From positions 62,001 to 126,000 of the forward strand of contig CAIXKE010000013.1 of assembly GCA_903919975.1 (NCBI GenBank): a stretch of 64,000 bases of DNA. Reading direction: 5' to 3'. The notes under the pieces are model-generated. The model was not told the origin of the DNA and made no database searches. It worked only from the letters and a program-made list of their open reading frames with translations. The stretch comes from Akkermansiaceae bacterium. Its GTDB lineage: Bacteria; Verrucomicrobiota; Verrucomicrobiia; Verrucomicrobiales; Akkermansiaceae. Below, in pieces: positions 1 to 64,000 of this stretch (positions are counted from its first letter, which is position 1; every line of letters starts with the position of its first letter). The translations under genes and the position numbers were made by a program.

Positions 1-264
1 ACCGCGTGAGCCGCTTAAGAGGCCGGGAGATTATTACTTTATGCGATAGATTGCCTAAATAGCAAAGCGCGCCCGACTCACTCGAAACCGGAATGGCCGT
101 CATGGATGATCCGCTATCAGCATTATACAAACTTCACTCCCACAGCAGGCGGCCATCGATTCCCGCGTATTTCGAAACCACATTGTTGGCACGAAGCCGC
201 TCAACCGCAATTTCCCATCTCACCAACACACCAACACATCGCCTGCAGAATCAATCGAAATGTT

Positions 265-501
265 CTAAGCGGTAATCATGTTAGGAAGAGTCTTGTTCTC
301 ACGGGCTTCCCAGCGGACCCCGCCGTCAGCGGAATCATAACACAGAATCCGCAAATCACGGCCCGAGTCATCTGTCCGAAAATAGCCTCCTGCCACCACG
401 ATCTCATTTCCCAGAGAATCCGTGCCTGCCGCCAGAGACAACAACACCCCGCCCCCCTCGCGGATGTCCGACCAAAGCAGCGGCGCCTGATTTCTCCGCC
501 A
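265..501 (-). pseudogene. Beta-propeller (PQQ/SBBP-like) repeat remnant
   Basis: A minus-strand reading frame of about 78 codons runs between a stop at 502-504 and a stop at 265-267. Its translation contains the pattern GNEIVVAGGY, then a D-R-D-L stretch, then CYDSADGGVRWEAREN. This resembles the repeat of secreted beta-propeller proteins (VVTG..., then D-x-YDAxxGxxxWExRxN). Only about one repeat is present, with no signal peptide, no convincing start (GTG at 447 is the first possible one) and no neighbouring repeats. I read it as the remnant of a larger gene. The match is to a repeat pattern recalled from family knowledge, not to an alignment. Confidence 0.35.
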
Positions 502-893
502 CTAAAAAATCAGGCAGTATGAAAGCACCCGACACCCCGAAAAACTCTCATGCATCCGCAGATACATCCGGAACGCCTCGCCTTCTCTCGACACATTCGT
601 ATTTGGAATCGCGAAAAACACAACGGTGCTCACTGCTTCAAAAATCCTGCAAGAGTTTAAAGATTCGAGCTCAAGCATCGCGCTTCACGTTGCGATAGAG
701 ATGAATAAGGATGACTATTTGCAATTCTACGCTGGCAAAACCACCAATTCGGGCAGGGACGTGGTCATCCAGTCACACCCCCCTGTTTGCCCTCGGCATG
801 GATTGAACCAAAGCACCCGGTGACCGGGCGTGATACCCCACCAAGTTAACATTTATTTGGGGCTGATCCTTCGCCTCGTGCCGCTCCCCACGA

Positions 894-943
894 CGCACTG
901 CTGCTCACTCCAAGAAGCCGCACTGCTGCTCACTCCAAGAAGC
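894..943. repeat. Perfect 25-bp tandem duplication
   Basis: The 25-bp unit beginning CGCACTGCTGCTCACTCCAA occurs twice back to back, at 894-918 and 919-943, with no mismatch. It lies in non-coding sequence. Identity over the full 25 bp indicates a recent slippage or duplication event. No function is evident. Confidence 0.9.
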
Positions 944-1126
944 GCACGAATGTGTCCGTCGATGGCCATGAGAAGCCAATGAGGTAAGCGGTTCGCTTTC
1001 CATTGTCTCCTCATAGCTAGGGCGAACATGTTTCGCTCCTTCTTATGTCAAATAGATGTCTACCAAGATAGGCTCAGACATCCTGACGCGCCGGAAAATG
1101 GGATGACCTGCCGAATGAAATGGCAT

Positions 1127-1171
1127 CGGGCGAAGACGCCCGCGCCACAGTGGCCCGGGCGTCTCAGCCCG
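1127..1171. repeat. Hairpin-forming inverted repeat (GGGCG...CGCCC type)
   Basis: CGGGCGAAGACGCCCG at 1127-1142 pairs with CGGGCGTCTCAGCCCG at 1156-1171 (14 of 16 positions), separated by 13 bases. It lies just past the stop of the minus-strand gene ending at 1185. It could act as a 3'-end stabiliser or terminator-like element, although there is no T-run. The sequence style (cgaagacgcccg... / cgggcgtctcagcccgg) suggests a dispersed intergenic repeat, but only one copy is visible here. Confidence 0.55.
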
Positions 1172-1184
1172 GAGTCTAATGGGG

Positions 1185-1673
1185 TCACGCGATTTCAGGG
1201 ATATTGCCTGGAAGTCCGGCTGAATCCAGCGCTCCGTGAGAGTTGCTATTTGCCCGGCGCGGGGTGGCCCAGTGGTCGACGGAACTGTTCACGAGAAACT
1301 CGGTGCCGAGGGCTTCGCGGCCGAGCAACATGCGGTGGATCATGCGTTTCCGACAGACGAGGCTGACAACGATCCGCTTTTCCACTTCCGCAAGGCGCAG
1401 GGTGGTTTCGATAAAAATCCGGCTGACTCCTTGGCCGGTGCTGCTGCGGACGTGTTTGCGGAGTTTGATCGGTTCCTCCAGCGTGACGAGTCGCTTGTCT
1501 TTGCGGTCAAGGCGGACGGTGAATCGCACGCGGTTGCCGGGCAGCTCATGTATCTCTGCGCAATCGATCGCGCTGCTGCGGGCGCCGGTATCCGCCTTGG
1601 CGCGCATTTTGAGCGACCACTCGGGGAATTCGACCCACTCCCGCCAGCCGATGATTTGTTTGGCGTCGTGCAT
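1185..1673 (-). CDS. Retropepsin-like (RimK-associated 'Zn_protease' family) protein
   Basis: This 162-residue protein belongs to the family first named ATP-dependent zinc protease (Pfam Zn_protease), whose members often travel with RimK-type ligases and are now viewed as retropepsin-like aspartic proteases. The key sequence is KADTGARSSAI, with the D-T-G-A catalytic-loop-like motif at residues 28-31. It is followed by the conserved downstream block RKRMIHRMLLGREAL around residues 108-122. The length matches the family. The last 20 or so residues after FLVN are less conserved in style. The gene starts 15 bp after the stop of the HlyD-like gene, so the two are probably cotranscribed. No rimK gene is present in the window. 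The substrate is unknown. Confidence 0.8.
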   Translation of the reverse strand: MHDAKQIIGWREWVEFPEWSLKMRAKADTGARSSAIDCAEIHELPGNRVRFTVRLDRKDKRLVTLEEPIKLRKHVRSSTGQGVSRIFIETTLRLAEVEKRIVVSLVCRKRMIHRMLLGREALGTEFLVNSSVDHWATPRRANSNSHGALDSAGLPGNIPEIA

Positions 1674-1688
1674 CGTGGTGGTTTTCCG

Positions 1689-3101
1689 TTAGGGGGCAAG
1701 GATGACTTGGCCGGTTTCGAGGCCGTCTAGGATTTCGGTGTCGTCGCCGGAGACCCGGCCGCGTTTGATGGGGCGGCGTTCGGTTTTGCCGTCGGCGAGT
1801 TTGATCTCCGCGGTCCAGCCGCGTGAGTCGTGGGCGAGCGCCTTGGTGGGGATGACGATAGCGGCGGGTTTCTGATAGGAAATGAGGTGGACTTTTACCG
1901 TAGCTCCGACGGCAGGCTTGGGGTCGGCGGGCCAAGTGGCGGAAAGGTGAGCGCGGTAGCTGCCGTCCGGCTCGGGAATGCCGGCGAGCTGGGTGAGTTT
2001 CACGGGAAATTCAATGTCTTCACGGCCGGGAAATGTGGCGGTGCCGGCGAGGTCGGGTGCCAGCAAACGGGCGGTGGTTTCCGCGGGAAAGGCGACGATG
2101 GCGAGCGGCGCGCTGGCTGGTATGAAGGTGGCGAAGGGCCTGCGGACGGGCGGGCGGCCATTTTTAACGAGATTTTTGATGGCGTCGCCGGTAGTCCAGC
2201 GGCCGTTTTGGATCGTCCCGTGATAGAACCAGCCATCGGCGGGGGCTTTGAATTCACAGAGCTTACGATCGAGTTCGAGATCGGCGAGGGTTTGTTGTTC
2301 GCGTGCTTGGCCGGTTTTGAGGGACTCGAGCTCCAGTTTTCTGCGCTCGAGGGAACGGGGGATTTCCTTTTCGGCGGAACCGATGGCGATGGCGGTGTCG
2401 CGCTCGCTGTCGGCAAGGGTGAGGGCTTCGCGGGGCAGGGCGACTTTGAGGTTGTATTGGTTGTTGAGTGTTTCCATGCGCAGGGCGAACTCGGCGGAGA
2501 TCACGCTGTCTTTTTGGCGGGTGAGAATGATTTCTTCGGTCTCCTCGGTCGCATCGGTGAGATCATCCGTTTGATACATTTTGCTGAGTTGCCGAAGTTC
2601 CTCCTGTTGGTTCGAGAGTTGTTGTTTGCTGCGCTCCAGCCTTTGATGGGCGGTCTCCTCTTGGGCCTTGCGGCGAGTGGCAGTGAAGTATGCATGCTCC
2701 TCCTTGGCGATCTGCGCGGCGCGGCGTGCGGCTGCGAGGCGGTGCGGCGCGGTCTCCACCAGCGATTTTAACTCTTGCTCCGCATGGGCCACGGCTAGGC
2801 TGCCGGCCGCGATGGAGCGACGGGTGTCCTCAAGCTTGCGGTCGATTCCAAGGGTGTCGAAACCCGCCAGCACGCCGCCTTTAGTGACCCTCGCACCGTG
2901 CGGGGCGATATTGATGAGTCGGAAATCCTCCCAAGCTTTGGCATCGACCTCAAACAGCAGAGCCTCGCCCTCAGGCATGACCGTGGCGTTGAAAGTTGCC
3001 TCGATGACGAAGGGCTTTTGCTCGATCGTAATCTCCCCCGCATGCAGGGTGACGGCGGCCAGCAAAGCAGGAAAACCAGAGGCAAGATAGGGGCGAAACA
3101 C
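1689..3101 (-). CDS. HlyD/RND-type periplasmic adaptor (membrane fusion) protein
   Basis: The 470-residue product begins with a hydrophobic signal peptide (cleavage probably near residue 21, after HAG). A short lipoyl-like half-motif follows (APHGARVTKGGVLAGFDT, about residues 67-84), then a long charged alpha-helical hairpin rich in K, E, Q and R (about residues 90-280). The second lipoyl half reads FKAPADGWFYHGTIQNGRW. The C-terminal beta-barrel and membrane-proximal domains contain VVIPTKALAHD-like and TEILDGLETGQVI sequences. This is the domain order of periplasmic adaptors of tripartite efflux or export systems. No inner-membrane pump or outer-membrane channel gene is adjacent, so the partner is unknown. 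It lies between the spermidine-synthase-like gene (56-bp gap) and the retropepsin-like gene (15-bp gap) on the same strand. Confidence 0.82.
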   Translation of the reverse strand: MFRPYLASGFPALLAAVTLHAGEITIEQKPFVIEATFNATVMPEGEALLFEVDAKAWEDFRLINIAPHGARVTKGGVLAGFDTLGIDRKLEDTRRSIAAGSLAVAHAEQELKSLVETAPHRLAAARRAAQIAKEEHAYFTATRRKAQEETAHQRLERSKQQLSNQQEELRQLSKMYQTDDLTDATEETEEIILTRQKDSVISAEFALRMETLNNQYNLKVALPREALTLADSERDTAIAIGSAEKEIPRSLERRKLELESLKTGQAREQQTLADLELDRKLCEFKAPADGWFYHGTIQNGRWTTGDAIKNLVKNGRPPVRRPFATFIPASAPLAIVAFPAETTARLLAPDLAGTATFPGREDIEFPVKLTQLAGIPEPDGSYRAHLSATWPADPKPAVGATVKVHLISYQKPAAIVIPTKALAHDSRGWTAEIKLADGKTERRPIKRGRVSGDDTEILDGLETGQVILAP

Positions 3102-3157
3102 GAACGGAACTTACGGTTTCAGCCGCTGATGGGAAGTGGAAATAAAGTCGTGCGAGT

Positions 3158-3835
3158 TCACTCGGCGGCGCGGCCTTTGCGGGCTAGCCAGATCGGGAGG
3201 AGCCGGGTTTTTTTCGCATCCGGGGAGGCGGGCACGGTGAATTCGGCCACTTCGAAACCCGAGCGCTGGAGATTGCGGGTGAGATTGGTCAGGTGGCGCG
3301 AGCCGGCAATGGCGAGCAGGCCCCCGGGTTGCAGCGCTTCATAAGCCGCGGAAACCCAGCGGCGGTCATCCACCCATGGCCGATTGCGCGGGCCGGTGGG
3401 TGAGGCATCCAAATGGAGAAGAATGGCGTGGAGCAAACCCGCATGCCGGATCAGGCCGGAGGGTCCGCAATCGCTTTCGAGCACCACCCGGGGATCCGTG
3501 AGCAGCGGGCTTTCCGGCAAATGCTGGCGATGCCACTCAGGCAGGGCGGCGAGCGGCTCCGCTACGATGAAGGTGCCGCGCTTTTGCTTCAACTCCGCCG
3601 ATACGGTGGCGAGTGAGTGGCCGAGGCCGAGACCGATGAAAAACAAGCTGGGCTGGCGGGCGGGACGGAATGGCGCGCAGGCGAGACGGGCAAGCTCCTC
3701 CTCCGCAGCACGGGTCGCTGGCCCGCAGATCTGTTGGCCATGGATGAGCAAGGACTTGCGGCCATCGTGTTCCTGAAGGGCGAGCGTGCTACCGTCGGGG
3801 AGCTGGGTTTCTGCGAGAGTGATTCTTGGTTTCAT
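3158..3835 (-). CDS. Spermidine-synthase-like (SAM-fold) protein
   Basis: This 225-residue protein resembles the C-terminal Rossmann domain of spermidine synthase-type proteins. LFFIGLGLGHSLATVSAEL (about residues 65-83) fits the nucleotide-binding glycine loop, and FIVAEPLAALPEW fits the acidic strand that follows it. ALQPGGLLAIAGSR fits the later beta strand. The residues that bind putrescine in true spermidine synthases are not recognisable (HAILLHLD stands where a catalytic Asp-rich loop would be). It is therefore more likely a divergent methyltransferase-fold protein than a polyamine enzyme. It is the first gene of a minus-strand group with the HlyD-like and retropepsin-like genes, and is divergent from the TM2 gene across a 38-bp gap. 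Confidence 0.6.
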   Translation of the reverse strand: MKPRITLAETQLPDGSTLALQEHDGRKSLLIHGQQICGPATRAAEEELARLACAPFRPARQPSLFFIGLGLGHSLATVSAELKQKRGTFIVAEPLAALPEWHRQHLPESPLLTDPRVVLESDCGPSGLIRHAGLLHAILLHLDASPTGPRNRPWVDDRRWVSAAYEALQPGGLLAIAGSRHLTNLTRNLQRSGFEVAEFTVPASPDAKKTRLLPIWLARKGRAAE

Positions 3836-3873
3836 GAGGCTTGGGGCTTGTCTTGCCGGGAGGGATGTATTAG

Positions 3874-4149
3874 ATGCGAGGCACTATGTCCACAGAACCT
3901 GTAACTCCGCCGCCCGCAGGGGCCGAAAAAAAACTCATCGCCGGCCTCCTAGGGATTCTTCTCGGATGGACGGGGGCTCATAAATTCGTCCTTGGCTATA
4001 CCAAGGAGGGTGTCATCCAGCTGATTGCCAGCCTGGCGACATGCGGATTATTCGGGATCGTCGGTCTGATCGAAGGCATCATCTATTTGACCAAGAGCGA
4101 CCAGGAATTCGTGGCGACTTATGTGACCGGCCGTAAGGGCTGGTTCTGA
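3874..4149 (+). CDS. TM2 domain membrane protein
   Basis: The 91-residue protein carries one TM2 domain: a first membrane helix around residues 27-43 (LIAGLLGILLGWTGAHKFVLG) and a second around 50-72 (LIASLATCGLFGIVGLIEGI). The G-x-H-K/R-F-x-L-G motif joins them. Family members are small inner-membrane proteins of unknown biochemical role. A good ribosome binding site (GGGAGGG, 3858-3864) sits 9 bases before the ATG at 3874. A second in-frame ATG at 3886 is possible but worse placed. The gene ends just before a strong terminator shared with the convergent HU gene. Confidence 0.85.
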   Translation: MRGTMSTEPVTPPPAGAEKKLIAGLLGILLGWTGAHKFVLGYTKEGVIQLIASLATCGLFGIVGLIEGIIYLTKSDQEFVATYVTGRKGWF

Positions 4150-4177
4150 TTTCCCCTCAAAAAACAAATTTTTCATG

Positions 4178-4212
4178 AAAAAACCCCGGCCATGAGTGGC
4201 CGGGGTTTTTTT
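4178..4212. terminator. Bidirectional intrinsic terminator between TM2 gene and hupB
   Basis: CCCCGGCCA at 4184-4192 pairs perfectly with TGGCCGGGG at 4197-4205 around a TGAG loop. It is flanked by an A-run on the left and a seven-T run on the right. This structure can terminate both the plus-strand TM2 gene and the minus-strand HU gene, which converge on it. Confidence 0.92.
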
Positions 4213-4256
4213 GGGGGTTGATAGTTGAAGACGTGGGGACCGGAGTCCCCGGCTCA

Positions 4257-4532
4257 TCAGAGCGAGCCCTTAAGGACGGAGGATGGCTTGAAGCCGACCG
4301 ACTTGGAGGCGGCGATCTTCATGGATTCTCCAGTCTTCGGGTTGCGACCGGTGCGAGCGGCGCGATTTTTCACCTCGAAAGTGCCGAATCCAATGATTTG
4401 GACTTTCTGGTCCTTCTTCACGCCATTGGCGATTGAGGAGAGAACGGCTTCGAGGGCCTCGTCTGCGGCGCGTTTGGTTGCGTCTTTTCCGAGGGCGGCT
4501 TGGATGGCTTCAATAAGTTCGGCTTTGTTCAT
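4257..4532 (-). CDS. hup: Histone-like DNA-binding protein HU
   Basis: This 91-residue protein matches the usual length of HU (about 90). It opens with MNKAELIEAI, the typical N-terminal helix. It carries the signature GFGTFEVKNRAARTGRNPKTG (about residues 48-68), which forms the DNA-embracing beta arm, and ends with the helix that follows FKPSSVLK. HU bends and compacts DNA as a dimer. It could be an IHF-like subunit, but the arm sequence and single copy fit HU. The region upstream of the ATG is pyrimidine-rich (TTTCCCCTGCC) and lacks a purine-rich ribosome binding site. The gene is divergent from the YiiX-like gene and ends at a strong terminator. Confidence 0.95.
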   Translation of the reverse strand: MNKAELIEAIQAALGKDATKRAADEALEAVLSSIANGVKKDQKVQIIGFGTFEVKNRAARTGRNPKTGESMKIAASKSVGFKPSSVLKGSL

Positions 4533-4753
4533 GGCAGGGGAAACATCAGCGGATGGGGGATGGGGTTGGCAAGCGAAAAACCGTTGAATTTACAGGGTTT
4601 TTTCAAACTGGCGGCTTGACTCCGCCGCGCGGGGGGGATCGAGGGCCTGAATTTTTCGGGTCCGGCGAGGGTGCACGCCGAATTGTTAGTGATTGTTAGA
4701 TCGCCGGTGGCCGTGGCGGCATCCGTCGGCGAGGTTGACGCGGCGAGGTGATT

Positions 4754-5709
4754 ATGGGAGAAGCGCGTGGTTTGGAATACGAGGAAATGGAAAAAATTCT
4801 GGCCCGCAGCGTGGCCGTGATGCTCGCGGCGTCGGGAGCGCTGCCGGGTCACGACGACTTGGGCGCGGAGCTGGCTTGTGTGACAGCGGCAGAGGCCCGT
4901 GGATATTTTCTGCCGGACGAGGAAGAGCTGAAATCCAAGCCCTGGCGGCGGATCCGGTGGTCGGGCCGGTGGTGGCGCTGCTGCTGACGGAAGAACCGGG
5001 GATCGAGCGGCGGCGGCGTGAGATGCTGAAGCAGATCGTTTCTTACCGGTGGCTCTCGTTTCTCCGGCGGAACCGGTCGGCATGGAAAAAGGTGATGTTC
5101 GGGTTTTTCGAGGCATCCGGACGCGCGGTCGCGGAGTTGCGACAGCCGGGCGTCAAACCGTCCAGAGCACCGAAACGGATTGCTGGGAAATTGCGTGAGG
5201 CGCTGCTAGCGCAGGTAAAGCCGGGCGATGTGTTCGTGACACGCCATGACGACGCGCTGAGCAATTTCTTCCTGCCGGGATTCTGGCCGCATGCGGCGCT
5301 CTACCTTGGGACGGCGGCGGAGTTGGAGCGCTTTGGCATCCGAGTGCCGCCCAGAGCGGTGGACAGGCCATGGTTTCTCGAATCCAAAAAAGACGCCGTC
5401 CGGATCCGGTCGGCGGAAGAGACGCTGCAAGTGGACGCGCTCGTAGTGCTAAGGCCACCGCTGCAGGAGGCGGATCTCGCGGAGGGCCTGCTGCGCGCGG
5501 CCAGCCACGAGGGGAAACCGTATGATTTCCTGTTCGATTTCCGAACCGCGGATCGGATGGTCTGCACGGAGGTGATTTATCGCGGATTTCACGGAATCCG
5601 GCCGGTGAGGTTTCATTTGCGCGAAGTGGGCAGGCGCCGATTCGTCCGATCCTGCAAAATTTTCATTAATTCATTAAAAGACCTTGCAGACATTCCAAGA
5701 GGTCATTAA
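4754..5709 (+). CDS. YiiX/YaeF-type papain-like hydrolase, apparently frameshifted
   Basis: The downstream two thirds encode a permuted papain-like amidase/peptidase of the YiiX-YaeF (C92) group. KPGDVFVTRHDDALSNFF, then FWPHAALYLG with the presumed catalytic His, and VCTEVIYRGF with the presumed catalytic Cys, match the family pattern. The N-terminus lies in another frame. A good start at ATG 4754 follows a GAGG (4745-4748) and gives a protein-like sequence ending RGYFLPDEEELKS, but that frame stops at 4985-4987. Sense resumes in the frame that ends at 5709, from about LAADPVV onward (near 4940). A shift of -1 (or +2) around 4930-4945 is therefore needed. I see no classic slippery heptamer there, so a sequencing error or a real inactivating mutation is more likely than programmed frameshifting. 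Confidence 0.7.
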
Positions 5710-5745
5710 AGACCCCGCGCCCGCAGCACGCAGGTATTTTCCGAC

Positions 5746-6624
5746 ATGATCCGTCGTCATCTCACTCTCACTTTGTTCGCTTGGCTCTCATGCCTTGGTT
5801 CCGCCTTCGCGTCTGAGGAGGGCGGTCATCATGCCTTGCCCCTAGATGCCCAACAGCTTTTCGGCCCGTTCACCAACTCCACGATCATGGTCTGGTTGGC
5901 GGTGGGATTGATCGTTCTGTTCTGCCAAGCGGCGACCCGCAAAATGGCGCTGATTCCTTCGGGTTTCCAAAACTTCGCCGAGTGGGTGTTCGAGTCACTC
6001 TATGATGTCCTCGGCGGTCTGATGGGCGAGCACCTGACCAAGCGGGTGTTCTGGTTCTTCGGATCGATTTTCTTCTTCATCCTCGTAAATAACTACATGG
6101 GCCTGATCCCAGGGGTGGGCACGATGGGTTGGAACACCTTAGATAGCCACGGAACTCACGGATTCACCCCGTTTCTCCGTGGTGCCAATGCCGACATCAA
6201 CATGACCGCCGCGATGGCCTTTTCCTTCGCGCTGCTCTGGTTCTATTGGGCCATCACCGAAAACGGCCTGAAAACCTTCCTCGCCCATATTTTCGCACCA
6301 AAGGGACATTTCCACGGCATCATGCTGGCGATGATGGTGCCGATCTTCCTGTTTGTCGGCGTTTTGGAAATGATCTCGATCGCGATTCGTCCGGTCGCTC
6401 TCACATTCCGTCTTTTCGGCAACATTTACGGCGGCGAACAAACGCTTGAGGCGCTGATGGCGCTGATCCCGAAAGCCTTGCAACCGTTTCTGTCCTGGCT
6501 TCCGGCCTTGCCATTTTATTTCATGGAATTGCTCGTCGGTTTCGTGCAAGCCCTCGTTTTTACCTTACTCTGCGCCATTTTCCTCAAGCTGATCTGCGAT
6601 CACGGAGAAGAAGAGCACCATTGA
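5746..6624 (+). CDS. atpB: ATP synthase F0 subunit a
   Basis: This 292-residue membrane protein forms the two half-channels for proton entry and exit next to the c-ring. The essential arginine is Arg222 in ALTFRLFGNIYGGE, the counterpart of the conserved LRLFGN motif. Several membrane helices are evident, including 47-62, 101-120, 152-170, 193-214 and 245-285. The first 22 residues look like a cleavable signal peptide (MIRRHLTLTLFAWLSCLGSAFA). It is the first gene of the atp operon. The leader just before the ATG shows no good Shine-Dalgarno sequence. Confidence 0.97.
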   Translation: MIRRHLTLTLFAWLSCLGSAFASEEGGHHALPLDAQQLFGPFTNSTIMVWLAVGLIVLFCQAATRKMALIPSGFQNFAEWVFESLYDVLGGLMGEHLTKRVFWFFGSIFFFILVNNYMGLIPGVGTMGWNTLDSHGTHGFTPFLRGANADINMTAAMAFSFALLWFYWAITENGLKTFLAHIFAPKGHFHGIMLAMMVPIFLFVGVLEMISIAIRPVALTFRLFGNIYGGEQTLEALMALIPKALQPFLSWLPALPFYFMELLVGFVQALVFTLLCAIFLKLICDHGEEEHH

Positions 6625-6701
6625 CCCCTTTCTGCGCTCTGACCATGGCATGACCGTGGGGGCCGCTGAAAAAACCACAACCAACACCAACACAACCAAC
6701 C

Positions 6702-6896
6702 ATGTTTACTAAAGCATTTGCAGTCGCCCTCGCCGCTCTCGGCGGTGGCATTGGCATCGGCCTCCTCGGCGCCAAAGCCGCTGAAGCCACCGGACGCAAT
6801 CCGGGTGCCGCCACTCCGATCCTGGTCATTTCGATCATTCTCGCCGCGCTCATCGAGGGTATCTTCATCCTCTCCGCGTTCGCCGTACCGTTCTGA
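6702..6896 (+). CDS. atpE: ATP synthase F0 subunit c (proteolipid)
   Basis: This 64-residue hairpin is on the short side for subunit c (usually 70-90). Helix 1 carries the packing motif GGGIGIG (residues 14-20). The polar loop contains GRNP (31-34), which contacts the F1 stalk. Helix 2 carries the ion-binding carboxylate Glu52 in AALIEGIF. The Gln in helix 1 and the Ser/Thr after the Glu that mark sodium-coupled rotors are absent, so proton coupling is likely. A strong terminator hairpin follows the stop codon by 9 bases, which may raise atpE transcript relative to downstream genes. Confidence 0.96.
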   Translation: MFTKAFAVALAALGGGIGIGLLGAKAAEATGRNPGAATPILVISIILAALIEGIFILSAFAVPF

Positions 6897-6905
6897 TTTA
6901 CTTAT

Positions 6906-6942
6906 TACCGCACGCGTCGGCTGACGCGTGCGGTAGTTTTTT
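6906..6942 (+). terminator. Intrinsic terminator hairpin between atpE and atpF
   Basis: TACCGCACGCGTC (6906-6918) pairs perfectly with GACGCGTGCGGTA (6923-6935) around a GGCT loop. A G and six T residues (6937-6942) follow. This is a textbook rho-independent terminator, but it lies inside the atp operon. It most likely acts as a partial terminator or 3'-end stabiliser that increases atpB-atpE transcript over the rest, since subunit c is needed in many copies. Confidence 0.88.
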
Positions 6943-6960
6943 CCGCTAATCTCTCCAGCC

Positions 6961-7518
6961 ATGATCTCCTTGCTTGCCTCCGCCACCGCCGAAGCCGTTA
7001 CCGCAAACCCCGGCATCCTTGAAACGATCCAGAAGACCTTTGGTCTCAACGGGCCGTTTTTCATCGCGCAGGTGATCAACTTCTTTGTCGTCATCTTCGT
7101 CCTCAAAAAATTCGCCTTCGGCCCGATCCAGGCGATGCTCGAACAACGCCGCATCCGCATCGCCGAGGGCGAGGAAAAGCTCAAGCGCATCGAGAAACAA
7201 CTCGCCGAATCCGAGCAAACGACCGCCGCCGCGATAGGCAAAGCCAACGACGAAGCCGTCCGCCTGATCAACGAGGCGAAAGAAGGCGCCCACGCCTTCA
7301 GCGAACAAAAATCCCAAGAAGCCATCGCCATGGCTCAAAACATCCTCGCGAAAGCCGAAACCGCCGCCAAAGCGGACCGCGACCGCCTCAGCTCCGAACT
7401 CAAACGCGAATTCGGCCGCCTCGTCGCCGCCACCACCGCCCAAGTCACCGGCAAAGTGCTCACCGCAGATGACCAAAAACGCATCAACGAGGACGCCCTC
7501 GCCAAGGTCGAAGCTTGA
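6961..7518 (+). CDS. atpF: ATP synthase F0 subunit b
   Basis: This 185-residue subunit b is the peripheral stalk. A short periplasmic N-terminus is followed by one membrane helix (about residues 33-50, FFIAQVINFFVVIFVLKKF). A long, highly charged helix follows, rich in A, E, K and R, that dimerises and binds subunit delta. The motif ...KFAFGPIQAMLEQRR after the membrane helix is typical. The start is not preceded by a purine-rich site (leader TCTCTCCAGCC). It begins 18 bases downstream of the internal terminator hairpin. Confidence 0.95.
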   Translation: MISLLASATAEAVTANPGILETIQKTFGLNGPFFIAQVINFFVVIFVLKKFAFGPIQAMLEQRRIRIAEGEEKLKRIEKQLAESEQTTAAAIGKANDEAVRLINEAKEGAHAFSEQKSQEAIAMAQNILAKAETAAKADRDRLSSELKREFGRLVAATTAQVTGKVLTADDQKRINEDALAKVEA

Positions 7519-7542
7519 TTTGCAGCATTCATTTTCCGCCTC

Positions 7543-7935
7543 ATGAAAATCTCCAAAGTCGCCGCCACCACCGCACGCCGCTTGTTCGGGCTCTGCCAGA
7601 CCAACGGCCGCTTGGATGATGCGAAATTGCGCACGGTGGTTTCCCGTTTGGTGGAATCCAAACCACGCGACTACGCCGGCATTCTTTCCGCTCTCCAACG
7701 CCTGACGCGCCTCGACCTCGAGCGCCGCAAAGTGACCGTCGAAAGCGCGGTGGAACTCGATGAAGCCACCCGCCAGCGTGTCGTCGCCGGCCTCGCGAAA
7801 CAATACGGCCCCGATCTCGTCGCCCAATACCAAGTCAATCCCGCCCTCCTCGGCGGCCTTCGCATCCGCGTCGGCAACGATGTGTTCGACGGCTCGGTCC
7901 AAGGCCGCCTCGACCGCCTCACCAACGCCTTCTGA
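7543..7935 (+). CDS. atpH: ATP synthase F1 subunit delta (short form)
   Basis: This 130-residue protein sits in the standard atpH position between atpF and atpA. Its C-terminal half has the expected delta sequence, with QYGPDLVAQYQVNPALLGGLRIRVGN ending in the conserved GG-x-x-I-R-V-G/D strand and DGSVQGRLDRL. Typical delta subunits have about 175-180 residues, so the N-terminal helical domain that caps the alpha subunits is about 45 residues shorter than usual. No in-frame upstream extension is available, because the atpF stop is 24 bases away. It appears to be a genuine short form and not a misplaced start. Confidence 0.88.
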   Translation: MKISKVAATTARRLFGLCQTNGRLDDAKLRTVVSRLVESKPRDYAGILSALQRLTRLDLERRKVTVESAVELDEATRQRVVAGLAKQYGPDLVAQYQVNPALLGGLRIRVGNDVFDGSVQGRLDRLTNAF

Positions 7936-7987
7936 TTTCATTCTTTGCTGAAAACTTAACTCCGATAACTAGCAAACTCCTTTCCCC

Positions 7988-9529
<1,542 letters not shown>

Positions 9530-9534
9530 AAAAC

Positions 9535-9627
9535 GGACATTAGGGATTAGACATTCGATATTGGGTCAATGCCCGCCTCGTCTTCCCCTAATTATCAAAT
9601 CTCCAATTATCCAATCTCCTAAATCTT
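9535..9627. repeat. Heptad-periodic inverted repeat in the atpA-atpG gap
   Basis: The left arm at about 9535-9567 (GGACATTAGGGATTAGACAT, then TCGATATTGGG) has a roughly 7-base period. The right arm at about 9586-9627 (CCTAATTATCAAATCTCCAA, then TTATCCAATCTCC) has the same period and is broadly complementary to the left. The spacer is about 18 bases. The right arm runs to within about 7 bases of the atpG GTG start. Pairing is imperfect, so I call it by period and symmetry and not as a perfect stem. Confidence 0.6.
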
Positions 9628-9633
9628 AAAACA

Positions 9634-10527
9634 GTGGCCAACCTACGCGACATCCGCCGGCGCATCAAATCCGTCAAGAACACCGCGCAAATCACCCGCG
9701 CGATGCAGCTTGTGGCCGCCGCGAAGATGAAGAAAGCGCAGGACCAGGCGCTCGCCGGCCGCGAATACGCCGCGCATCTCACGCAGGTGTTGTTTGATAT
9801 CCGCAAAAACTTCACCGAAGAATCCCACCCATTCCTGGTGCACCGCGAAGGTGGCCGCGAACTGGTGCTGGTGATCTCCACCGATAAAGGCCTTTGCGGC
9901 GCGCTCAACACCAACCTTGCGAAATCCATCAAGGCGCATACCTCGCCGGACGCCCACTTTGTCACGGTCGGCCGTAAACTCCGCACCTTGTGCGAAAAAC
10001 TCGGCAAGAAAGTCATCGCGGATTTCACGGTTAAAGATCCGGTCCCATTCTCCCAAACCCGGCCGATCGCCAAGTTCATCAGCCAACAATTCCTCGATGG
10101 AAACTATGACAAGGTCTCCATCGCCTTCACCAGTTTCGTCAACACGATGCGCCAGGAATCGGAAGTGGTCACACTCCTGCCGATCCAAGGCCACCGCGAA
10201 GGTGAGGAACAGGCCTTCGAATCCATCGGCAGCGGCTTCTCCGTGGAAGAGCACATCAAGGATGCATTCCGCGATTACACTTTCGAGCCGAATGCCTCCG
10301 AGGTTCTCGCCTCGATCCTGCCCCTCTACATCAACTACGAGGTCTTCCAAGCCCACGTCGAGTCCCGCGCCTCCGAGCACTCCGCACGGATGGTCGCCAT
10401 GAAGTCCGCCACCGACAACGCGAACAAGTTCATCAAGGAACTCACCCTCGAATACAACAAACTCCGCCAAGGCGCCATCACCGCCGAACTCCTCGAAATC
10501 ACCACCGCCATGAAGGCCATGGAGTAA
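9634..10527 (+). CDS. atpG: ATP synthase F1 subunit gamma
   Basis: This 297-residue central-stalk subunit begins with ANLRDIRRRIKSVKNTAQIT, the conserved N-terminal helix, and ends with the conserved C-terminal helix (NKLRQGAITAELLEITTAMKA). ISTDKGLCGALNTN around residues 79-92 is the family signature. Start is GTG at 9634; no ATG is available in the conserved position. The region before it is part of a heptad-repeat arm and has no Shine-Dalgarno sequence. Confidence 0.97.
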   Translation: MANLRDIRRRIKSVKNTAQITRAMQLVAAAKMKKAQDQALAGREYAAHLTQVLFDIRKNFTEESHPFLVHREGGRELVLVISTDKGLCGALNTNLAKSIKAHTSPDAHFVTVGRKLRTLCEKLGKKVIADFTVKDPVPFSQTRPIAKFISQQFLDGNYDKVSIAFTSFVNTMRQESEVVTLLPIQGHREGEEQAFESIGSGFSVEEHIKDAFRDYTFEPNASEVLASILPLYINYEVFQAHVESRASEHSARMVAMKSATDNANKFIKELTLEYNKLRQGAITAELLEITTAMKAME

Positions 10528-10533
10528 AGTGCC

Positions 10534-12118
<1,585 letters not shown>

Positions 12119-12123
12119 ATCGA

Positions 12124-12206
12124 TTGTTGAATTTTGAATGATGAATGTTGAATTAGAAGAGCTTCATCCCATTCAAAATTCAAAATTTAAAATTCAAAAT
12201 TGATCA
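12124..12206. repeat. TTGAATT/ATTCAAA heptad inverted repeat in the atpD-atpC gap
   Basis: The left arm (about 12124-12155) contains TTGAATT-TTGAATG-ATGAATG-TTGAATT in exact 7-base register. The right arm (about 12171-12204) contains ATTCAAA-ATTCAAA-ATTTAAA-ATTCAAA in the complementary register. Arms are separated by about 15 bases and can form a long AT-rich hairpin. The right arm ends a few bases before the atpC ATG at 12209, so the ribosome landing site would be inside or next to the stem. Confidence 0.88.
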
Positions 12207-12208
12207 CC

Positions 12209-12619
12209 ATGCCTCTCCAACTTGATATCGTCACTCCCGAGAAAAAGGTTTTCTCGGATAACGTGGACAACGTCTATCTTCCCGGAGCGGATGGTGAAAT
12301 CGGCGTCTTGCCGATGCACGCCGGCCTCGTGACTGCGCTCAAACCCGGCGAACTGCGCTACCTACACAACGGCCAAGTCGTCACCCTCGCCATTGGCTCC
12401 GGCTTCGCCGAAGTCACACAAACTAAAGTCGTCGTCCTAACCGACATGGCCTTGGGCGAAGCGGAGATCGACGAACAAAGCGCCGAGGAAGCCATCCAAC
12501 GCGCGCAGGAAAAACTCGCCGTCGTCGAGCACAGCATGGATGCCGAGGAAGTCGCCTATCTGCAAGGTGTCATCTCAAAGTCCGCGGCTGCCATTCAGTT
12601 CAAACGGAAACACCGCTGA
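12209..12619 (+). CDS. atpC: ATP synthase F1 subunit epsilon
   Basis: This 136-residue subunit of the rotor has the N-terminal beta-sandwich (PLQLDIVTPEKKVFSDNVDN, then PGADGEIGVLPMHAGLVTAL) and a C-terminal helical hairpin region (AEEAIQRAQEKL). I chose the ATG at 12209 over the in-frame TTG at 12200, because family proteins begin right at this point. It closes the atp operon. Confidence 0.95.
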   Translation: MPLQLDIVTPEKKVFSDNVDNVYLPGADGEIGVLPMHAGLVTALKPGELRYLHNGQVVTLAIGSGFAEVTQTKVVVLTDMALGEAEIDEQSAEEAIQRAQEKLAVVEHSMDAEEVAYLQGVISKSAAAIQFKRKHR

Positions 12620-12854
12620 TACGAGTCGCAAGGAGGGGCGAAGCGCGTTCGCCCTCGTGTATTTGGTGACAACGAGCTGGGCTGATGCGCTTTCCATGGG
12701 CACCCCATGCGCACGGCGGACATGATCCGCCGCTCTTTGTCTTTCTTGTCCTGCGCCCATCTCACGCGGCCTGCTCCGCATTTTCTGGCAAATTACGGTC
12801 GATTTTCCTCTTCTGTTTGCTAAGTTACAAGAGATTCACTTCCTTAGTTACGCC
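12620..12854. other. atpC-pckG gap with three small hairpins
   Basis: The gap contains GGGCGAA/TTCGCCC (12636-12642 with 12648-12654), CATGGG/CCCATG (12695-12700 with 12704-12709) and GGCGGA/TCCGCC (12715-12720 with 12726-12731). The first may end the atp transcript, although it is not followed by a T-run. I see no convincing promoter consensus for pckG, and its ATG has no Shine-Dalgarno sequence. Confidence 0.45.
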
Positions 12855-14693
12855 ATGAGCAAACCACACACATCCCACGCCACTCTTCAGAAATGGGTGA
12901 CAGATATGACCGCCCTCTGCACGCCCGACTCCGTCGAGTGGTGCGACGGCTCACAAGCCGAATGGGACCGCCTTACTTCCTTGATGGTTGAAAAAGGCAC
13001 CTTCACCCGCCTCAACCCCGAGATACGCCCTAATTCTTTCCTCGCCCGCTCGACTCCTTCGGATGTCGCCCGTGTCGAGGACCGCACGTTCATCTGTTCC
13101 AAGCGCAAGGACCAGGCCGGCCCGACCAATCACTGGGCTGATCCCGCCGAAATGCGCGTCACCTTGAATGGAAAATTCAAAGGCTCGATGAAAGGCCGCA
13201 CCATGTATGTAATCCCATTCTGCATGGGCCCACTTGATTCGCCGCTCGCCAAAATCGGCATCGAACTCAGCGATAGCCCTTACGTCGTCGTCAACATGCG
13301 CATCATGACCCACATGGGCTCACATGTCCTTAAGCGCCTTGAGGATGAGGCCGATGGCAAGATTGATAAGAAACGTGATGGCTACGGAAATTTCATCCCC
13401 TGCCTTCACTCGGTGGGCGCTCCGTTAGAGCCCGGACAAAAGGATGTCACCTGGCCCTGCAGTGATGACAAATACATCGTTCATTTCCCGGAAACCCGCG
13501 AAATCATGTCGTTCGGCTCAGGCTATGGCGGAAACGCACTGCTCGGTAAAAAGTGCCTTGCGCTACGCATCGCTTCTAACATCGCCCGCGAACACAAATG
13601 GATGGCCGAGCACATGCTCATCGTCGGCGTGGAAAATCCCAAGGGCGAGAAGACTTATCTATCGGTCGCCTTCCCGTCTGCCTGTGGCAAGACCAACCTC
13701 GCCATGCTCATTCCACCCCAAGCCTATCAGGATGCCGGCTGGAAAACCACTATCATCGGTGATGACATTGCATGGCTCTGGCCGCACGAGGATGGCAAAC
13801 TCCACGCCATCAACCCGGAAACCGGTTACTTCGGTGTCGCTCCAGGCACCGCCTACACCACCAACCCGCGCGCAATGGAATCCATCACGGAAAACTGCAT
13901 CTTCACCAACGTCGGCCTAACCGATGATGGCGATGTCTGGTGGGAAGGCATGGACGGTGAGCCACCCGCCCACGCCATCGATTGGACCGGCAAGGATTGG
14001 ACGCCCGATTGCGACCGCGTCTGCGCCCACGCCAACTCCCGCTTCACCGCGCCCGCCAGTCAGTGCCCGTCAGTTGACGAAAACTGGCAGAACCCCGACG
14101 GCGTGCCCATCGATGGCATCGTTTTCGGCGGCCGTCGCGCTACCACCATGCCGCTGGTGTTCCAAGCCTTCAACTGGAGCCACGGCGTCTATCTCGGCGC
14201 CACAATGGGCTCGGAAATGACCGCCGCCGCCTTCGGCCAGATCGGCAAAGTCCGCCGCGATCCAATGGCCATGCTGCCATTCTGCGGCTACAACATGGGC
14301 GAATATTTCGGCCACTGGCTGGAAATGCGCCGCTACCTCACCCACCTGCCGCGCTTCTTCCACGTCAACTGGTTCCGTAAGGACGAGGCTGGCAAATGGC
14401 TGTGGCCCGGTTTCGGCGAAAACATGCGCGTCCTCGAGTGGATCGTGAAACGTTGCCACGGCAGTGCCGCCGGCCACGAAACACAAATCGGCTGGACCCC
14501 GGCCTTCGAGGATTTCAACATCGTCGGCTTGGATGGCTTTACCGAAGAAAACTTCAACAAAGTCATGGCCTTCAACCGCACCGAGTGGAAAGCCGAGCTG
14601 GTCAGCCAAGGCGAGTTCTTCATCGATCTCTACGATCATATGCCCAAGGAGCTCATCTTCCAACGGGAGTTGCTTGCCGCGCGCATGTCCTGA
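12855..14693 (+). CDS. pckG: Phosphoenolpyruvate carboxykinase (GTP)
   Basis: This 612-residue enzyme interconverts oxaloacetate and PEP using GTP/GDP, at the branch between the TCA cycle and gluconeogenesis. The GTP-type P-loop with its reactive cysteine is PSACGKT at residues 274-280. The metal-binding GDDIAW follows at 302-307. Other GTP-class blocks are [11 protein letters not shown] near residue 91, [15 protein letters not shown] near 220 and the R-N-x-T-like [13 protein letters not shown]. Length and motifs distinguish it from the shorter ATP-dependent class. It appears to be monocistronic. Confidence 0.97.
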
Positions 14694-14755
14694 TCTCACT
14701 GAAATCCTAAACCACACCACAACGCCGTCCGCATGCTCGCCATGCGCGCGGTTTT

Positions 14756-14959
14756 GTGCTAACCGAATTGGTCGGCTACACCTTGGTCGAGAACCGCCGC
14801 GCCGCCAACTGGATGCGCGATTGCGGCGGCAATGGCGATTGGGACGGTTACAAACTGGCCTTCCGCTGGCAACTCGCCGATCTCGACAGCCTCCCGGAAG
14901 CCCCCGCCGCCACCGACCTAGCGACATGGCTCGCCCACCTCTCACCACGCCTGCTCTGA
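14756..14959 (+). CDS. Possible small or remnant protein
   Basis: A 67-codon frame starts at GTG 14756 and has a protein-like composition (VGYTLVENRRAANWMRDCGG, then DWDGYKLAFRWQLADLD). I do not recognise a family. There is no in-frame ATG and no ribosome binding site, and the preceding codons look non-coding. It may be the C-terminal stub of a lost gene or a chance frame. Confidence 0.25.
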   Translation: MLTELVGYTLVENRRAANWMRDCGGNGDWDGYKLAFRWQLADLDSLPEAPAATDLATWLAHLSPRLL

Positions 14960-14971
14960 ACGCGCGCGCCA

Positions 14972-15090
14972 CGGAGCGCCGACATTCTGTCGGCTGTCGG
15001 CGAGGGGACATTCTGTCACCCATCTTCCGCGAAGCGACTCGCCGGACAGTATGTCCGTCATCCAGCAGCGCGCAGAATGCACGCGCTCCG
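14972..15090. repeat. Nested palindromic intergenic element
   Basis: Outer arms CGGAGCG (14972-14978) and CGCTCCG (15084-15090) enclose two tight hairpins. One is GCCGACA-TTC-TGTCGGC (14978-14994); the other is CGGACA-GTA-TGTCCG (15043-15057). GACATTCTGTC also recurs at 14981-14991 and 15007-15017. The layered symmetry suggests a mobile or RNA-structured intergenic repeat. Only this copy is visible. Confidence 0.6.
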
Positions 15091-15196
15091 ACAAGTCGAA
15101 TCCTTAAAGGCATAGGGCTTCAGCCGGCGTGTCCCTGAAACGCGAATTGAACCGCTTCTCTTTTAATATCCCGATCGTTTCGGAAAAACTTACCAT

Positions 15197-15231
15197 CATG
15201 GAATTTCCCGACGGACTAGGGAAATTCCATG
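15197..15231. promoter_or_regulatory. Perfect 13-bp inverted repeat upstream of the alpha-2-macroglobulin gene
   Basis: CATGGAATTTCCC (15197-15209) is the exact complement of GGGAAATTCCATG (15219-15231), with a 9-base spacer. It sits 55 bases before the proposed ATG at 15286. It could be an operator for a dimeric regulator or, since TTCATTTTT follows, a terminator for upstream transcription. The sequence alone does not decide between them. Confidence 0.65.
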
Positions 15232-15285
15232 TTCATTTTTGAATTATCAGTTATATTGTGCGCCCGGCCTACAGCCATGCTTGTT

Positions 15286-18200
15286 ATGAAAACACAGAAA
15301 CTCGCCGCTACGGCCTTGATGGCCATCACCATGGCCGCTTCCGCCGCTCCCCGCCTCGTCGTTTCCACCCCGTCACTGGTGCCAGAATCCAAGATCGACC
15401 TCGTGCTCGACCTGCCCGTCACCCCTACCACCGAACTCGGCAAAACCGTCGAAAATTCCTGGCTCGAAATCAAACCCGCCCTCCCCGGCAAACTGCGCTG
15501 GAAAGCCCAAAACATCGCGGAGTTTCTCCCGGACCAATGCCCCGTCATCGGCGCAACGTATGCGTTCTCCATCCCGAAAAACCGCAAACACCTCGACAAT
15601 TCAGCGGTCCCTGCCGGCCAATTCGCCACGCTTGCCGCCGAAGAATTCCGCATCGTTTCGAGTTCCGTCCCCAACCGCTGGAACTCCGGTTATTCGCCCT
15701 CCACCGGCGAATGGATTCTTGTTTTCAATGATGATATCGATCCCGCCACCGCAGGCTCGTTCATTTCCTTCGTCTCAAAATCCGGCCAACGAGTCGCCGC
15801 CCACATCGAACGCGCCAGCGCGGAACGCACAGGCGAACTCGCCAACAACTACAAATCCTGGACCGCCCGCTGGGGAAGCACGCCAGCCACCGATGCTCTC
15901 GCCCGCAACATCCTAGTCGCCCGTCCGCTCACCCCCTTGCCGCCCGGCGAAAATTGGCGCATCTCAACTCTCAAGGGCTTACCTAACACTTCCGCCACCG
16001 CCCGCCTCACCGAAGAGACGCATTACGACATCGGCAGCATCGAGCCGTTTCAAATCCGCAAAATCGCCAGCCATGTCGTAGCCGACGAACCGCGCCGGAT
16101 TTCAATCACTTTCAACCACCCACTTCCCGAGGAACTTCCCACCGATTTCCTCACCAAATTCCTCAGCATCGTCCCGTCCCCCGGAAATCTAACCGCAGAG
16201 TCCGACGGACAAACCATCCAACTTTCCGGCGACCTGTTCGCTGCAGACCAATACTCGGTCACCATCCGACCCGGCATCGTTTCCAGAATCGGCTTCCCTC
16301 TCAAAAACGGCATCACCGAGAAAGTCGTATTCGAACACCTCGATCCGCTCATTGCCCTACCCTCCGAAGACGTCGGCCAACTGGCTAAAGGCACCCGCCA
16401 ATACCGCGTTCTAACGCAGAACCTCGCCAACGCCCAAATCCGCATCAAGAAACTCAGCGGCCAAGACCTCGTCCGCGCGTTTCAGGGATACCGCAACGTC
16501 ACAGGCAACGGCCCCGACAACGAATCCATCCGCCGCACCGCTCCGCTCCCGTGGTCCATGGTCGTCGGCACCAGCCTTGCTAATCAGGAAATCCCGCTCG
16601 GAAACCCCATCGACACCACGAAAATCATCACCCTCAACTGGAATGAAATCCTGCCCAAGGACATCCAAACCGGCGTCCTATTTCTGGAAGCCTCCGGCCA
16701 AGCACACAAAGACACCCAAAGCAGCGGCCGTCCACTGACCCAAGCCATCATTCAACTCACCGACATCGGCCTCGCCTGGAAACTCACGTCTAAGGAAGCC
16801 TTTATCTATGCCTTTTCCTGCGATACCGGAGCCCCTCTCCCCGGCGTGAAACTCCAACTCTTCGGCGAGGATGCCACCGCCCTTGAGCAAGCCGCCACCG
16901 ATGCCTCAGGCCTCGCCACCTTGCCGCGTCTGAAAACCGCCCGCCACCTCGTCGCTACGCGCGAGAATGACACCTACATCACCGCATTTGATAGCACACT
17001 TGAAACCGTCGGCCTCTGGCATTTCCCGGTCCGTTATGCGTGGAACACCCCAGCCGAATCCTCCCGTCAGGCCTTCCTTTTCACCGATCGCTCACTCTAC
17101 CGCCCCGGTGAAACCATCCGCCTCAAAGGCATCCTCCGCGCCCTCCACGGCAATGCCGTCGAACCCTCAAAATCCAGCACCGCGCGCATCGTCATCATCG
17201 ATCCCACCGAAAAAGAAATCCTCAACCAGCCGGTCACAATCTCACCTAACGGATCGTTCGATTTCACCCACAAACTCGCCCCGGTCAAAACCGGCGCCCA
17301 CTCGATCCGGCTGGAATTCCCCGACGAACTCGCCGCCGCAGAGGCCATCGAGGACAACTGGAGCAAACGCGAACAAATCCTTGAAAGCGCCCGTTTCGAA
17401 ATCCCACTGCGTGTCGAAGAATTCCGCCGCAATGCCTTTGAAATCACTCAGCGCATCCCCCCGCCACAGATCGGCGCCACCACTGTCACCGCCGAACTCT
17501 CCGCAAAATACTATCAGGGACAACCCGTCGCCGCAGGCACTGTAAAACACTTCAGCCGGATCACCACCCAGAATCCCTATCCGGAACGTTTCCGCGATTT
17601 CCTCTTCGGCAATCACCGCAGCGATGACTGGGGTTATTGGTATCACTATTTCGGCTATCAAGATGACGAGGGCGATTCGACTACCCACACGTCCCAACTC
17701 CTCGGAGAAGCCCAATTAGCAACCGATGGCAGCGCTATCATCCCTATCGAAATCCCGCAGGCGGATTTCCCCCAACCGCGGGAAGTCGAAATCGCCTCGG
17801 AAGTCACCGATGCAAACAACCAGACGCTTACCGCCCGGACCACCACCACGGTTCATCCGACGTCCGCCTATGTCGGCATCTCGCGCATCGACCGCCTCGC
17901 CCGCGTCGGCGAAGCCCTGCCGCTCCGCATCGTCGCCATCGATCCCTCGGAAAAACCCTTCAGGCATGAACTCAAACTCACCGCCACCCTCACCCGCGAA
18001 CTGAACTCCGCCACCAAAACCCGCAATGATTCCGGAGAAACGACCACCCGCAATGACCTAACCGAGGAAACGATCGCCACCGAGGAAATCATCCTCAATC
18101 CCATGGCTTCGGAAAAAGACGGACAACTCTACACCATCACGCCGAAGTCCAACGGTCTGCACTTCCTCACCCTCCGCGGCACCGATCCCGATGGCCACCC

Positions 18201-21003
18201 GATCACCACGGTCACTCGCTTCCACGTTTACGGAACCGATCAATACCCATGGCAATACGAAGACGGATTACGCGTAAAACTCGTCGCCGAAAAGAAATCC
18301 TACCAACCCGGCGAAACCGCTCGCGTCCTTGTCCTCACCCCCATCGAAGGCACCGCCCTCGTCACCATCGAACGCGAAAAAGTCCTCCGCTCATTCCTCG
18401 TCCAACTCAAGGCGGACAAACCCGTCATCGAAATCCCCCTCACCGAAGACGACGCCCCTAACGCCTATGTCTCCGTGCTCATCGTCAAGGGCGCCAAGGA
18501 TTCCGCCCGCACCTTCAAAGCGCCCCAACTCCGCCTCGGCTATTGCGAACTCCTCGTCGATAACCTCCGCGACAAACTCACCGTCAACCTCGACACTCCC
18601 GCCGAAAGCTCACGCCCCGGCGATAACGCCACGCTCTCAGGAACCATCACCCTTGCCGATGGCAAACCCGCCGGCGGCGCGGAAATCACACTCTATGCCG
18701 AGGATGAAGGCACGCTCGCCGTCATGGGCTATGAAACACCCAAACCCATGGAGTATTTCTATCAACCTCGAATCCTCGGCGTCGACGCCGGCACCTCATT
18801 CGAATCGTTCATCACGGAAGACCCGGAAATGCAATCATTCAACACCAAGGGCTTCTTCGTCGGCGGCGGCGGCGATCTCTCGAAACTCGCCGATCTCCTC
18901 CGGAAAAACTTCGACCCCTGCGCAACCTGGGCCCCCGCCATCATCGCAGATGCCGCCGGAAAATTCAGTCACACCTTCAAACTTCCAGACACTCTAACTC
19001 GCTACCGCGTCATTGCCATCGCCCACCACGAAACCAAGCGCTTCGGCCATGCCGAGTCCGCCATCGTCGTGAAAAAAGATCTAATGTTAGAGCCGAAGGC
19101 CCCGCGCTTCGCCCACCAAACGGATACGATCAACCCGCAAGTCCTCGTCCAAAACGCATCACGCTATTCCGGCACCTGGGAAATCGAATTCAACGCCCAC
19201 ACCGCTGCCGGAACCCCCGTTTGCCGCGCGCTGGGCGGAACCAAGGAAACCATCAGCCTCACGCCTGGAGCCTCAGCCAGCTTGGTTTTCCCCACCATCG
19301 CGGAAAATACCGGCGAAGCCGTGCTCTCCTGGAAAGCAACGCCCGTTTCCCTCAAGGACGGCGTGCTCAACGAGGATCTCACCCGCCAGCTATCAGACGC
19401 CGTGGAGTCCCGCTTCCAAGTCGCCTACCCCATGCCGTTGCTCCGCCAGGTGAAGTTCGTCAAACTCGACCAACCCGGCGTCCTCGGCGATCTCCGCAAA
19501 GCGCTTGATCCCAAACTGCTCGGCGGCACCGGCACCCTCGACCTCGAATTCGCCCGCTCCCCACTCGCCGAAGCCGCAGGCTCTATCGATTTCCTCTTGC
19601 ACTACCCCTATGGCTGCGTCGAACAAACCACTTCTTCACTCATCCCATGGTGCACCGTGAAGCCGCTCAAGAACGTCGTTCCCTCCTTCGCGAAACTCAC
19701 CGACGAAAAAGTCAAATCCGCCATCCAAGCCGGGGCTGACCGCCTGCTTTCCATGCAACTTCCCAACGGCTCCTTCACCTACTGGCCCGGCGGCACCGAT
19801 GCCGTCGATTGGGCCACACCTTATGCCGGCATCGGTCTCATCCTGGCATCATCCGCCGGCGCAAGCGTGCCGGACGCCACCATCGATTCGCTCAAACAAT
19901 ATTTGATCGAAAGCCTGCGCGGCCTTGCCGAAACCAAATCCGCAGCCGCTCTCGAAACCTACGCCCGCACCCTGCTCGTGCTCTCTCTCGCCGAAGCACC
20001 TCAGGAAGCCTATCAGAATGCGATGATCGATCGACTCGCAGATCTAACGCCTACCACCCGCAGCGTGCTTGCCGCCGCTATCGCAGTGGGAAATCACGGT
20101 CAGGCAAGTCGTGACAAGGCACGCCAGGTGATGACCTCAAAAATCCCCACCAAAATCAAAGACGACAGCTGGATGCCGTATTCCCCGGACAGGGCGTTCG
20201 AACTCATCGCATGGACATCGATCGATCCCGCAGGCCCGGAAGCCATGAAATCCCTCGATCGCATGCTCAACGAGCGCAATCCCTATGGCCACTGGCGCAG
20301 CACCTGGGCCAACGGATGGTCACTCGTTGCGATGGGCGCTTATGCCAAAGAAAACGCGACAACTCAAAGCGAAATCATCACCCTCAACCTCGATACCAGC
20401 GAAGGCGCTGACACCATCCAGCTCACCCCGGATGCCCCCACCGCCATCCGCACACTCGCACTCGGCCCCAACCTGAAACTCAACTGTACCGCCGACCAAA
20501 AAGCCTTCGTCCGCATCCGTGTCGCCTCCAAGCCTCCGGTCACCCCCATCCAGCCCGCTGCCCATAGCGGCCTGTCAGTGGACCGACTTTATTATCGCAT
20601 CAATTCTGACGGCTCCGCCGAGCCTCTAACGGAACCCAAGCTCGGCGACCTCATCCGCGTTTCCCTGCGTGTCACCTTGCCGAAGGACGATACGAAATAC
20701 CTCGTAATCGAAGACCCGCTTCCCAGCGTGTTTGAGACCGTCAACACCGACTTCAAATCGCAGAGCAGCGGTCTCGGCATCTCCACCAGCGAGAACGATT
20801 GGAACATCAGCCATTCCGAACTCCGCAGTGACCGAGCCCTGTTTTTCCTCGATCAGGTCTCGCGAAAGGGCACCTACAACATCACCTACCTCGCGCGCTG
20901 CACCATCGCCGGCTCAGCCACCGCCCCACCCGCGAAAGTCGAGTCAATGTATGACCCGGAAAACTTCGCCCTCTCCGCCTCCCGCATCTTCAACGCCCGC
21001 TAA
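15286..21003 (+). CDS. Bacterial alpha-2-macroglobulin with thioester
   Basis: This 1905-residue secreted protein is a bacterial alpha-2-macroglobulin, a protease trap thought to protect the envelope. The preferred start (MKTQKLAATALMAITMAASA) gives a signal peptide ending in an A-x-A-type site; the frame is open back to 15229. There is no lipobox. Macroglobulin beta-domains occupy the first half, including RSLYRPGETIRLKGILR near residue 604. The thioester motif CVEQ is intact at residues 1444-1447 in YGCVEQTTSS, followed by the helical thioester domain and a C-terminal receptor-like domain. Many bacterial homologues sit beside pbpC, encoding penicillin-binding protein 1C; none is present here. 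A terminator lies at 21279-21304. Confidence 0.93.
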   Translation: MKTQKLAATALMAITMAASAAPRLVVSTPSLVPESKIDLVLDLPVTPTTELGKTVENSWLEIKPALPGKLRWKAQNIAEFLPDQCPVIGATYAFSIPKNRKHLDNSAVPAGQFATLAAEEFRIVSSSVPNRWNSGYSPSTGEWILVFNDDIDPATAGSFISFVSKSGQRVAAHIERASAERTGELANNYKSWTARWGSTPATDALARNILVARPLTPLPPGENWRISTLKGLPNTSATARLTEETHYDIGSIEPFQIRKIASHVVADEPRRISITFNHPLPEELPTDFLTKFLSIVPSPGNLTAESDGQTIQLSGDLFAADQYSVTIRPGIVSRIGFPLKNGITEKVVFEHLDPLIALPSEDVGQLAKGTRQYRVLTQNLANAQIRIKKLSGQDLVRAFQGYRNVTGNGPDNESIRRTAPLPWSMVVGTSLANQEIPLGNPIDTTKIITLNWNEILPKDIQTGVLFLEASGQAHKDTQSSGRPLTQAIIQLTDIGLAWKLTSKEAFIYAFSCDTGAPLPGVKLQLFGEDATALEQAATDASGLATLPRLKTARHLVATRENDTYITAFDSTLETVGLWHFPVRYAWNTPAESSRQAFLFTDRSLYRPGETIRLKGILRALHGNAVEPSKSSTARIVIIDPTEKEILNQPVTISPNGSFDFTHKLAPVKTGAHSIRLEFPDELAAAEAIEDNWSKREQILESARFEIPLRVEEFRRNAFEITQRIPPPQIGATTVTAELSAKYYQGQPVAAGTVKHFSRITTQNPYPERFRDFLFGNHRSDDWGYWYHYFGYQDDEGDSTTHTSQLLGEAQLATDGSAIIPIEIPQADFPQPREVEIASEVTDANNQTLTARTTTTVHPTSAYVGISRIDRLARVGEALPLRIVAIDPSEKPFRHELKLTATLTRELNSATKTRNDSGETTTRNDLTEETIATEEIILNPMASEKDGQLYTITPKSNGLHFLTLRGTDPDGHPITTVTRFHVYGTDQYPWQYEDGLRVKLVAEKKSYQPGETARVLVLTPIEGTALVTIEREKVLRSFLVQLKADKPVIEIPLTEDDAPNAYVSVLIVKGAKDSARTFKAPQLRLGYCELLVDNLRDKLTVNLDTPAESSRPGDNATLSGTITLADGKPAGGAEITLYAEDEGTLAVMGYETPKPMEYFYQPRILGVDAGTSFESFITEDPEMQSFNTKGFFVGGGGDLSKLADLLRKNFDPCATWAPAIIADAAGKFSHTFKLPDTLTRYRVIAIAHHETKRFGHAESAIVVKKDLMLEPKAPRFAHQTDTINPQVLVQNASRYSGTWEIEFNAHTAAGTPVCRALGGTKETISLTPGASASLVFPTIAENTGEAVLSWKATPVSLKDGVLNEDLTRQLSDAVESRFQVAYPMPLLRQVKFVKLDQPGVLGDLRKALDPKLLGGTGTLDLEFARSPLAEAAGSIDFLLHYPYGCVEQTTSSLIPWCTVKPLKNVVPSFAKLTDEKVKSAIQAGADRLLSMQLPNGSFTYWPGGTDAVDWATPYAGIGLILASSAGASVPDATIDSLKQYLIESLRGLAETKSAAALETYARTLLVLSLAEAPQEAYQNAMIDRLADLTPTTRSVLAAAIAVGNHGQASRDKARQVMTSKIPTKIKDDSWMPYSPDRAFELIAWTSIDPAGPEAMKSLDRMLNERNPYGHWRSTWANGWSLVAMGAYAKENATTQSEIITLNLDTSEGADTIQLTPDAPTAIRTLALGPNLKLNCTADQKAFVRIRVASKPPVTPIQPAAHSGLSVDRLYYRINSDGSAEPLTEPKLGDLIRVSLRVTLPKDDTKYLVIEDPLPSVFETVNTDFKSQSSGLGISTSENDWNISHSELRSDRALFFLDQVSRKGTYNITYLARCTIAGSATAPPAKVESMYDPENFALSASRIFNAR

Positions 21004-21331
21004 TCACCCGCGCCAGGACGGCCTCTCCATGATCGTGCATTTCCGCAATACAGCCACCGGAAAGCCTGACGTAGGACTTCAGAACCATCCGACCATTGCC
21101 AGCACTCTCGTCAGTGTCCACCCGAAGGTGATGATGAGAGCGACGATGAAAACCTTAATGCAACGTTCAATAGCGGGGCGGGTCATGCCCGCGCGTTCTA
21201 CCCGTCGCAGTCGATTCCGCCAAGGAAAATGCCGGAAAAGTCTGAAAAAACCTTAGCATTCCTCCGCTTTCAGACGAAAAAAGGGTGGCCGAAGCCACCC
21301 TTTTCCATATCGATTATTTCAGTCAATGATC
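21004..21331. other. Gap between convergent alpha-2-macroglobulin and wza-like genes
   Basis: Apart from the terminator at 21279-21304 this gap holds no recognisable gene or repeat. Short frames in it have no protein-like features. Confidence 0.6.
21279..21304. terminator. Bidirectional terminator
   Basis: AAAAGGGTGGC (21279-21289) pairs perfectly with GCCACCCTTTT (21294-21304) around a CGAA loop. The A-run and T-run on the two sides let it serve both the plus-strand alpha-2-macroglobulin gene and the end of the 41-kb minus-strand polysaccharide cluster, whose last gene stops at 21332. Confidence 0.92.
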
Positions 21332-21991
21332 TTACCAGACGCTTTGCTTAACATAAATCACGTCAAACGGCCTGACATAAAACGGGCTGTTTTCCATACC
21401 GGACAGCGTGTCGTTCATGTTCAACACATACCGTTGTTGCTTCCCTTTCTGCGTGCGCACCACGATCACCTGCTTGGGATTGGCAAACCTGGAAAAACCC
21501 CCGGCCTCCATGATCGCCTCAAACGCAGTCATCGGGCGGTCGAGCGGAATTTTCCCAGGCCGCAGCACCTCCCCGGAGAGATAGATCCCCGCAGCCGCAC
21601 TCTCCAAGGAAACCACCACAGTCGGATCTTGAAGATGAGACTGATAAAGCGATGTCAAACTCCGCTGCAGGCCGTCGATCGTGCTGCCCGCAGCACTTAC
21701 GTCTCCTACCGTTGGAAGACTAACTCGGCCATTCGGTTGGATTTTCTGCTTGGTGTTGAGTTCCGGCGCGCCGGAAAACGAGACGCTGATCTCATCACCC
21801 GCCGCTAGGTTACCACTGGGTTTGGACGCATAGGCTTCCGCAGGAACCGCAGGGGCGGAACTCATGCCACCGCAACCCACGGAGGACAAGACCGCACCTA
21901 AGGCTGATATCATAATAGCTCCCGCAACAAAGATATGCAGGAGCTTGTTGCCGGCATCGCCGGATATTACGTTCATCGTTTTCATTGTCAT
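21332..21991 (-). CDS. Polysaccharide export lipoprotein (Wza-like, short)
   Basis: This 219-residue protein has a hydrophobic N-terminus ending at Cys40 (ALGAVLSSVGCGG), a plausible though atypical lipobox. A polysaccharide export domain follows (about residues 60-135, GDEISVSFSGAPELNTKQ, then GRVSLPTVGDV), then one SLBB domain (about 140-215, GIYLSGEVLRPGKIPLDRP). It lacks the second SLBB domain and the C-terminal membrane-spanning helix of E. coli Wza, so it is a short periplasmic or outer-membrane export component. It is the last gene of the minus-strand cluster and is followed by a strong terminator. Three Met codons near the N-terminus leave the exact start open. Confidence 0.85.
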   Translation of the reverse strand: MTMKTMNVISGDAGNKLLHIFVAGAIMISALGAVLSSVGCGGMSSAPAVPAEAYASKPSGNLAAGDEISVSFSGAPELNTKQKIQPNGRVSLPTVGDVSAAGSTIDGLQRSLTSLYQSHLQDPTVVVSLESAAAGIYLSGEVLRPGKIPLDRPMTAFEAIMEAGGFSRFANPKQVIVVRTQKGKQQRYVLNMNDTLSGMENSPFYVRPFDVIYVKQSVW

Positions 21992-22055
21992 CTTGTTGTT
22001 TTGGTTTTTGCTATCAGGAACACGAAAAAAAATCCCGGATTTTAGTCATGCAAAA

Positions 22056-22802
22056 TCATGCCTCCATGTCTGCTATATAGCTGACCCATTCGGTTGGCAG
22101 CAGGTCATTCTCGATAGAGCTGCCGATACGTCCTTCCCAGCGCGGTTGAAATCGGGTGCTTGTCCCATAAACCATAATCAGATCCTCCGTGCCGATGCAG
22201 CGTAATGCATGGCTGACTCCCGGAGGAATCACAACTGCCGAGTTGTCGCCTCCCGGATTGCTATCACCGGATATCATGAAGCGCATGATCCGGCGCGGCA
22301 GTCCTGCCCGATCGTCCACAAGTATCATTTCGCAGAGGCCAATGAGAAAAAACATGACATCCCATTGTTCCAAATCATAAGGGCGCCGTGTGCAATCATC
22401 AGGAAATTCGATATACAGCTCCCGAAACCAAGCTTCCGCCGCCACGCCGTTCGGTACATGCGGTGGATGGATATGAAAACCCTTCGCGCTCCCACGATGC
22501 ATCAGTGCGGACGCCCATTGCTCGGGATTCAGCCCAATCCTCCCCAGCACACCCTCATGGATCCGAACGAGCTCGGCAAAATATCCCCGTCCTTTTTGCT
22601 GGTGAACCTGACGCGGAAATATCTCAACCCCGGGGATCCACGCATCCCGCAGTTGATCACGCTCCTGCATAGCCTCGCCCGACCCGATCCCGGTTGTGGC
22701 GAGTCGCTTCGCCAATGATTCTTCTCCGTAATCACGAGTTTCAAGCTTACTCCGAGCTATCTCGCGCAAGCCTATCCATTCACTTTCCTTGTTGGATTCC
22801 AT
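22056..22802 (-). CDS. RmlC-like cupin (dTDP-4-dehydrorhamnose 3,5-epimerase related)
   Basis: This 248-residue protein resembles RmlC but is longer and divergent. RGSAKGFHIHPPH fits the active-site strand that in RmlC reads R-G-x-H. VVIPPGVSHALRCIG matches the conserved I-P-x-G-x-x-H block. VYGTSTRFQPRWEGRIG matches the Y-x-x-x-x-x-x-P-x-x-E-x-G-I block. The N-terminal 60 residues and an insertion around EAWFRELYIEFPDDC are not typical. It lies directly after rmlA (17-bp gap), the usual place for rmlC, so it may provide the epimerase step for dTDP-L-rhamnose or a related sugar. Confidence 0.65.
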   Translation of the reverse strand: MESNKESEWIGLREIARSKLETRDYGEESLAKRLATTGIGSGEAMQERDQLRDAWIPGVEIFPRQVHQQKGRGYFAELVRIHEGVLGRIGLNPEQWASALMHRGSAKGFHIHPPHVPNGVAAEAWFRELYIEFPDDCTRRPYDLEQWDVMFFLIGLCEMILVDDRAGLPRRIMRFMISGDSNPGGDNSAVVIPPGVSHALRCIGTEDLIMVYGTSTRFQPRWEGRIGSSIENDLLPTEWVSYIADMEA

Positions 22803-22819
22803 CGATTTATATCGTTAGA

Positions 22820-23731
22820 TCAAAGGGATTTTAAATAGTCGCCATATGGAGTGCCGTCATACTTCACAACGGACTCATTGAGCTTTTCGCGGTCGATACG
22901 ACCTTGCACAAATGCCAACTCTTCCGGGCAGGCGATCTTCAATCCCTGCCTCTGCTGGATGACCTGGACGAACTGCGTGGCATCCGCAAGCGAGTCCGGC
23001 GTGCCGGTGTCCAGCCAGGTGGTGCCACGCCCCAGGATCTCGACTTTCAATTCTCCGCGCTCCAGATAGACCCGATTGAGGTCGCTGATTTCGAGTTCGC
23101 CCCGCGCCGATGGTTTGAGTTTTTTCGCGCGCTCAACCACGGTGTCATCGAAAAAATAAATTCCGGGTATGGCGTAATTCGACTTCGGATGAGCTGGTTT
23201 TTCCTCAATCGAAACCACACCACCATCGGAATCGAACTCAACCACTCCGTATTGCTCGGGAGCTTTCGTGTGATAGCCAAAGATCGTGGCTCCCTCCATC
23301 CTGCTCGCCGCGGCACACAAGGATGCCGCCAGTTCATTGCCATAAAAAAGATTGTCACCCAAAACCAGACACACGGGTTTCCCATCAATAAATTTTTCGC
23401 CGATCAAAAATGCTTGTGCGAGTCCTTCGGGCTTCGGTTGTTCCGCATACAAAATTTCCAGCCCCCATTGCGATCCATCCTCCAGAAGATGCCTGAAGCC
23501 CGGCAAGTCGTAAGGCGTCGATATCACGAGAATCTCCCGAATTCCAGCCAACATCAGAGCCGTAAGTGGATAGTAAATCATCGGCTTGTCATAAACCGGA
23601 ATCAACTGCTTGCTCACCGAGTGAGTCATCGGAAAGAGCCTACTGCCCGTCCCGCCCGCCAGAACAATGCCCTTGCGCATCGATGGATCCGCAGCCAACC
23701 GCTTCGGGCGGATGTTGAATATGGCGTTCAT
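22820..23731 (-). CDS. rmlA: Glucose-1-phosphate thymidylyltransferase
   Basis: The enzyme makes dTDP-glucose from dTTP and glucose-1-phosphate, the first step to dTDP-rhamnose and dTDP-amino sugars. The nucleotide-binding motif LAGGTGSRLFPMT begins at residue 24 of the longest frame, and YDKPMIYYPLTALMLAGI is the signature after it. VLGDNLFYG carries the metal-binding aspartate. The frame gives 303 residues, but family proteins normally begin close to the KGIVLAGG block. The internal ATG at 23680 (MRKGIVLAGG) may therefore be the true start. It lies 8 bp from rmlB. Confidence 0.95.
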   Translation of the reverse strand: MNAIFNIRPKRLAADPSMRKGIVLAGGTGSRLFPMTHSVSKQLIPVYDKPMIYYPLTALMLAGIREILVISTPYDLPGFRHLLEDGSQWGLEILYAEQPKPEGLAQAFLIGEKFIDGKPVCLVLGDNLFYGNELAASLCAAASRMEGATIFGYHTKAPEQYGVVEFDSDGGVVSIEEKPAHPKSNYAIPGIYFFDDTVVERAKKLKPSARGELEISDLNRVYLERGELKVEILGRGTTWLDTGTPDSLADATQFVQVIQQRQGLKIACPEELAFVQGRIDREKLNESVVKYDGTPYGDYLKSL

Positions 23732-23739
23732 AATTAAAA

Positions 23740-24816
23740 TTAGCTTGGATTCCCGAGCCTCTCTCCGTGATAGCTTCCTCTCTCAGCATCCAGAATCCAT
23801 TGCTTGTTTTCCAGATACCATCGCACCGTCCGCCGGAGTCCTGAGATCACATCCTCACGAGGTGCCCAGCCAAGCTCTCGTTCAATCCTCTCCGGATTCA
23901 CCGCGTATCGAAGATCATGCCCCGGGCGGTCCTTCACATAAATGATCAATTCATGTGCTGATTTCCCGTAATGATCCGGTGCGAATTCACGAAAAATTTC
24001 AATAATGGCATGAACCATTTCCAAATTCGTCATTTCGCATCTACCTCCGATCACATAAGATTCACCGGGTATTCCGCGGGCGAGAACCCTCACAAGGGCA
24101 CGGCAGTGATCCTCTACATGGATCCAATCCCGGATGTTTGCTCCTTGCCCATAGACCGGCAGTCCTTCCCCACTAAGAAGCTTTCTTATCATCAGAGGAA
24201 TGAGCTTTTCTGAAAATTGGTATGGACCATAGTTGTTCGAACAGTTTGTCGTGATCACAGGCAGTCCATACGTATGATGGTATGAGCGAACCAGATGATC
24301 ACTGGCAGCCTTGCTGGCGCTGTAGGGACTATTCGGAGCATAGGGCGACGTCTCATTGAATGCGGCATCTTCCAATCCAAGCGATCCAAACACCTCGTCC
24401 GTGGAAACATGCAGAAATCTTGGATTCTGGATGAGGCCTGAAGAATCGCTCCAGTATCGTCGGACTTCCTCAAGCAGACGGTAAGTTCCAACAATATTGG
24501 TTTGTATGAACTGTTCCGGATCGTCGATCGAACGATCCACATGGGACTCCGCGGCCAGATGCATCACCGCATCGATTTGATGTTCGCGAAGCAATGCCGA
24601 GACCAGCGCTCTGTCCCCGATATCTCCGACGACAAACACGTGCCGCGGATCCCTCTCCACCGCTGCCAGTCTGGAGCGGCTTCCAGCGTAGGTGAGCTTG
24701 TCTAGTGTGACGACAAGATCCATTTCAGACTCAAGCTCGTAGGTGGACGCGCCAAGTAGATAATGGACTAGATTCGAGCCGATAAAGCCGGCGCCGCCGG
24801 TGACGAGTATTCTCAT
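23740..24816 (-). CDS. rmlB: dTDP-glucose 4,6-dehydratase
   Basis: This 358-residue extended SDR enzyme converts dTDP-glucose to dTDP-4-keto-6-deoxyglucose. The NAD-binding motif TGGAGFIGSN is at residues 6-15. The dehydratase triad STDEV (Thr-Asp-Glu at 139-141) and YSASK (165-169) are intact. The product can feed RmlC-like/RmlD toward rhamnose and also the DegT aminotransferase encoded at 60232. It follows wzt by about 90 bp. Confidence 0.97.
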   Translation of the reverse strand: MRILVTGGAGFIGSNLVHYLLGASTYELESEMDLVVTLDKLTYAGSRSRLAAVERDPRHVFVVGDIGDRALVSALLREHQIDAVMHLAAESHVDRSIDDPEQFIQTNIVGTYRLLEEVRRYWSDSSGLIQNPRFLHVSTDEVFGSLGLEDAAFNETSPYAPNSPYSASKAASDHLVRSYHHTYGLPVITTNCSNNYGPYQFSEKLIPLMIRKLLSGEGLPVYGQGANIRDWIHVEDHCRALVRVLARGIPGESYVIGGRCEMTNLEMVHAIIEIFREFAPDHYGKSAHELIIYVKDRPGHDLRYAVNPERIERELGWAPREDVISGLRRTVRWYLENKQWILDAERGSYHGERLGNPS

Positions 24817-24906
24817 GATGAGTCGGATTAAGACGTTGCGGTTCGTGATTTATACTTCAAAATGGAATCGTTTTAAATCACGAATTCACTTAAATCAAAT
24901 GTTCAT

Positions 24907-26130
24907 TCAGGAACTCGGGTTCGCCAGCAACCAATGACACGGCGGCGCGAGAATTCCCTTGTTGCGGTTTCCGCCAGTGACCGTGAGTCGATAGACATGC
25001 CAATGGTAGTCATAAGCATGACTCCAGTCGGACGCAAAAACTCCAACATCCACAAAGTAGTCCCCCGGCACCAGATCGATGCGATCGATGACCAAGCGGA
25101 TGCCGCCTCCACCTTTGACCGCATCCAGTGCTACACGGGCGACCTCAGTGTTTACGTCCAGACAGACCGTGCCATCTGGTCGGCTGATCGACACCACGAA
25201 CACCGGAGAAATCATCGCATGGTCGGCATGGTATTGAATTTCTACCTCAAGCGGTGTGCCTGCAGCAAGCGTTCCTGCGGGACGGAGAATCGCGCGGGTC
25301 ACTTCCATTTCGAGTGAGCCAAACCGGTTCTCCCCGAGGCGCAGCTCGTTGCCCCTGGACGTTAGTCGGGGCGAAAAGCCAGGCGTGCGACGTAGCGTCT
25401 CCGCGTGCATTTCCTGCTCATAGGAGGCTGCCACCGCCTTCGCCGTATCACATGCCATCACGATTCCCCGACGCAGCCACAGCGCGCGATCACAAAGCTC
25501 CCTGACCTGATCCATGCCGTGGGACACAAACACAATCGCGCATCCACCTTCCCGCAAGGCGGAGATTCGATCGGTGCACTTCGCCTGAAAGGCAATGTCG
25601 CCGACTGACAGAAATTCATCAACCAACATGATGTCCGGATCCGTGTGTACCGCCACCGAGAACGCGAGCCGCATGGCCATCCCTGTGCTATAAGTCCGCA
25701 CCGGAGAGTCGATAAATCCCTCCAAATCGGCAAACCGAATGATCTCAGGCAAACGATCGATCGCTTCCCGCTTCAATAACCCAGCCACCACTGCGCCGAG
25801 GACGGCGTTCTCCCGTCCGGATAAATCCCCTTGAAATCCACCCCCTAATTCAAGCAGCGCCCCGATTCGGCCATCGGTCCTCATGCTTCCCGTCGTCGGC
25901 CTGCCGACACCGCCTAACAGACGCAGCACTGTTGACTTGCCGGCTCCATTGGCTCCGACGATACCTAGCATCTCGCCAGGAAACACCTCGAACGAGACGT
26001 CACGCAAGGCCCATAAAGTCTCCGGCACAGAGCGCGTTTCAGACCTCGTGACCAAGCTCCGCCAATTGCCGCGTACGGGGCACCGCGAGAATTCTTTTCC
26101 TACTCTGTCGGCGATGATGATCGGTTTCAT
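24907..26130 (-). CDS. wzt: Polysaccharide ABC transporter ATPase (Wzt type) with C-terminal sugar-recognition domain
   Basis: This 407-residue ATPase carries Walker A GANGAGKST (59-67), the degenerate signature YSTGM (147-151) usual for the O-antigen exporter family, and Walker B IMLVDE (167-172). Residues from about 250 on form a Wzt-type C-terminal domain (VEIQYHADHAMISPVFVVSI, then DYFVDVGVFASDW). In O-antigen systems this domain binds the finished, capped glycan. Its start overlaps the wzm stop as TAATG. Confidence 0.93.
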   Translation of the reverse strand: MKPIIIADRVGKEFSRCPVRGNWRSLVTRSETRSVPETLWALRDVSFEVFPGEMLGIVGANGAGKSTVLRLLGGVGRPTTGSMRTDGRIGALLELGGGFQGDLSGRENAVLGAVVAGLLKREAIDRLPEIIRFADLEGFIDSPVRTYSTGMAMRLAFSVAVHTDPDIMLVDEFLSVGDIAFQAKCTDRISALREGGCAIVFVSHGMDQVRELCDRALWLRRGIVMACDTAKAVAASYEQEMHAETLRRTPGFSPRLTSRGNELRLGENRFGSLEMEVTRAILRPAGTLAAGTPLEVEIQYHADHAMISPVFVVSISRPDGTVCLDVNTEVARVALDAVKGGGGIRLVIDRIDLVPGDYFVDVGVFASDWSHAYDYHWHVYRLTVTGGNRNKGILAPPCHWLLANPSS

Positions 26131-26927
26131 TACAGCTCCTCGGCAAAAAGATGGCTTTGCCGAACAAACAACTTTCTTCCCAGAACCAATAGCACGATCC
26201 CGAGAGTCAGGAGCGCTCCGATCATCCGGGGATCAGGCCAAGCATCATTCAATAGCACGCTCCGCCAAGACTCCAGCAACCCCACCATCGGGTTCAGGTA
26301 AAACCAGCGTGCTTGCTCTGGCATGACTTTCTCAAGGCTATAAAAAACCGGCGTCACAAACATCATCATCTGCAGGGCCACTCCTACGATGTGCTGGGTG
26401 TCCCGGTAAATCACGTTGATCGATGCCAAGGGGTAGGACAGCCCGACAATCAATAGGTATTGCACTCCCACCAGAACTGGCAATGAAAGCCAAGACCAAC
26501 CCGGACGAATCCCTCCTGACCACAGCAGCGCGAACAAGATCGGCATGGCGATGGCGAAGTGAAAAAACCGCACCGCCACCATGACGTGGGGAAGTAGCGT
26601 TAGCGGAAACCCCGGCTGGGTGACAAGCGCCCGGTTCCCCGTGATCATCGCGGAACTCTGCCCGAGAGAGGTCTGAAACCAACCAAAAACCAGAACACCG
26701 ATGAACACAAATGAGGCATAATTTTCAATCTCGATCGCCAATACCCGATGGAAAATGAATGAAAAAATCAATAGCTGAACTAACGGAGTGACCAGCGCCC
26801 AGCCGAAGCCAAGCGACGATCTTTTGTAGAGAATCTTCAAGTCGCGCTCAACCAACACGGTGAGCAGATCCCACGCATGCTGCCAGCGGCGGCGCTCGCC
26901 CGCATTAAGATTGGTGGTGATGCTCAT
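26130..26927 (-). CDS. wzm: Polysaccharide ABC transporter permease (Wzm type)
   Basis: This 265-residue ABC-2 family permease has about six hydrophobic helices. DLKILYKRSSLGFGWALVTPL near residue 33 is the N-terminal signature (R-D-[IL]-x-x-x-Y-x-x-S-x-L-G-x-x-W). The start overlaps the stop of the upstream tandem glycosyltransferase gene by ATGA (26924-26927), and its stop overlaps wzt. It should export a polysaccharide assembled on undecaprenyl phosphate in the cytoplasm. Confidence 0.93.
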   Translation of the reverse strand: MSITTNLNAGERRRWQHAWDLLTVLVERDLKILYKRSSLGFGWALVTPLVQLLIFSFIFHRVLAIEIENYASFVFIGVLVFGWFQTSLGQSSAMITGNRALVTQPGFPLTLLPHVMVAVRFFHFAIAMPILFALLWSGGIRPGWSWLSLPVLVGVQYLLIVGLSYPLASINVIYRDTQHIVGVALQMMMFVTPVFYSLEKVMPEQARWFYLNPMVGLLESWRSVLLNDAWPDPRMIGALLTLGIVLLVLGRKLFVRQSHLFAEEL

Positions 26928-29542
26928 GGGCTTGCTTCGAGAGCTATGTTAGGGCTTTCGGCGGGTTCTATTTCTTCGGCGGACTTCAGCGGCCTACGTC
27001 CCGGCCCGATTTCACGCATGCGGCAGTGGCTGCGCCAGAGCGCCCATGGCCCGAGAATGGAGCCCCCGATCTCGGTGGCAAGAAGCCTCCACGGATACGA
27101 GCCTCTGCCGCGCAGGCGCTGCCAACCGCGATGCGCGAGAGAACGCGGCAACTCCACGAGAATGCGCATGAGTGCCCGCCGATCACGATATTTCATGTAG
27201 GTGAGCAAGTGATAGGCCACATGGCCCTTGGAGTAGGCAAAGATTTGCCGCTGGAGTTCACCCCCGGACACACGGTGGTGATGCCAGGCAATGGCACCTG
27301 GATCATATATGATGGCGCCTCCCGCCCGCAGAATCTGATAGAACATCATCGTGTCCTCACCGACTCCGGCAGGAACGCCCGCCCCGAGGGTTTCCAGAAA
27401 CGCCCCGATCTCTGGATGGCTGAAAATGGAGGATCGGAACGCGACGTTTCCACTCCCTCCGATCCACCAGGTGGGGGCCGCACGCCGATGCCACTGATAG
27501 AACCACGGCGTGTCGAATTCCTTGCGGCTGAAGCCTCGGCAGAAGCCCCCGTATTTCTCGAAATCACGCTCGGCCGTCGTCTCCAAGCTGGCGGCGAGTG
27601 TGTTGCCGGTGACGGCGAACACATCCGCCCGTGAAAATGGCTCGACCAGGCGAACAAGCCAGTCTGGCGACACCTCCATGTCATCATCGGTCATCGCGAT
27701 GATTTCGCCATTCGCCGCCGATACACCGGCATTGCGGGCGCATGACGAACCGGGCCGATCTTCCGCGATGAGCCGCACACCGGGAAATTCTTGCACCACT
27801 GTTGACGCGCTGTTTGCGGCAGGGCGGTTGTCCACTACGATGATTTCGACACGTCCTCCATAACGAAGGGTTTGCAGGGATCGCAGGCACCGGCGCAGCG
27901 ATTCGGGACGGTTGCAGGTGGCGATGATGATACTGACCGAAGGCTCAGCTGCAGCGGGATCCACCGAGTCGCCAACCTGAAGAAGCTGACCCAGTTCGGC
28001 ATGAAACTCGGCCCAAGCCAAACTCGCGTCAAGACGAGGGGAAACGATGAGTTGCCCGAACCAGCTGGCGATCATATCCGCGAGACGCCAAATGCTAACA
28101 GGCGCTCCCAGAGTCGGAATCCGGGCCCGACCCAGCGGACGACCGCGCCAGCAGACGATCACGTCGAGCGCCTCGCATTGCACGCCTTCGTGAAGCACAC
28201 GCAATGGCATGTCCACATCCACTAGCACCAACCCGATTTTCCGCAGCTTGGACACGTTGTCCGGCTCGATTCGAAACACATCAGGCCGAGCCGACTCGTC
28301 GGGCACGATTGCCTTGCGGGCACGCCGATATCCGCCGCGGCCATCAATGAAACCTTTGATCTCGGCCTTGACCAAATCCCCCGGAAAGCGGTCCGGACAC
28401 CATGCGGAACCAACCCATCTCGCCAGCGCCCAATGACGCCACCACCAGCGCGACAAGCGCTGGATCGCAAGCCAATCCTTTGGAAAATCAGACGCCTCGC
28501 GTTCTAGAAAACACCGCGTGGCATAGCCATAATTATACAAAAGTCCCCGCAGTTCGCCCATCGTCCGGCGATGGCGGTGACGGACAACAGCGCTGGGCTC
28601 ATAAAGACAAAGCCATCCGGACCGAAGCATGCGGAAGAAAATTTCGTGGTCACCACCGCCGCGCGTCGGCGTACCCACATCAAGGGCGGGATCAAACAGG
28701 CCGATCTCGTCAAAAACCACGCGCCGCATTGCCATATTCGCACCCGCACCCAAGCGTCCCGCGCCAACCATCTCCCAAGGCATGGCCGCAGCCCGCTTCA
28801 GTTGCATGTAATGGCGAGCGCATCCACGGCCGAATCCACCGTAACGTTCGAACCATACCTGAGCGGGAGTTTCCTGTTCCGCCGGTTCAATAAAACCCGT
28901 CACAAGACCTAGCGAAGGATCCGCGGCAAACGCGCTGCCTAACGCGGCGATCCAACCGCGGTCCGCCACCACATCGTCATCGGTAAACGCGATCACCTCA
29001 CCCTTGGCTTCCCGAATCGCCCGATTCCGCGCATGGTCAAGTCCCGGAGTATCCTCACGGATATAACGAAACTGCGGGAATTTCTCTCTTACCAGGCGCT
29101 CGGTGGCATCCGTCGCCGGTGCGTTGTCGATCACGAGCACCTCAAGCGGTTCGGACGATTGTGCTGCTAGATATTCAAGACAAATCGCAAGATCGTCTGC
29201 CCGATCCCGGGTGCAAACAGCGATCGAAATCTCGGGGCTCTTCCCTTCAGACACAGGCACAGGCACATGCCAATAATCCGAAATGGCAACTTTTTCACCA
29301 ATGCCCCCGCGCAGCAGCGCCCGCCGTGCCACCTCCCTCAGGAAGACGGCTGGAAAGTTCTCCGCCGTCTGCTTTTTCACATCCGCGGCCCGCACATGGC
29401 CGGCCACCACCGGTATCGCCAGCACACCGATTGGGGCATCCTTCCAGCGCACAAGCACCCTGGCGGATTTAACATCCGGCGCAACGGTGATGTCATCGTT
29501 CGTAGTGATTTCAAAATCGAGGGGTTTGATTGGAAGCAACAT
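26924..29542 (-). CDS. Tandem two-domain family 2 glycosyltransferase
   Basis: This 872-residue protein contains two GT-A (GT2) domains. The first starts near residue 120 (PEISIAVCTRDRADDLAICL) with TDDD at about 186-189. The second starts near residue 530 (PSVSIIIATCNRPESLRRCL) with TDDD near 617. Each is preceded by a module of about 90 residues that looks related. In the first it holds VRWKDAPIGVLAIPV; in the second VCWRGRPLGRARIPTLG. The architecture is thus [module-GT2]x2, suggesting duplication and fusion. It probably adds two sugars or polymerises a disaccharide repeat for the Wzm/Wzt exporter, whose genes follow with an ATGA overlap. Confidence 0.85.
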   Translation of the reverse strand: MLLPIKPLDFEITTNDDITVAPDVKSARVLVRWKDAPIGVLAIPVVAGHVRAADVKKQTAENFPAVFLREVARRALLRGGIGEKVAISDYWHVPVPVSEGKSPEISIAVCTRDRADDLAICLEYLAAQSSEPLEVLVIDNAPATDATERLVREKFPQFRYIREDTPGLDHARNRAIREAKGEVIAFTDDDVVADRGWIAALGSAFAADPSLGLVTGFIEPAEQETPAQVWFERYGGFGRGCARHYMQLKRAAAMPWEMVGAGRLGAGANMAMRRVVFDEIGLFDPALDVGTPTRGGGDHEIFFRMLRSGWLCLYEPSAVVRHRHRRTMGELRGLLYNYGYATRCFLEREASDFPKDWLAIQRLSRWWWRHWALARWVGSAWCPDRFPGDLVKAEIKGFIDGRGGYRRARKAIVPDESARPDVFRIEPDNVSKLRKIGLVLVDVDMPLRVLHEGVQCEALDVIVCWRGRPLGRARIPTLGAPVSIWRLADMIASWFGQLIVSPRLDASLAWAEFHAELGQLLQVGDSVDPAAAEPSVSIIIATCNRPESLRRCLRSLQTLRYGGRVEIIVVDNRPAANSASTVVQEFPGVRLIAEDRPGSSCARNAGVSAANGEIIAMTDDDMEVSPDWLVRLVEPFSRADVFAVTGNTLAASLETTAERDFEKYGGFCRGFSRKEFDTPWFYQWHRRAAPTWWIGGSGNVAFRSSIFSHPEIGAFLETLGAGVPAGVGEDTMMFYQILRAGGAIIYDPGAIAWHHHRVSGGELQRQIFAYSKGHVAYHLLTYMKYRDRRALMRILVELPRSLAHRGWQRLRGRGSYPWRLLATEIGGSILGPWALWRSHCRMREIGPGRRPLKSAEEIEPAESPNIALEASP

Positions 29543-29586
29543 ATGATTGGGAAAAAATAATTGTTAGTAATGCTTATAATTTTTTG

Positions 29587-30645
29587 TTAAGATTTCTCAT
29601 CGACAACCTGCGTCCAGCGCCGCTGCTGAATTCGCTCAAATAGCGTAACGCTGGCAGACGGAGAGGAAACGCTTGAACCAGTCTCGAAACTTTTTTCACG
29701 TCTCTTGAACGCCTTCTTGAGCCAATCACCGGCGGCCAGCCAAATGACGCTCTTGATCATGAGGCTATGCAGATGCCAATTCAAAAGCACCACGGGATCG
29801 GCGGCGATCGATCGAGAGACTGCGGCGAGACAACCTTTGAAATCGCGAGATCCATAACTCTTGGAAACAAGATACGACTGAAAATGACCCTCGGACCAAC
29901 GGAATAGAGCTTCAGGCAGATGATTGTTTCTCTGCCGCGCCCGCTCCAGCACGAGTCGATATGAAGCCGACATGCCGCCAGTCTCCGAACTCATGCAGGA
30001 TCTAACCTGCCGATAGCTGACAAGAACTTCCGGCACGAGACCCACTTGCCAGTGTTCGGAGATACGAATCGAAAGATCCCAATCCTCACAGCCCTGAACG
30101 CCGCCTTGCTCTGCTTTAGTTAGGTAAAATCCGGTGGTGGCGAGAGCTTCGGCACGCAACAGAGGCACGCTTGCATTTCCGAGAAAATTCCTCAAAATGA
30201 TTGCGCTTAGAAAATCTCCTTCAATCATAAAGGCTGGATAGCAATAGGATGAATTTCCACCCTCGTCGATCTGACGGGACCAGCAATAGATCATCGCGGT
30301 TTTTTCCCCACACTGCCTTATGCGGGAAACTTGTTTCTCCAACTTGCCCGGTTCCCATAGATCGTCAGCATCAAGTGGCGCGATAAACTCTCCGCGAGCC
30401 GATCGGATTCCCGTATTGCGCGCAGCGCCCACCCCTCCATTCTGCCGATACACCACCCGGATTCGAGGATCATGGATCGCGAATCTCTCGACAATCCCAG
30501 GTGTATCGTCCACCGAACCATCATCAACAACGATGATCTCAATCTCCCTCAAAGTCTGACACTGAACAGAGCAAAGCGTGGCTCCTATCCATCGGGATGC
30601 ATTATACGCCGGTATAACTACCGAAACAACTGGCCGGGCACTCAT
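29587..30645 (-). CDS. Family 2 glycosyltransferase
   Basis: This 352-residue GT-A enzyme begins with VVSVVIPAYNASRWIGATL. The nucleotide-binding acidic motif is VVDDGSVDDT near residue 40, and the D-x-D-type motif is LDADD near 91-95. A long C-terminal region of about 150 residues lacks recognisable motifs and probably selects the acceptor. Substrate cannot be told from sequence. It lies 44 bp upstream of the tandem glycosyltransferase gene. Confidence 0.85.
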   Translation of the reverse strand: MSARPVVSVVIPAYNASRWIGATLCSVQCQTLREIEIIVVDDGSVDDTPGIVERFAIHDPRIRVVYRQNGGVGAARNTGIRSARGEFIAPLDADDLWEPGKLEKQVSRIRQCGEKTAMIYCWSRQIDEGGNSSYCYPAFMIEGDFLSAIILRNFLGNASVPLLRAEALATTGFYLTKAEQGGVQGCEDWDLSIRISEHWQVGLVPEVLVSYRQVRSCMSSETGGMSASYRLVLERARQRNNHLPEALFRWSEGHFQSYLVSKSYGSRDFKGCLAAVSRSIAADPVVLLNWHLHSLMIKSVIWLAAGDWLKKAFKRREKSFETGSSVSSPSASVTLFERIQQRRWTQVVDEKS

Positions 30646-30725
30646 CGTGTCATCAATGATTTGAATTCAAAACGGCCACATCTCACATTTTCGCAATCAA
30701 GTTCCGAATTTCCGCACTAGTTATG

Positions 30726-31688
30726 TTAGATGCCGGCGCTTTCGGCCACATCGGAACCTCGCCAGTTAGAACCTGTTATATACTCATGCACGGCGTCATC
30801 CCAATGTCGGGGCTGGATGCCAATTCTACGGGAAAATTTCGCGGTATTCAGCGAGCTGTTCCGGGGACGATGCGCAACAAATGCGGAAACAGAATCCAAG
30901 GGGACTCCACCGATTTCGCCGACTATGACCGGATGACCTGAAGCGCGGGCCGTATCAATGCAAAACTGCCCCCACTCTTGCCAGCTGCAAGGACTGGAAT
31001 TACACAAGTGGAATATTCCCCCGGCCGAACCGGCTGCCTCACCAAACACCAGCATAGTCATCCAGCTGACGAGATCGAGAGTATAACTTGGACAAGCAAT
31101 CTTATCGGCTGGCAACATCACACTTGAACAGGAACATGCCTGATCGACGATCCACTCCGGAAAGGCGCGCCTCCCCGGACCGAACACCCATGACACCCTC
31201 ACAATAAGATTGGTCTCCGACGTATCAATTACGTAATCCTCGCCCTTGAGCTTCGATTCTCCATAAACACTGATCGGACCGGGCTTGTCGGTTTCGAGAT
31301 ATGGCAACTCCGTATTGCCATCAAAAACCATGTCGGTACTGACATAGGTCATATGCGCCCCTTTTCTCGCCGAAATTTCAGCGATCCGTCCAGCAGCCGC
31401 GGCATTGACCGCGAATGCTTCTTGCTTGTGGGTCTCGCAGTAGTCGACCCCGGTTAAGGCAGCGGTGAGAAAGAGAAATTCGTAATCCAGCGCCTCAAGG
31501 GTATCAGAGATGGAACTTTCGGACGCGAGGTTCAACTGCCCGCGACCCAATGGAATGACCGTGTGATCATGTTTCAGAAACCCGAAAAGCGCGCTTCCCA
31601 AACGCCCGTCAGAACCCACCAGCACAACCCGTGCGGGACTTTTTCGTGCTTCGGCTTCTCCCATCCATTCATTGCCGGTGAGTTTCAT
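30726..31688 (-). CDS. rmlD: dTDP-4-dehydrorhamnose reductase (RmlD-like)
   Basis: This 320-residue SDR protein has VVLVGSDGRLGSALFGFL (about residues 21-38) as the NADPH-binding region, VSTDMVFDG as the counterpart of the RmlD block T-D-Y-V-F-D-G, and YGESKLKGE with the catalytic Tyr and Lys. It would complete dTDP-L-rhamnose synthesis. It is separated from rmlB/rmlA/rmlC-like by five genes. The first 18 residues look like an extension. Confidence 0.85.
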   Translation of the reverse strand: MKLTGNEWMGEAEARKSPARVVLVGSDGRLGSALFGFLKHDHTVIPLGRGQLNLASESSISDTLEALDYEFLFLTAALTGVDYCETHKQEAFAVNAAAAGRIAEISARKGAHMTYVSTDMVFDGNTELPYLETDKPGPISVYGESKLKGEDYVIDTSETNLIVRVSWVFGPGRRAFPEWIVDQACSCSSVMLPADKIACPSYTLDLVSWMTMLVFGEAAGSAGGIFHLCNSSPCSWQEWGQFCIDTARASGHPVIVGEIGGVPLDSVSAFVAHRPRNSSLNTAKFSRRIGIQPRHWDDAVHEYITGSNWRGSDVAESAGI

Positions 31689-31696
31689 CGATCAAT

Positions 31697-32695
31697 TTAT
31701 TCCAGATGCTGTACCAGAAATTCTTTCGGGTCGCCGGCAGGATTCTGAGCCGCCACGTGCAAGAGGTTTCTCCTCCGGAGTGCCCGGCGTTCGTAGTTTC
31801 GCGGTCTTCGTGATTCTTCAATGTAGCGCATCAGACTTTCGATACGGGCGAGGTAGCTCATTTCCCAGGCCGGGCAGCCTTCGGCTTCCGGACGTGCGCT
31901 GCGGCTCAGCAGGCGACGCAGGATTAACTTGAATCTAACTATGATGGCATGCAACGTGGGGCAGGGGACCGGTGAGTGCTCCCAGTGATATGCCAGATAG
32001 GCCCGGGTAAGCCCGTAACGGGCCGCAGCTGCCAGCCAACACGAACGTGTGAGCCTCGATGGATCAGGATGATGGGTGACGAAGGTGTCGTGCACCGCTC
32101 GGATGCGCAGCCCGGCCTCTTTCATTTGCATCCAGAGAAGCGTTTCCTCTCCGAATCCTGATGCGCCCGGGCCTAACTCTTCATCAAATGCATCGATTTT
32201 ATCAAAAACGGATCGATGAATTCCCATGCTGGCTCCAACTAGCTCTGGACACTCCGTCCCAAGCACTGGCACGTCGGCAAGCCAGATTCTGTGCATGTGA
32301 GTCTGCCATGAGCGGCGGAGTTCCGGGCTGAGTAGAATGCGGCCGGCAACCGCCTCACAGCGCTTCTCAAGAAGCGGACGGACCATGCACTCCAACCAGT
32401 TAGAAGCGGGCTCGACGTCATCGTCGGTGAAGAGCAGCGCCTCTCCTCTGGCTACTGCCAACGCCGTGTTCTGCGCCCGACACTTACCAGGATGTGCCTC
32501 GAAAACATAGCGGATATCAATGGTCGAGTGGCGGGCATTATTGACCACTATCGCCGTTTCATCGGTGGATCCGTTATCCACCACAATCAATTCCACGCTC
32601 CAGCCATCCGGCGCTTTCACCGACTGGAAAGCATGAAGAGTGCGTTCAAGCGTGGCGGCCCTATTGCGTGTGCAAATGATGATGGAGCATTCCAT
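31697..32695 (-). CDS. Family 2 glycosyltransferase
   Basis: This 332-residue protein starts at the core strand (MECSIIICTRNRAATLERTL). It carries VVDNGSTDET near residue 41 and the metal-binding LFTDDDVEP near 92. EETLLWMQMKEAGLRIR is the usual catalytic-base region of the fold. It lies 8 bp upstream of rmlD and 11 bp downstream of the LhgO-like gene, so it is in the same transcription unit. Confidence 0.88.
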   Translation of the reverse strand: MECSIIICTRNRAATLERTLHAFQSVKAPDGWSVELIVVDNGSTDETAIVVNNARHSTIDIRYVFEAHPGKCRAQNTALAVARGEALLFTDDDVEPASNWLECMVRPLLEKRCEAVAGRILLSPELRRSWQTHMHRIWLADVPVLGTECPELVGASMGIHRSVFDKIDAFDEELGPGASGFGEETLLWMQMKEAGLRIRAVHDTFVTHHPDPSRLTRSCWLAAAARYGLTRAYLAYHWEHSPVPCPTLHAIIVRFKLILRRLLSRSARPEAEGCPAWEMSYLARIESLMRYIEESRRPRNYERRALRRRNLLHVAAQNPAGDPKEFLVQHLE

Positions 32696-32706
32696 TTTGC
32701 ATTCAT

Positions 32707-33897
32707 CTAAGCAACCTGATCCACAATCGATTTTCCGATCTCGAGCGCGGCCGTTGCGGCAGGCGAAGGCGCATTGCAGACATGCAGCGCACGATCGCCT
32801 TTGACGATGAGAAAATCATCGACCAATTTACCGTTTGCTAACAACGCTTGGGCTCTGACCCCCGCTTTACATGGAACTAGATCCTCGGAACGGATTTCGG
32901 GGATTAACTGTTGGAGACTGTGCACGAAGGCGGACTTGAAAAATGACCGATGCATTTCTTTGAGTCCTTCGCCTAGGTTCCTGCTGATGAGTTTCCAGAA
33001 TCCGGGGAACGCCATCGTCTCGGTGAAATCGCGCAGGTTGAAATCTGACTTGTGGTAGCCCTCGCGTTTCAGCGCGAGCACAGCATTCGGCCCGGCATGC
33101 ACAGAACCATCGATCATCTTCGTGAAATGGACTCCGAGAAACGGGAAGTCGGGATTGGGCACTGGATAGATCAGTGTGTTAACCAGATGTCTTTTTTCCG
33201 GTACCAATTCGAAATACTCGCCTCGAAATGGAACAATTCTTGCCTCTGGATCGACACCCGCTATCCGTGCCACTCGATCACTGTAAAGACCCGCACAGTT
33301 GATGACAAACCGTCCCTGATAGTCGCCATTGGAGGTTTCAACAGTCTGAACAGAAATGCCTGTCTTGAAAGAATTTACTTCGCATCCAAATTCAATCATC
33401 CCACCTCCTGCAACAAACAACTCGCCGATCTTTCGGGAAACCAAGCTATAATCCGTGATTCCGGTAGTCGGAACCTTGACTCCTGCAAGACAACTCACAT
33501 ACGGCTCGATGTCCCGCACTTCTTCCGCAGTGATTCTTGCAACAGGCAGACCGTTCTGGACCCCACGATCCAAGAGATTCTGCAATATCGGCAACTCGGA
33601 ATAGCGTGTCGCTACGATCACCTTTCCACACACATTATGTGGAATACCATGATCGCGGCAGAATTCGACCATCGACTTGGTCCCGGCTCGTGCGAAACCC
33701 GCCTTGAAACTACCTGGTTTGTAGTAGATACCGGAATGAATAACACCACTATTGCGCCCAGTTTGATGCAGGGAGAGATCGACTTCTTTCTCCAATAAAG
33801 CGATACGCGCAGCCGGGAAGCGACGGCCTAATATCATTGCCGTTGCCAGACCGACAATGCCGCCTCCGATAATCAGGTAGTCATATATACTTTTCAT
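32707..33897 (-). CDS. lhgO: LhgO-like FAD-dependent 2-hydroxyacid oxidase
   Basis: This 396-residue flavoprotein matches L-2-hydroxyglutarate oxidase/dehydrogenase (DAO superfamily). The FAD dinucleotide motif is GGGIVG at residues 11-16. HQTGRNSGVIHSGIYYKPGS near residue 45 is the LhgO hallmark. The C-terminus has the AGVRAQALL and CNAPSPAATAALEIG blocks. LhgO normally recycles L-2-hydroxyglutarate, but here the gene is embedded between methyltransferase and glycosyltransferase genes. A role oxidising a sugar-linked or acyl 2-hydroxyacid in polysaccharide synthesis is possible but inferred from position only. Confidence 0.88.
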   Translation of the reverse strand: MKSIYDYLIIGGGIVGLATAMILGRRFPAARIALLEKEVDLSLHQTGRNSGVIHSGIYYKPGSFKAGFARAGTKSMVEFCRDHGIPHNVCGKVIVATRYSELPILQNLLDRGVQNGLPVARITAEEVRDIEPYVSCLAGVKVPTTGITDYSLVSRKIGELFVAGGGMIEFGCEVNSFKTGISVQTVETSNGDYQGRFVINCAGLYSDRVARIAGVDPEARIVPFRGEYFELVPEKRHLVNTLIYPVPNPDFPFLGVHFTKMIDGSVHAGPNAVLALKREGYHKSDFNLRDFTETMAFPGFWKLISRNLGEGLKEMHRSFFKSAFVHSLQQLIPEIRSEDLVPCKAGVRAQALLANGKLVDDFLIVKGDRALHVCNAPSPAATAALEIGKSIVDQVA

Positions 33898-33933
33898 CTG
33901 ATTGTGTAATATTCGTGTCCGGCACCACTTAAT

Positions 33934-35124
33934 TCAAGCATCTATCACCGATGCATTGATCTTCATTTCATCCAATTCCTGTTCCACCTCGCGTTTATAA
34001 ATCGGATTCATCAAAATAACAGCACCAGGCTGGTAATCTTCTAGAATCTCAGGAGCTACAATCTCCTGGCCCGATCCAGGAATATACAATCCCTGCTTGC
34101 TTGGATTAATATCGACGACAAGCGTAATAGTTTCATTCACGGGCAGCATATTAAGAAAACTAACTGTCTTTGCACCGCCGCCCCAGATTACAGCCCGCGT
34201 CTTGTCCGTTCTCCATAAGTCAAGACGCTCAATCCACGGCCTCGAACGGGCGGAGACATTGAGCGAAAATGCATCCACGGATTCGGCCAGTTCGGATGTT
34301 TTCACGCTGTAGACAGATTTTTCCCGACCATCTCTTTCCTCTATCGATATCCGCGCTTCGATCGATAAAAACTGCCCACCGAAGGATTCCTCCAGACGGA
34401 TCACATCAAAGCCCGCACGTTTGAATACGTATGCGAGAGATTCTCTACTGAAGTAATTGCAGTGTTCGTAAATGACATCCCAGACCGAAAGTTCGTTAAG
34501 AATGAATCGGACATTGGGAACCTCAAAATAGACAATCACATTCCGATTTCCATTGATCATCCGATGCACAATCGCGAGAAAATCCGCTGGATTCTCGATA
34601 TGTTCGAAAACGTGCCGGCAGCATACTAGGTCTCCAGTTTTAGAAGCATGATTATCACCATAAAAGTCTTTATGATATTCGATACTTCCTCTCCCTGAGT
34701 GCCGGACTCGCTCACCCACGTAACTCGGATCGAACCCAACCCCGGAGTTTGCTCCCTCTTCACAGAGCAAAGAAAGAAAATGTCCTTTGCCGCATCCTAT
34801 TTCCAGCACTCGCTTATTGACGATCCCGTAGGTATGAATCAATCGGCGGGCGAGATCCCGAACGTATTCCCTGAACACCGAAGAGTGATCGAGCGAGTTC
34901 TCATAGCGCTGCGAATACTCCAGCAGACCCGCATCAAAACTACTGTTCCAGATGAATCCACACGCAGGGCAGAACATGAGATCAAGCCGACCCTTCACAC
35001 ATCCAATTGCCTGCCTTCGGCTGGGATATTGAACCCCAATAGAAACCGGCATATTCCCGATCTCGAAGAAGCTCCTCGATTTCATCCCCGAACAAACCGG
35101 ACACTTCATTGCGCTGATTGACAT
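33934..35124 (-). CDS. SAM-dependent methyltransferase with C-methyltransferase architecture (paralogue 1)
   Basis: This 396-residue protein has an N-terminal zinc-binding pattern (Cys8/Cys11 and Cys52/Cys55), a class I methyltransferase core with [11 protein letters not shown] at 107-117, and a C-terminal domain with AVIWGGGAKTVSFL and VDINPSKQGLYIPGSG. These three parts are those of nucleotide-sugar C-methyltransferases such as TylCIII and TcaB9. The active-site segment reads VIYEHCNYFS, keeping Glu-His but not the full Y-H-E-H. It is closely related in layout to the next upstream gene. Substrate is unknown. Confidence 0.78.
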   Translation of the reverse strand: MSISAMKCPVCSGMKSRSFFEIGNMPVSIGVQYPSRRQAIGCVKGRLDLMFCPACGFIWNSSFDAGLLEYSQRYENSLDHSSVFREYVRDLARRLIHTYGIVNKRVLEIGCGKGHFLSLLCEEGANSGVGFDPSYVGERVRHSGRGSIEYHKDFYGDNHASKTGDLVCCRHVFEHIENPADFLAIVHRMINGNRNVIVYFEVPNVRFILNELSVWDVIYEHCNYFSRESLAYVFKRAGFDVIRLEESFGGQFLSIEARISIEERDGREKSVYSVKTSELAESVDAFSLNVSARSRPWIERLDLWRTDKTRAVIWGGGAKTVSFLNMLPVNETITLVVDINPSKQGLYIPGSGQEIVAPEILEDYQPGAVILMNPIYKREVEQELDEMKINASVIDA

Positions 35125-35167
35125 TCTTTTTCCCCGGTTTGCAGAACCCCGACTTTCACACCGTCGC

Positions 35168-36439
35168 TTAAACGGCCAGTATTTGCGGGGTCAACCGCAT
35201 GCTTTCCAACATTTTACGGACTTCTTCCTGATAAACCGGATTCATGAGAATCACGCAGTCAGGATTAAAATCCCGGAGGTCTTCGGGATTTCTAACCGCA
35301 TGTCCCGAACCTGGGACAAACTTCCCGTGTTTGTGTGGATTGATGTCCACCACGAAGTCAATTTGATCGTTCAGTCCAAGTGTAGTAATGAATGAGACGG
35401 CCTTTGATCCACCGCCCCACATGACCACCCGCTTTCCTTGGGATTGCATCCAGTTAAGACGGGATATCCAGCTTTCCCTTAGGTCCCGAAATCGTTCGGG
35501 AAAATCCGCCACCGCATTCGCAATGTCATCGAGGTCCGCTTCAACGTCGAGTGGCAATTGCCCACCGTCGTTTGACGGGCATCCCGCGATCACAATATAT
35601 TGTCCGTCGTATTCGAGTTCTAATTCCAAAAGATCGAAACCATGTTTGCGAAAGAGTCGAGCGAGCGAACCCGTTGTGAAATAGGAGCAGTGCTCATAGT
35701 AAATATCCCAGAATGCGGCCTCACGGAGCACACGATGGACATCCGGTAATTCGAAAAGCAACAGGGTGTCTTTTTTATCACCTATTGTACGACGGACGGT
35801 TCGCATGAACTCGCTTGTCGGTGAAATGTGTTCGAGGGTGTGGCGGCAACATACGACATCCGCTGACAGATGAGTATGGCGCTCGCCATAAAGGGCCTGA
35901 ATGAACCTCAGCCGTGATGCAACAGGAGAATCCAGTCGTTCCGGGATGAAGGCTGGATCGATACCGATGCCTTCAGCCATTCCCATTTCAACCAATAGTG
36001 CCAGAAACTCTCCCTTCCCACAGCCGATCTCGAGCACTGTCCGCCCACGGAGTTGATACTGTTGTATCCAGCGTTCCGCGAGACTTCTGGCGAAGGTATT
36101 GAACGTGGGCGAGAAGCCCTGCGACTCTTCGCAAGCCATGGAATACTCATGAACTGATGGATCAAAAACGGTATTTGAAATAAATCCACAGTCCGGACAA
36201 AAGCCGAGTTTGAGATCCCGGCGCGGATAACCTAGCGCCCGTTCCCGCGTAGGCATCAACAATACGGAATGAACCGGGATCTCTTTGATCTCATAGAATA
36301 TCGTCATCACACCCGTTTCACAGTTCGGGCAGATGCTGGATTCATTTGATGAAGTGTTCACGGAAATATTTTTCTCTGAAAATGATAGATTATTAAACGA
36401 TTTGGACATCTGGAATCGGGATGATAAACTTCCCTCCAC
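35168..36439 (-). CDS. SAM-dependent methyltransferase with C-methyltransferase architecture (paralogue 2)
   Basis: This 423-residue protein is a paralogue of the downstream neighbour. The zinc-binding cysteines are Cys37/Cys40 and Cys81/Cys84, [11 protein letters not shown] is near residue 143, and [13 protein letters not shown] is the active-site segment. The C-terminal domain has [15 protein letters not shown] and [16 protein letters not shown]. The longest frame overlaps the upstream gene by 47 bp. An internal ATG at 36409 ([10 protein letters not shown]) would cut the overlap to 17 bp and is a plausible start. The first 30 residues are not conserved. Confidence 0.76.
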
Positions 36440-37646
36440 GCTCCCGAAACTCTGTTTGTTGCATCAGTATTTCTGCGGAAAAGTTCCATGGTAGCATCAC
36501 GACGTAGTCGGGCATATTTTCCAAAAGTTTTTCTACCGGTAGTATTTCAATATGAACTCCAGGCATGAACCATCCGTGCTTATAGGTGTTCCGATCAACA
36601 ACATAGTCGATCACCCGGCTGTCCAGACCTGAGGAGTTCAGCATGATCGTGCCCTTGGCGGCTGCCCCATACGCGGCGATCCGCTTGCCCTTCGTCTTCA
36701 AGCCACAAACGAGATTGTAGAGATCATCGCGAATCTTCTGAACACGCCTTGCGAATCCGTCGTAATATGCTGGGGAGTCAATTCCTAGACTCTTCTCCTC
36801 TTGTAGTACTTTTCGCACCATTTCAGATGGAGCCTCTTGCTTCTCGATGTAATACCGAATGGATCCCCCGTGTGTTGGAAGACGCCGCACGTCATTAAGG
36901 AATAAACCGTGACGACGAAGAAGACGGTCCACCGCCGTAACCGAGAAATAGCAGAGATGCTCGTGATAAATTGTGTCGAACTCACAGTGTTCAACAAGAG
37001 ATCGCAGATAAGGAGCCTCAATCGCCGCGATTCCATCATCTCTTAATAAGGTGTGGATGCCATCCAGGAACCCATGGGTATCAGCCACGTGGGCGAGGAC
37101 ATTGTTTCCTATAATGACATCGGCATGGACGCCTTCACTCTTGAGTTCCTCGGCTAGTTCCCTGGTGAAAAACGCGTTTAAAGTGCGAACACCCACTTTC
37201 TCGGCAGCGGCGGCCTGCCTCGGGGCCGGATCGATACCTAGGACAGGAACGCCCATTTCGACAAAATTTTTCAGGAGATTACCATCGTTACTCGCTAGCT
37301 CCACAACAAGACTATCAGGACCCAACTGGCGGCGGTCGATTAAATCTAACGCATTGTAACGGCAATGATCTATCCATGTCTGGGAGAATGAGGAAAAATA
37401 CATATAATCTTCGCCAAATAAAAACTCGGGCGGCACGGTCTCCAGAATCTGGACTAGTGCGCAATCGGGACAGAAACCCACATCAAGCGGAAACATTCGC
37501 TCCTTCTCTTTCAATTGGTCGCTAGTCAGTATGCGATCGGACGGCGGCATCATTCCGAGGTCAATGACAGGATAAAGTCCCACGTGCTCACAACTGCGAC
37601 AAGAAGTGATTTCACAACGATTCAGGAATGTCTCTCGATGGTTCAT
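36393..37646 (-). CDS. Nucleotide-sugar C-methyltransferase (TylCIII/TcaB9-like)
   Basis: This 417-residue protein is the most canonical of the three. The zinc site is Cys16/Cys19 with Cys59/Cys62. The SAM-binding motif is [12 protein letters not shown] near 114-125, and the active-site motif YHEH is complete at 227-230. The C-terminal domain has [14 protein letters not shown] and [16 protein letters not shown], ending with [10 protein letters not shown]. Family enzymes methylate C-3 of a 4-keto-6-deoxy nucleotide sugar. It sits next to the SDR and cytidylyltransferase genes, suggesting a CDP- or dTDP-linked branched sugar. Confidence 0.88.
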
Positions 37647-37687
37647 AAGAAGTTATACTAAGTATTTTCAGGACAAGAAGATTGCAT

Positions 37688-38713
37688 TTACGGCAAGAAC
37701 CTCAAATCGTTGCCGATTACACCGGAAGCCACTAACATTTTAATGTGGGCAAGCCGCTGATATTTGTCACCTTCGAAGTCTTTGAGATTCAATCCGTTTT
37801 TGAGATACGCGTCATAGCATTCCTCAACCCCCATGCGCGCGGTCCACTTCGGTCGATATGACGTTAGCAGCTCCATGGCCTTGTCGAAATTCACCCGGTA
37901 ATTGCGAGAATCGGCAGATGCGCCCTCGGCGAAACGGAGTTCCGAGTTCGGGACGACATCGCGCACGATCTCGGCAATCTCTCGCATACGATAGTTCTCG
38001 GACGGCACCCCGATGTTGAACGCTTCATTGTGGACTATCTCCCGTTCGGCTTTGAGAACCGAAAGAAAGGCGAGGGAAATGTCGGCGATGTGGACGATGG
38101 GACGCCACGCTCTACCGTCGCTCTTGAGATGAACCTTCCCGGTCGTATATGCCCAGGCGGTGAGGTTATTCAGCACAAGATCAAACCGCAGTCGTGGAGA
38201 GACTCCAAAAGCCGTTGCGTTGCGAAGATATGTCGGGGTGAAATCATCGTCAGCAAGTTCACGAATGTCACGCTCTGCATATACCTTGGACTCTCCATAG
38301 GGCGTCACAGGATTGAATGCCGAGTTTTCCCCAAGAACACCATCGCCACCAGCACCATAAGTGCTACATGATGACGCGAACACAAATCGAGACACGCCCG
38401 CCTCCTTCGCGCATTTGGCAACTCGCACCGCGCCCCTGTAGTTGATATCAAGCGTCAGATTCCGATCAATATCGCCAAGCGGGTCATTCGATAAAGCCGC
38501 TAGATGAAGCACGGCGTCAAAGCCTGAAAAATCATCAACCGTTGCATCACGAACATCTTTTTCCATATTCGGAACAATCGGCATAACCTCACCAAACGTA
38601 CTGGAACGGTAGAGATCGCTATCCATTCCGAATACCTCATAACCGTCCTGTTGCAGCATCGGCGTGAGAACTGTCCCAATATATCCCAAATGACCTGTAA
38701 CTAACACTTTCAT
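37688..38713 (-). CDS. NAD-dependent epimerase/dehydratase (extended SDR)
   Basis: This 341-residue protein begins [16 protein letters not shown], the NAD-binding motif, at ATG 38713. The frame is open to an ATG at 38791 that would overlap the upstream gene by ATGA and add 26 non-conserved residues. The catalytic Tyr-Lys is in YGESK. The segment before it reads SSCSTYG, without the T-D-E/T-D-K triad of 4,6-dehydratases, so it looks more like an epimerase or reductase than a CDP-glucose dehydratase. It probably acts on a keto-sugar in the branch begun by RfbF. Confidence 0.82.
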
Positions 38714-38787
38714 TTGCGTTTTTCTTGTTTGTATTTCGGCTGTTTTCCCTGAATTAAAATCGGTAAATCTTGTAAGGATTTTCACTA

Positions 38788-39561
38788 TCAATCATCCCAG
38801 GTTTTCCACGGCGGGTTTCCATCCTGCCAGAGATCCTCAAGAAGCACCTTATCCCGCAGCGTATCCATACACTGCCAAAATCCGTCATGTCGATAAGCCA
38901 TCAGTTGCCCATCGGCAGCGAGACGTTCCATCGGTTCTCTCTCCCACTGTGTGGAGTCTCCATCGATATAATCGAATACTTCCGGTTCCAACACGAAGAA
39001 GGCCCCGTTTACCCATCCCTCCGCCGCTTGAGGTTTCTCTGAAAACTCCGTTACTCGATCACCATCAAACATCATGTGGCCAAAGCGTGCGGCGGGACGA
39101 ACTGCCGTTACCGTCGCGATCTTACCATGCGCTTGATGAAACTCTAGCAACTTTTGGAGGTTGACATTCGAAACTCCATCGCCCCACGTAAGCATAAACC
39201 GGACATTTCCAACATAGGGTTTCAAGCGCTTGATCCTTCCACCTGTTAATGTGGCGACACCTGTATCGATCATTTCCACGTTCCAGTCAGGCCGTTTATT
39301 GCCATGAGATTCCACCGCTCCAGCGGCCAGTTTTACGGTGAGATTGCTTTCCAATGAACAATAATCCACAAAGTATTTTTTGATACATTCTCCCTTGTAG
39401 CCCAAAGCCAGCGTAAAGTCCTTCAATCCATAATGATCGTAGTGTTTGAGAATATGCCATAGTATCGGCCTGCCTCCGATCTCCACCATGGGTTTCGGCT
39501 TGGTTTGTGTCTCTTCGGAAAGACGACTCCCAACTCCGCCCGCTAGTATCGCTACTTTCAT
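38788..39561 (-). CDS. rfbF: Glucose-1-phosphate cytidylyltransferase
   Basis: This 257-residue enzyme makes CDP-glucose. The nucleotide-binding motif is [19 protein letters not shown] at residues 6-24, with [15 protein letters not shown] after it. [10 protein letters not shown] carries the metal aspartate, and [17 protein letters not shown] and the terminal [14 protein letters not shown] are family blocks. It starts the CDP-sugar sub-cluster read toward lower coordinates. No canonical CDP-glucose 4,6-dehydratase (RfbG) is present in the window. Confidence 0.95.
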
Positions 39562-39658
39562 GTTTCAATCCTTTTGTTTAGTTGAAATCAAATTAATCCA
39601 TAGTGCCGTCGCCTGTTGTGCCTTGAAACAACCTCGATCTGCCTGACCTGCTGTCTGG

Positions 39659-40954
39659 TCATGGACTGGAGTAGAATGGCGACGCGGCATCACCACCAAG
39701 CATTGCGAAAAACAACTCCAGAAGCTTTGTTGTCGTTCTGTCCCATGTGCGCCCCGTCAGGATCTTGCGCCGCGCAGCTTGCCCAATGGCTGTAGCCCTG
39801 CCGCTGTCCTGCATCAATCCGAACAATGCCTCGGCCAGCGCTTTGGGATCATTCCGGTCTACTAGAATACCGGTTCTGCCGTCCTCCACGGTTTCAATCA
39901 TCGCGCCCGCGCGGGTCGCAACTACAGGTGTGCCGGCGGCCATCGCTTCGATCGGTGGCAATCCGAAGCCTTCGTTCCACAGAGACGGAAATGCGAACAC
40001 ATCCGCCTCATAGTAGCCACGCACCAGTTCCTCGCGGGGAACATTGCCTCGGAATGCGACGCGGTCGGCCAGTTGCTCGGGCAGCAGGCTTTTCAGATAT
40101 GCGACATAATCAGCTTGATAGAGCGGAACTAATTCCGATAAAAGCGGATCGCCCCGCTGCGGAAACACCTCGTTCAATGGGCGACTGGAAAGTGAGCCAA
40201 ATATATCCAGACGCGCCGTCGGTAAATTCGAGGCCACGATGCGAAAAGCTTCGATAAGAACATGCACCCCTTTTTCCGGCGACACGGCTCCGGCATACAT
40301 GATCTTGTGGCTCACAGTGCCCGTCTCAGACCGTTGCGGTATTGCTTCGAATTCGGTGGTCTCAATTCCGTTCGAGACAGTAAGCGGAACGGGCTGGATT
40401 TCGGGAAAGCCCCGGGCCACCTGCTGCGCCACGAAGTCACTGACCGCAGTGACCCGATCCAAATGCCGGAAGCGTCTCGCCAAAACCCGGTGATTGCATT
40501 GAGGATAGAGTTCGTGATGGACGTTGAGCACGAGTTTAGCACGAGGATTGCTGCGACGAACGATCGGAATATATTGTGAATTGTGCTGAAAGAAGACGAT
40601 GTCAAATGCTCCGCGTGCCAGTTCTCCTGCGACCTTGTGGCCATACCCCGGATGGACCCAAGCCGCTGCCGATCGGGGGATGGTCATGCCACCGTTGAAT
40701 GGTCGGTAGAGGCTGGCCAATCGGTTAAATTTGCGCATAAGCAGCAAATCGAGGGCGGATGCCGCAAACAGACGGTACCTGACCCCTTGATCTATGAAAT
40801 CCTGGGTCTGGTTGCCATCATGAGTAAGACCAAAAACCTGAACCTCTGCTTCTGTCGCGAGCCTTGATGCTATGCCGTAAGTACAAGCCCCGACCGAATT
40901 CTGAAACGGTGGCAGGATGATGTCGCAATACTGATTTACGATAGCGATTTTCAT
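39659..40954 (-). CDS. Family 4 glycosyltransferase
   Basis: This 431-residue GT-B enzyme has the C-terminal nucleotide-sugar domain with IMYAGAVSPEKGVHVLIEAF near residue 230 and the E-x7-E motif EGFGLPPIEAMAAGTPVVAT near 335. The N-terminal domain is the acceptor half (MKIAIVNQYCDIILPPF). Retaining chemistry is expected for GT4. Sugar and acceptor are unknown. It lies 97 bp upstream of rfbF. Confidence 0.9.
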   Translation of the reverse strand: MKIAIVNQYCDIILPPFQNSVGACTYGIASRLATEAEVQVFGLTHDGNQTQDFIDQGVRYRLFAASALDLLLMRKFNRLASLYRPFNGGMTIPRSAAAWVHPGYGHKVAGELARGAFDIVFFQHNSQYIPIVRRSNPRAKLVLNVHHELYPQCNHRVLARRFRHLDRVTAVSDFVAQQVARGFPEIQPVPLTVSNGIETTEFEAIPQRSETGTVSHKIMYAGAVSPEKGVHVLIEAFRIVASNLPTARLDIFGSLSSRPLNEVFPQRGDPLLSELVPLYQADYVAYLKSLLPEQLADRVAFRGNVPREELVRGYYEADVFAFPSLWNEGFGLPPIEAMAAGTPVVATRAGAMIETVEDGRTGILVDRNDPKALAEALFGLMQDSGRATAIGQAARRKILTGRTWDRTTTKLLELFFAMLGGDAASPFYSSP

Positions 40955-41023
40955 GATTGCTGGAAATCCGCTTTCGGTATGTGATCCGACAGTCAGCGCG
41001 TGCCTGGCTGTCGTTCCCCTGCC

Positions 41024-42499
41024 TTATGCGGCTTCGCGTCCGCGTAATATCGCCCCTACCGACTCAAGAAGCTCCTGGTAAGTTGAACGGTTGGTTGCCG
41101 CGCTCGCTCCCAGATACACCGTGATTCCGACGGCAACGGCGATCGCTAACTCGATGCTTTTGGGAATGGATTCAGCTGCTTCAAAAATCGGCAGCAAGAT
41201 ACGCACGGCAAAAAACATGAGCCCGGCCGCAAATGCCGGCCGGAGCAACGACATGCACAGATTCATCGGAGAAAGGTCCAAATACCTTATTACAAGAATG
41301 AATGCTATGAAGGATGACGTGATCATCGGAATCAATACCGCAAAGCATATTCCTGTCAGTCCACGATGCTGTAATGCGAACAAGAGCGCAAGTTTTGTGG
41401 CGTGATGAAGTATGCTTGTATAAAAGAGCGTGTTTGGCTTTCCTATTGCCTGAAAGACGGGACCGGTGATGGAGGAAAGGGCCAACGCCAAGCCATAGAA
41501 CGTGAGAATGTTCATCAACGGTATCGTCGGCAACCATTTAGGGCTGAGAAGCACGCTAACTACGAGCGGGCCGACTGCCAGGATGCCAATGGATGCCGGA
41601 AACGCGAGAATCGCCACATGAGCGAGTGCTCTACGAAAGACCTCGCGGAGGTCCTCGCTATCGTGATTGAGCTTGCTGAATAGCGGAAAAGTCACCCGGT
41701 TGACGATACCACTGATATTTGCAACCGGAAACATGATTAAAACAAAAGCCATCGAATAGACGCCGAGATCCGCCGCGCTGTAGAAGCGACCGACAAAAAG
41801 CTTATCCATGGCGTCCCCAAAGCCCGATAGCAGGGCGAATGCCCAGATGAATTTCCCGTAATTGAAAAGCTCCCGGGCGATTATTCCATCGAAGATGAAA
41901 CGTGGTCTCCACTTGGCCGCTCGGAATAGCAGCACCGAAACCACTACTTTCGAGGTGAGGTCTCCGACAATTATACTCCATGCGCCAGCGTCGGCGAATG
42001 CCAAGGAAATCGCCACCACTGTATAAACGCATACCTGCGAAATTTCACAAAGTGACAATGATTTGAACTGCAGTCGTTTCTGCAGATCGAGACGAGGAAC
42101 CGCGCCCACAATGCTCAAAAGAAGGGAGAGAAACAAAACGCGGAGCAATGGCGCGGCTTCGGGCGCTTGAAAATAAGATACGATAAGCGGCGTCGCGGCT
42201 GTAGCGGCAAGATAAAGTGAGACATTGGTGAATGCTCCGATCCAAAAGATCGTGTTCGCCGCGCGCCGGTCATCTTCGAGGCAGGAATAGTGACGTTGGA
42301 CATATGCGGTCCCGAATCCGAACTCACTCAGCATCCTGATGAGCTCCACTGTTACGTTGGTAATTGCGACGAGTCCGAAGACCTCTGGTGCGAGGAGACG
42401 TGCGAGAAATACCGTTGTAATCAATCGTGCCGCGCGCGTGGCGATCATCGAAATGGATGCCCATTTGATGCCGCCCCGCACTTGGTTTTTCAGGGTCAT
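41024..42499 (-). CDS. Wzx-type oligosaccharide flippase
   Basis: This 491-residue protein of the MOP/polysaccharide-synthesis superfamily has about 12-14 hydrophobic segments. It begins with a typical sequence, LKNQVRGGIKWASISMIATR, then LARLLAPEVFGLVAI. The family flips undecaprenyl-linked repeat units across the inner membrane. Its presence alongside Wzm/Wzt gives the locus a second export route. Confidence 0.9.
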   Translation of the reverse strand: MTLKNQVRGGIKWASISMIATRAARLITTVFLARLLAPEVFGLVAITNVTVELIRMLSEFGFGTAYVQRHYSCLEDDRRAANTIFWIGAFTNVSLYLAATAATPLIVSYFQAPEAAPLLRVLFLSLLLSIVGAVPRLDLQKRLQFKSLSLCEISQVCVYTVVAISLAFADAGAWSIIVGDLTSKVVVSVLLFRAAKWRPRFIFDGIIARELFNYGKFIWAFALLSGFGDAMDKLFVGRFYSAADLGVYSMAFVLIMFPVANISGIVNRVTFPLFSKLNHDSEDLREVFRRALAHVAILAFPASIGILAVGPLVVSVLLSPKWLPTIPLMNILTFYGLALALSSITGPVFQAIGKPNTLFYTSILHHATKLALLFALQHRGLTGICFAVLIPMITSSFIAFILVIRYLDLSPMNLCMSLLRPAFAAGLMFFAVRILLPIFEAAESIPKSIELAIAVAVGITVYLGASAATNRSTYQELLESVGAILRGREAA

Positions 42500-42556
42500 G
42501 GTGGTTACGTGGAATCCCTTTCATGGACCGGTCCATTGCCCGGGACATGCTCCAGC

Positions 42557-45500
42557 TTATTGGGGAGCTATGAAAACGCCTCTAAGGCGTGCGAAAATTT
42601 TGCCATCCACTTCAAGGGACCTTGGAATGTAAACCCTCACCAAATCCACCCCTTCCGCCGCAGCATCGTCATCCGACAGGATCACCACTCCGTCAGCTCC
42701 ATGATTAGCGATGCTCCATGGAGTCAAAAGATCGGCGCTCCACTCAACCTTGATATCCACGGTTGAATCGATCGCAGCACGGTCGCTGCGTCGGTAAGTG
42801 AAGAGGACATAGTCAGAATTGGTAAGATTCCCGTCTGGATCGGCAAGGACGAGTTGGGCTGTAGGCAGCAGGTTCAGATTGTTGCGATTACCGGGATCTC
42901 CATCGATGATGTATTCGATGATGTTTTTAATGCTGTCCCCATCGGTATCGATGACCGGATCCGCAGGAAGCGTGTTCTCGGCCAGCCAGTCGCTGAAGTT
43001 GCCAACCGGTACAGGGTTCACCATGATCTCGAGCGGTGCGGTGTCAAATAGACCGGCCGCGTCGGTCACCCGTATCGTGAACTGGTTGAGCCCGACGTGG
43101 CTGTTGTTCGGCGTGCCCGCCAGCGCGCCATCCGCCGCAACAACCAGCCAGCTTGGCGTAGTATCCAAGGTATAAGTCAGTGTGTCGCTAGTATCACCAT
43201 CACTAATAGCTCCTGCAAGCGTTCCAACGTAAGCCACTCCCTCGGTAGCTCCGCCTCCCACGATCGGGTCAGTATTGATAACCGGCGCCTGATTTGACCT
43301 CGAGCTTATGGTGAGGTGAATGTAATCGATCAATACGGTCTGCGCGGCGGCATGGTTGCCAGCATAGAGACCGACAGCATGAACGACCATGTTGTGGGTG
43401 AAGGGAATCTCAGTGATCCAGTCAACGCCGTCCGAGGAATGCGCGATCACCCAGGTGTCGCCCGTACGGGTCACCCGCATGTACCGGGTGCTCGCCGTAA
43501 TGCCTTTGGTAATACGCACGATCGGAACTGTATTGTCAAAACTGGCAACATATAGCTTTGTGGCCGTGCCATCATGATAAAATTCAACACGTAGCAGGCT
43601 GTCTCCGTCTTCCTGAATGACAACACCCTGCATCTGGTAACGACTTGTTAGATCAGAGTCAAACCTGGTCTCGATATCGAAATCCTCATCAACCACGCTC
43701 TGCATTACCCGGGCAACATTGTATCCAGTGGGCCACCACGTGTCATGATCCGTACCGGCAGGCAGGGAAAGCGAGAGCTGCGAGCCGGTCATGGCCAGTG
43801 TTCCGTCTCCCAGGGGATTGACGAAGGTCCAGATTCCGGTATCCAGCGATGGAGTGTTGAATTCGTCAGTCCCGCTGGTGTTGACCGCCGTAATTTCGAG
43901 CGTCGTGGTGTCAAACAACCCTGCCGTGTCGGCCACCCGAACCGTGAACCGGTTGATACCGACGTTGCTGTTGTTCGGCGTTCCCGACAGGCTTCCGTCC
44001 TCTGACACCGTAAGCCAGCTTGGTGCACTGGTAAGCGTGTAAGTCAGCGTGTCGCCGGCATCGACGTCGCTGGCGGATCCTGCAAGTGTGCCGGTATAGC
44101 CCTCGCCAACGGTTGCGCCAGCACCCTTGATTAGATCAGCAGTGAAAACCGGCGACTGGTTTGGCCGCGTGCTTATGGAGATGTGAAAGTAATCGATGAG
44201 CGCAGTTTGGGCGGCGGCGTGGTTGCCCACATAGAGACCGGCGGCATGCACGACCATGTTATGGGTGAATGGAGCCTCATTGATCCAGCTAGCGCCGTCT
44301 GAAGAATGAGCAATTACCCAGGAGTCACCCGTGCGGGTAACCCGTATATACCGCGTGCTCGCCGTAATGCTTTTGGAAATACGCGCGGTCGCCACCGTAT
44401 TGTTGAAGCTGGCGACGTAGAGTCTGGTGGCCGTGCCATCGTGATGAAATTCAACACGCAGCAGGCTGTCTCCGTCTTCCTCGATGACGATGCCCTGCAT
44501 CTGGTAACGACTGGATAAATTTGAGTCGTATTTGGTTTTGATCACGAAATCTTCATCGACCACATTCTGCGTTACCCGGGCAACATTGTATCCATTGGGC
44601 CACCACGTGTCATGATCCGTGCCGGCAGGCAGGGAAAGCGAGAGTTGCGTGCCGGTCATGGCCAGTGTTCCGTCTCCCAGTGGATTGACAAAGGTCCAAA
44701 TCCCGGTGTCCAGCGCTGGCGCGTTGAATTCATCGGATCCGCTGGTGCCGCCGCCTGTAAGCGAGTTGAAAGTCGCAGTGATCGTTTTGTCTCCATCCAC
44801 CACAAATGTGACTGAACTGTCAGATCCACCAAAATCCCCGCTCCATCCTGAAAACGAATAGCCGATCATGGGTTGCGCCGTCGCGGTCACTACCGTTCCA
44901 TTCGGATAGACCGGCATGTCGGGACTGAGGGTAACGGATCCACTTCCCACCACCGAGCTCTTGACGCCATACACGAACTGGGAAGGTGGAACTATGGTGA
45001 CGTTACCGAATGTCGCATCGACATGGTGCGCGACAAGCAGGAGTGATCCACTCGAAAGATCATAGCCATTTTCCTGTCCCTCCAGCAGCCATGAAATCGG
45101 CTCTGGGGTGCCACTCTCCCAAATTTTAAATCGATAGATCCCGCCACCACTTCCAGACGAAGGGGATTGGACTCTGGTTCTGGTCATGTAGGTGACATCA
45201 AAGCCCAATTGCTTGTATGTTGGATCCAAAACTTTAAGTCCGTTCTCGCCACTCAGCGAAAGACGGCCCGAGCCATTGGAAAAATATTCATACCACCAGG
45301 TTGCGCCTTGGGGCCGCCAGCCGATCACCGGTTGCCAAGCGCCTCCAAGCTGTGTGCCCCAGTCACTATGGCCCTGCCAACGCATGACCAACCCGATCCC
45401 GGGACCAACACTGATAGGAGATGAAAAACTTGAAGGATCCGTGGCGTGGACTGTGACCGGGACGGTGATTTCATAGTCAGCCCAGCTCATATCCCCGATC

Positions 45501-46096
45501 GCAAGGATACGGTCGTAGTCCATGTGGAGAGGTCTGGCGCCAGCCGGAGAGAAGGTCCACGCCCCGTCGACTTCCTGCACCACGTCCTGCGGATTCGTAA
45601 CGGCATTCCAATCAATCGAATAGGGCAGCGGCCATGGGAAATTGTTTCCATAATGAAGCGTCACGGTCGTCGTGCTGGTATCGCCAAGCAGATCCTGCGC
45701 GGTGATCACAATGCTGTTGTTACCGGTTATGAGATTGGTTACATCCAACTCGGCGTTGAAATCGCCCGGGCGTGCCAAGCGGCGCGTATCTGGTCCTACG
45801 GAAAGGCTTTGCGACGGTCCTCCATTCAAGGTATATCTCAGCCAAGCCAGTCCATCCGGATCTGAAACAGTCCCGAGAAGATTCACGCACCGTTGCGGCA
45901 CGCCCAGATCGCCGAAGCTTTGAGTTGCACCCCGCCAGACATTAATGTTCGGCCCCACGCCATTGTCAGCATGCACGATTCCGCATGCGAATGACCAAAG
46001 GATCAGCGCGGCCGAGAAGCCGGATTTCAATCCACGCAGTCTGGGAAAATCGCAATATATCGGGCCTCCGGAAGCGGTTTTTGTAATTGTTTTCAT
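42557..46096 (-). CDS. Large secreted modular protein with duplicated lectin-like/Ig-like unit
   Basis: From ATG 46096 (AGAAG 5 bases upstream) the protein has 1179 residues; the frame is open to 46222. A long signal sequence ends near ACGIVHA. A concanavalin-like N-terminal region is followed by a bacterial repeat near residues 378-445 (YSFSGWSGDFGGSDSS, then DKTITATFNS). Two near-identical units of about 290 residues follow (44742-43874 and 43873-43016). Each has a DUF1349-like domain starting DEFN-x-P-x-LDTGIWTF and a putative Ig domain with GTPNNS. The C-terminus has DWLAENTLPADPVIDTDGDS, then IKNIIEY, a tail typical of Verrucomicrobiota secreted proteins. It may be an adhesin or matrix protein bound to the polysaccharide made by the surrounding genes. 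Confidence 0.8.
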   Translation of the reverse strand: MKTITKTASGGPIYCDFPRLRGLKSGFSAALILWSFACGIVHADNGVGPNINVWRGATQSFGDLGVPQRCVNLLGTVSDPDGLAWLRYTLNGGPSQSLSVGPDTRRLARPGDFNAELDVTNLITGNNSIVITAQDLLGDTSTTTVTLHYGNNFPWPLPYSIDWNAVTNPQDVVQEVDGAWTFSPAGARPLHMDYDRILAIGDMSWADYEITVPVTVHATDPSSFSSPISVGPGIGLVMRWQGHSDWGTQLGGAWQPVIGWRPQGATWWYEYFSNGSGRLSLSGENGLKVLDPTYKQLGFDVTYMTRTRVQSPSSGSGGGIYRFKIWESGTPEPISWLLEGQENGYDLSSGSLLLVAHHVDATFGNVTIVPPSQFVYGVKSSVVGSGSVTLSPDMPVYPNGTVVTATAQPMIGYSFSGWSGDFGGSDSSVTFVVDGDKTITATFNSLTGGGTSGSDEFNAPALDTGIWTFVNPLGDGTLAMTGTQLSLSLPAGTDHDTWWPNGYNVARVTQNVVDEDFVIKTKYDSNLSSRYQMQGIVIEEDGDSLLRVEFHHDGTATRLYVASFNNTVATARISKSITASTRYIRVTRTGDSWVIAHSSDGASWINEAPFTHNMVVHAAGLYVGNHAAAQTALIDYFHISISTRPNQSPVFTADLIKGAGATVGEGYTGTLAGSASDVDAGDTLTYTLTSAPSWLTVSEDGSLSGTPNNSNVGINRFTVRVADTAGLFDTTTLEITAVNTSGTDEFNTPSLDTGIWTFVNPLGDGTLAMTGSQLSLSLPAGTDHDTWWPTGYNVARVMQSVVDEDFDIETRFDSDLTSRYQMQGVVIQEDGDSLLRVEFYHDGTATKLYVASFDNTVPIVRITKGITASTRYMRVTRTGDTWVIAHSSDGVDWITEIPFTHNMVVHAVGLYAGNHAAAQTVLIDYIHLTISSRSNQAPVINTDPIVGGGATEGVAYVGTLAGAISDGDTSDTLTYTLDTTPSWLVVAADGALAGTPNNSHVGLNQFTIRVTDAAGLFDTAPLEIMVNPVPVGNFSDWLAENTLPADPVIDTDGDSIKNIIEYIIDGDPGNRNNLNLLPTAQLVLADPDGNLTNSDYVLFTYRRSDRAAIDSTVDIKVEWSADLLTPWSIANHGADGVVILSDDDAAAEGVDLVRVYIPRSLEVDGKIFARLRGVFIAPQ
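43016..44742 (-). repeat. Direct duplication of about 869 bp within the secreted protein gene
   Basis: Two adjacent in-frame units, about 43016-43873 and 43874-44742, encode nearly the same domain pair. Long stretches are almost identical at DNA level, for example the segments around 43740 and 44600 that read CACCACGTGTCATGATCCGT. This points to a fairly recent tandem duplication and a hotspot for recombination. Confidence 0.85.
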
Positions 46097-46264
46097 ATGC
46101 TTCTTATGTTGTTCCATACATTTGGCGTATAACTCATTATTAACGCCGATTATCTCACTGAAATCCGAATTCAATCCACGGATCATGAAAGAAACGGTTC
46201 CAGCTCTTTCCTTGTGTTCCATTTTCTAACTTGAAATTATCACGTTGAGTATATTTCGATTCAT

Positions 46265-47212
46265 CTACGTATCCTCGTTGAGCCGTGATCTGGGCTTTAG
46301 ATCCGCGCCGAGGGCATTGAGCAGTGTCCGCTTCCATTCGCCCGCTATGAACCGCCACCGCTTCCACAACCAAATTCCAACCACTCTAACGCATGATAAA
46401 CGGTGCGCGAAGGAAAGTGGAGCAACTCGAACCATCCCGCAATAGTCGGCCAACATCCTGCTGAATGAGCGGGAAATCCCGACATGATTTCGAGGGTCAA
46501 ACCAGTCCGCATATGCTTCAAAATCCGGCGCGACATTACGATACGCCACCCCAAAAACATACATGGACTGCTTTTCGTGACGCCTCAAATACAGAAGTAT
46601 GTCCGGAAGTTCCTCAAAACGTCCTAAGAGGGCGAGATGCGCCAACAACACACCGTCTCCGTGGTAGTAGCAACCGATCATGCTGGTCTGAAGCAGTTCA
46701 TTCCTGCGGATTAGGCCGAAGACCTCATAGCATCGTCCCCCTCCACGCATCATTTCGGAAAACCGGACAGAAGGATCGGGATCCCCGATGCGAAAAGGGG
46801 AGGCGTATTCCTCATGCTGATTGCCCGATGAATCGATATAACGCACCCTTGTGGAGGCGAGGACGGCGGTTGCATCCCGCTCAAGGACCTCAACGCATGC
46901 TGCTAGATAGGTCGGTGCAATGACATCATCGTGCGCCATCCATTTGAAATACCGCCCTCTTGCCTCGGCAACCAACATATTGAAGTTTCTAGCGGCACCG
47001 ATGTTTACAGCTTGGCGAATGTAGCGAATGCGCTGGTCCTGTAGACAGAACTCCCGGCAAATTCTTTCGGTTGCATCGGTAGAAGCATTGTCACTGATTA
47101 CCAATTCAAAGTCCCGGTAGGATTGAAGGACTATCGAGGTGATCGCCTCACGCAGGTAGTTTTCACCATTGAATACGGGAATGGCGATGCTTACTGTAGG
47201 AATCCGAGACAT
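46265..47212 (-). CDS. Family 2 glycosyltransferase
   Basis: This 315-residue GT-A enzyme begins TVSIAIPVFNGENYLREAI and carries ISDNASTDAT and the acidic motif WMAHDD near residue 93. The C-terminal third ends with a basic, amphipathic stretch (WLWKRWRFIAGEWKRTLL) that may attach to the membrane. It lies 4 bp downstream of the next glycosyltransferase gene. Confidence 0.88.
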   Translation of the reverse strand: MSRIPTVSIAIPVFNGENYLREAITSIVLQSYRDFELVISDNASTDATERICREFCLQDQRIRYIRQAVNIGAARNFNMLVAEARGRYFKWMAHDDVIAPTYLAACVEVLERDATAVLASTRVRYIDSSGNQHEEYASPFRIGDPDPSVRFSEMMRGGGRCYEVFGLIRRNELLQTSMIGCYYHGDGVLLAHLALLGRFEELPDILLYLRRHEKQSMYVFGVAYRNVAPDFEAYADWFDPRNHVGISRSFSRMLADYCGMVRVAPLSFAHRLSCVRVVGIWLWKRWRFIAGEWKRTLLNALGADLKPRSRLNEDT

Positions 47213-47216
47213 GATT

Positions 47217-48221
47217 TTATGTAAGATTCAATTCTGATTTATTTGGTTTCGGACATTGCTTTTCAGATATTGAATTAAAAGAAGTTGCATCAGCCGTGGA
47301 GAAGAGCGGCCGCGGCCACAGGGGAGACCGACGCAAGACGGAATACAGCCGGGTTTGGAGAAACAACTGGAGCGAGCCAATGCCGCGCGTCACCGGATTG
47401 GTCGCGGCCGCACGTTGGTGGGCCGCGTGCAGAGAGCGAATCATCGCCCGCTTCCGCACGGCCGCCGTGCGGACCTTTTCACTCATCGCCGCCCCGTCCT
47501 GCGAGAGGAACAGCGAAAAGACCCTTTCGACTGCATCGAGGTGTTTCAGCGGCTGGATGCGCGCAGGCCGTCCGAGGCTGTCGTGTTGCTCATGTTTCAC
47601 CACCTGCGGGGTGCCCACCACTGCCCATTGGCCTCGGATGGCCAGACGCAGGGCGAGGTGATGGTCCTCCAGCTGCCAAAGATCCTTATGAAATCCGCCG
47701 ACATCTTGAAACACCGCGGCGCGGATCATCACCACTTGATTGTATAAAAGAAAGCGGGTGGTTAGTATCTCGGCCGGGTTGAGCAGGTAGCCCGCCTCGG
47801 GTGCTGCCGCGAGTCCCGCGAGTTCAAATGATGTGGTCGGCCTGCCGGAGGAATCTTCGAGTTCGCAGTTGGTCACACAACAGCAAACATCTGGGCCGGC
47901 GCACTCCATGAGTCGGACCTGCCGTTCGATTTTTTCCGGAAGCCATTCGTCGTCGGAATCGAGGAACGCAAGATACTCGCCCCGCGCCTCTCCGGCACCC
48001 CTGTTACGCGCTACGGAAGGCCCGGCATTGGATTGGCGGATCACCCGGATGCGGGCGCCGAAGTCATTAAGCACGGCGGGCGTGTCATCGATTGAGCCGT
48101 CATCGACGACAATGACTTCGATCCCCCGGTATGTCTGTGCCAGAACGCTGGAAACCGCCATCGCTATCATGCCAGCCCGGTTATATGTAGGGATGATGAC
48201 TGAAACCAGAGGCTGCTTCAT
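47217..48221 (-). CDS. Family 2 glycosyltransferase
   Basis: The start is taken at ATG 48221 (MKQPLVSVIIPTYNRAGM), which overlaps the wzy-like stop as ATGA; an upstream in-frame ATG at 48230 is less likely. The 334-residue protein carries VVDDGSIDDT and LDSDDEWLPEK, the usual GT-A metal site, near residue 92. The substrate is unknown. Confidence 0.88.
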   Translation of the reverse strand: MKQPLVSVIIPTYNRAGMIAMAVSSVLAQTYRGIEVIVVDDGSIDDTPAVLNDFGARIRVIRQSNAGPSVARNRGAGEARGEYLAFLDSDDEWLPEKIERQVRLMECAGPDVCCCVTNCELEDSSGRPTTSFELAGLAAAPEAGYLLNPAEILTTRFLLYNQVVMIRAAVFQDVGGFHKDLWQLEDHHLALRLAIRGQWAVVGTPQVVKHEQHDSLGRPARIQPLKHLDAVERVFSLFLSQDGAAMSEKVRTAAVRKRAMIRSLHAAHQRAAATNPVTRGIGSLQLFLQTRLYSVLRRSPLWPRPLFSTADATSFNSISEKQCPKPNKSELNLT

Positions 48222-49570
48222 GTGGTCCATCTCGGATCGGTTACGCGTTGTCCCTCCGGCAAATCAATTTCCTTATCCGGCTCGGGTTCGCTGATCGCAT
48301 GCAGATTCACGGCCACTTCGTTCCTGGCGATTGTGTAAAACGAGCCGAGCATGGCCACCGGAAACCAGAAGAAAAACAGCGCCTGGCCGAAGTAACCCAC
48401 CGACATCGCCGAAGTCGCATGGGCGAAAAGCGAACCTCCCACGCACCAGAAGAAGAATCGATCGCCAACGCCGAAGCGTTCCGCTCCCGAAATCAGCCAG
48501 ACGGTACGGAATGACAACGCGAGGATCACAATGAGAAGAATCATACAGACCAATCCACCGGCGACTCCATAGGCGATGTATTGGTTGGTGATGTCGGTGT
48601 GCATCAGGGTGATGAAACTCTGATTCGGCATCCAGTGGATCGTTCGATCCGTTCCGAAAAGCCACCATTCATCCAAGTGATTGATCGTTTGCTGAATTAG
48701 ATATGAGCGGTGCCAGCTTGAACTTGCGCCAGTCAGGTCGATTTTCGAGATCAGGAAGTAAGGCGGCCTCTCCATGCACAGCGAAAGCAGGAAATATCCC
48801 GGAACCGCCACCTTGAGGCCGATAACGATGAGACGCCGCTGATACCAAAGGAGAATGGCGGTGATCGCAAACAAGGCGCTCAGAATCGGGCCGCTCGACG
48901 CGCATGCCACCACCATCAACAGCGAGGAGCCGAGGCCGATGATCGAGATGATCCGATGCTTGCGCCAGATTGCTAGGGCAAGGGGAAAACAACTTGCGCC
49001 GACGGTGCCGGCGAGGATCGCGTGGTTGAACGGACCTTGCGCACGGTAGCGCCCGTGGCGGAATGTGGGGATTTCCTGCACTCCGCCGAAGACGGAAAAG
49101 ATGTTATACCGCACCGCTTGCTCGATCACCATGGCAATAGCCACCGGCAAGAGGAGGATGCACAGGCCGCAGATGATTTGCTCGAGTTCGTCCGCCTCAC
49201 GGCAAAGCGAGCGGATCATGAAGTAGAAACCCGCGGTGTTGAGGATCGCGCCTGAAGTGTATATCAATCCCGAACCTGGACCCCAGACGTGGAAGAAACT
49301 CGCGAAAAGCAACCATATGGACCACCAGATGACGAGCTTGTCCAAAGGGTTCAATCCGTCGGCGAGTCCCTCCTTCCTGAAAATGACCCTCACGATGCCA
49401 ACGATCAAGATGATCCGGATCATCGGCAGGTTCAGACCACCGAGTTCGATCCCCTGGCCCACGGTCATGTAGAAACATCCGACCAGGAAAGACAGCACCG
49501 CCCAGCGCCGTGGCGCGAAAAACACACCGCAAGACGTCAGCAAGAGCAAGAGGATGGCGAAAGGATTCAT
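48218..49570 (-). CDS. O-antigen polymerase/ligase-like membrane protein (Wzy/WaaL)
   Basis: This 450-residue protein has about 10-12 hydrophobic helices and a larger polar loop near residues 270-330 (LIQQTINHLDEWWLFGTDRT, then IHWMPNQ). That layout is typical of O-antigen ligase/polymerase family proteins. Sequence alone does not separate Wzy from WaaL. A Wzx flippase encoded in the same cluster favours a polymerase role. It overlaps the next gene by ATGA and follows the pyruvyltransferase-like gene by 15 bp. Confidence 0.82.
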   Translation of the reverse strand: MNPFAILLLLLTSCGVFFAPRRWAVLSFLVGCFYMTVGQGIELGGLNLPMIRIILIVGIVRVIFRKEGLADGLNPLDKLVIWWSIWLLFASFFHVWGPGSGLIYTSGAILNTAGFYFMIRSLCREADELEQIICGLCILLLPVAIAMVIEQAVRYNIFSVFGGVQEIPTFRHGRYRAQGPFNHAILAGTVGASCFPLALAIWRKHRIISIIGLGSSLLMVVACASSGPILSALFAITAILLWYQRRLIVIGLKVAVPGYFLLSLCMERPPYFLISKIDLTGASSSWHRSYLIQQTINHLDEWWLFGTDRTIHWMPNQSFITLMHTDITNQYIAYGVAGGLVCMILLIVILALSFRTVWLISGAERFGVGDRFFFWCVGGSLFAHATSAMSVGYFGQALFFFWFPVAMLGSFYTIARNEVAVNLHAISEPEPDKEIDLPEGQRVTDPRWTT

Positions 49571-49585
49571 GTGGGATGCTGCGGA

Positions 49586-50482
49586 TCAATGGAGTGAGAC
49601 GGCGGAGTTCTCGCTCAGGGAATACTCATAAACCCCGTCGATTTTGTGATAAGCTCCCCGCAATAGGTGGACGCGTTTGCCGAGCAACGAACCCAAAATG
49701 CCGACATGCAGGCGATTGGTGATGACAGCCCGCGAGTTTCTCACCTCACGGCAGAAGCCATGAAAATCTAGCGAAACCGAGATATCTCGATAGACGATTT
49801 CACTGGCTGCGGGGCGTGGCGAGATCGATCGGAGAATCGGCGTAAGCCGGTCCGCGCTGCGATTGGCGACGAGGCGGTCGCGCAGCCACGAGAGCGGTTT
49901 TCGGATCGGTGCGGGAAGCCAGGACGCACGAGTCCGTGCAAACACGCCGGCCTCCCCCTCGCAGTCCTTGCGCATCGCGCAGAGCACCTGCCGATCCTGC
50001 GCGAGAGAAAGTTGTTCGCGGAGGAACTCCGAATCGCGCAGCTCGAACGCAAGGTCCTGGCTGAGCATCACGGTGACTTGTGGCGGTAAATCGAGCGAGC
50101 GTAGGAACTCCTCACTGCGCCTTTCCCGGCAAAACAGAGTGATACGGCCTGACGATTTCCGGAGAATCGCAGGGAAATCCAGCTTGCGGAACCAATAAGA
50201 GCTCGGGCCCACCACGATGTCCTTGTCCGGAGCCACCCCGATGAGCGCCTCCAGCACCTGCGCGGCTCCTTCAGGCCAAAGATCGTTCATCGCGCCGCCG
50301 CCATTGATGAGAATCAGGTCAGCGTCATGGGGCGTCCGGCCGGCGTGCAGCCCGGTTTTGCGCAACACTTCCGCGATGCCCATCCAGATGAGCTGGTCGC
50401 CATTGTTGCCCTTCAACACCTCGAGGTGGATCGAAGGGCCACCAAGGGACCGCATGTATTGGAGGAAACTGGATTCGCTCAT
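49586..50482 (-). CDS. Polysaccharide pyruvyl transferase family protein
   Basis: The gene starts at ATG 50482, overlapping the upstream stop as ATGA. The longer open frame upstream has a non-coding, Arg/Pro-rich composition and is the shadow of the glycosyltransferase gene. The 298-residue product has LKGNNGDQLIWMGI near residue 21, INGGGAMNDLWPEG, and the C-terminal block AVITNRLHVGILGSLLGK, which are hallmarks of the PS_pyruv_trans family. Such enzymes add ketal-linked pyruvate from PEP to sugars, making the glycan acidic. Confidence 0.86.
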   Translation of the reverse strand: MSESSFLQYMRSLGGPSIHLEVLKGNNGDQLIWMGIAEVLRKTGLHAGRTPHDADLILINGGGAMNDLWPEGAAQVLEALIGVAPDKDIVVGPSSYWFRKLDFPAILRKSSGRITLFCRERRSEEFLRSLDLPPQVTVMLSQDLAFELRDSEFLREQLSLAQDRQVLCAMRKDCEGEAGVFARTRASWLPAPIRKPLSWLRDRLVANRSADRLTPILRSISPRPAASEIVYRDISVSLDFHGFCREVRNSRAVITNRLHVGILGSLLGKRVHLLRGAYHKIDGVYEYSLSENSAVSLH

Positions 50483-51738
50483 GGTAGTGAATTTCTTGAT
50501 GCCGCCATAGCCGGGTGAGACAGACTGTGAGCAGGCCCTGGAAAAGACGGTGCTGCGAGCACCTGCTGATAGATCGAGGAGAGCCGCTGCCCCGCACGCT
50601 TCCATGTTAGGCCGTCGCGGGAGGCCAAGGCACCGCGCCGGAGGGTCGCCAGCAGGGCGCGGTCCCGGTGCAGCTGGCTGAAGTGGCCTGCAAGCTCGTC
50701 CACCGCACGCATCGAGTGCACCAGCGAGTCCGTGCCGTGTCGGCATTTCGCTCCACTGGCGTCGGAAACGAGCAGCACGCAGCCTGAGCCGGTGGCTTCG
50801 TAGCAAACGAGCGCGCTGCCCTCCTCCACCGAAGAAAGCACCAAGACATCGGACTCTCTCAGGATCATCGGCAAATCGTCGCGCTGTCCCATGGCGTGCA
50901 CGCGCGGGTGTTCTAACAGCGGACCCAAGCTCTGCCGGTATCCCGGGACGAAGTTGCCGCAGATGCGGAAGGACCCGGCCCGGCCGGCCTCGGATGCCTG
51001 CCATGCCGCAAGCGCATAATGGAGGCCCTTGCGCGGTTCGCAAACGCCCGCATAGACGACCTCGAGTCCCTCGCGCTGCGAACGTTCGGCGGGTCCCGGC
51101 GTGAAGCGGCCTTCATCAAACCCGTATTGGTGAGGCAAAATTTTTCCTGCGGCGAATCCGCGGTCCAGGAAGCTGCGTGCCACAAAGTCGGACGGGCAGA
51201 GGAGGAAGTCGCTCTCCTCATATTCCCGCATTTCATGATCCAGGGTCCGCTGGTTGAACGAGTGGTCGTGACCCTTTTCCAGTTGGATACCGCAGCGGCG
51301 CGATTCCTCGTCCTCGGCCTCAAACGCGTAAGCCGTGTGGGCGTTCGGCCGTTCCAATAGGGTGGGGATACCGAAACGCCGCGCGGTGCGGATGGTCCGG
51401 AGCGCCGCCCCCGGCCAGCAGTGGACGATGTCGATTCCGTCGGCATTCGCCTCAAGCCAGCGAGCGGTGATCCAGTCGTGCAAAGCCAACATGCGGTTCC
51501 TTCCAACCACACGCATCGGCAGGTGAAACCTACCCATGCCCAAGGTCTTGACGACCTTTACGGCACCGGGCAGTGGTCGATCGACAGAGCCGCAGAGCAC
51601 CGTCATTTCCGCCTGTGGGGTGGCCCCAATCACCTGCTGCCATGCGGTGAGGCAGATTCTTCCGGCGCCGATCCGGTACGGAAAGCTGTAAAGCACCCGT
51701 GGAACACGCCGCCCTTGGGGAGGTTGTCGGGTTGTCAT
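50479..51738 (-). CDS. Family 4 glycosyltransferase
   Basis: This 419-residue GT-B protein has LEVVYAGVCEPRKGLHYALA near residue 224, the typical start of the donor domain, and VLSSVEEGSALVCYEATGSG near 312, the E-x7-E motif. The N-terminal half carries DIVHCWPGAAL and LLERPNAHT. It lies 87 bp downstream of the beta-helix gene. Donor and acceptor are unknown. Confidence 0.88.
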   Translation of the reverse strand: MTTRQPPQGRRVPRVLYSFPYRIGAGRICLTAWQQVIGATPQAEMTVLCGSVDRPLPGAVKVVKTLGMGRFHLPMRVVGRNRMLALHDWITARWLEANADGIDIVHCWPGAALRTIRTARRFGIPTLLERPNAHTAYAFEAEDEESRRCGIQLEKGHDHSFNQRTLDHEMREYEESDFLLCPSDFVARSFLDRGFAAGKILPHQYGFDEGRFTPGPAERSQREGLEVVYAGVCEPRKGLHYALAAWQASEAGRAGSFRICGNFVPGYRQSLGPLLEHPRVHAMGQRDDLPMILRESDVLVLSSVEEGSALVCYEATGSGCVLLVSDASGAKCRHGTDSLVHSMRAVDELAGHFSQLHRDRALLATLRRGALASRDGLTWKRAGQRLSSIYQQVLAAPSFPGPAHSLSHPAMAASRNSLP

Positions 51739-51825
51739 TTAGGGTGGACGCGGGGCGTATGCGGTCGGGCCTTACCCGCACCGGAAGAGGACAGGGCGTC
51801 AGCAACCGAATGGCCATTTACCGAC

Positions 51826-53490
51826 CTACGGTTGGATGCGCAGCCCGGATGGCGGCGTCGGCGGGTTCAATCCCGTCACCACGATTCCAGAAACCTGATA
51901 AGACCCACTCTCGGCCTTCGCAGCGAGATTGGCCAAAGTGGCGATGGTGGCCTGCTCGGTGCGGAACGCGTAATCCGTGGCGATTGCCACCGGGCTGCCA
52001 CCCTCCGGCGTGACGACGGCTGAGTATTTTTTCCCAGGAACATCAACGTCCAAGTCAATCCGGTAAGTCTTGTTCAGCACGTGTGTTAGAACCGCATCCG
52101 CTTTGTAGACACCGCCGCTCCTCGCCTCAACCACCCCGGTGTCCGAGAAACGAACAGCGACGGCAAGGTCCGTGAACGCCGCAGCGGCAGCTCCCGACAA
52201 CCCAACTAGCGTATTGGTGGGGCTGGTCAGAAGCCGGAGATCGAGCGACGCCCGCACCCGCTGGCTTAAACCCGCAAACGGATAGTTCTGCCATAACAAC
52301 GCCGAACCCGTATCCCCCGTACCCGGCGACACCCGGTTTGGCCCCCAGATCGAGCTTAAAAAAGCGGTGGTCGGTTTCGTCATGAGTTTCGAGAGATAAT
52401 CGGCTGTGTTGGTCGACCTAGTCCAAGTCCCGGAAGCGGGAACCACAAAGCCCGATACCACCTCGGACAGCGTGCTGCCGCTCACCAATGCGAACGGGTT
52501 GTTAGAATAGGCGCCATTGGGATTGCTCAACAGCATGGGACCGTAGAAGTACGAACCGGTAGCCGTCCAATTGCTGCCAGCTCCATTGATCGCACAGAAA
52601 AACTCCGCAGTCTCCCCGCCGGGCGTAACCGGATAGACCGTCTTGCCCAGCTCGCTGCCGATGACCACGAGGCGCTCCATCGTGAGGCCTTGGGTGCCTC
52701 CCGTCTGGAAAGCGGCGTTGTTCGAGGCGAAAATCACCGAATCCCGGAGTGTGAGGTTGATATTTTTGTAGGAGGCCCCGCCAGCTGCATAAATCTGAAG
52801 AGTGTCCGTGTGCGGGCGCGGATCGGTGTTGTCCACGTAGTAATGGGGTGCCATCCACAGGCCGTCGAAGCGATAGCCGGTGAAATTGCCGCTATTGGCG
52901 ATGACCTGAAATACATCGGCATTCGAAGTCTCAGCATTGAGCCACACCACCTCGGACAGCTCAATGTTCGAGACGAGGCCGCCACTCGCCTGCGCATGCA
53001 GGGCGGAATATCCGTCCACCTGCGTCCACGCGAGGGCGCTGCGGTCGCAGTCGATCCAATAAAAACCCCCGCAGCGGAACCCGGCAAAGCAGACACCCTT
53101 GACCCTGGTGAGCTTGTAACCGTTCTGGATCTGGACGCTACCGTAGCCATCCCGCGGACAAACCGTCACACGCCGGGTCCATGCAGAGGAACCACTATCG
53201 ATGATGACCGAGGTCGAGCCTAGGCTCGCCCCAAGCCCCACCAGGGTGCCAGGGCGAACGGTGATTCTGACGCCCGCCGCCGCCTGTGCCGCGGTCACTT
53301 GCCGCAATGCGGTCTGGATGGCGCTCCACGAGCAATCCACCTCGATGTTGAGCGTGGCCGTATCATACATGAACGGCGTGGGGATCAACGACGGCCAGTG
53401 ACTGCCGTTTGGCCCGTATGAAAGCACACGAACCGGGGTTGCCGCGGAAAGCATGGCCACGGCACCAAAACCCAGCAGCAAGAGTCTCAT
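51826..53490 (-). CDS. Secreted right-handed beta-helix-like protein
   Basis: The start at ATG 53490 (with another ATG at 53493) gives a signal peptide, MRLLLLGFGAVAMLSA, and a mature protein of about 535 residues. The frame is open to 53568. The middle region has short strand-rich repeats (TLVGLGASLGSTSVIIDSG, VTVCPRDGYGSVQIQNGYKL, NIELSEVVWLNAETSNADVF, NINLTLRDSVIFASNNAAF). These suggest a pectate-lyase-like parallel beta-helix. No catalytic residues can be assigned. In this setting it could be a polysaccharide lyase, epimerase or trimming enzyme. Confidence 0.65.
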   Translation of the reverse strand: MRLLLLGFGAVAMLSAATPVRVLSYGPNGSHWPSLIPTPFMYDTATLNIEVDCSWSAIQTALRQVTAAQAAAGVRITVRPGTLVGLGASLGSTSVIIDSGSSAWTRRVTVCPRDGYGSVQIQNGYKLTRVKGVCFAGFRCGGFYWIDCDRSALAWTQVDGYSALHAQASGGLVSNIELSEVVWLNAETSNADVFQVIANSGNFTGYRFDGLWMAPHYYVDNTDPRPHTDTLQIYAAGGASYKNINLTLRDSVIFASNNAAFQTGGTQGLTMERLVVIGSELGKTVYPVTPGGETAEFFCAINGAGSNWTATGSYFYGPMLLSNPNGAYSNNPFALVSGSTLSEVVSGFVVPASGTWTRSTNTADYLSKLMTKPTTAFLSSIWGPNRVSPGTGDTGSALLWQNYPFAGLSQRVRASLDLRLLTSPTNTLVGLSGAAAAAFTDLAVAVRFSDTGVVEARSGGVYKADAVLTHVLNKTYRIDLDVDVPGKKYSAVVTPEGGSPVAIATDYAFRTEQATIATLANLAAKAESGSYQVSGIVVTGLNPPTPPSGLRIQP

Positions 53491-53581
53491 CATGGTCTTA
53501 ATTATTAAGTTATTAAAATTACTTGGTATATACATAATAAAACATAAAAATTTGAAACGTGATGTCAAGGGGTGAAATGAT

Positions 53582-54517
53582 TCACGTTGGGCCGCCTACC
53601 CAATGAAATCGACCGCGGACCGGCAAATGCCTGTCGGCTCCGGCCTGTCGGCGCATCGAGCGGAGTCGCGACCATGTGGCGGAGGAAATGGGGCGGCGTT
53701 CGTGCAGACAACGCCGCGAGAGGGAGGCAGCGGATTTGAACATCGCGAAAAAATCCATGGCATGGCCGTCGAGGACGGCGCGGCCTGCGTTGTATGCGAG
53801 GCGGGGCACAAGGAATTTCAAGCCTAGCAGAAACGGGCAGCATCGAAGCGCCAGGAGAATCTGGTTGCGAGGCTTGAAAAAGACCTGGATGCGATTCCGA
53901 CGGGCACTTGAACATGCATGGTGCACCACCTCGAAGCGCGGCATGTGGAGGATCCGCACCCCACAGTCGAGCAAGCGCCAAGCCAACTCGACCTCCTCGT
54001 AGTGCATGTAATAAATCTCCGGAAAGAGCCCAGCCTCGATCAAATCCAAACGACGGAACGCATAGGCGGTGCCGCTGAAATATCCGGTTTCAAATTCGCG
54101 GTCGCCGCCGCTTGCAAGCGGCACCGGATGCCACCAGCGCGGCTCGTCGTCACCGCCGTCCAGGGTGAGAAGGCGCATGGCGATCCCGATCGGCGACGGG
54201 GCCCGGTCGAACTCCTGTCGGATGCCGCGGAGGAGTCCGGGATCACGGAGCGAGACATCACTGTCGAGGCCCACGATCAGATCACCCCTGGCTTCGAGGA
54301 TCCCGCGATTGCGGGTGACGCATGGGCCGCCGTTCGTTTCGTTCACAAACAACCTCACTTCTGGAAATTCCGCGCTCACCCGCGCCGGTGTTTCGTCAGT
54401 CGAGCCGTCGTCCACCACGACCACCTCAAAGTCCGCGCCTTCCTGGAGCCGCAGGTCTCCCAGCAATCGCAGGATGCAATCGCAGCGGTTGAACGAAGGA
54501 ACCACGACGGAAATCAT
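53582..54517 (-). CDS. Family 2 glycosyltransferase
   Basis: The start is ATG 54517 (MISVVVPSFNRCDCILRLL), which overlaps the upstream stop as ATGA; the open frame to 54697 is the shadow of the neighbouring gene. The 311-residue protein has VVDDGSTDET near residue 37 and GLDSDVSL, the D-x-D type motif, near 90. A C-terminal helical region (LALRCCPFLLGLKFLVPRL) may associate with the membrane. Confidence 0.87.
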   Translation of the reverse strand: MISVVVPSFNRCDCILRLLGDLRLQEGADFEVVVVDDGSTDETPARVSAEFPEVRLFVNETNGGPCVTRNRGILEARGDLIVGLDSDVSLRDPGLLRGIRQEFDRAPSPIGIAMRLLTLDGGDDEPRWWHPVPLASGGDREFETGYFSGTAYAFRRLDLIEAGLFPEIYYMHYEEVELAWRLLDCGVRILHMPRFEVVHHACSSARRNRIQVFFKPRNQILLALRCCPFLLGLKFLVPRLAYNAGRAVLDGHAMDFFAMFKSAASLSRRCLHERRPISSATWSRLRSMRRQAGADRHLPVRGRFHWVGGPT

Positions 54518-55473
54518 GAGTTGGCCGGAGTTTGATCCACGATTGGCCGGCCATATCCACAAAGCCATTCCCTGCGGTGCCGCCACACCGTGCGCCACCG
54601 GTTTCCATCCGGATGAAGCGGGCGGGACAGGATCGAGGGCAATGCTCGCAGGCCGGTGCCGGCTGCGAGCAAGAACAACCCGGTTTTCAGCCGCCACCCG
54701 CGCCAGTGCTTGCGCATCAGGCTGGCCTTGCTGCGGTATAGCAACAGCATCTTGTGGGCGGGCGATTCCGAAGACGTGCCCAACTTGTGGACCAACTCAG
54801 CATCCGGACAAATCACTGGCCGGTATCCCAGCGCACGGGCACGGATCGCGAAATCCACGTCCTCTCCATACATGAAATAGCTTTCATCCAGCCCACCGAG
54901 CTTCTGCCAAATAGCGGCGCCAACTAACAGGAAACACCCGGTGATTACCCCAACCTCACGCACGGTGTCGCGTTTCCAGCCACCCAGTGATTCCGGGTTC
55001 AGTAATGGAGAACCGGGCGCTAAACTGCTGAGACCGGTAGCGAACATCAGCGTGCTGCAAAGAGTGGGCAAGCCGAGGCAGGAAAGTGGTTCCAGACTGC
55101 CATCCGTCTTCAATGTGCGGCCGCCATAGAGACCGTATCGCGGATTCTCCCGTGCGAATCCTACAATTACGTCGATGGCATGGCGGCGCACCACCGTGTC
55201 CGGGTTGAGCAGCAACACGAAGTCCGCATCCGCTTGGCGCGATCCGTAGTTCACTCCTTTAGCAAACCCAAGATTGCCACCGGGCAGCAGCAAGTTCACG
55301 GCGGGATAGCGTTCCCTAACAATTTCGACGGTCGAGTCGGCCGATGCGTTGTCCACTACAATCACCTGCATCGAAACATCCCGCCGCTCGGAATAAACCG
55401 CATCAAGGCAGGCCGAGATCTCATCCTCCGAGTTGTAGGTGACAATAATGACGGCAATATCGTAAGCACTCAT
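54514..55473 (-). CDS. Family 2 glycosyltransferase (rhamnosyltransferase-like)
   Basis: This 319-residue protein has the compact layout of WbbL-type rhamnosyltransferases: IAVIIVTYNSEDEISACLDA, VVDNASADST, LLLNPDTVV near residue 93, and YFMYGEDVDFAIRARALGYR near 215. It overlaps both neighbours by ATGA. The dTDP-rhamnose genes of the same locus make rhamnose a likely, though unproven, donor sugar. Confidence 0.87.
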   Translation of the reverse strand: MSAYDIAVIIVTYNSEDEISACLDAVYSERRDVSMQVIVVDNASADSTVEIVRERYPAVNLLLPGGNLGFAKGVNYGSRQADADFVLLLNPDTVVRRHAIDVIVGFARENPRYGLYGGRTLKTDGSLEPLSCLGLPTLCSTLMFATGLSSLAPGSPLLNPESLGGWKRDTVREVGVITGCFLLVGAAIWQKLGGLDESYFMYGEDVDFAIRARALGYRPVICPDAELVHKLGTSSESPAHKMLLLYRSKASLMRKHWRGWRLKTGLFLLAAGTGLRALPSILSRPLHPDGNRWRTVWRHRREWLCGYGRPIVDQTPANS

Positions 55474-56009
55474 GAACGTTTGGTGATGACGCTCGTTTCC
55501 GCACTTCTCATTTTAGGACTCCGTAAGATGAAGTCATGGAGCGAGTCAATTAGGGAACCGGAGGCGACCGGGCCGATGCGGCCGGGCACGATGCGGCCGG
55601 GCACGATGAATTCCGGGAGATGGTTGAGCATCGACATCAACTGGCTTTCATCCTTTGCCACTTGCACCAGACAAAGCTCGCACATGCACTTAGCCGTGGC
55701 CATCTGGTGCTCGCTGCGGTGCTCGCAGAACGAGGCACGCTTGGGCATAACCAAGATCGGCTTGCCACATAACAGCGCCGTCAGAATCGTGCCCATGCCG
55801 GCATGCGAGATGATCAGCGATGCCTCGTCAAAACGCCGCTTGAAATCCGGTGGCTGGAGGAAATGGGTGAACTCGATGTATTCCGGCTCCCATCCACCCT
55901 CACCGATCTGGGCGAACACATCGCGGCGGTCATGGTCACGAGCCCACGAGTCGACCACACGCATCATACGGTCGAAGGGAAGGTCGGTGCCGACGGTGAC
56001 AAAGATCAT
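55470..56009 (-). CDS. PssE/Alg13-like glycosyltransferase subunit
   Basis: The start is ATG 56009 (MIFVTVGTDLPFDRMMRVVD), overlapping the pssD-like stop as ATGA. The 179-residue product is the donor-binding half of a split GT28-type enzyme. IISHAGMGTILTALLCGKP, VMPKRASFCEHRSEHQ and the terminal helices are family features. A 15-bp tandem repeat (55575-55607) encodes VPGRI twice. It should work as a complex with the membrane-anchoring PssD-like protein encoded just upstream. Confidence 0.9.
   Translation of the reverse strand: MIFVTVGTDLPFDRMMRVVDSWARDHDRRDVFAQIGEGGWEPEYIEFTHFLQPPDFKRRFDEASLIISHAGMGTILTALLCGKPILVMPKRASFCEHRSEHQMATAKCMCELCLVQVAKDESQLMSMLNHLPEFIVPGRIVPGRIGPVASGSLIDSLHDFILRSPKMRSAETSVITKRS
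55575..55607 (-). repeat. 15-bp tandem repeat within the pssE-like gene
   Basis: GATGCGGCCGGGCAC occurs in tandem (about 55575-55604), producing the repeated residues P-G-R-I-V-P-G-R-I in the C-terminal part of the protein. It is in frame, so it adds five residues without breaking the gene. Confidence 0.7.
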
Positions 56010-56464
56010 AAGACATTGCCGAAACATTGCGGGCCATTCTCGCGGGCGAGATGCGGCCACTGGGTGAGCCAGAGGTCGACAAAAGAGCCAGCCATCGCGC
56101 CGGACATGGAAAGCTCCTCCACGTTGGCCATGCTATCGACCCAGATGACACGCGCAGACAGCAGTTTACCGATGCGCACGCCGAAGTAGCCCGGGGCCGC
56201 GCCGGTCGTGATGACCACATCCGGCCGCAGGCGCCATACCAGCCACAGGACCGCCAACGCGCAACGCAGCAACGCCAGTTTGTTCCAACGGTTAGAATCC
56301 GGAATCAGCCGGAATTCCTCGCCCGGCACCTCGAGCCGATATCCCTCGCGCACGGTGGCGTAAGTCACCGCACAGCCATCGAATGCCGGCCGCAGGCGCA
56401 GCAATTGGATCCAGTGCCCGCCACCAGACGAGATGGCCAGGACTTTGGTGATTTTTCCCGTCAT
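56006..56464 (-). CDS. PssD/Alg14-like glycosyltransferase subunit
   Basis: This 152-residue protein is the acceptor/membrane half of the split enzyme. VLAISSGGGHWIQLLRL near residue 8 is the signature of the Alg14/PssD group. A hydrophobic stretch near residues 66-78 (RCALAVLWLVWRL) may be the membrane anchor. VVITTGAAPGYFGVRIGKLL matches the family block. It lies 12 bp from the upstream initiating transferase, which fits addition of the second sugar of the repeat unit. Confidence 0.9.
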   Translation of the reverse strand: MTGKITKVLAISSGGGHWIQLLRLRPAFDGCAVTYATVREGYRLEVPGEEFRLIPDSNRWNKLALLRCALAVLWLVWRLRPDVVITTGAAPGYFGVRIGKLLSARVIWVDSMANVEELSMSGAMAGSFVDLWLTQWPHLARENGPQCFGNVL

Positions 56465-56476
56465 GGCAGGGGAGGA

Positions 56477-57919
56477 TCATGACGCCCCGCGGGCGAATAA
56501 CACGGCGGGAATGGTTTTAAAAATAATTGTTAGATCAAGCCACAGAGACCAGTTATCGATGTATTCGTGATCCATCTCCATCCATCTTTCGAAAGACACA
56601 TCATTGCGTCCGCTAATTTGCCAAATACAGGTGATTCCGGGTTTGACGCACAGTCGTTTGCGGAACAGCCATTTATACCGTTTCACCTCATCCGGTAAGG
56701 GCGGACGCGGGCCAACCAGGCTCATCTCGCCACTCAGCACATTGAACAATTGCGGTAACTCGTCGATGCTTGTCATACGGATGAATCTGCCGATTTTGGT
56801 GGCACGCGGATCTTTGTGTATCTTGAAAACCGGGCCATCCCGCTCATTGAGTGCCGCCAACTCGGATTGGTGTTGCTCGGCATCCGCCACCATCGACCGG
56901 AATTTATACAAATGGAAATGGCGTTGGTTCATGCCCACCCTTTCCTGCACGAAGAAGACCGGCCCCGGGCTGGTCAGCTTGATCAGAAGCGCCACCACCA
57001 CCATCACTGGCAAAAGAACAATCAAAACCGCCAAGGAAAGCGCCGCATCAATCAAACGCTTCACCAGTAATTGCGCCAGCAAGTGTTCACGGAAAAGAGT
57101 GACAACATATTCATCTTCGAATTCCTCGATGTGCAGGTTTCGCAACAATGAGCCGTCAGCAAACTCCGGCATGATTCGGACGACAATCCCCAGATCATAG
57201 GCGTTTTTCACGATGTTTCCGATATCACAGAACCGCGCCTCCATTGGCAGGCACACAATGATTTCATCCACGCGTTCCTGAGTTAGAATAGTGCGTAGGT
57301 TTTCCAATTGACCTACTATCTTCCAATCCCTGCGCCCCTCGGAATTCCATGTCTCCAGAGCATCCTGGGTTTCAGCGACGAATCCGACGACTTTGTATCC
57401 AAGTTCCGGCTTTGCCTCGATTTTGCCGATCATCTGCCGGGCGCGTTCATTAGCCCCGGCCACTAGCAGATAGCGGTAATTGTATCCCGATCTCCTGGCA
57501 CTCAACAACAACAAGCGGAGAAATAAGCGGCTGACAATGCCGATGGCGGTCACCACCGCGAAGAAAATCAGGATATTGAACAGATTAAAACTCTTCACCG
57601 AGAATACCACGCTGATCATCATCAGCCAGAAAGAAGCCAGTGTGCTGGCTTTCAGAAAACTCATTAACTGAGTATTCAGCGCAACAAGGCGATCGAGTCG
57701 GTAACAAATAAAATAATCAAAAATGGCGATCCATCCGACACCGAGAATCAGAATTCCCAAGGCATCCTCAACTTGGAGGGTGGCCTCAAGAATATGCGTT
57801 CCTCCATGCATCAGGATCTCCGGCCGAAAATAGATGATCCCGAGACCGGTGAGCATCAGAATCAACTGATCGAACACCCGGAATATCCGGATCAATAACT
57901 TATGGCGAAGACGAATCAT
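56477..57919 (-). CDS. Polyprenyl glycosylphosphotransferase (WcaJ/WbaP type)
   Basis: The preferred start (MIRLRHKLLIRIFRVFDQLI) gives 480 residues; the frame is open to 58024, but that would overlap the upstream gene. Four or five N-terminal membrane helices are followed by a soluble NAD-like domain (NYRYLLVAGANERARQMIGK). The C-terminal bacterial sugar transferase domain includes HLYKFRSMVADAEQ, SIDELPQLFNVLSGEMSLVG, PRPPLPDEV and GITCIWQISGRND. It transfers a sugar phosphate to undecaprenyl phosphate to begin a repeat unit. A second, shorter enzyme of the same family is encoded at 61853. Confidence 0.93.
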   Translation of the reverse strand: MIRLRHKLLIRIFRVFDQLILMLTGLGIIYFRPEILMHGGTHILEATLQVEDALGILILGVGWIAIFDYFICYRLDRLVALNTQLMSFLKASTLASFWLMMISVVFSVKSFNLFNILIFFAVVTAIGIVSRLFLRLLLLSARRSGYNYRYLLVAGANERARQMIGKIEAKPELGYKVVGFVAETQDALETWNSEGRRDWKIVGQLENLRTILTQERVDEIIVCLPMEARFCDIGNIVKNAYDLGIVVRIMPEFADGSLLRNLHIEEFEDEYVVTLFREHLLAQLLVKRLIDAALSLAVLIVLLPVMVVVALLIKLTSPGPVFFVQERVGMNQRHFHLYKFRSMVADAEQHQSELAALNERDGPVFKIHKDPRATKIGRFIRMTSIDELPQLFNVLSGEMSLVGPRPPLPDEVKRYKWLFRKRLCVKPGITCIWQISGRNDVSFERWMEMDHEYIDNWSLWLDLTIIFKTIPAVLFARGAS

Positions 57920-57959
57920 GAATGACGCAAATAGCGGAAAGAACGATGGGCGGAATTTC

Positions 57960-60227
57960 TCAATTTCCGCCAACCAGCCAACTGGGGGAATAATTCCGGG
58001 TTTTGTTGAAGATGCAGGACACATCGGCCTTGCCTTTAACCAATTCCGAATATCCCCATGTTAAAGCATCGCGACAGGTGTTATCCGCATCCAACACGAG
58101 CAAGACTTTGTCCATCATGCCCGCCATCGCCAGCGTCCGACTTGTTTCATGAATCGCCGGCATGTCAAAAATGATGTAATCGTAAGCACTCGCTTCCAGA
58201 TGTGGCATGAGATTATACAATTGAATTGGCGTGAAAGTTTTTAACCCACCTTTATCACGCCGTGCCAGGGCGCTGGCGTAATGTAGGTTTCCCGCTGTTT
58301 TCTCGGAATTATTTTTGCCATTCAATTCCAGCGCGCCGGCCAGTGAGAGCAACGGCACTTCTCCCGTAATCGGGTTATGCTCGGGGTTGGATGAGCTGAG
58401 ATCCACCAGCAATACTTTGGTATCCTCGATTTCCGAGAATGCCTTTGCAAGTCCCGCGGCGATGATGGATGCACCCGCACCAGCCGAAAGCCCGGTCACC
58501 GCTACAAACTTGGGCTTGTGAATGTTGTTGTTGACTAAAAAGTTGAAGTTAATCCGATCCCGGAGTGTCTCCGCATAGGGAAGGATAAAATGCTCTGAAC
58601 TGGCAGCCGGGGCTTTCGTCGATGGCGTGCTTGCAGCTGCTAGATCGAGCATATGATTGCCATTTAGAAGCGGAAAATCCTGATCTTCGGAGATTCGCAA
58701 ACGGTCTTGAGCGCGACCGCCAAGATACGGAATAGTCAGCATCAATGGCAATTGCAGACGGCTCTGAATCTCAATGGGACGCTTAATACGCCGGTCTAGC
58801 AGAAGCTCAATGACAAAGGCCAATCCCAAACCGAGAAACACCCCGGAACCGGCAAGACCGAAAATGATTTTCTGTGTCAGAGTGTCGAACTTTTCAACCG
58901 GTTCCGAGGGTTGCTGCACGATGGTGATATTCGGCATCCTCGATGGATCGAGTGTCAAATCGAGTCTTGCGTTCTTCAAATTGGTATCGATTGTTCGATA
59001 TTCCGCCTCCTCGATGTCGCGTTTTCGTTGGATGCTCTCGATGCGGGCGCCCAAAGCATATTGACTGCTGAATTGTCTGCCGATTTCGTTCAAATGCTCA
59101 TTAAGCACAGCGATTTTGGCCTCACCCGCCGCGAGGCCGGCTTTCTTCAGGATCCAGTTTCCCTCCGCGTCCTGGCCACCGTTAACCAGAGACTCCGCCT
59201 TGGCGATCAACACCGGATAGATCTTTTCCAATGCGCGGCGTTTGGCGTCATTGGTGTCCAGTTGTTGTCGATTTAACAGGATCAGGCGATTGCCTGGCTT
59301 GAACTTAACGCGTAACTCCAAATCACGCTTTTGAAGAAACCCGATGATTTCAATGAGCGAGCGATACTCGGTGATGGCCTGAGGTGGGGGATCATCATTG
59401 GCGCGACGGCCATTTCCACGCGGAGAATTTCCTATGGTGGAGTTCAACGCATGTTCAACGGATTCTTCTCCGGCATTCTCGCCAAGTTCTCCAATCGACG
59501 CTTTTTGTTCGGCGAGTTCCGCCCGTGCGCTCAATAGCTCTTCTTCCGTTTTACTCCGTTGGGAAGTTAGTGCGGCGGTCGCGTCCGCCAAGGACATGAT
59601 GCCACTCTCCGCACGCAATTGATTGAGCTCATTCTCCGTATCCTGGAGCCGGGATTTCGCTTCTTTCGCCTGTTGCGCCACATCGTCAAATGCGGCGGCC
59701 GACCGGTGAATATCCAAATGCTTCGTAAAATAACATTCCACCAAATTTGACAATACAAACTGTGGCAGTTCGCGCTCCTTATCCCCATAATACAAGTGCA
59801 GGACGTTAGCACTCCGGCCGGGCAAAACTGACAACTGTTGCAGCAGCTTGCCTGCCGCGGCCGTCGTTGTTGCAGCGCCCTCGGATTCCGACAACAATTT
59901 TTCCGGCCCGACCGCCTTTGCCACATCCATTGCGAGATCGGCGCTGGTGAGAATCTCTATTTCCGTATTAATCACCGGATCCGTTGCTTTCTCACTCGGG
60001 CTTTTTTGAGTTTCATATGGCTCTAACGATCCCCGCTGCAAGACGTAGCGAACCAGGAGTTTAGCCTCGGATTGGTAAAGCGGACGCTGCTTCAGATAAA
60101 CAGTGCCTGCCGCGATGAACCCGAGCAAGGAAAGGATGAGAATCATCCACTTGTGTCGGAACAGGATGTAAAGAATATCATCCATTTGAAGACTTTTCTT
60201 CTCGGGGCTTGTATTAGATGGTTGCAT
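57960..60227 (-). CDS. Wzc-like chain-length/co-polymerase protein with degenerate kinase domain
   Basis: This 755-residue protein has an N-terminal Wzz domain with a membrane helix near residues 25-43, a long coiled-coil region to about 400, and a second helix near 442-466 (GLAGSGVFLGLGLAFVIELL). A C-terminal P-loop domain follows. Where tyrosine kinases of this family have G-x-G-K-S/T, this protein reads GLSAGAGAS (near residue 582), lacking the Walker A lysine. Walker A' reads VLLVDLSSS instead of the D-x-D-containing strand, and no C-terminal tyrosine cluster is present. It probably acts as a structural co-polymerase without kinase activity. It lies 40 bp upstream of the WcaJ-type gene start and 4 bp downstream of the DegT gene. 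Confidence 0.88.
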   Translation of the reverse strand: MQPSNTSPEKKSLQMDDILYILFRHKWMILILSLLGFIAAGTVYLKQRPLYQSEAKLLVRYVLQRGSLEPYETQKSPSEKATDPVINTEIEILTSADLAMDVAKAVGPEKLLSESEGAATTTAAAGKLLQQLSVLPGRSANVLHLYYGDKERELPQFVLSNLVECYFTKHLDIHRSAAAFDDVAQQAKEAKSRLQDTENELNQLRAESGIMSLADATAALTSQRSKTEEELLSARAELAEQKASIGELGENAGEESVEHALNSTIGNSPRGNGRRANDDPPPQAITEYRSLIEIIGFLQKRDLELRVKFKPGNRLILLNRQQLDTNDAKRRALEKIYPVLIAKAESLVNGGQDAEGNWILKKAGLAAGEAKIAVLNEHLNEIGRQFSSQYALGARIESIQRKRDIEEAEYRTIDTNLKNARLDLTLDPSRMPNITIVQQPSEPVEKFDTLTQKIIFGLAGSGVFLGLGLAFVIELLLDRRIKRPIEIQSRLQLPLMLTIPYLGGRAQDRLRISEDQDFPLLNGNHMLDLAAASTPSTKAPAASSEHFILPYAETLRDRINFNFLVNNNIHKPKFVAVTGLSAGAGASIIAAGLAKAFSEIEDTKVLLVDLSSSNPEHNPITGEVPLLSLAGALELNGKNNSEKTAGNLHYASALARRDKGGLKTFTPIQLYNLMPHLEASAYDYIIFDMPAIHETSRTLAMAGMMDKVLLVLDADNTCRDALTWGYSELVKGKADVSCIFNKTRNYSPSWLVGGN

Positions 60228-60231
60228 AATA

Positions 60232-61344
60232 TTATAGCGTTTTATCCGTCCAATGGTGAATAACTTCGATCACTTGCTCAACCTGCACATCTTCCAACTC
60301 CGGGCCTACCGGAAGTGAGACCAATTCGTCGGCACATTGCTCAGCCAGCGGCAAGGCGCTTTCCCCGCTTGCGTAAGCTCGATAGGCCGGCTGGCGATGA
60401 ACCGGCACTGGATAATGGAGACCATAGCCGATTCCATGCGTCTGAAAATCTCGGAGCAGCCCGTCGCGATCGGACACGCGCAGAGCGTAGATGTGCCATG
60501 CATGCGAGGTGCCTTCGGATTCGCCAGGCAACATCAATTCCTCCCTACCTGAAAGTGCTTTTCGATAGTGTAGGGCATGATGTTTTCGAATCCGGTTTCC
60601 CGTTTCCAGATGACACAGCATGATGCTCAAAACCGCAGCCTGGAGGCCATCCATTCGGCTGTTCCATCCGATCGCGTCATGTTGGTTTTTCCGTTTTTGG
60701 CCATGATCCCTGAGCATCCGTAGCCTGTCGGCCAAGTCCGCGTTGTCGGTCGTTACCGCTCCGCCTTCGCCAAATCCGCCAAGGTTTTTCCCAGGGTAGA
60801 AACTGAAGCATCCCGCATCCGCCAGAGATCCGGCTTTCCGACCATGCCATTCCGCGCCGTGTGCCTGGGCGGCGTCCTCGATCACACTCAGCCCGTAAGC
60901 ACTGGCAATCTCCAAAATCCGCCCCATATCTGCGGGTTGGCCAAACAAATGCACTGGCAAAATCGCCTTGGTTTTGGCGGTCAAAACCTTCGCAATTCCC
61001 GACGGATCCATCGTGTAAGTGGCGGGATTAATGTCCACAAACACCGGCTTCGCGCCCGCGAGCAGAATCGCCTCAACGGTCGCAACAAATGTCAACGGCA
61101 CCGTGATGACCTCATCGCCCGGGCCTATGCCCATAGCGACCAGTGTCAGCCACAATGCCTCTGTCCCGGAGCCGACACCGATAGCGTACTTTGTCCCGCA
61201 ATAGTCAGCGAATTCCTCTTCAAAGCGTTCTACAAACGGGCCACCGGCAAATTTTCCCGAATCGATAACCGCCGCCATCGCGGACAGAAACTCGCTTTGC
61301 ATGGGAGCGTGTCGTGCCTTTAAATCCATGAATGGAACCGTCAT
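60232..61344 (-). CDS. DegT/DnrJ/EryC1-type sugar aminotransferase
   Basis: The start is ATG 61344 (MTVPFMDLKARHAPMQSEFL), overlapping the acyltransferase stop as ATGA. The upstream open frame is Arg-rich shadow sequence. The 370-residue PLP enzyme has GVGSGTEALWLTLVAMGIGP, the Asp-containing VIEDAAQAHGA, and the PLP-lysine motif SFYPGKNLGGFGEGGAV. Sugar aminotransferases of this type convert a keto-deoxy sugar, here perhaps dTDP-3-keto-6-deoxyhexose, to an amino sugar, which the adjacent acyltransferase could acylate. Confidence 0.92.
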   Translation of the reverse strand: MTVPFMDLKARHAPMQSEFLSAMAAVIDSGKFAGGPFVERFEEEFADYCGTKYAIGVGSGTEALWLTLVAMGIGPGDEVITVPLTFVATVEAILLAGAKPVFVDINPATYTMDPSGIAKVLTAKTKAILPVHLFGQPADMGRILEIASAYGLSVIEDAAQAHGAEWHGRKAGSLADAGCFSFYPGKNLGGFGEGGAVTTDNADLADRLRMLRDHGQKRKNQHDAIGWNSRMDGLQAAVLSIMLCHLETGNRIRKHHALHYRKALSGREELMLPGESEGTSHAWHIYALRVSDRDGLLRDFQTHGIGYGLHYPVPVHRQPAYRAYASGESALPLAEQCADELVSLPVGPELEDVQVEQVIEVIHHWTDKTL

Positions 61345-61856
61345 CCTGCATAAATCTCCTGTTGTTTGGTTAGTAAGCGTGCGGGATTTCCCGCCACCGT
61401 GGCGTTTGCAGGCACATCCGCGGTGACCACGCTGCCTGCTCCGATCATGGCATTTTCTCCGATTACCAGACCGCCTAGCAGAATGGTTCCCGAGCCGATC
61501 GATGCGCCGCGTTTTACGAGTGTCCGCCGGCATTCCCAATCGTCCGATGTCTCTAGAGTTCCATCCGGCCTTGTGGCTCGTGGGTATCGATCATTGGAAA
61601 ACATCACACCGTGCCCGATGAAAACCTCGTCCTCCAAAGTCACGCCCTCGCAGATGAAACTATGGCTTGAAATCTTGCAGCGGGCGCCGACCACCGCATG
61701 CTTTTGGATTTCCACAAAACATCCGATCCGGGTTCCATCCCCGATCTCGCAGCCATACAAATTCACAAAGCCATGCATTTCGACCTGCTTGCCAAGTCTG
61801 ACATCGGATGCGATCCGCAGGCTGTTCTGCGATTTCATGAGGTTCCGCCCGGTCAT
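61341..61856 (-). CDS. Hexapeptide-repeat acyltransferase (sugar N-acyltransferase)
   Basis: This 171-residue left-handed beta-helix protein shows hexapeptide turns (LYGCEIGDGTRIGCFVEI, then GASIGSGTILLGGLVIGENA and MIGAGSVVTADVPA) and the conserved C-terminus AGNPARLL. The family transfers acetyl or other acyl groups to amino sugars. Its position between the aminotransferase and an initiating transferase (ATGA overlaps on both sides) suggests it acylates the amine made by the DegT enzyme. Confidence 0.9.
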   Translation of the reverse strand: MTGRNLMKSQNSLRIASDVRLGKQVEMHGFVNLYGCEIGDGTRIGCFVEIQKHAVVGARCKISSHSFICEGVTLEDEVFIGHGVMFSNDRYPRATRPDGTLETSDDWECRRTLVKRGASIGSGTILLGGLVIGENAMIGAGSVVTADVPANATVAGNPARLLTKQQEIYAG

Positions 61857-62677
61857 TGGGTGGTATCTCCGGATATCGATGGAGACTCAGAGGGCGCGAA
61901 CCCTTCTTTATTGGCTGCCAGTCGGTAGTTATACAAGGCTTGGCGCATTTGGTTCAACAGAATCCGAGGGGTGCGAAGAATCAGGCTCAAATCCAAAACT
62001 GGTGACATCCGCTCTATATAAAATGCGTCCATCATATTCATTTCATCGAACGTGGCGCTGTTTTTGCCATGAACTTGCCAGATGCCTGTCAAGCCTGGCA
62101 ACACGCTGAAGCGCACCCGTTGCTTTGATCTGAAATATCGCAGTTCTTCAACGAGGCATGGGCGCGGTCCGACCAAACTCATTTCTCCGCGCAGGATGTT
62201 GAACAACTGGGGAAGCTCGTCCAGACCGGCTGCTCTCACCAGACACCCGCCTGGCAATAACCGTGGATCGCACAGCATATCCAATTTTACCATCGGCCGG
62301 TTCGAGCGGACCAAATTCTGAAAGTAGTTCTTATGGTGCTCACCACCCGCATCCATCTTCATGCTGCGGAATTTATAGAGTGTGAACCGCTTGCCATGGA
62401 GGCCGACCCGTCTCTGCCTGAACAGCAAGGGGCCTCGGGAGATTATCTTGATCCACAGTGCCATCGCCACCATTAGCGGTAACGTCACGGGCAATGTGAT
62501 CAGAATATAGAGAAGGTCCAGAATGTGCTTCCATGCGGACGGATCACTACGAATGGTCCGCACCTTGGCTGGATGGATTTGAGGCGGTTCGCTAACGGCA
62601 GAAGAAGGTTTTTCATCGCGGATAAAGGCACGCTTAAGGACACGAGCCCTCCAATTTTTTTTAACAGCAGACATCAC
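61853..62677 (-). CDS. Short polyprenyl phosphoglycosyltransferase (initiating sugar transferase)
   Basis: This 274-residue monotopic enzyme has one hydrophobic segment (about residues 50-72, ILDLLYILITLPVTLPLMVA), then the catalytic domain. Its blocks are RGPLLFRQRRVGLHGKRF, TLYKFRSMKMDAG, GLDELPQLFNILRGEMSLVG, PRPCLVEEL and GLTGIWQVHGKNSATFDEM. It is the first gene of the 41-kb minus-strand cluster. It overlaps the acyltransferase gene by ATGA and may load the acylated amino sugar onto undecaprenyl phosphate. Confidence 0.92.
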   Translation of the reverse strand: MMSAVKKNWRARVLKRAFIRDEKPSSAVSEPPQIHPAKVRTIRSDPSAWKHILDLLYILITLPVTLPLMVAMALWIKIISRGPLLFRQRRVGLHGKRFTLYKFRSMKMDAGGEHHKNYFQNLVRSNRPMVKLDMLCDPRLLPGGCLVRAAGLDELPQLFNILRGEMSLVGPRPCLVEELRYFRSKQRVRFSVLPGLTGIWQVHGKNSATFDEMNMMDAFYIERMSPVLDLSLILRTPRILLNQMRQALYNYRLAANKEGFAPSESPSISGDTTQ

Positions 62678-63126
62678 GGGGGGGGATGGTGTTGATGTTG
62701 GGGGAATGGGATTATGAATGATACTTCAGTTCAGATCATAGGCTTCATTGTAGTCTGGTTTTTTGACGAATGCCGGATGAATTTTCAACGGCGTTTGATG
62801 GCTGATACGCTGCCGCCCTTGGTCGATCAGCGTTTTTTCACTGAAACCGATTTTGGGTGCGTGGTGCGTTAGCTCGTCACCCAGGTCCATGAATCGGTTT
62901 CTTCCGGTTGCCACTCCCCCGTCACCGTGACTGCACCCACAAAATCATGTGGGCGCGACGGCAATGGTGGGGGGAATGCGGAAGGCGACGAAACAATAGG
63001 GGGTGACGAGGAAACGAAGTATCGCATCTTCTTTTGAACGTGTCGCTAGGCGATGACGCATCCCTTAATCCGATTGAGCGGCATGCAAGCCTGCGCGGAT
63101 CTCCCATGCCACATGAGTGAAATCCC
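62678..63126. other. Gap upstream of the polysaccharide cluster
   Basis: This gap lies between the start of the minus-strand cluster and the end of the SNF2 gene. It should contain the promoter of the cluster, but no consensus stands out. A GGGGGGG run on the plus strand (62682-62688 region) lies close to the start. CCCACA (62936-62941) pairs with TGTGGG (62948-62953) as a small hairpin. A 62-codon minus frame (62726-62914, ending DYNEAYDLN) has no recognisable family and weak start signals; I list it only as a possibility. Confidence 0.4.
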
Positions 63127-64000
63127 CTACGTGTCCAACAACGCCCTCACCATCGCCGGATCCAGTTTGTTCGTGATATCCGCATCCGCCAGCAGTCCTG
63201 CGGCGAGCTTGGCTTTTTCCTGCTGGAGCTTGTGGATGCGCTCTTCGACCGTATCCTGACAAAGGAGTTTGTGCACAAACACCGGCTTGTCCTGACCGAT
63301 GCGGTAAGCGCGGTCGGTCGCTTGCGCCTCGGCGGCGGGATTCCACCAAGGATCATAGTGAATTACCGTATCGGCGGCCGTTAGATTGAGGCCGGTGCCT
63401 CCGGCCTTGAGCGAAATGAGAAACAGCGGGATTTTTCCCGTTTGAAAATCCTCGACGAGTTTCCCCCGGTCTTTGGACGCCCCGGTGAGTTTCAAATACG
63501 CGATTTTTTCCTTCACCAAATGGTTCTCGATCAAGGCGAGCATGCTGGTGAATTGTGAAAAAATGAGAATCCGCCGGCCTTCTTCGATCAGCACGGCTAA
63601 CAGCTCGGTGAGGAAATCAAGTTTTGCGGACTCGTGGACCGAGTTCGCGTAATCATCGGGCAGCAGACGCGGATCGCAGCAGATCTGGCGGAGCTTGAGC
63701 AAGGCATCGAGAAAGACGATTTGGTATTCATTTCCACTGCGTGCGGCGATCGCTTCGCGCACGCGTTTGTTCATGGTCGCCCTGACTGTTTCGTAGAGGT
63801 CTTTCTGCGCGGTGTGTAACTCGATGAGATGAATGAGCTCGGTTTTCGGTGGAAGTTCCTTGGCCACCTGGTCTTTGGTCCGGCGCAGGATCAGCGGGGC
63901 CACGCGTTTTTTCAGGATCTCGTTGCGTTCCTCGTCGCCGTCTTTTTCGATCGGTTTGCGAAAACGCGTGTTGAAGGCCTCCTCGCTGCCGAGGAAACCG
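63127..64000 (-). CDS. SNF2-family helicase, C-terminal part (start outside window)
   Basis: The frame is open to the right edge of the window, so the start and N-terminal domains lie beyond it. The visible 290 residues hold RVAPLILRRTKDQVAKELPP, the end of the SNF2 domain, and the helicase C-terminal domain with ILIFSQFTSMLALIENHL, YLKLTGASKDR, LISLKAGGTGLNLTAADTVI (motif V) and the arginine-finger motif ATDRAYRIGQDKPVFVHKL (motif VI). Such proteins are ATP-driven DNA translocases, possibly acting on transcription complexes or protein-DNA assemblies. It is probably independent of the polysaccharide cluster. Confidence 0.93.
   Translation of the reverse strand, partial: GFLGSEEAFNTRFRKPIEKDGDEERNEILKKRVAPLILRRTKDQVAKELPPKTELIHLIELHTAQKDLYETVRATMNKRVREAIAARSGNEYQIVFLDALLKLRQICCDPRLLPDDYANSVHESAKLDFLTELLAVLIEEGRRILIFSQFTSMLALIENHLVKEKIAYLKLTGASKDRGKLVEDFQTGKIPLFLISLKAGGTGLNLTAADTVIHYDPWWNPAAEAQATDRAYRIGQDKPVFVHKLLCQDTVEERIHKLQQEKAKLAAGLLADADITNKLDPAMVRALLDT

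Follow-up and report, generated by a model that had tools for sequence, protein, structure and literature searches.

The atpE gene, which encodes the c subunit of ATP synthase, is flanked by two conserved RNA structures in the Akkermansiaceae genome considered here and in many of its Verrucomicrobiota relatives: a bulged hairpin RNA in the atpB–atpE gap and a strong hairpin of variable sequence just past the atpE stop codon. Both are conserved in position and both show covariation. Together, they probably raise the output of the c subunit, the many-copy component of the enzyme. ATP synthase contains many c subunits per a subunit, each gene is usually present in a single copy, and how the ratio is controlled is an old question.

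The atp Operon in the Window

The window, i.e., the whole stretch of 64,000 nucleotides that was analysed, contains an F-type ATP synthase operon from atpB through atpC. The first three genes, all on the forward strand, are atpB (subunit a, 5746–6624), atpE (subunit c, 64 amino acids, 6702–6896), and atpF (subunit b, 6961–7518); they are followed by atpH (7543–7935), atpA (7988–9529), atpG (9634–10527), atpD (10655–12118), and atpC, which ends at 12619. All of these are open reading frames named from the alignment of relatives and from general knowledge; the relatives align with atpB and atpF, and atpE was matched in 56 of the 59 genomes searched (the own genome and its relatives). The nearest named loci belong to Akkermansiaceae, with an AtpE identity of 98% to one of them (L056). 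The operon is surrounded by reading frames that presumably encode an HU-type DNA-binding protein (4257–4532, reverse strand), a YiiX/NlpC-like amidase (4693–5709, forward strand), and a GTP-dependent PEP carboxykinase (12855–14693, forward strand).

The Hairpin Downstream of atpE

The hairpin (6906–6935, forward strand) consists of two 13-nt arms, 6906–6918 and 6923–6935, which are 100% complementary and enclose a 4-nt GGCU loop. Two additional weak pairs between 6904–6905 and 6936–6937 bring the total to 15, and a single G separates the perfect stem from a T6 tract (6937–6942, forward strand). The stem begins 10 nt past the atpE stop, ahead of the atpF start at 6961. The region 6890–6960 folds with −28.1 kcal/mol compared with a mean of −14.11 (sd 2.71) for shuffled sequences, which corresponds to z = −5.16, and none of 200 shuffles was equally good. 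Among 24 terminator-like sites between 3000 and 16000, this hairpin ranks first, having the most pairs and the most G–C pairs. The preliminary description of this DNA had reported a perfect 13-bp stem, a tetraloop, and a T6 tract after the subunit c gene, and all three are exactly there.

Conservation was studied in 55 loci obtained by genome search (own genome, same genus, same order) and 80 named loci, which gave 125 distinct loci after removal of duplicates (L001, L036, L057, L058, L067, and L075) and of loci lacking a match to the window AtpE at an E-value of 0.01 (L040, L044, L048, L051, and L055); one genome, G025, is absent from the loci taken. The hairpin is nevertheless visible by eye in four of the loci left out (L040, L044, L048, and L055), while in L051 the contig ends there. 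When the 70 nt from each stop codon were folded and compared with dinucleotide shuffles, z was below −2 after atpE in 107 of 123 loci and after atpB in 64 of 124. The corresponding counts are 4/118 for atpF, 3/119 for atpH, 5/68 for atpA, 3/64 for atpG, 10/64 for atpD, and 29/54 for atpC, i.e., the operon end; in mid-gene controls, the same cutoff was passed by 3 to 6 loci per gene (n = 64 to 124) and by 12/67 for atpA.

A single hairpin of −12 kcal/mol or lower follows atpE in 115 of 124 Verrucomicrobiota loci, with a median energy of −24 kcal/mol and a median start 10 nt past the stop, so that the proposal to look for it in the same gap of relatives, made in the preliminary description, has been strongly borne out. 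Such hairpins are rare at the remaining junctions within the operon, being found after atpB in 3/124, atpF in 2/116, atpH in 1/119, atpA in 9/68, atpG in 5/65, and atpD in 8/61 loci, and at the operon end in 35/54. In an alignment of the window with 12 near relatives (A3, from which L013 was left out), 94.2% of the hairpin cells are paired, compared with at most 55.5% in slid versions, and 10 of the 13 pairs show changes on both sides, compared with 2.6 in shuffles; hence, the stem is maintained while its sequence varies.

Beyond these loci, only folding energies without shuffles were computed. In 19 of 20 fresh loci from the same family, the fold of the 78 nt that begin at the atpE stop reaches −20 kcal/mol or lower, the exception being L261 (−10.6 kcal/mol). 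Two loci from another family, L157 and L158, gave −10.2 and −14.5 kcal/mol, and 4 of 10 loci from other classes (L169, L170, L174, and L176) reached −20 kcal/mol or lower within up to 90 nt, a compact GC-rich hairpin being visible by eye only in L169.

A perfect palindrome of 14 pairs with a 4-nt loop is also present at 12094–12125, where it overlaps the atpD stop codon. The idea that hairpins follow every many-copy subunit (alpha, beta, and c) was rejected on the above z counts for atpA and atpD, whose ends are mostly unstructured in relatives, and the palindrome at the atpD end of the window is therefore not a feature of the class.

Does the Hairpin Terminate Transcription?

The preliminary description saw a textbook terminator in this structure. 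The corresponding reading is that of a partial intrinsic terminator, where some RNA polymerase would stop at T6 and yield extra atpB–atpE mRNA; we regard it as possible but doubtful. On this reading, transcription in the relatives would end at U-tracts that are weak or displaced. The perfect stem and T6 of the window are just what such a reading expects, and T-rich tails recur in some near relatives (7 T in the next 8 nt in L002 and 6 each in L011, L012, and L014). Nevertheless, at least 5 T in the next 8 nt were found after only 21 of the 115 conserved hairpins, and a run of at least 5 T within 12 nt after 17 of the 115.

The operon end after atpC served as a comparison, with only hairpins of −15 kcal/mol or lower taken for positional counts. 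T occupies positions 1–5 past the stem less frequently after atpE (197/568, 0.35) than at the operon end (73/135, 0.54; Fisher p = 4.9e-5), the first five positions after atpE hairpins being C-rich and G-poor. At positions 6–10, T is enriched over the whole atpE set (0.45 compared with 0.30 at the operon end), which suits a displaced tract. Directly past the atpE stem, T is about as frequent as elsewhere in the gap, which is not the case past operon-end hairpins. The number of T in 8 nt, taken alone, differs little between the two sets (means 3.16 after atpE and 3.26 at the operon end; 21/115 and 10/35 loci). What is conserved is a hairpin followed by a pyrimidine-rich tail, and the clean T6 of the window is a minority form. 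Because the U-tract is not conserved, the term “terminator” is more apt for this species than for the element shared by the relatives: the GC-rich hairpin and T6 of the preliminary description hold for the window, while the U-tract is missing or displaced in most relatives. Judged by its sequence, T6 may contribute some partial termination here, and the link that was drawn between the hairpin and extra c subunit remains sensible.

The 3′ ends of RNase P and SRP RNAs were also considered as a yardstick for terminators and abandoned because too few have a downstream hairpin. Among the 42 of 60 loci (L177–L236) with both flanks complete, a hairpin of −10 kcal/mol or lower within 90 nt follows RNase P RNA in 7/25 cases and SRP RNA in 1/17, and for this reason the operon end was used instead. 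The RNase P and SRP transcripts of this clade may perhaps be ended in some other way.

A Conserved Structured RNA Upstream of atpE

The second structure, which the preliminary description does not mention, was noticed by side-by-side reading of the atpB–atpE gaps. In the window, it occupies 6625–6671 on the forward strand and is matched by our covariance model R1 with 49.9 bits (cmsearch). It comprises, on the same strand, the P1 arms at about 6632–6639 and 6661–6668, an NGA bulge (6640–6642), the P2 arms (6643–6648 and 6654–6659), and a loop (6649–6653). The structure was derived from alignment A2 of 94 of the 124 gaps, where near-identical cores, odd lengths, L103, and L121 were left out. 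P1 has eight pairs and P2 six, the bulge between them is asymmetric, the loop is variable, and the single base facing the bulge is a purine in 91 of the 94 sequences.

In A2, 89.8% of the cells are paired (66.3% in shuffles) and 323 cells are doubly changed, whereas shuffles give 116.1 (sd 10.5) and sliding the partner gives no more than 97. The cells paired, the doubly changed cells, the pair types, and the covariation score all exceed every one of 500 shuffles. Pairs with at least one double change (12/14) are not in excess, the shuffles averaging 11.4 and reaching this value in 240 of 500 cases, so that the case for covariation is carried by the share of paired cells and by the doubly changed cells rather than by the pair count. 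RNAalifold without constraints returned the same core with 12 pairs. The bulge has an invariant G and an invariant A (93/93 sequences with letters there), and a U·G wobble in P2 is kept in 92/93. Covariation beyond both shuffled and slid controls marks this element as a conserved structured RNA.

The median distance from the atpB stop to the start of the motif is 1 nt, and that from the end of the motif to the first in-frame ATG of atpE is 30 nt. Taken by itself, the window sequence folds as drawn, with two mismatched positions of P1 in the drawn register, and the fold is not exceptional (z = −1.08); the case for the upstream RNA is thus a comparative one. Single-hairpin energies miss the element (3/124 at −12 kcal/mol against 64/124 with z < −2 for the 70-nt fold) because the bulge interrupts it.

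Between the upstream RNA and the start codon lies a leader (6672–6701, forward strand) that is A/C-rich, unstructured, and devoid of a Shine–Dalgarno-like sequence, as judged from its sequence and fold and from class-wide composition and openness. Among the relatives, the 30 nt before atpE have an A content of 0.43, compared with 0.19–0.32 before the other six genes scored, and a Shine–Dalgarno-like tetramer is rare there (9/124); in this count, the atpE start was placed by alignment to the window, which in some loci puts it too far downstream. When the first in-frame ATG is used instead, atpE has the most open start among the seven genes scored, the margin being modest (0.73 unpaired versus 0.60–0.67).

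A leader peptide beginning at a conserved RUG of the upstream RNA was considered and rejected since the loop length varies in steps that are not divisible by three and the short frames are lost in other loci. In Akkermansia glycaniphila (L124, 8377–8423), the RNA lies inside the atpB frame, which stops beyond it, and the RNA is retained though apparently coding.

Distribution and Co-Occurrence of the Two Structures

R1 matches all 55 order-level loci and, besides the window, 74 of the 80 named loci, and two further matches that lie elsewhere are weak (E 0.1 and 0.66); as many of the matched sequences went into R1 or closely resemble those that did, the counts cannot be taken as independent of the model. 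The misses are L065, L080, L089, L100, L111, and L121. Of these, L111 is truncated at the motif, and L065, L080, and L089 are rows of A2 missed by the very model built from it, L089 being plainly misaligned.

A coarse scan of the phylum, in which about 31 candidates per genome were scored under strict filters, found R1 at an E-value of 0.01 in only 36 of 193 genomes (12 of 19 in the same family). Of the 37 matches, 27 were examined at the locus, and 23 of these lie between atpB and atpE; the four elsewhere are weak (26–33 bits, L241–L244). Eight of the other ten are directly upstream of an atpE match. In a fresh set of 20 more loci from the same family, chosen by atpE position alone, R1 matched 11 at an E-value of 0.01 and 13 at 0.1; four of these genomes had been missed in the phylum scan, and two of them were now matched (L247 and L250). 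The seven loci without a match show the same layout by eye with an altered P2, e.g., UCAUG/CGUGA, a variant that R1 misses in L248, L249, L251, L252, and L253 of the same family. Consequently, the motif is broader than R1, and the counts are lower bounds where such variants occur.

A wider set comprised E. coli and 20 loci drawn from other families and classes. Four of these loci are matched by R1 (L162–L165), and by eye a variant was recognized in L166 and, less surely, in L160. No R1 match was obtained in the loci of another family (f8, L157–L159), in the reduced genome L161, in ten loci from other classes (L167–L176), or in E. coli. Variants with an insertion within the P2 hairpin were seen in L103, L121, L165, and L166.

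Both structures are present in 108 of 124 loci when a hairpin of −15 kcal/mol or lower starting within 45 nt is counted and L111, whose contig begins at the motif, is left out; 11 loci have the upstream RNA alone, 4 the hairpin alone, and 1 neither. The two parts are hence not inseparable, given the 11 loci where the upstream RNA lacks a qualifying hairpin, some of which carry a stem that is longer or lies farther away. A strong hairpin after atpE is missing in L109, L116, L120, L122, L123, and L125, all of which keep the upstream RNA; three of them are named Chthoniobacterales.

Relation to Known Systems

The known RNA nearest in kind is ATPC (RF01067), a conserved RNA that lies between the genes for the a and c subunits of ATP synthase in cyanobacteria. 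The site is the same as that of the upstream RNA, but the host phylum differs, and ATPC has 92 model positions whereas the upstream RNA has 47. Rfam release 15 gave no match at either structure in positions 1–20000 of the window at the gathering score, none in 5700–7100 at E-values up to 5 (RF01067 included), and none at the motif in eight relatives at E-values up to 1. RF01067 found no match in 20 genomes, the own one included, a result that is weak alone as no control genome matched either. Among the papers listed by full-text searches, no title or opening of an abstract describes the motif, an earlier report in other surveys of RNA motifs being possible, and motif-related terms are absent from the main text of a 2010 survey of 104 candidate structured RNAs (PMC2864571). 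One listed paper, which deals with Na+ riboswitches (PMC9337991), refers to Verrucomicrobia as well as to ATP synthase. The upstream RNA is apparently so far undescribed.

In E. coli, an open A-rich stretch upstream of atpE acts as an enhancer and raises translation of the c subunit. This initiation region resembles the open leader described here, yet the 3.2-kb E. coli locus, unlike those of the Verrucomicrobiota, contains no match to R1, and its atpE–atpF gap folds to −15.6 kcal/mol via A/U-rich pairs and not via a GC-rich hairpin. Intercistronic hairpins that set unequal expression inside operons are known from puf and malEFG, where, similarly, a hairpin follows a many-copy gene within the operon and the upstream message is stabilized. 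What differs here is that the arrangement is widespread across a class at the c gene and includes a second, sequence-conserved RNA upstream.

A parallel is found in chloroplasts. As stated in a 2024 review (PMC11124002), PPR10 protects the 5′ end of the message for the c subunit, there called atpH, and also activates its translation, BFA2 stabilizes the atpH/F mRNA at the 3′ end, and the stoichiometry of bacterial ATP synthase is attributed to mRNA stability and translation rate. The c-subunit message is thus specially protected at both ends in chloroplasts, as proposed here for Verrucomicrobiota, with the difference that the ends are held by proteins in the former, whereas in the latter folded RNAs stand at both ends of atpE.

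A Possible Role of the Two Structures

Structures on both sides of atpE, together with an open leader, are the pattern expected of a stabler and better-translated message. We give an even chance to the explanation that atpE is an RNA-bracketed cistron, whose cut or ended mRNA is protected and whose leader is well translated, with more c subunit as the outcome. The 5′ half of the bracket would be the bulged hairpin about 1 nt past the atpB stop, followed by the open A/C-rich leader, and the 3′ half the strong, sequence-variable hairpin about 10 nt past the atpE stop. The polycistronic atp mRNA would be cut, or ended, outside both structures, which would then protect both ends of the atpE segment against ribonucleases, while the open leader would load ribosomes well; more c subunit would be made per operon transcript than of the neighbours' products. 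RNase E/G is encoded in all 20 genomes searched, the own one included. An RNase E-like RNWUU site upstream of P1 occurs in only 62 of 94 sequences, and in many of them its UUU is able to pair with the 3′ side, so that it may not be a single-stranded cutting site; for both reasons, the cutting step is one that we infer. The invariant GA bulge and the near-invariant U·G suggest, from sequence conservation, a specific binding partner of the hairpin.

The same features, along with the conserved P2 sequence, give the upstream RNA the look of a recognition site rather than that of a mere roadblock, and it sits close to the atpE start. It might accordingly be the site of a regulator, either a protein or a small molecule, controlling atpE translation, with the 3′ hairpin as a spacer against ribosome coupling into atpF. 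This seems to us quite improbable, since the leader and the start codon of the window are outside the structure and atpE starts are generally open, so that no sequestration switch is visible; besides, the strong 3′ hairpin exceeds the needs of a spacer. Finally, GC-rich intergenic palindromes are common in some genomes, but an origin of the 3′ hairpin by chance or as a dispersed palindromic repeat has a negligible probability given its z-score, its single location in the 3.8-Mb genome, its recurrence at the same position in 115 of 124 loci, and the double changes that keep its pairing among near relatives.

Bracketing of atpE, partial termination, and translational control can act together. 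More specifically, and tentatively, in a large part of the class Verrucomicrobiae an RNA-binding protein or nuclease might read the 5′ hairpin and, with the 3′ hairpin, excise and protect a separate c-subunit mRNA, a proposal that we consider less likely to be right than wrong. If true, it would amount to an undescribed RNA system dedicated to the stoichiometry of ATP synthase, corresponding in bacteria to the PPR10/BFA2 pair of chloroplasts.

A large bacterial group, with gut Akkermansia among its loci, flanks the c gene with two RNA structures. The upstream RNA is a promising candidate for a new RNA family that has a binding partner of its own, and the question of the c-subunit ratio becomes testable with a few mutants.
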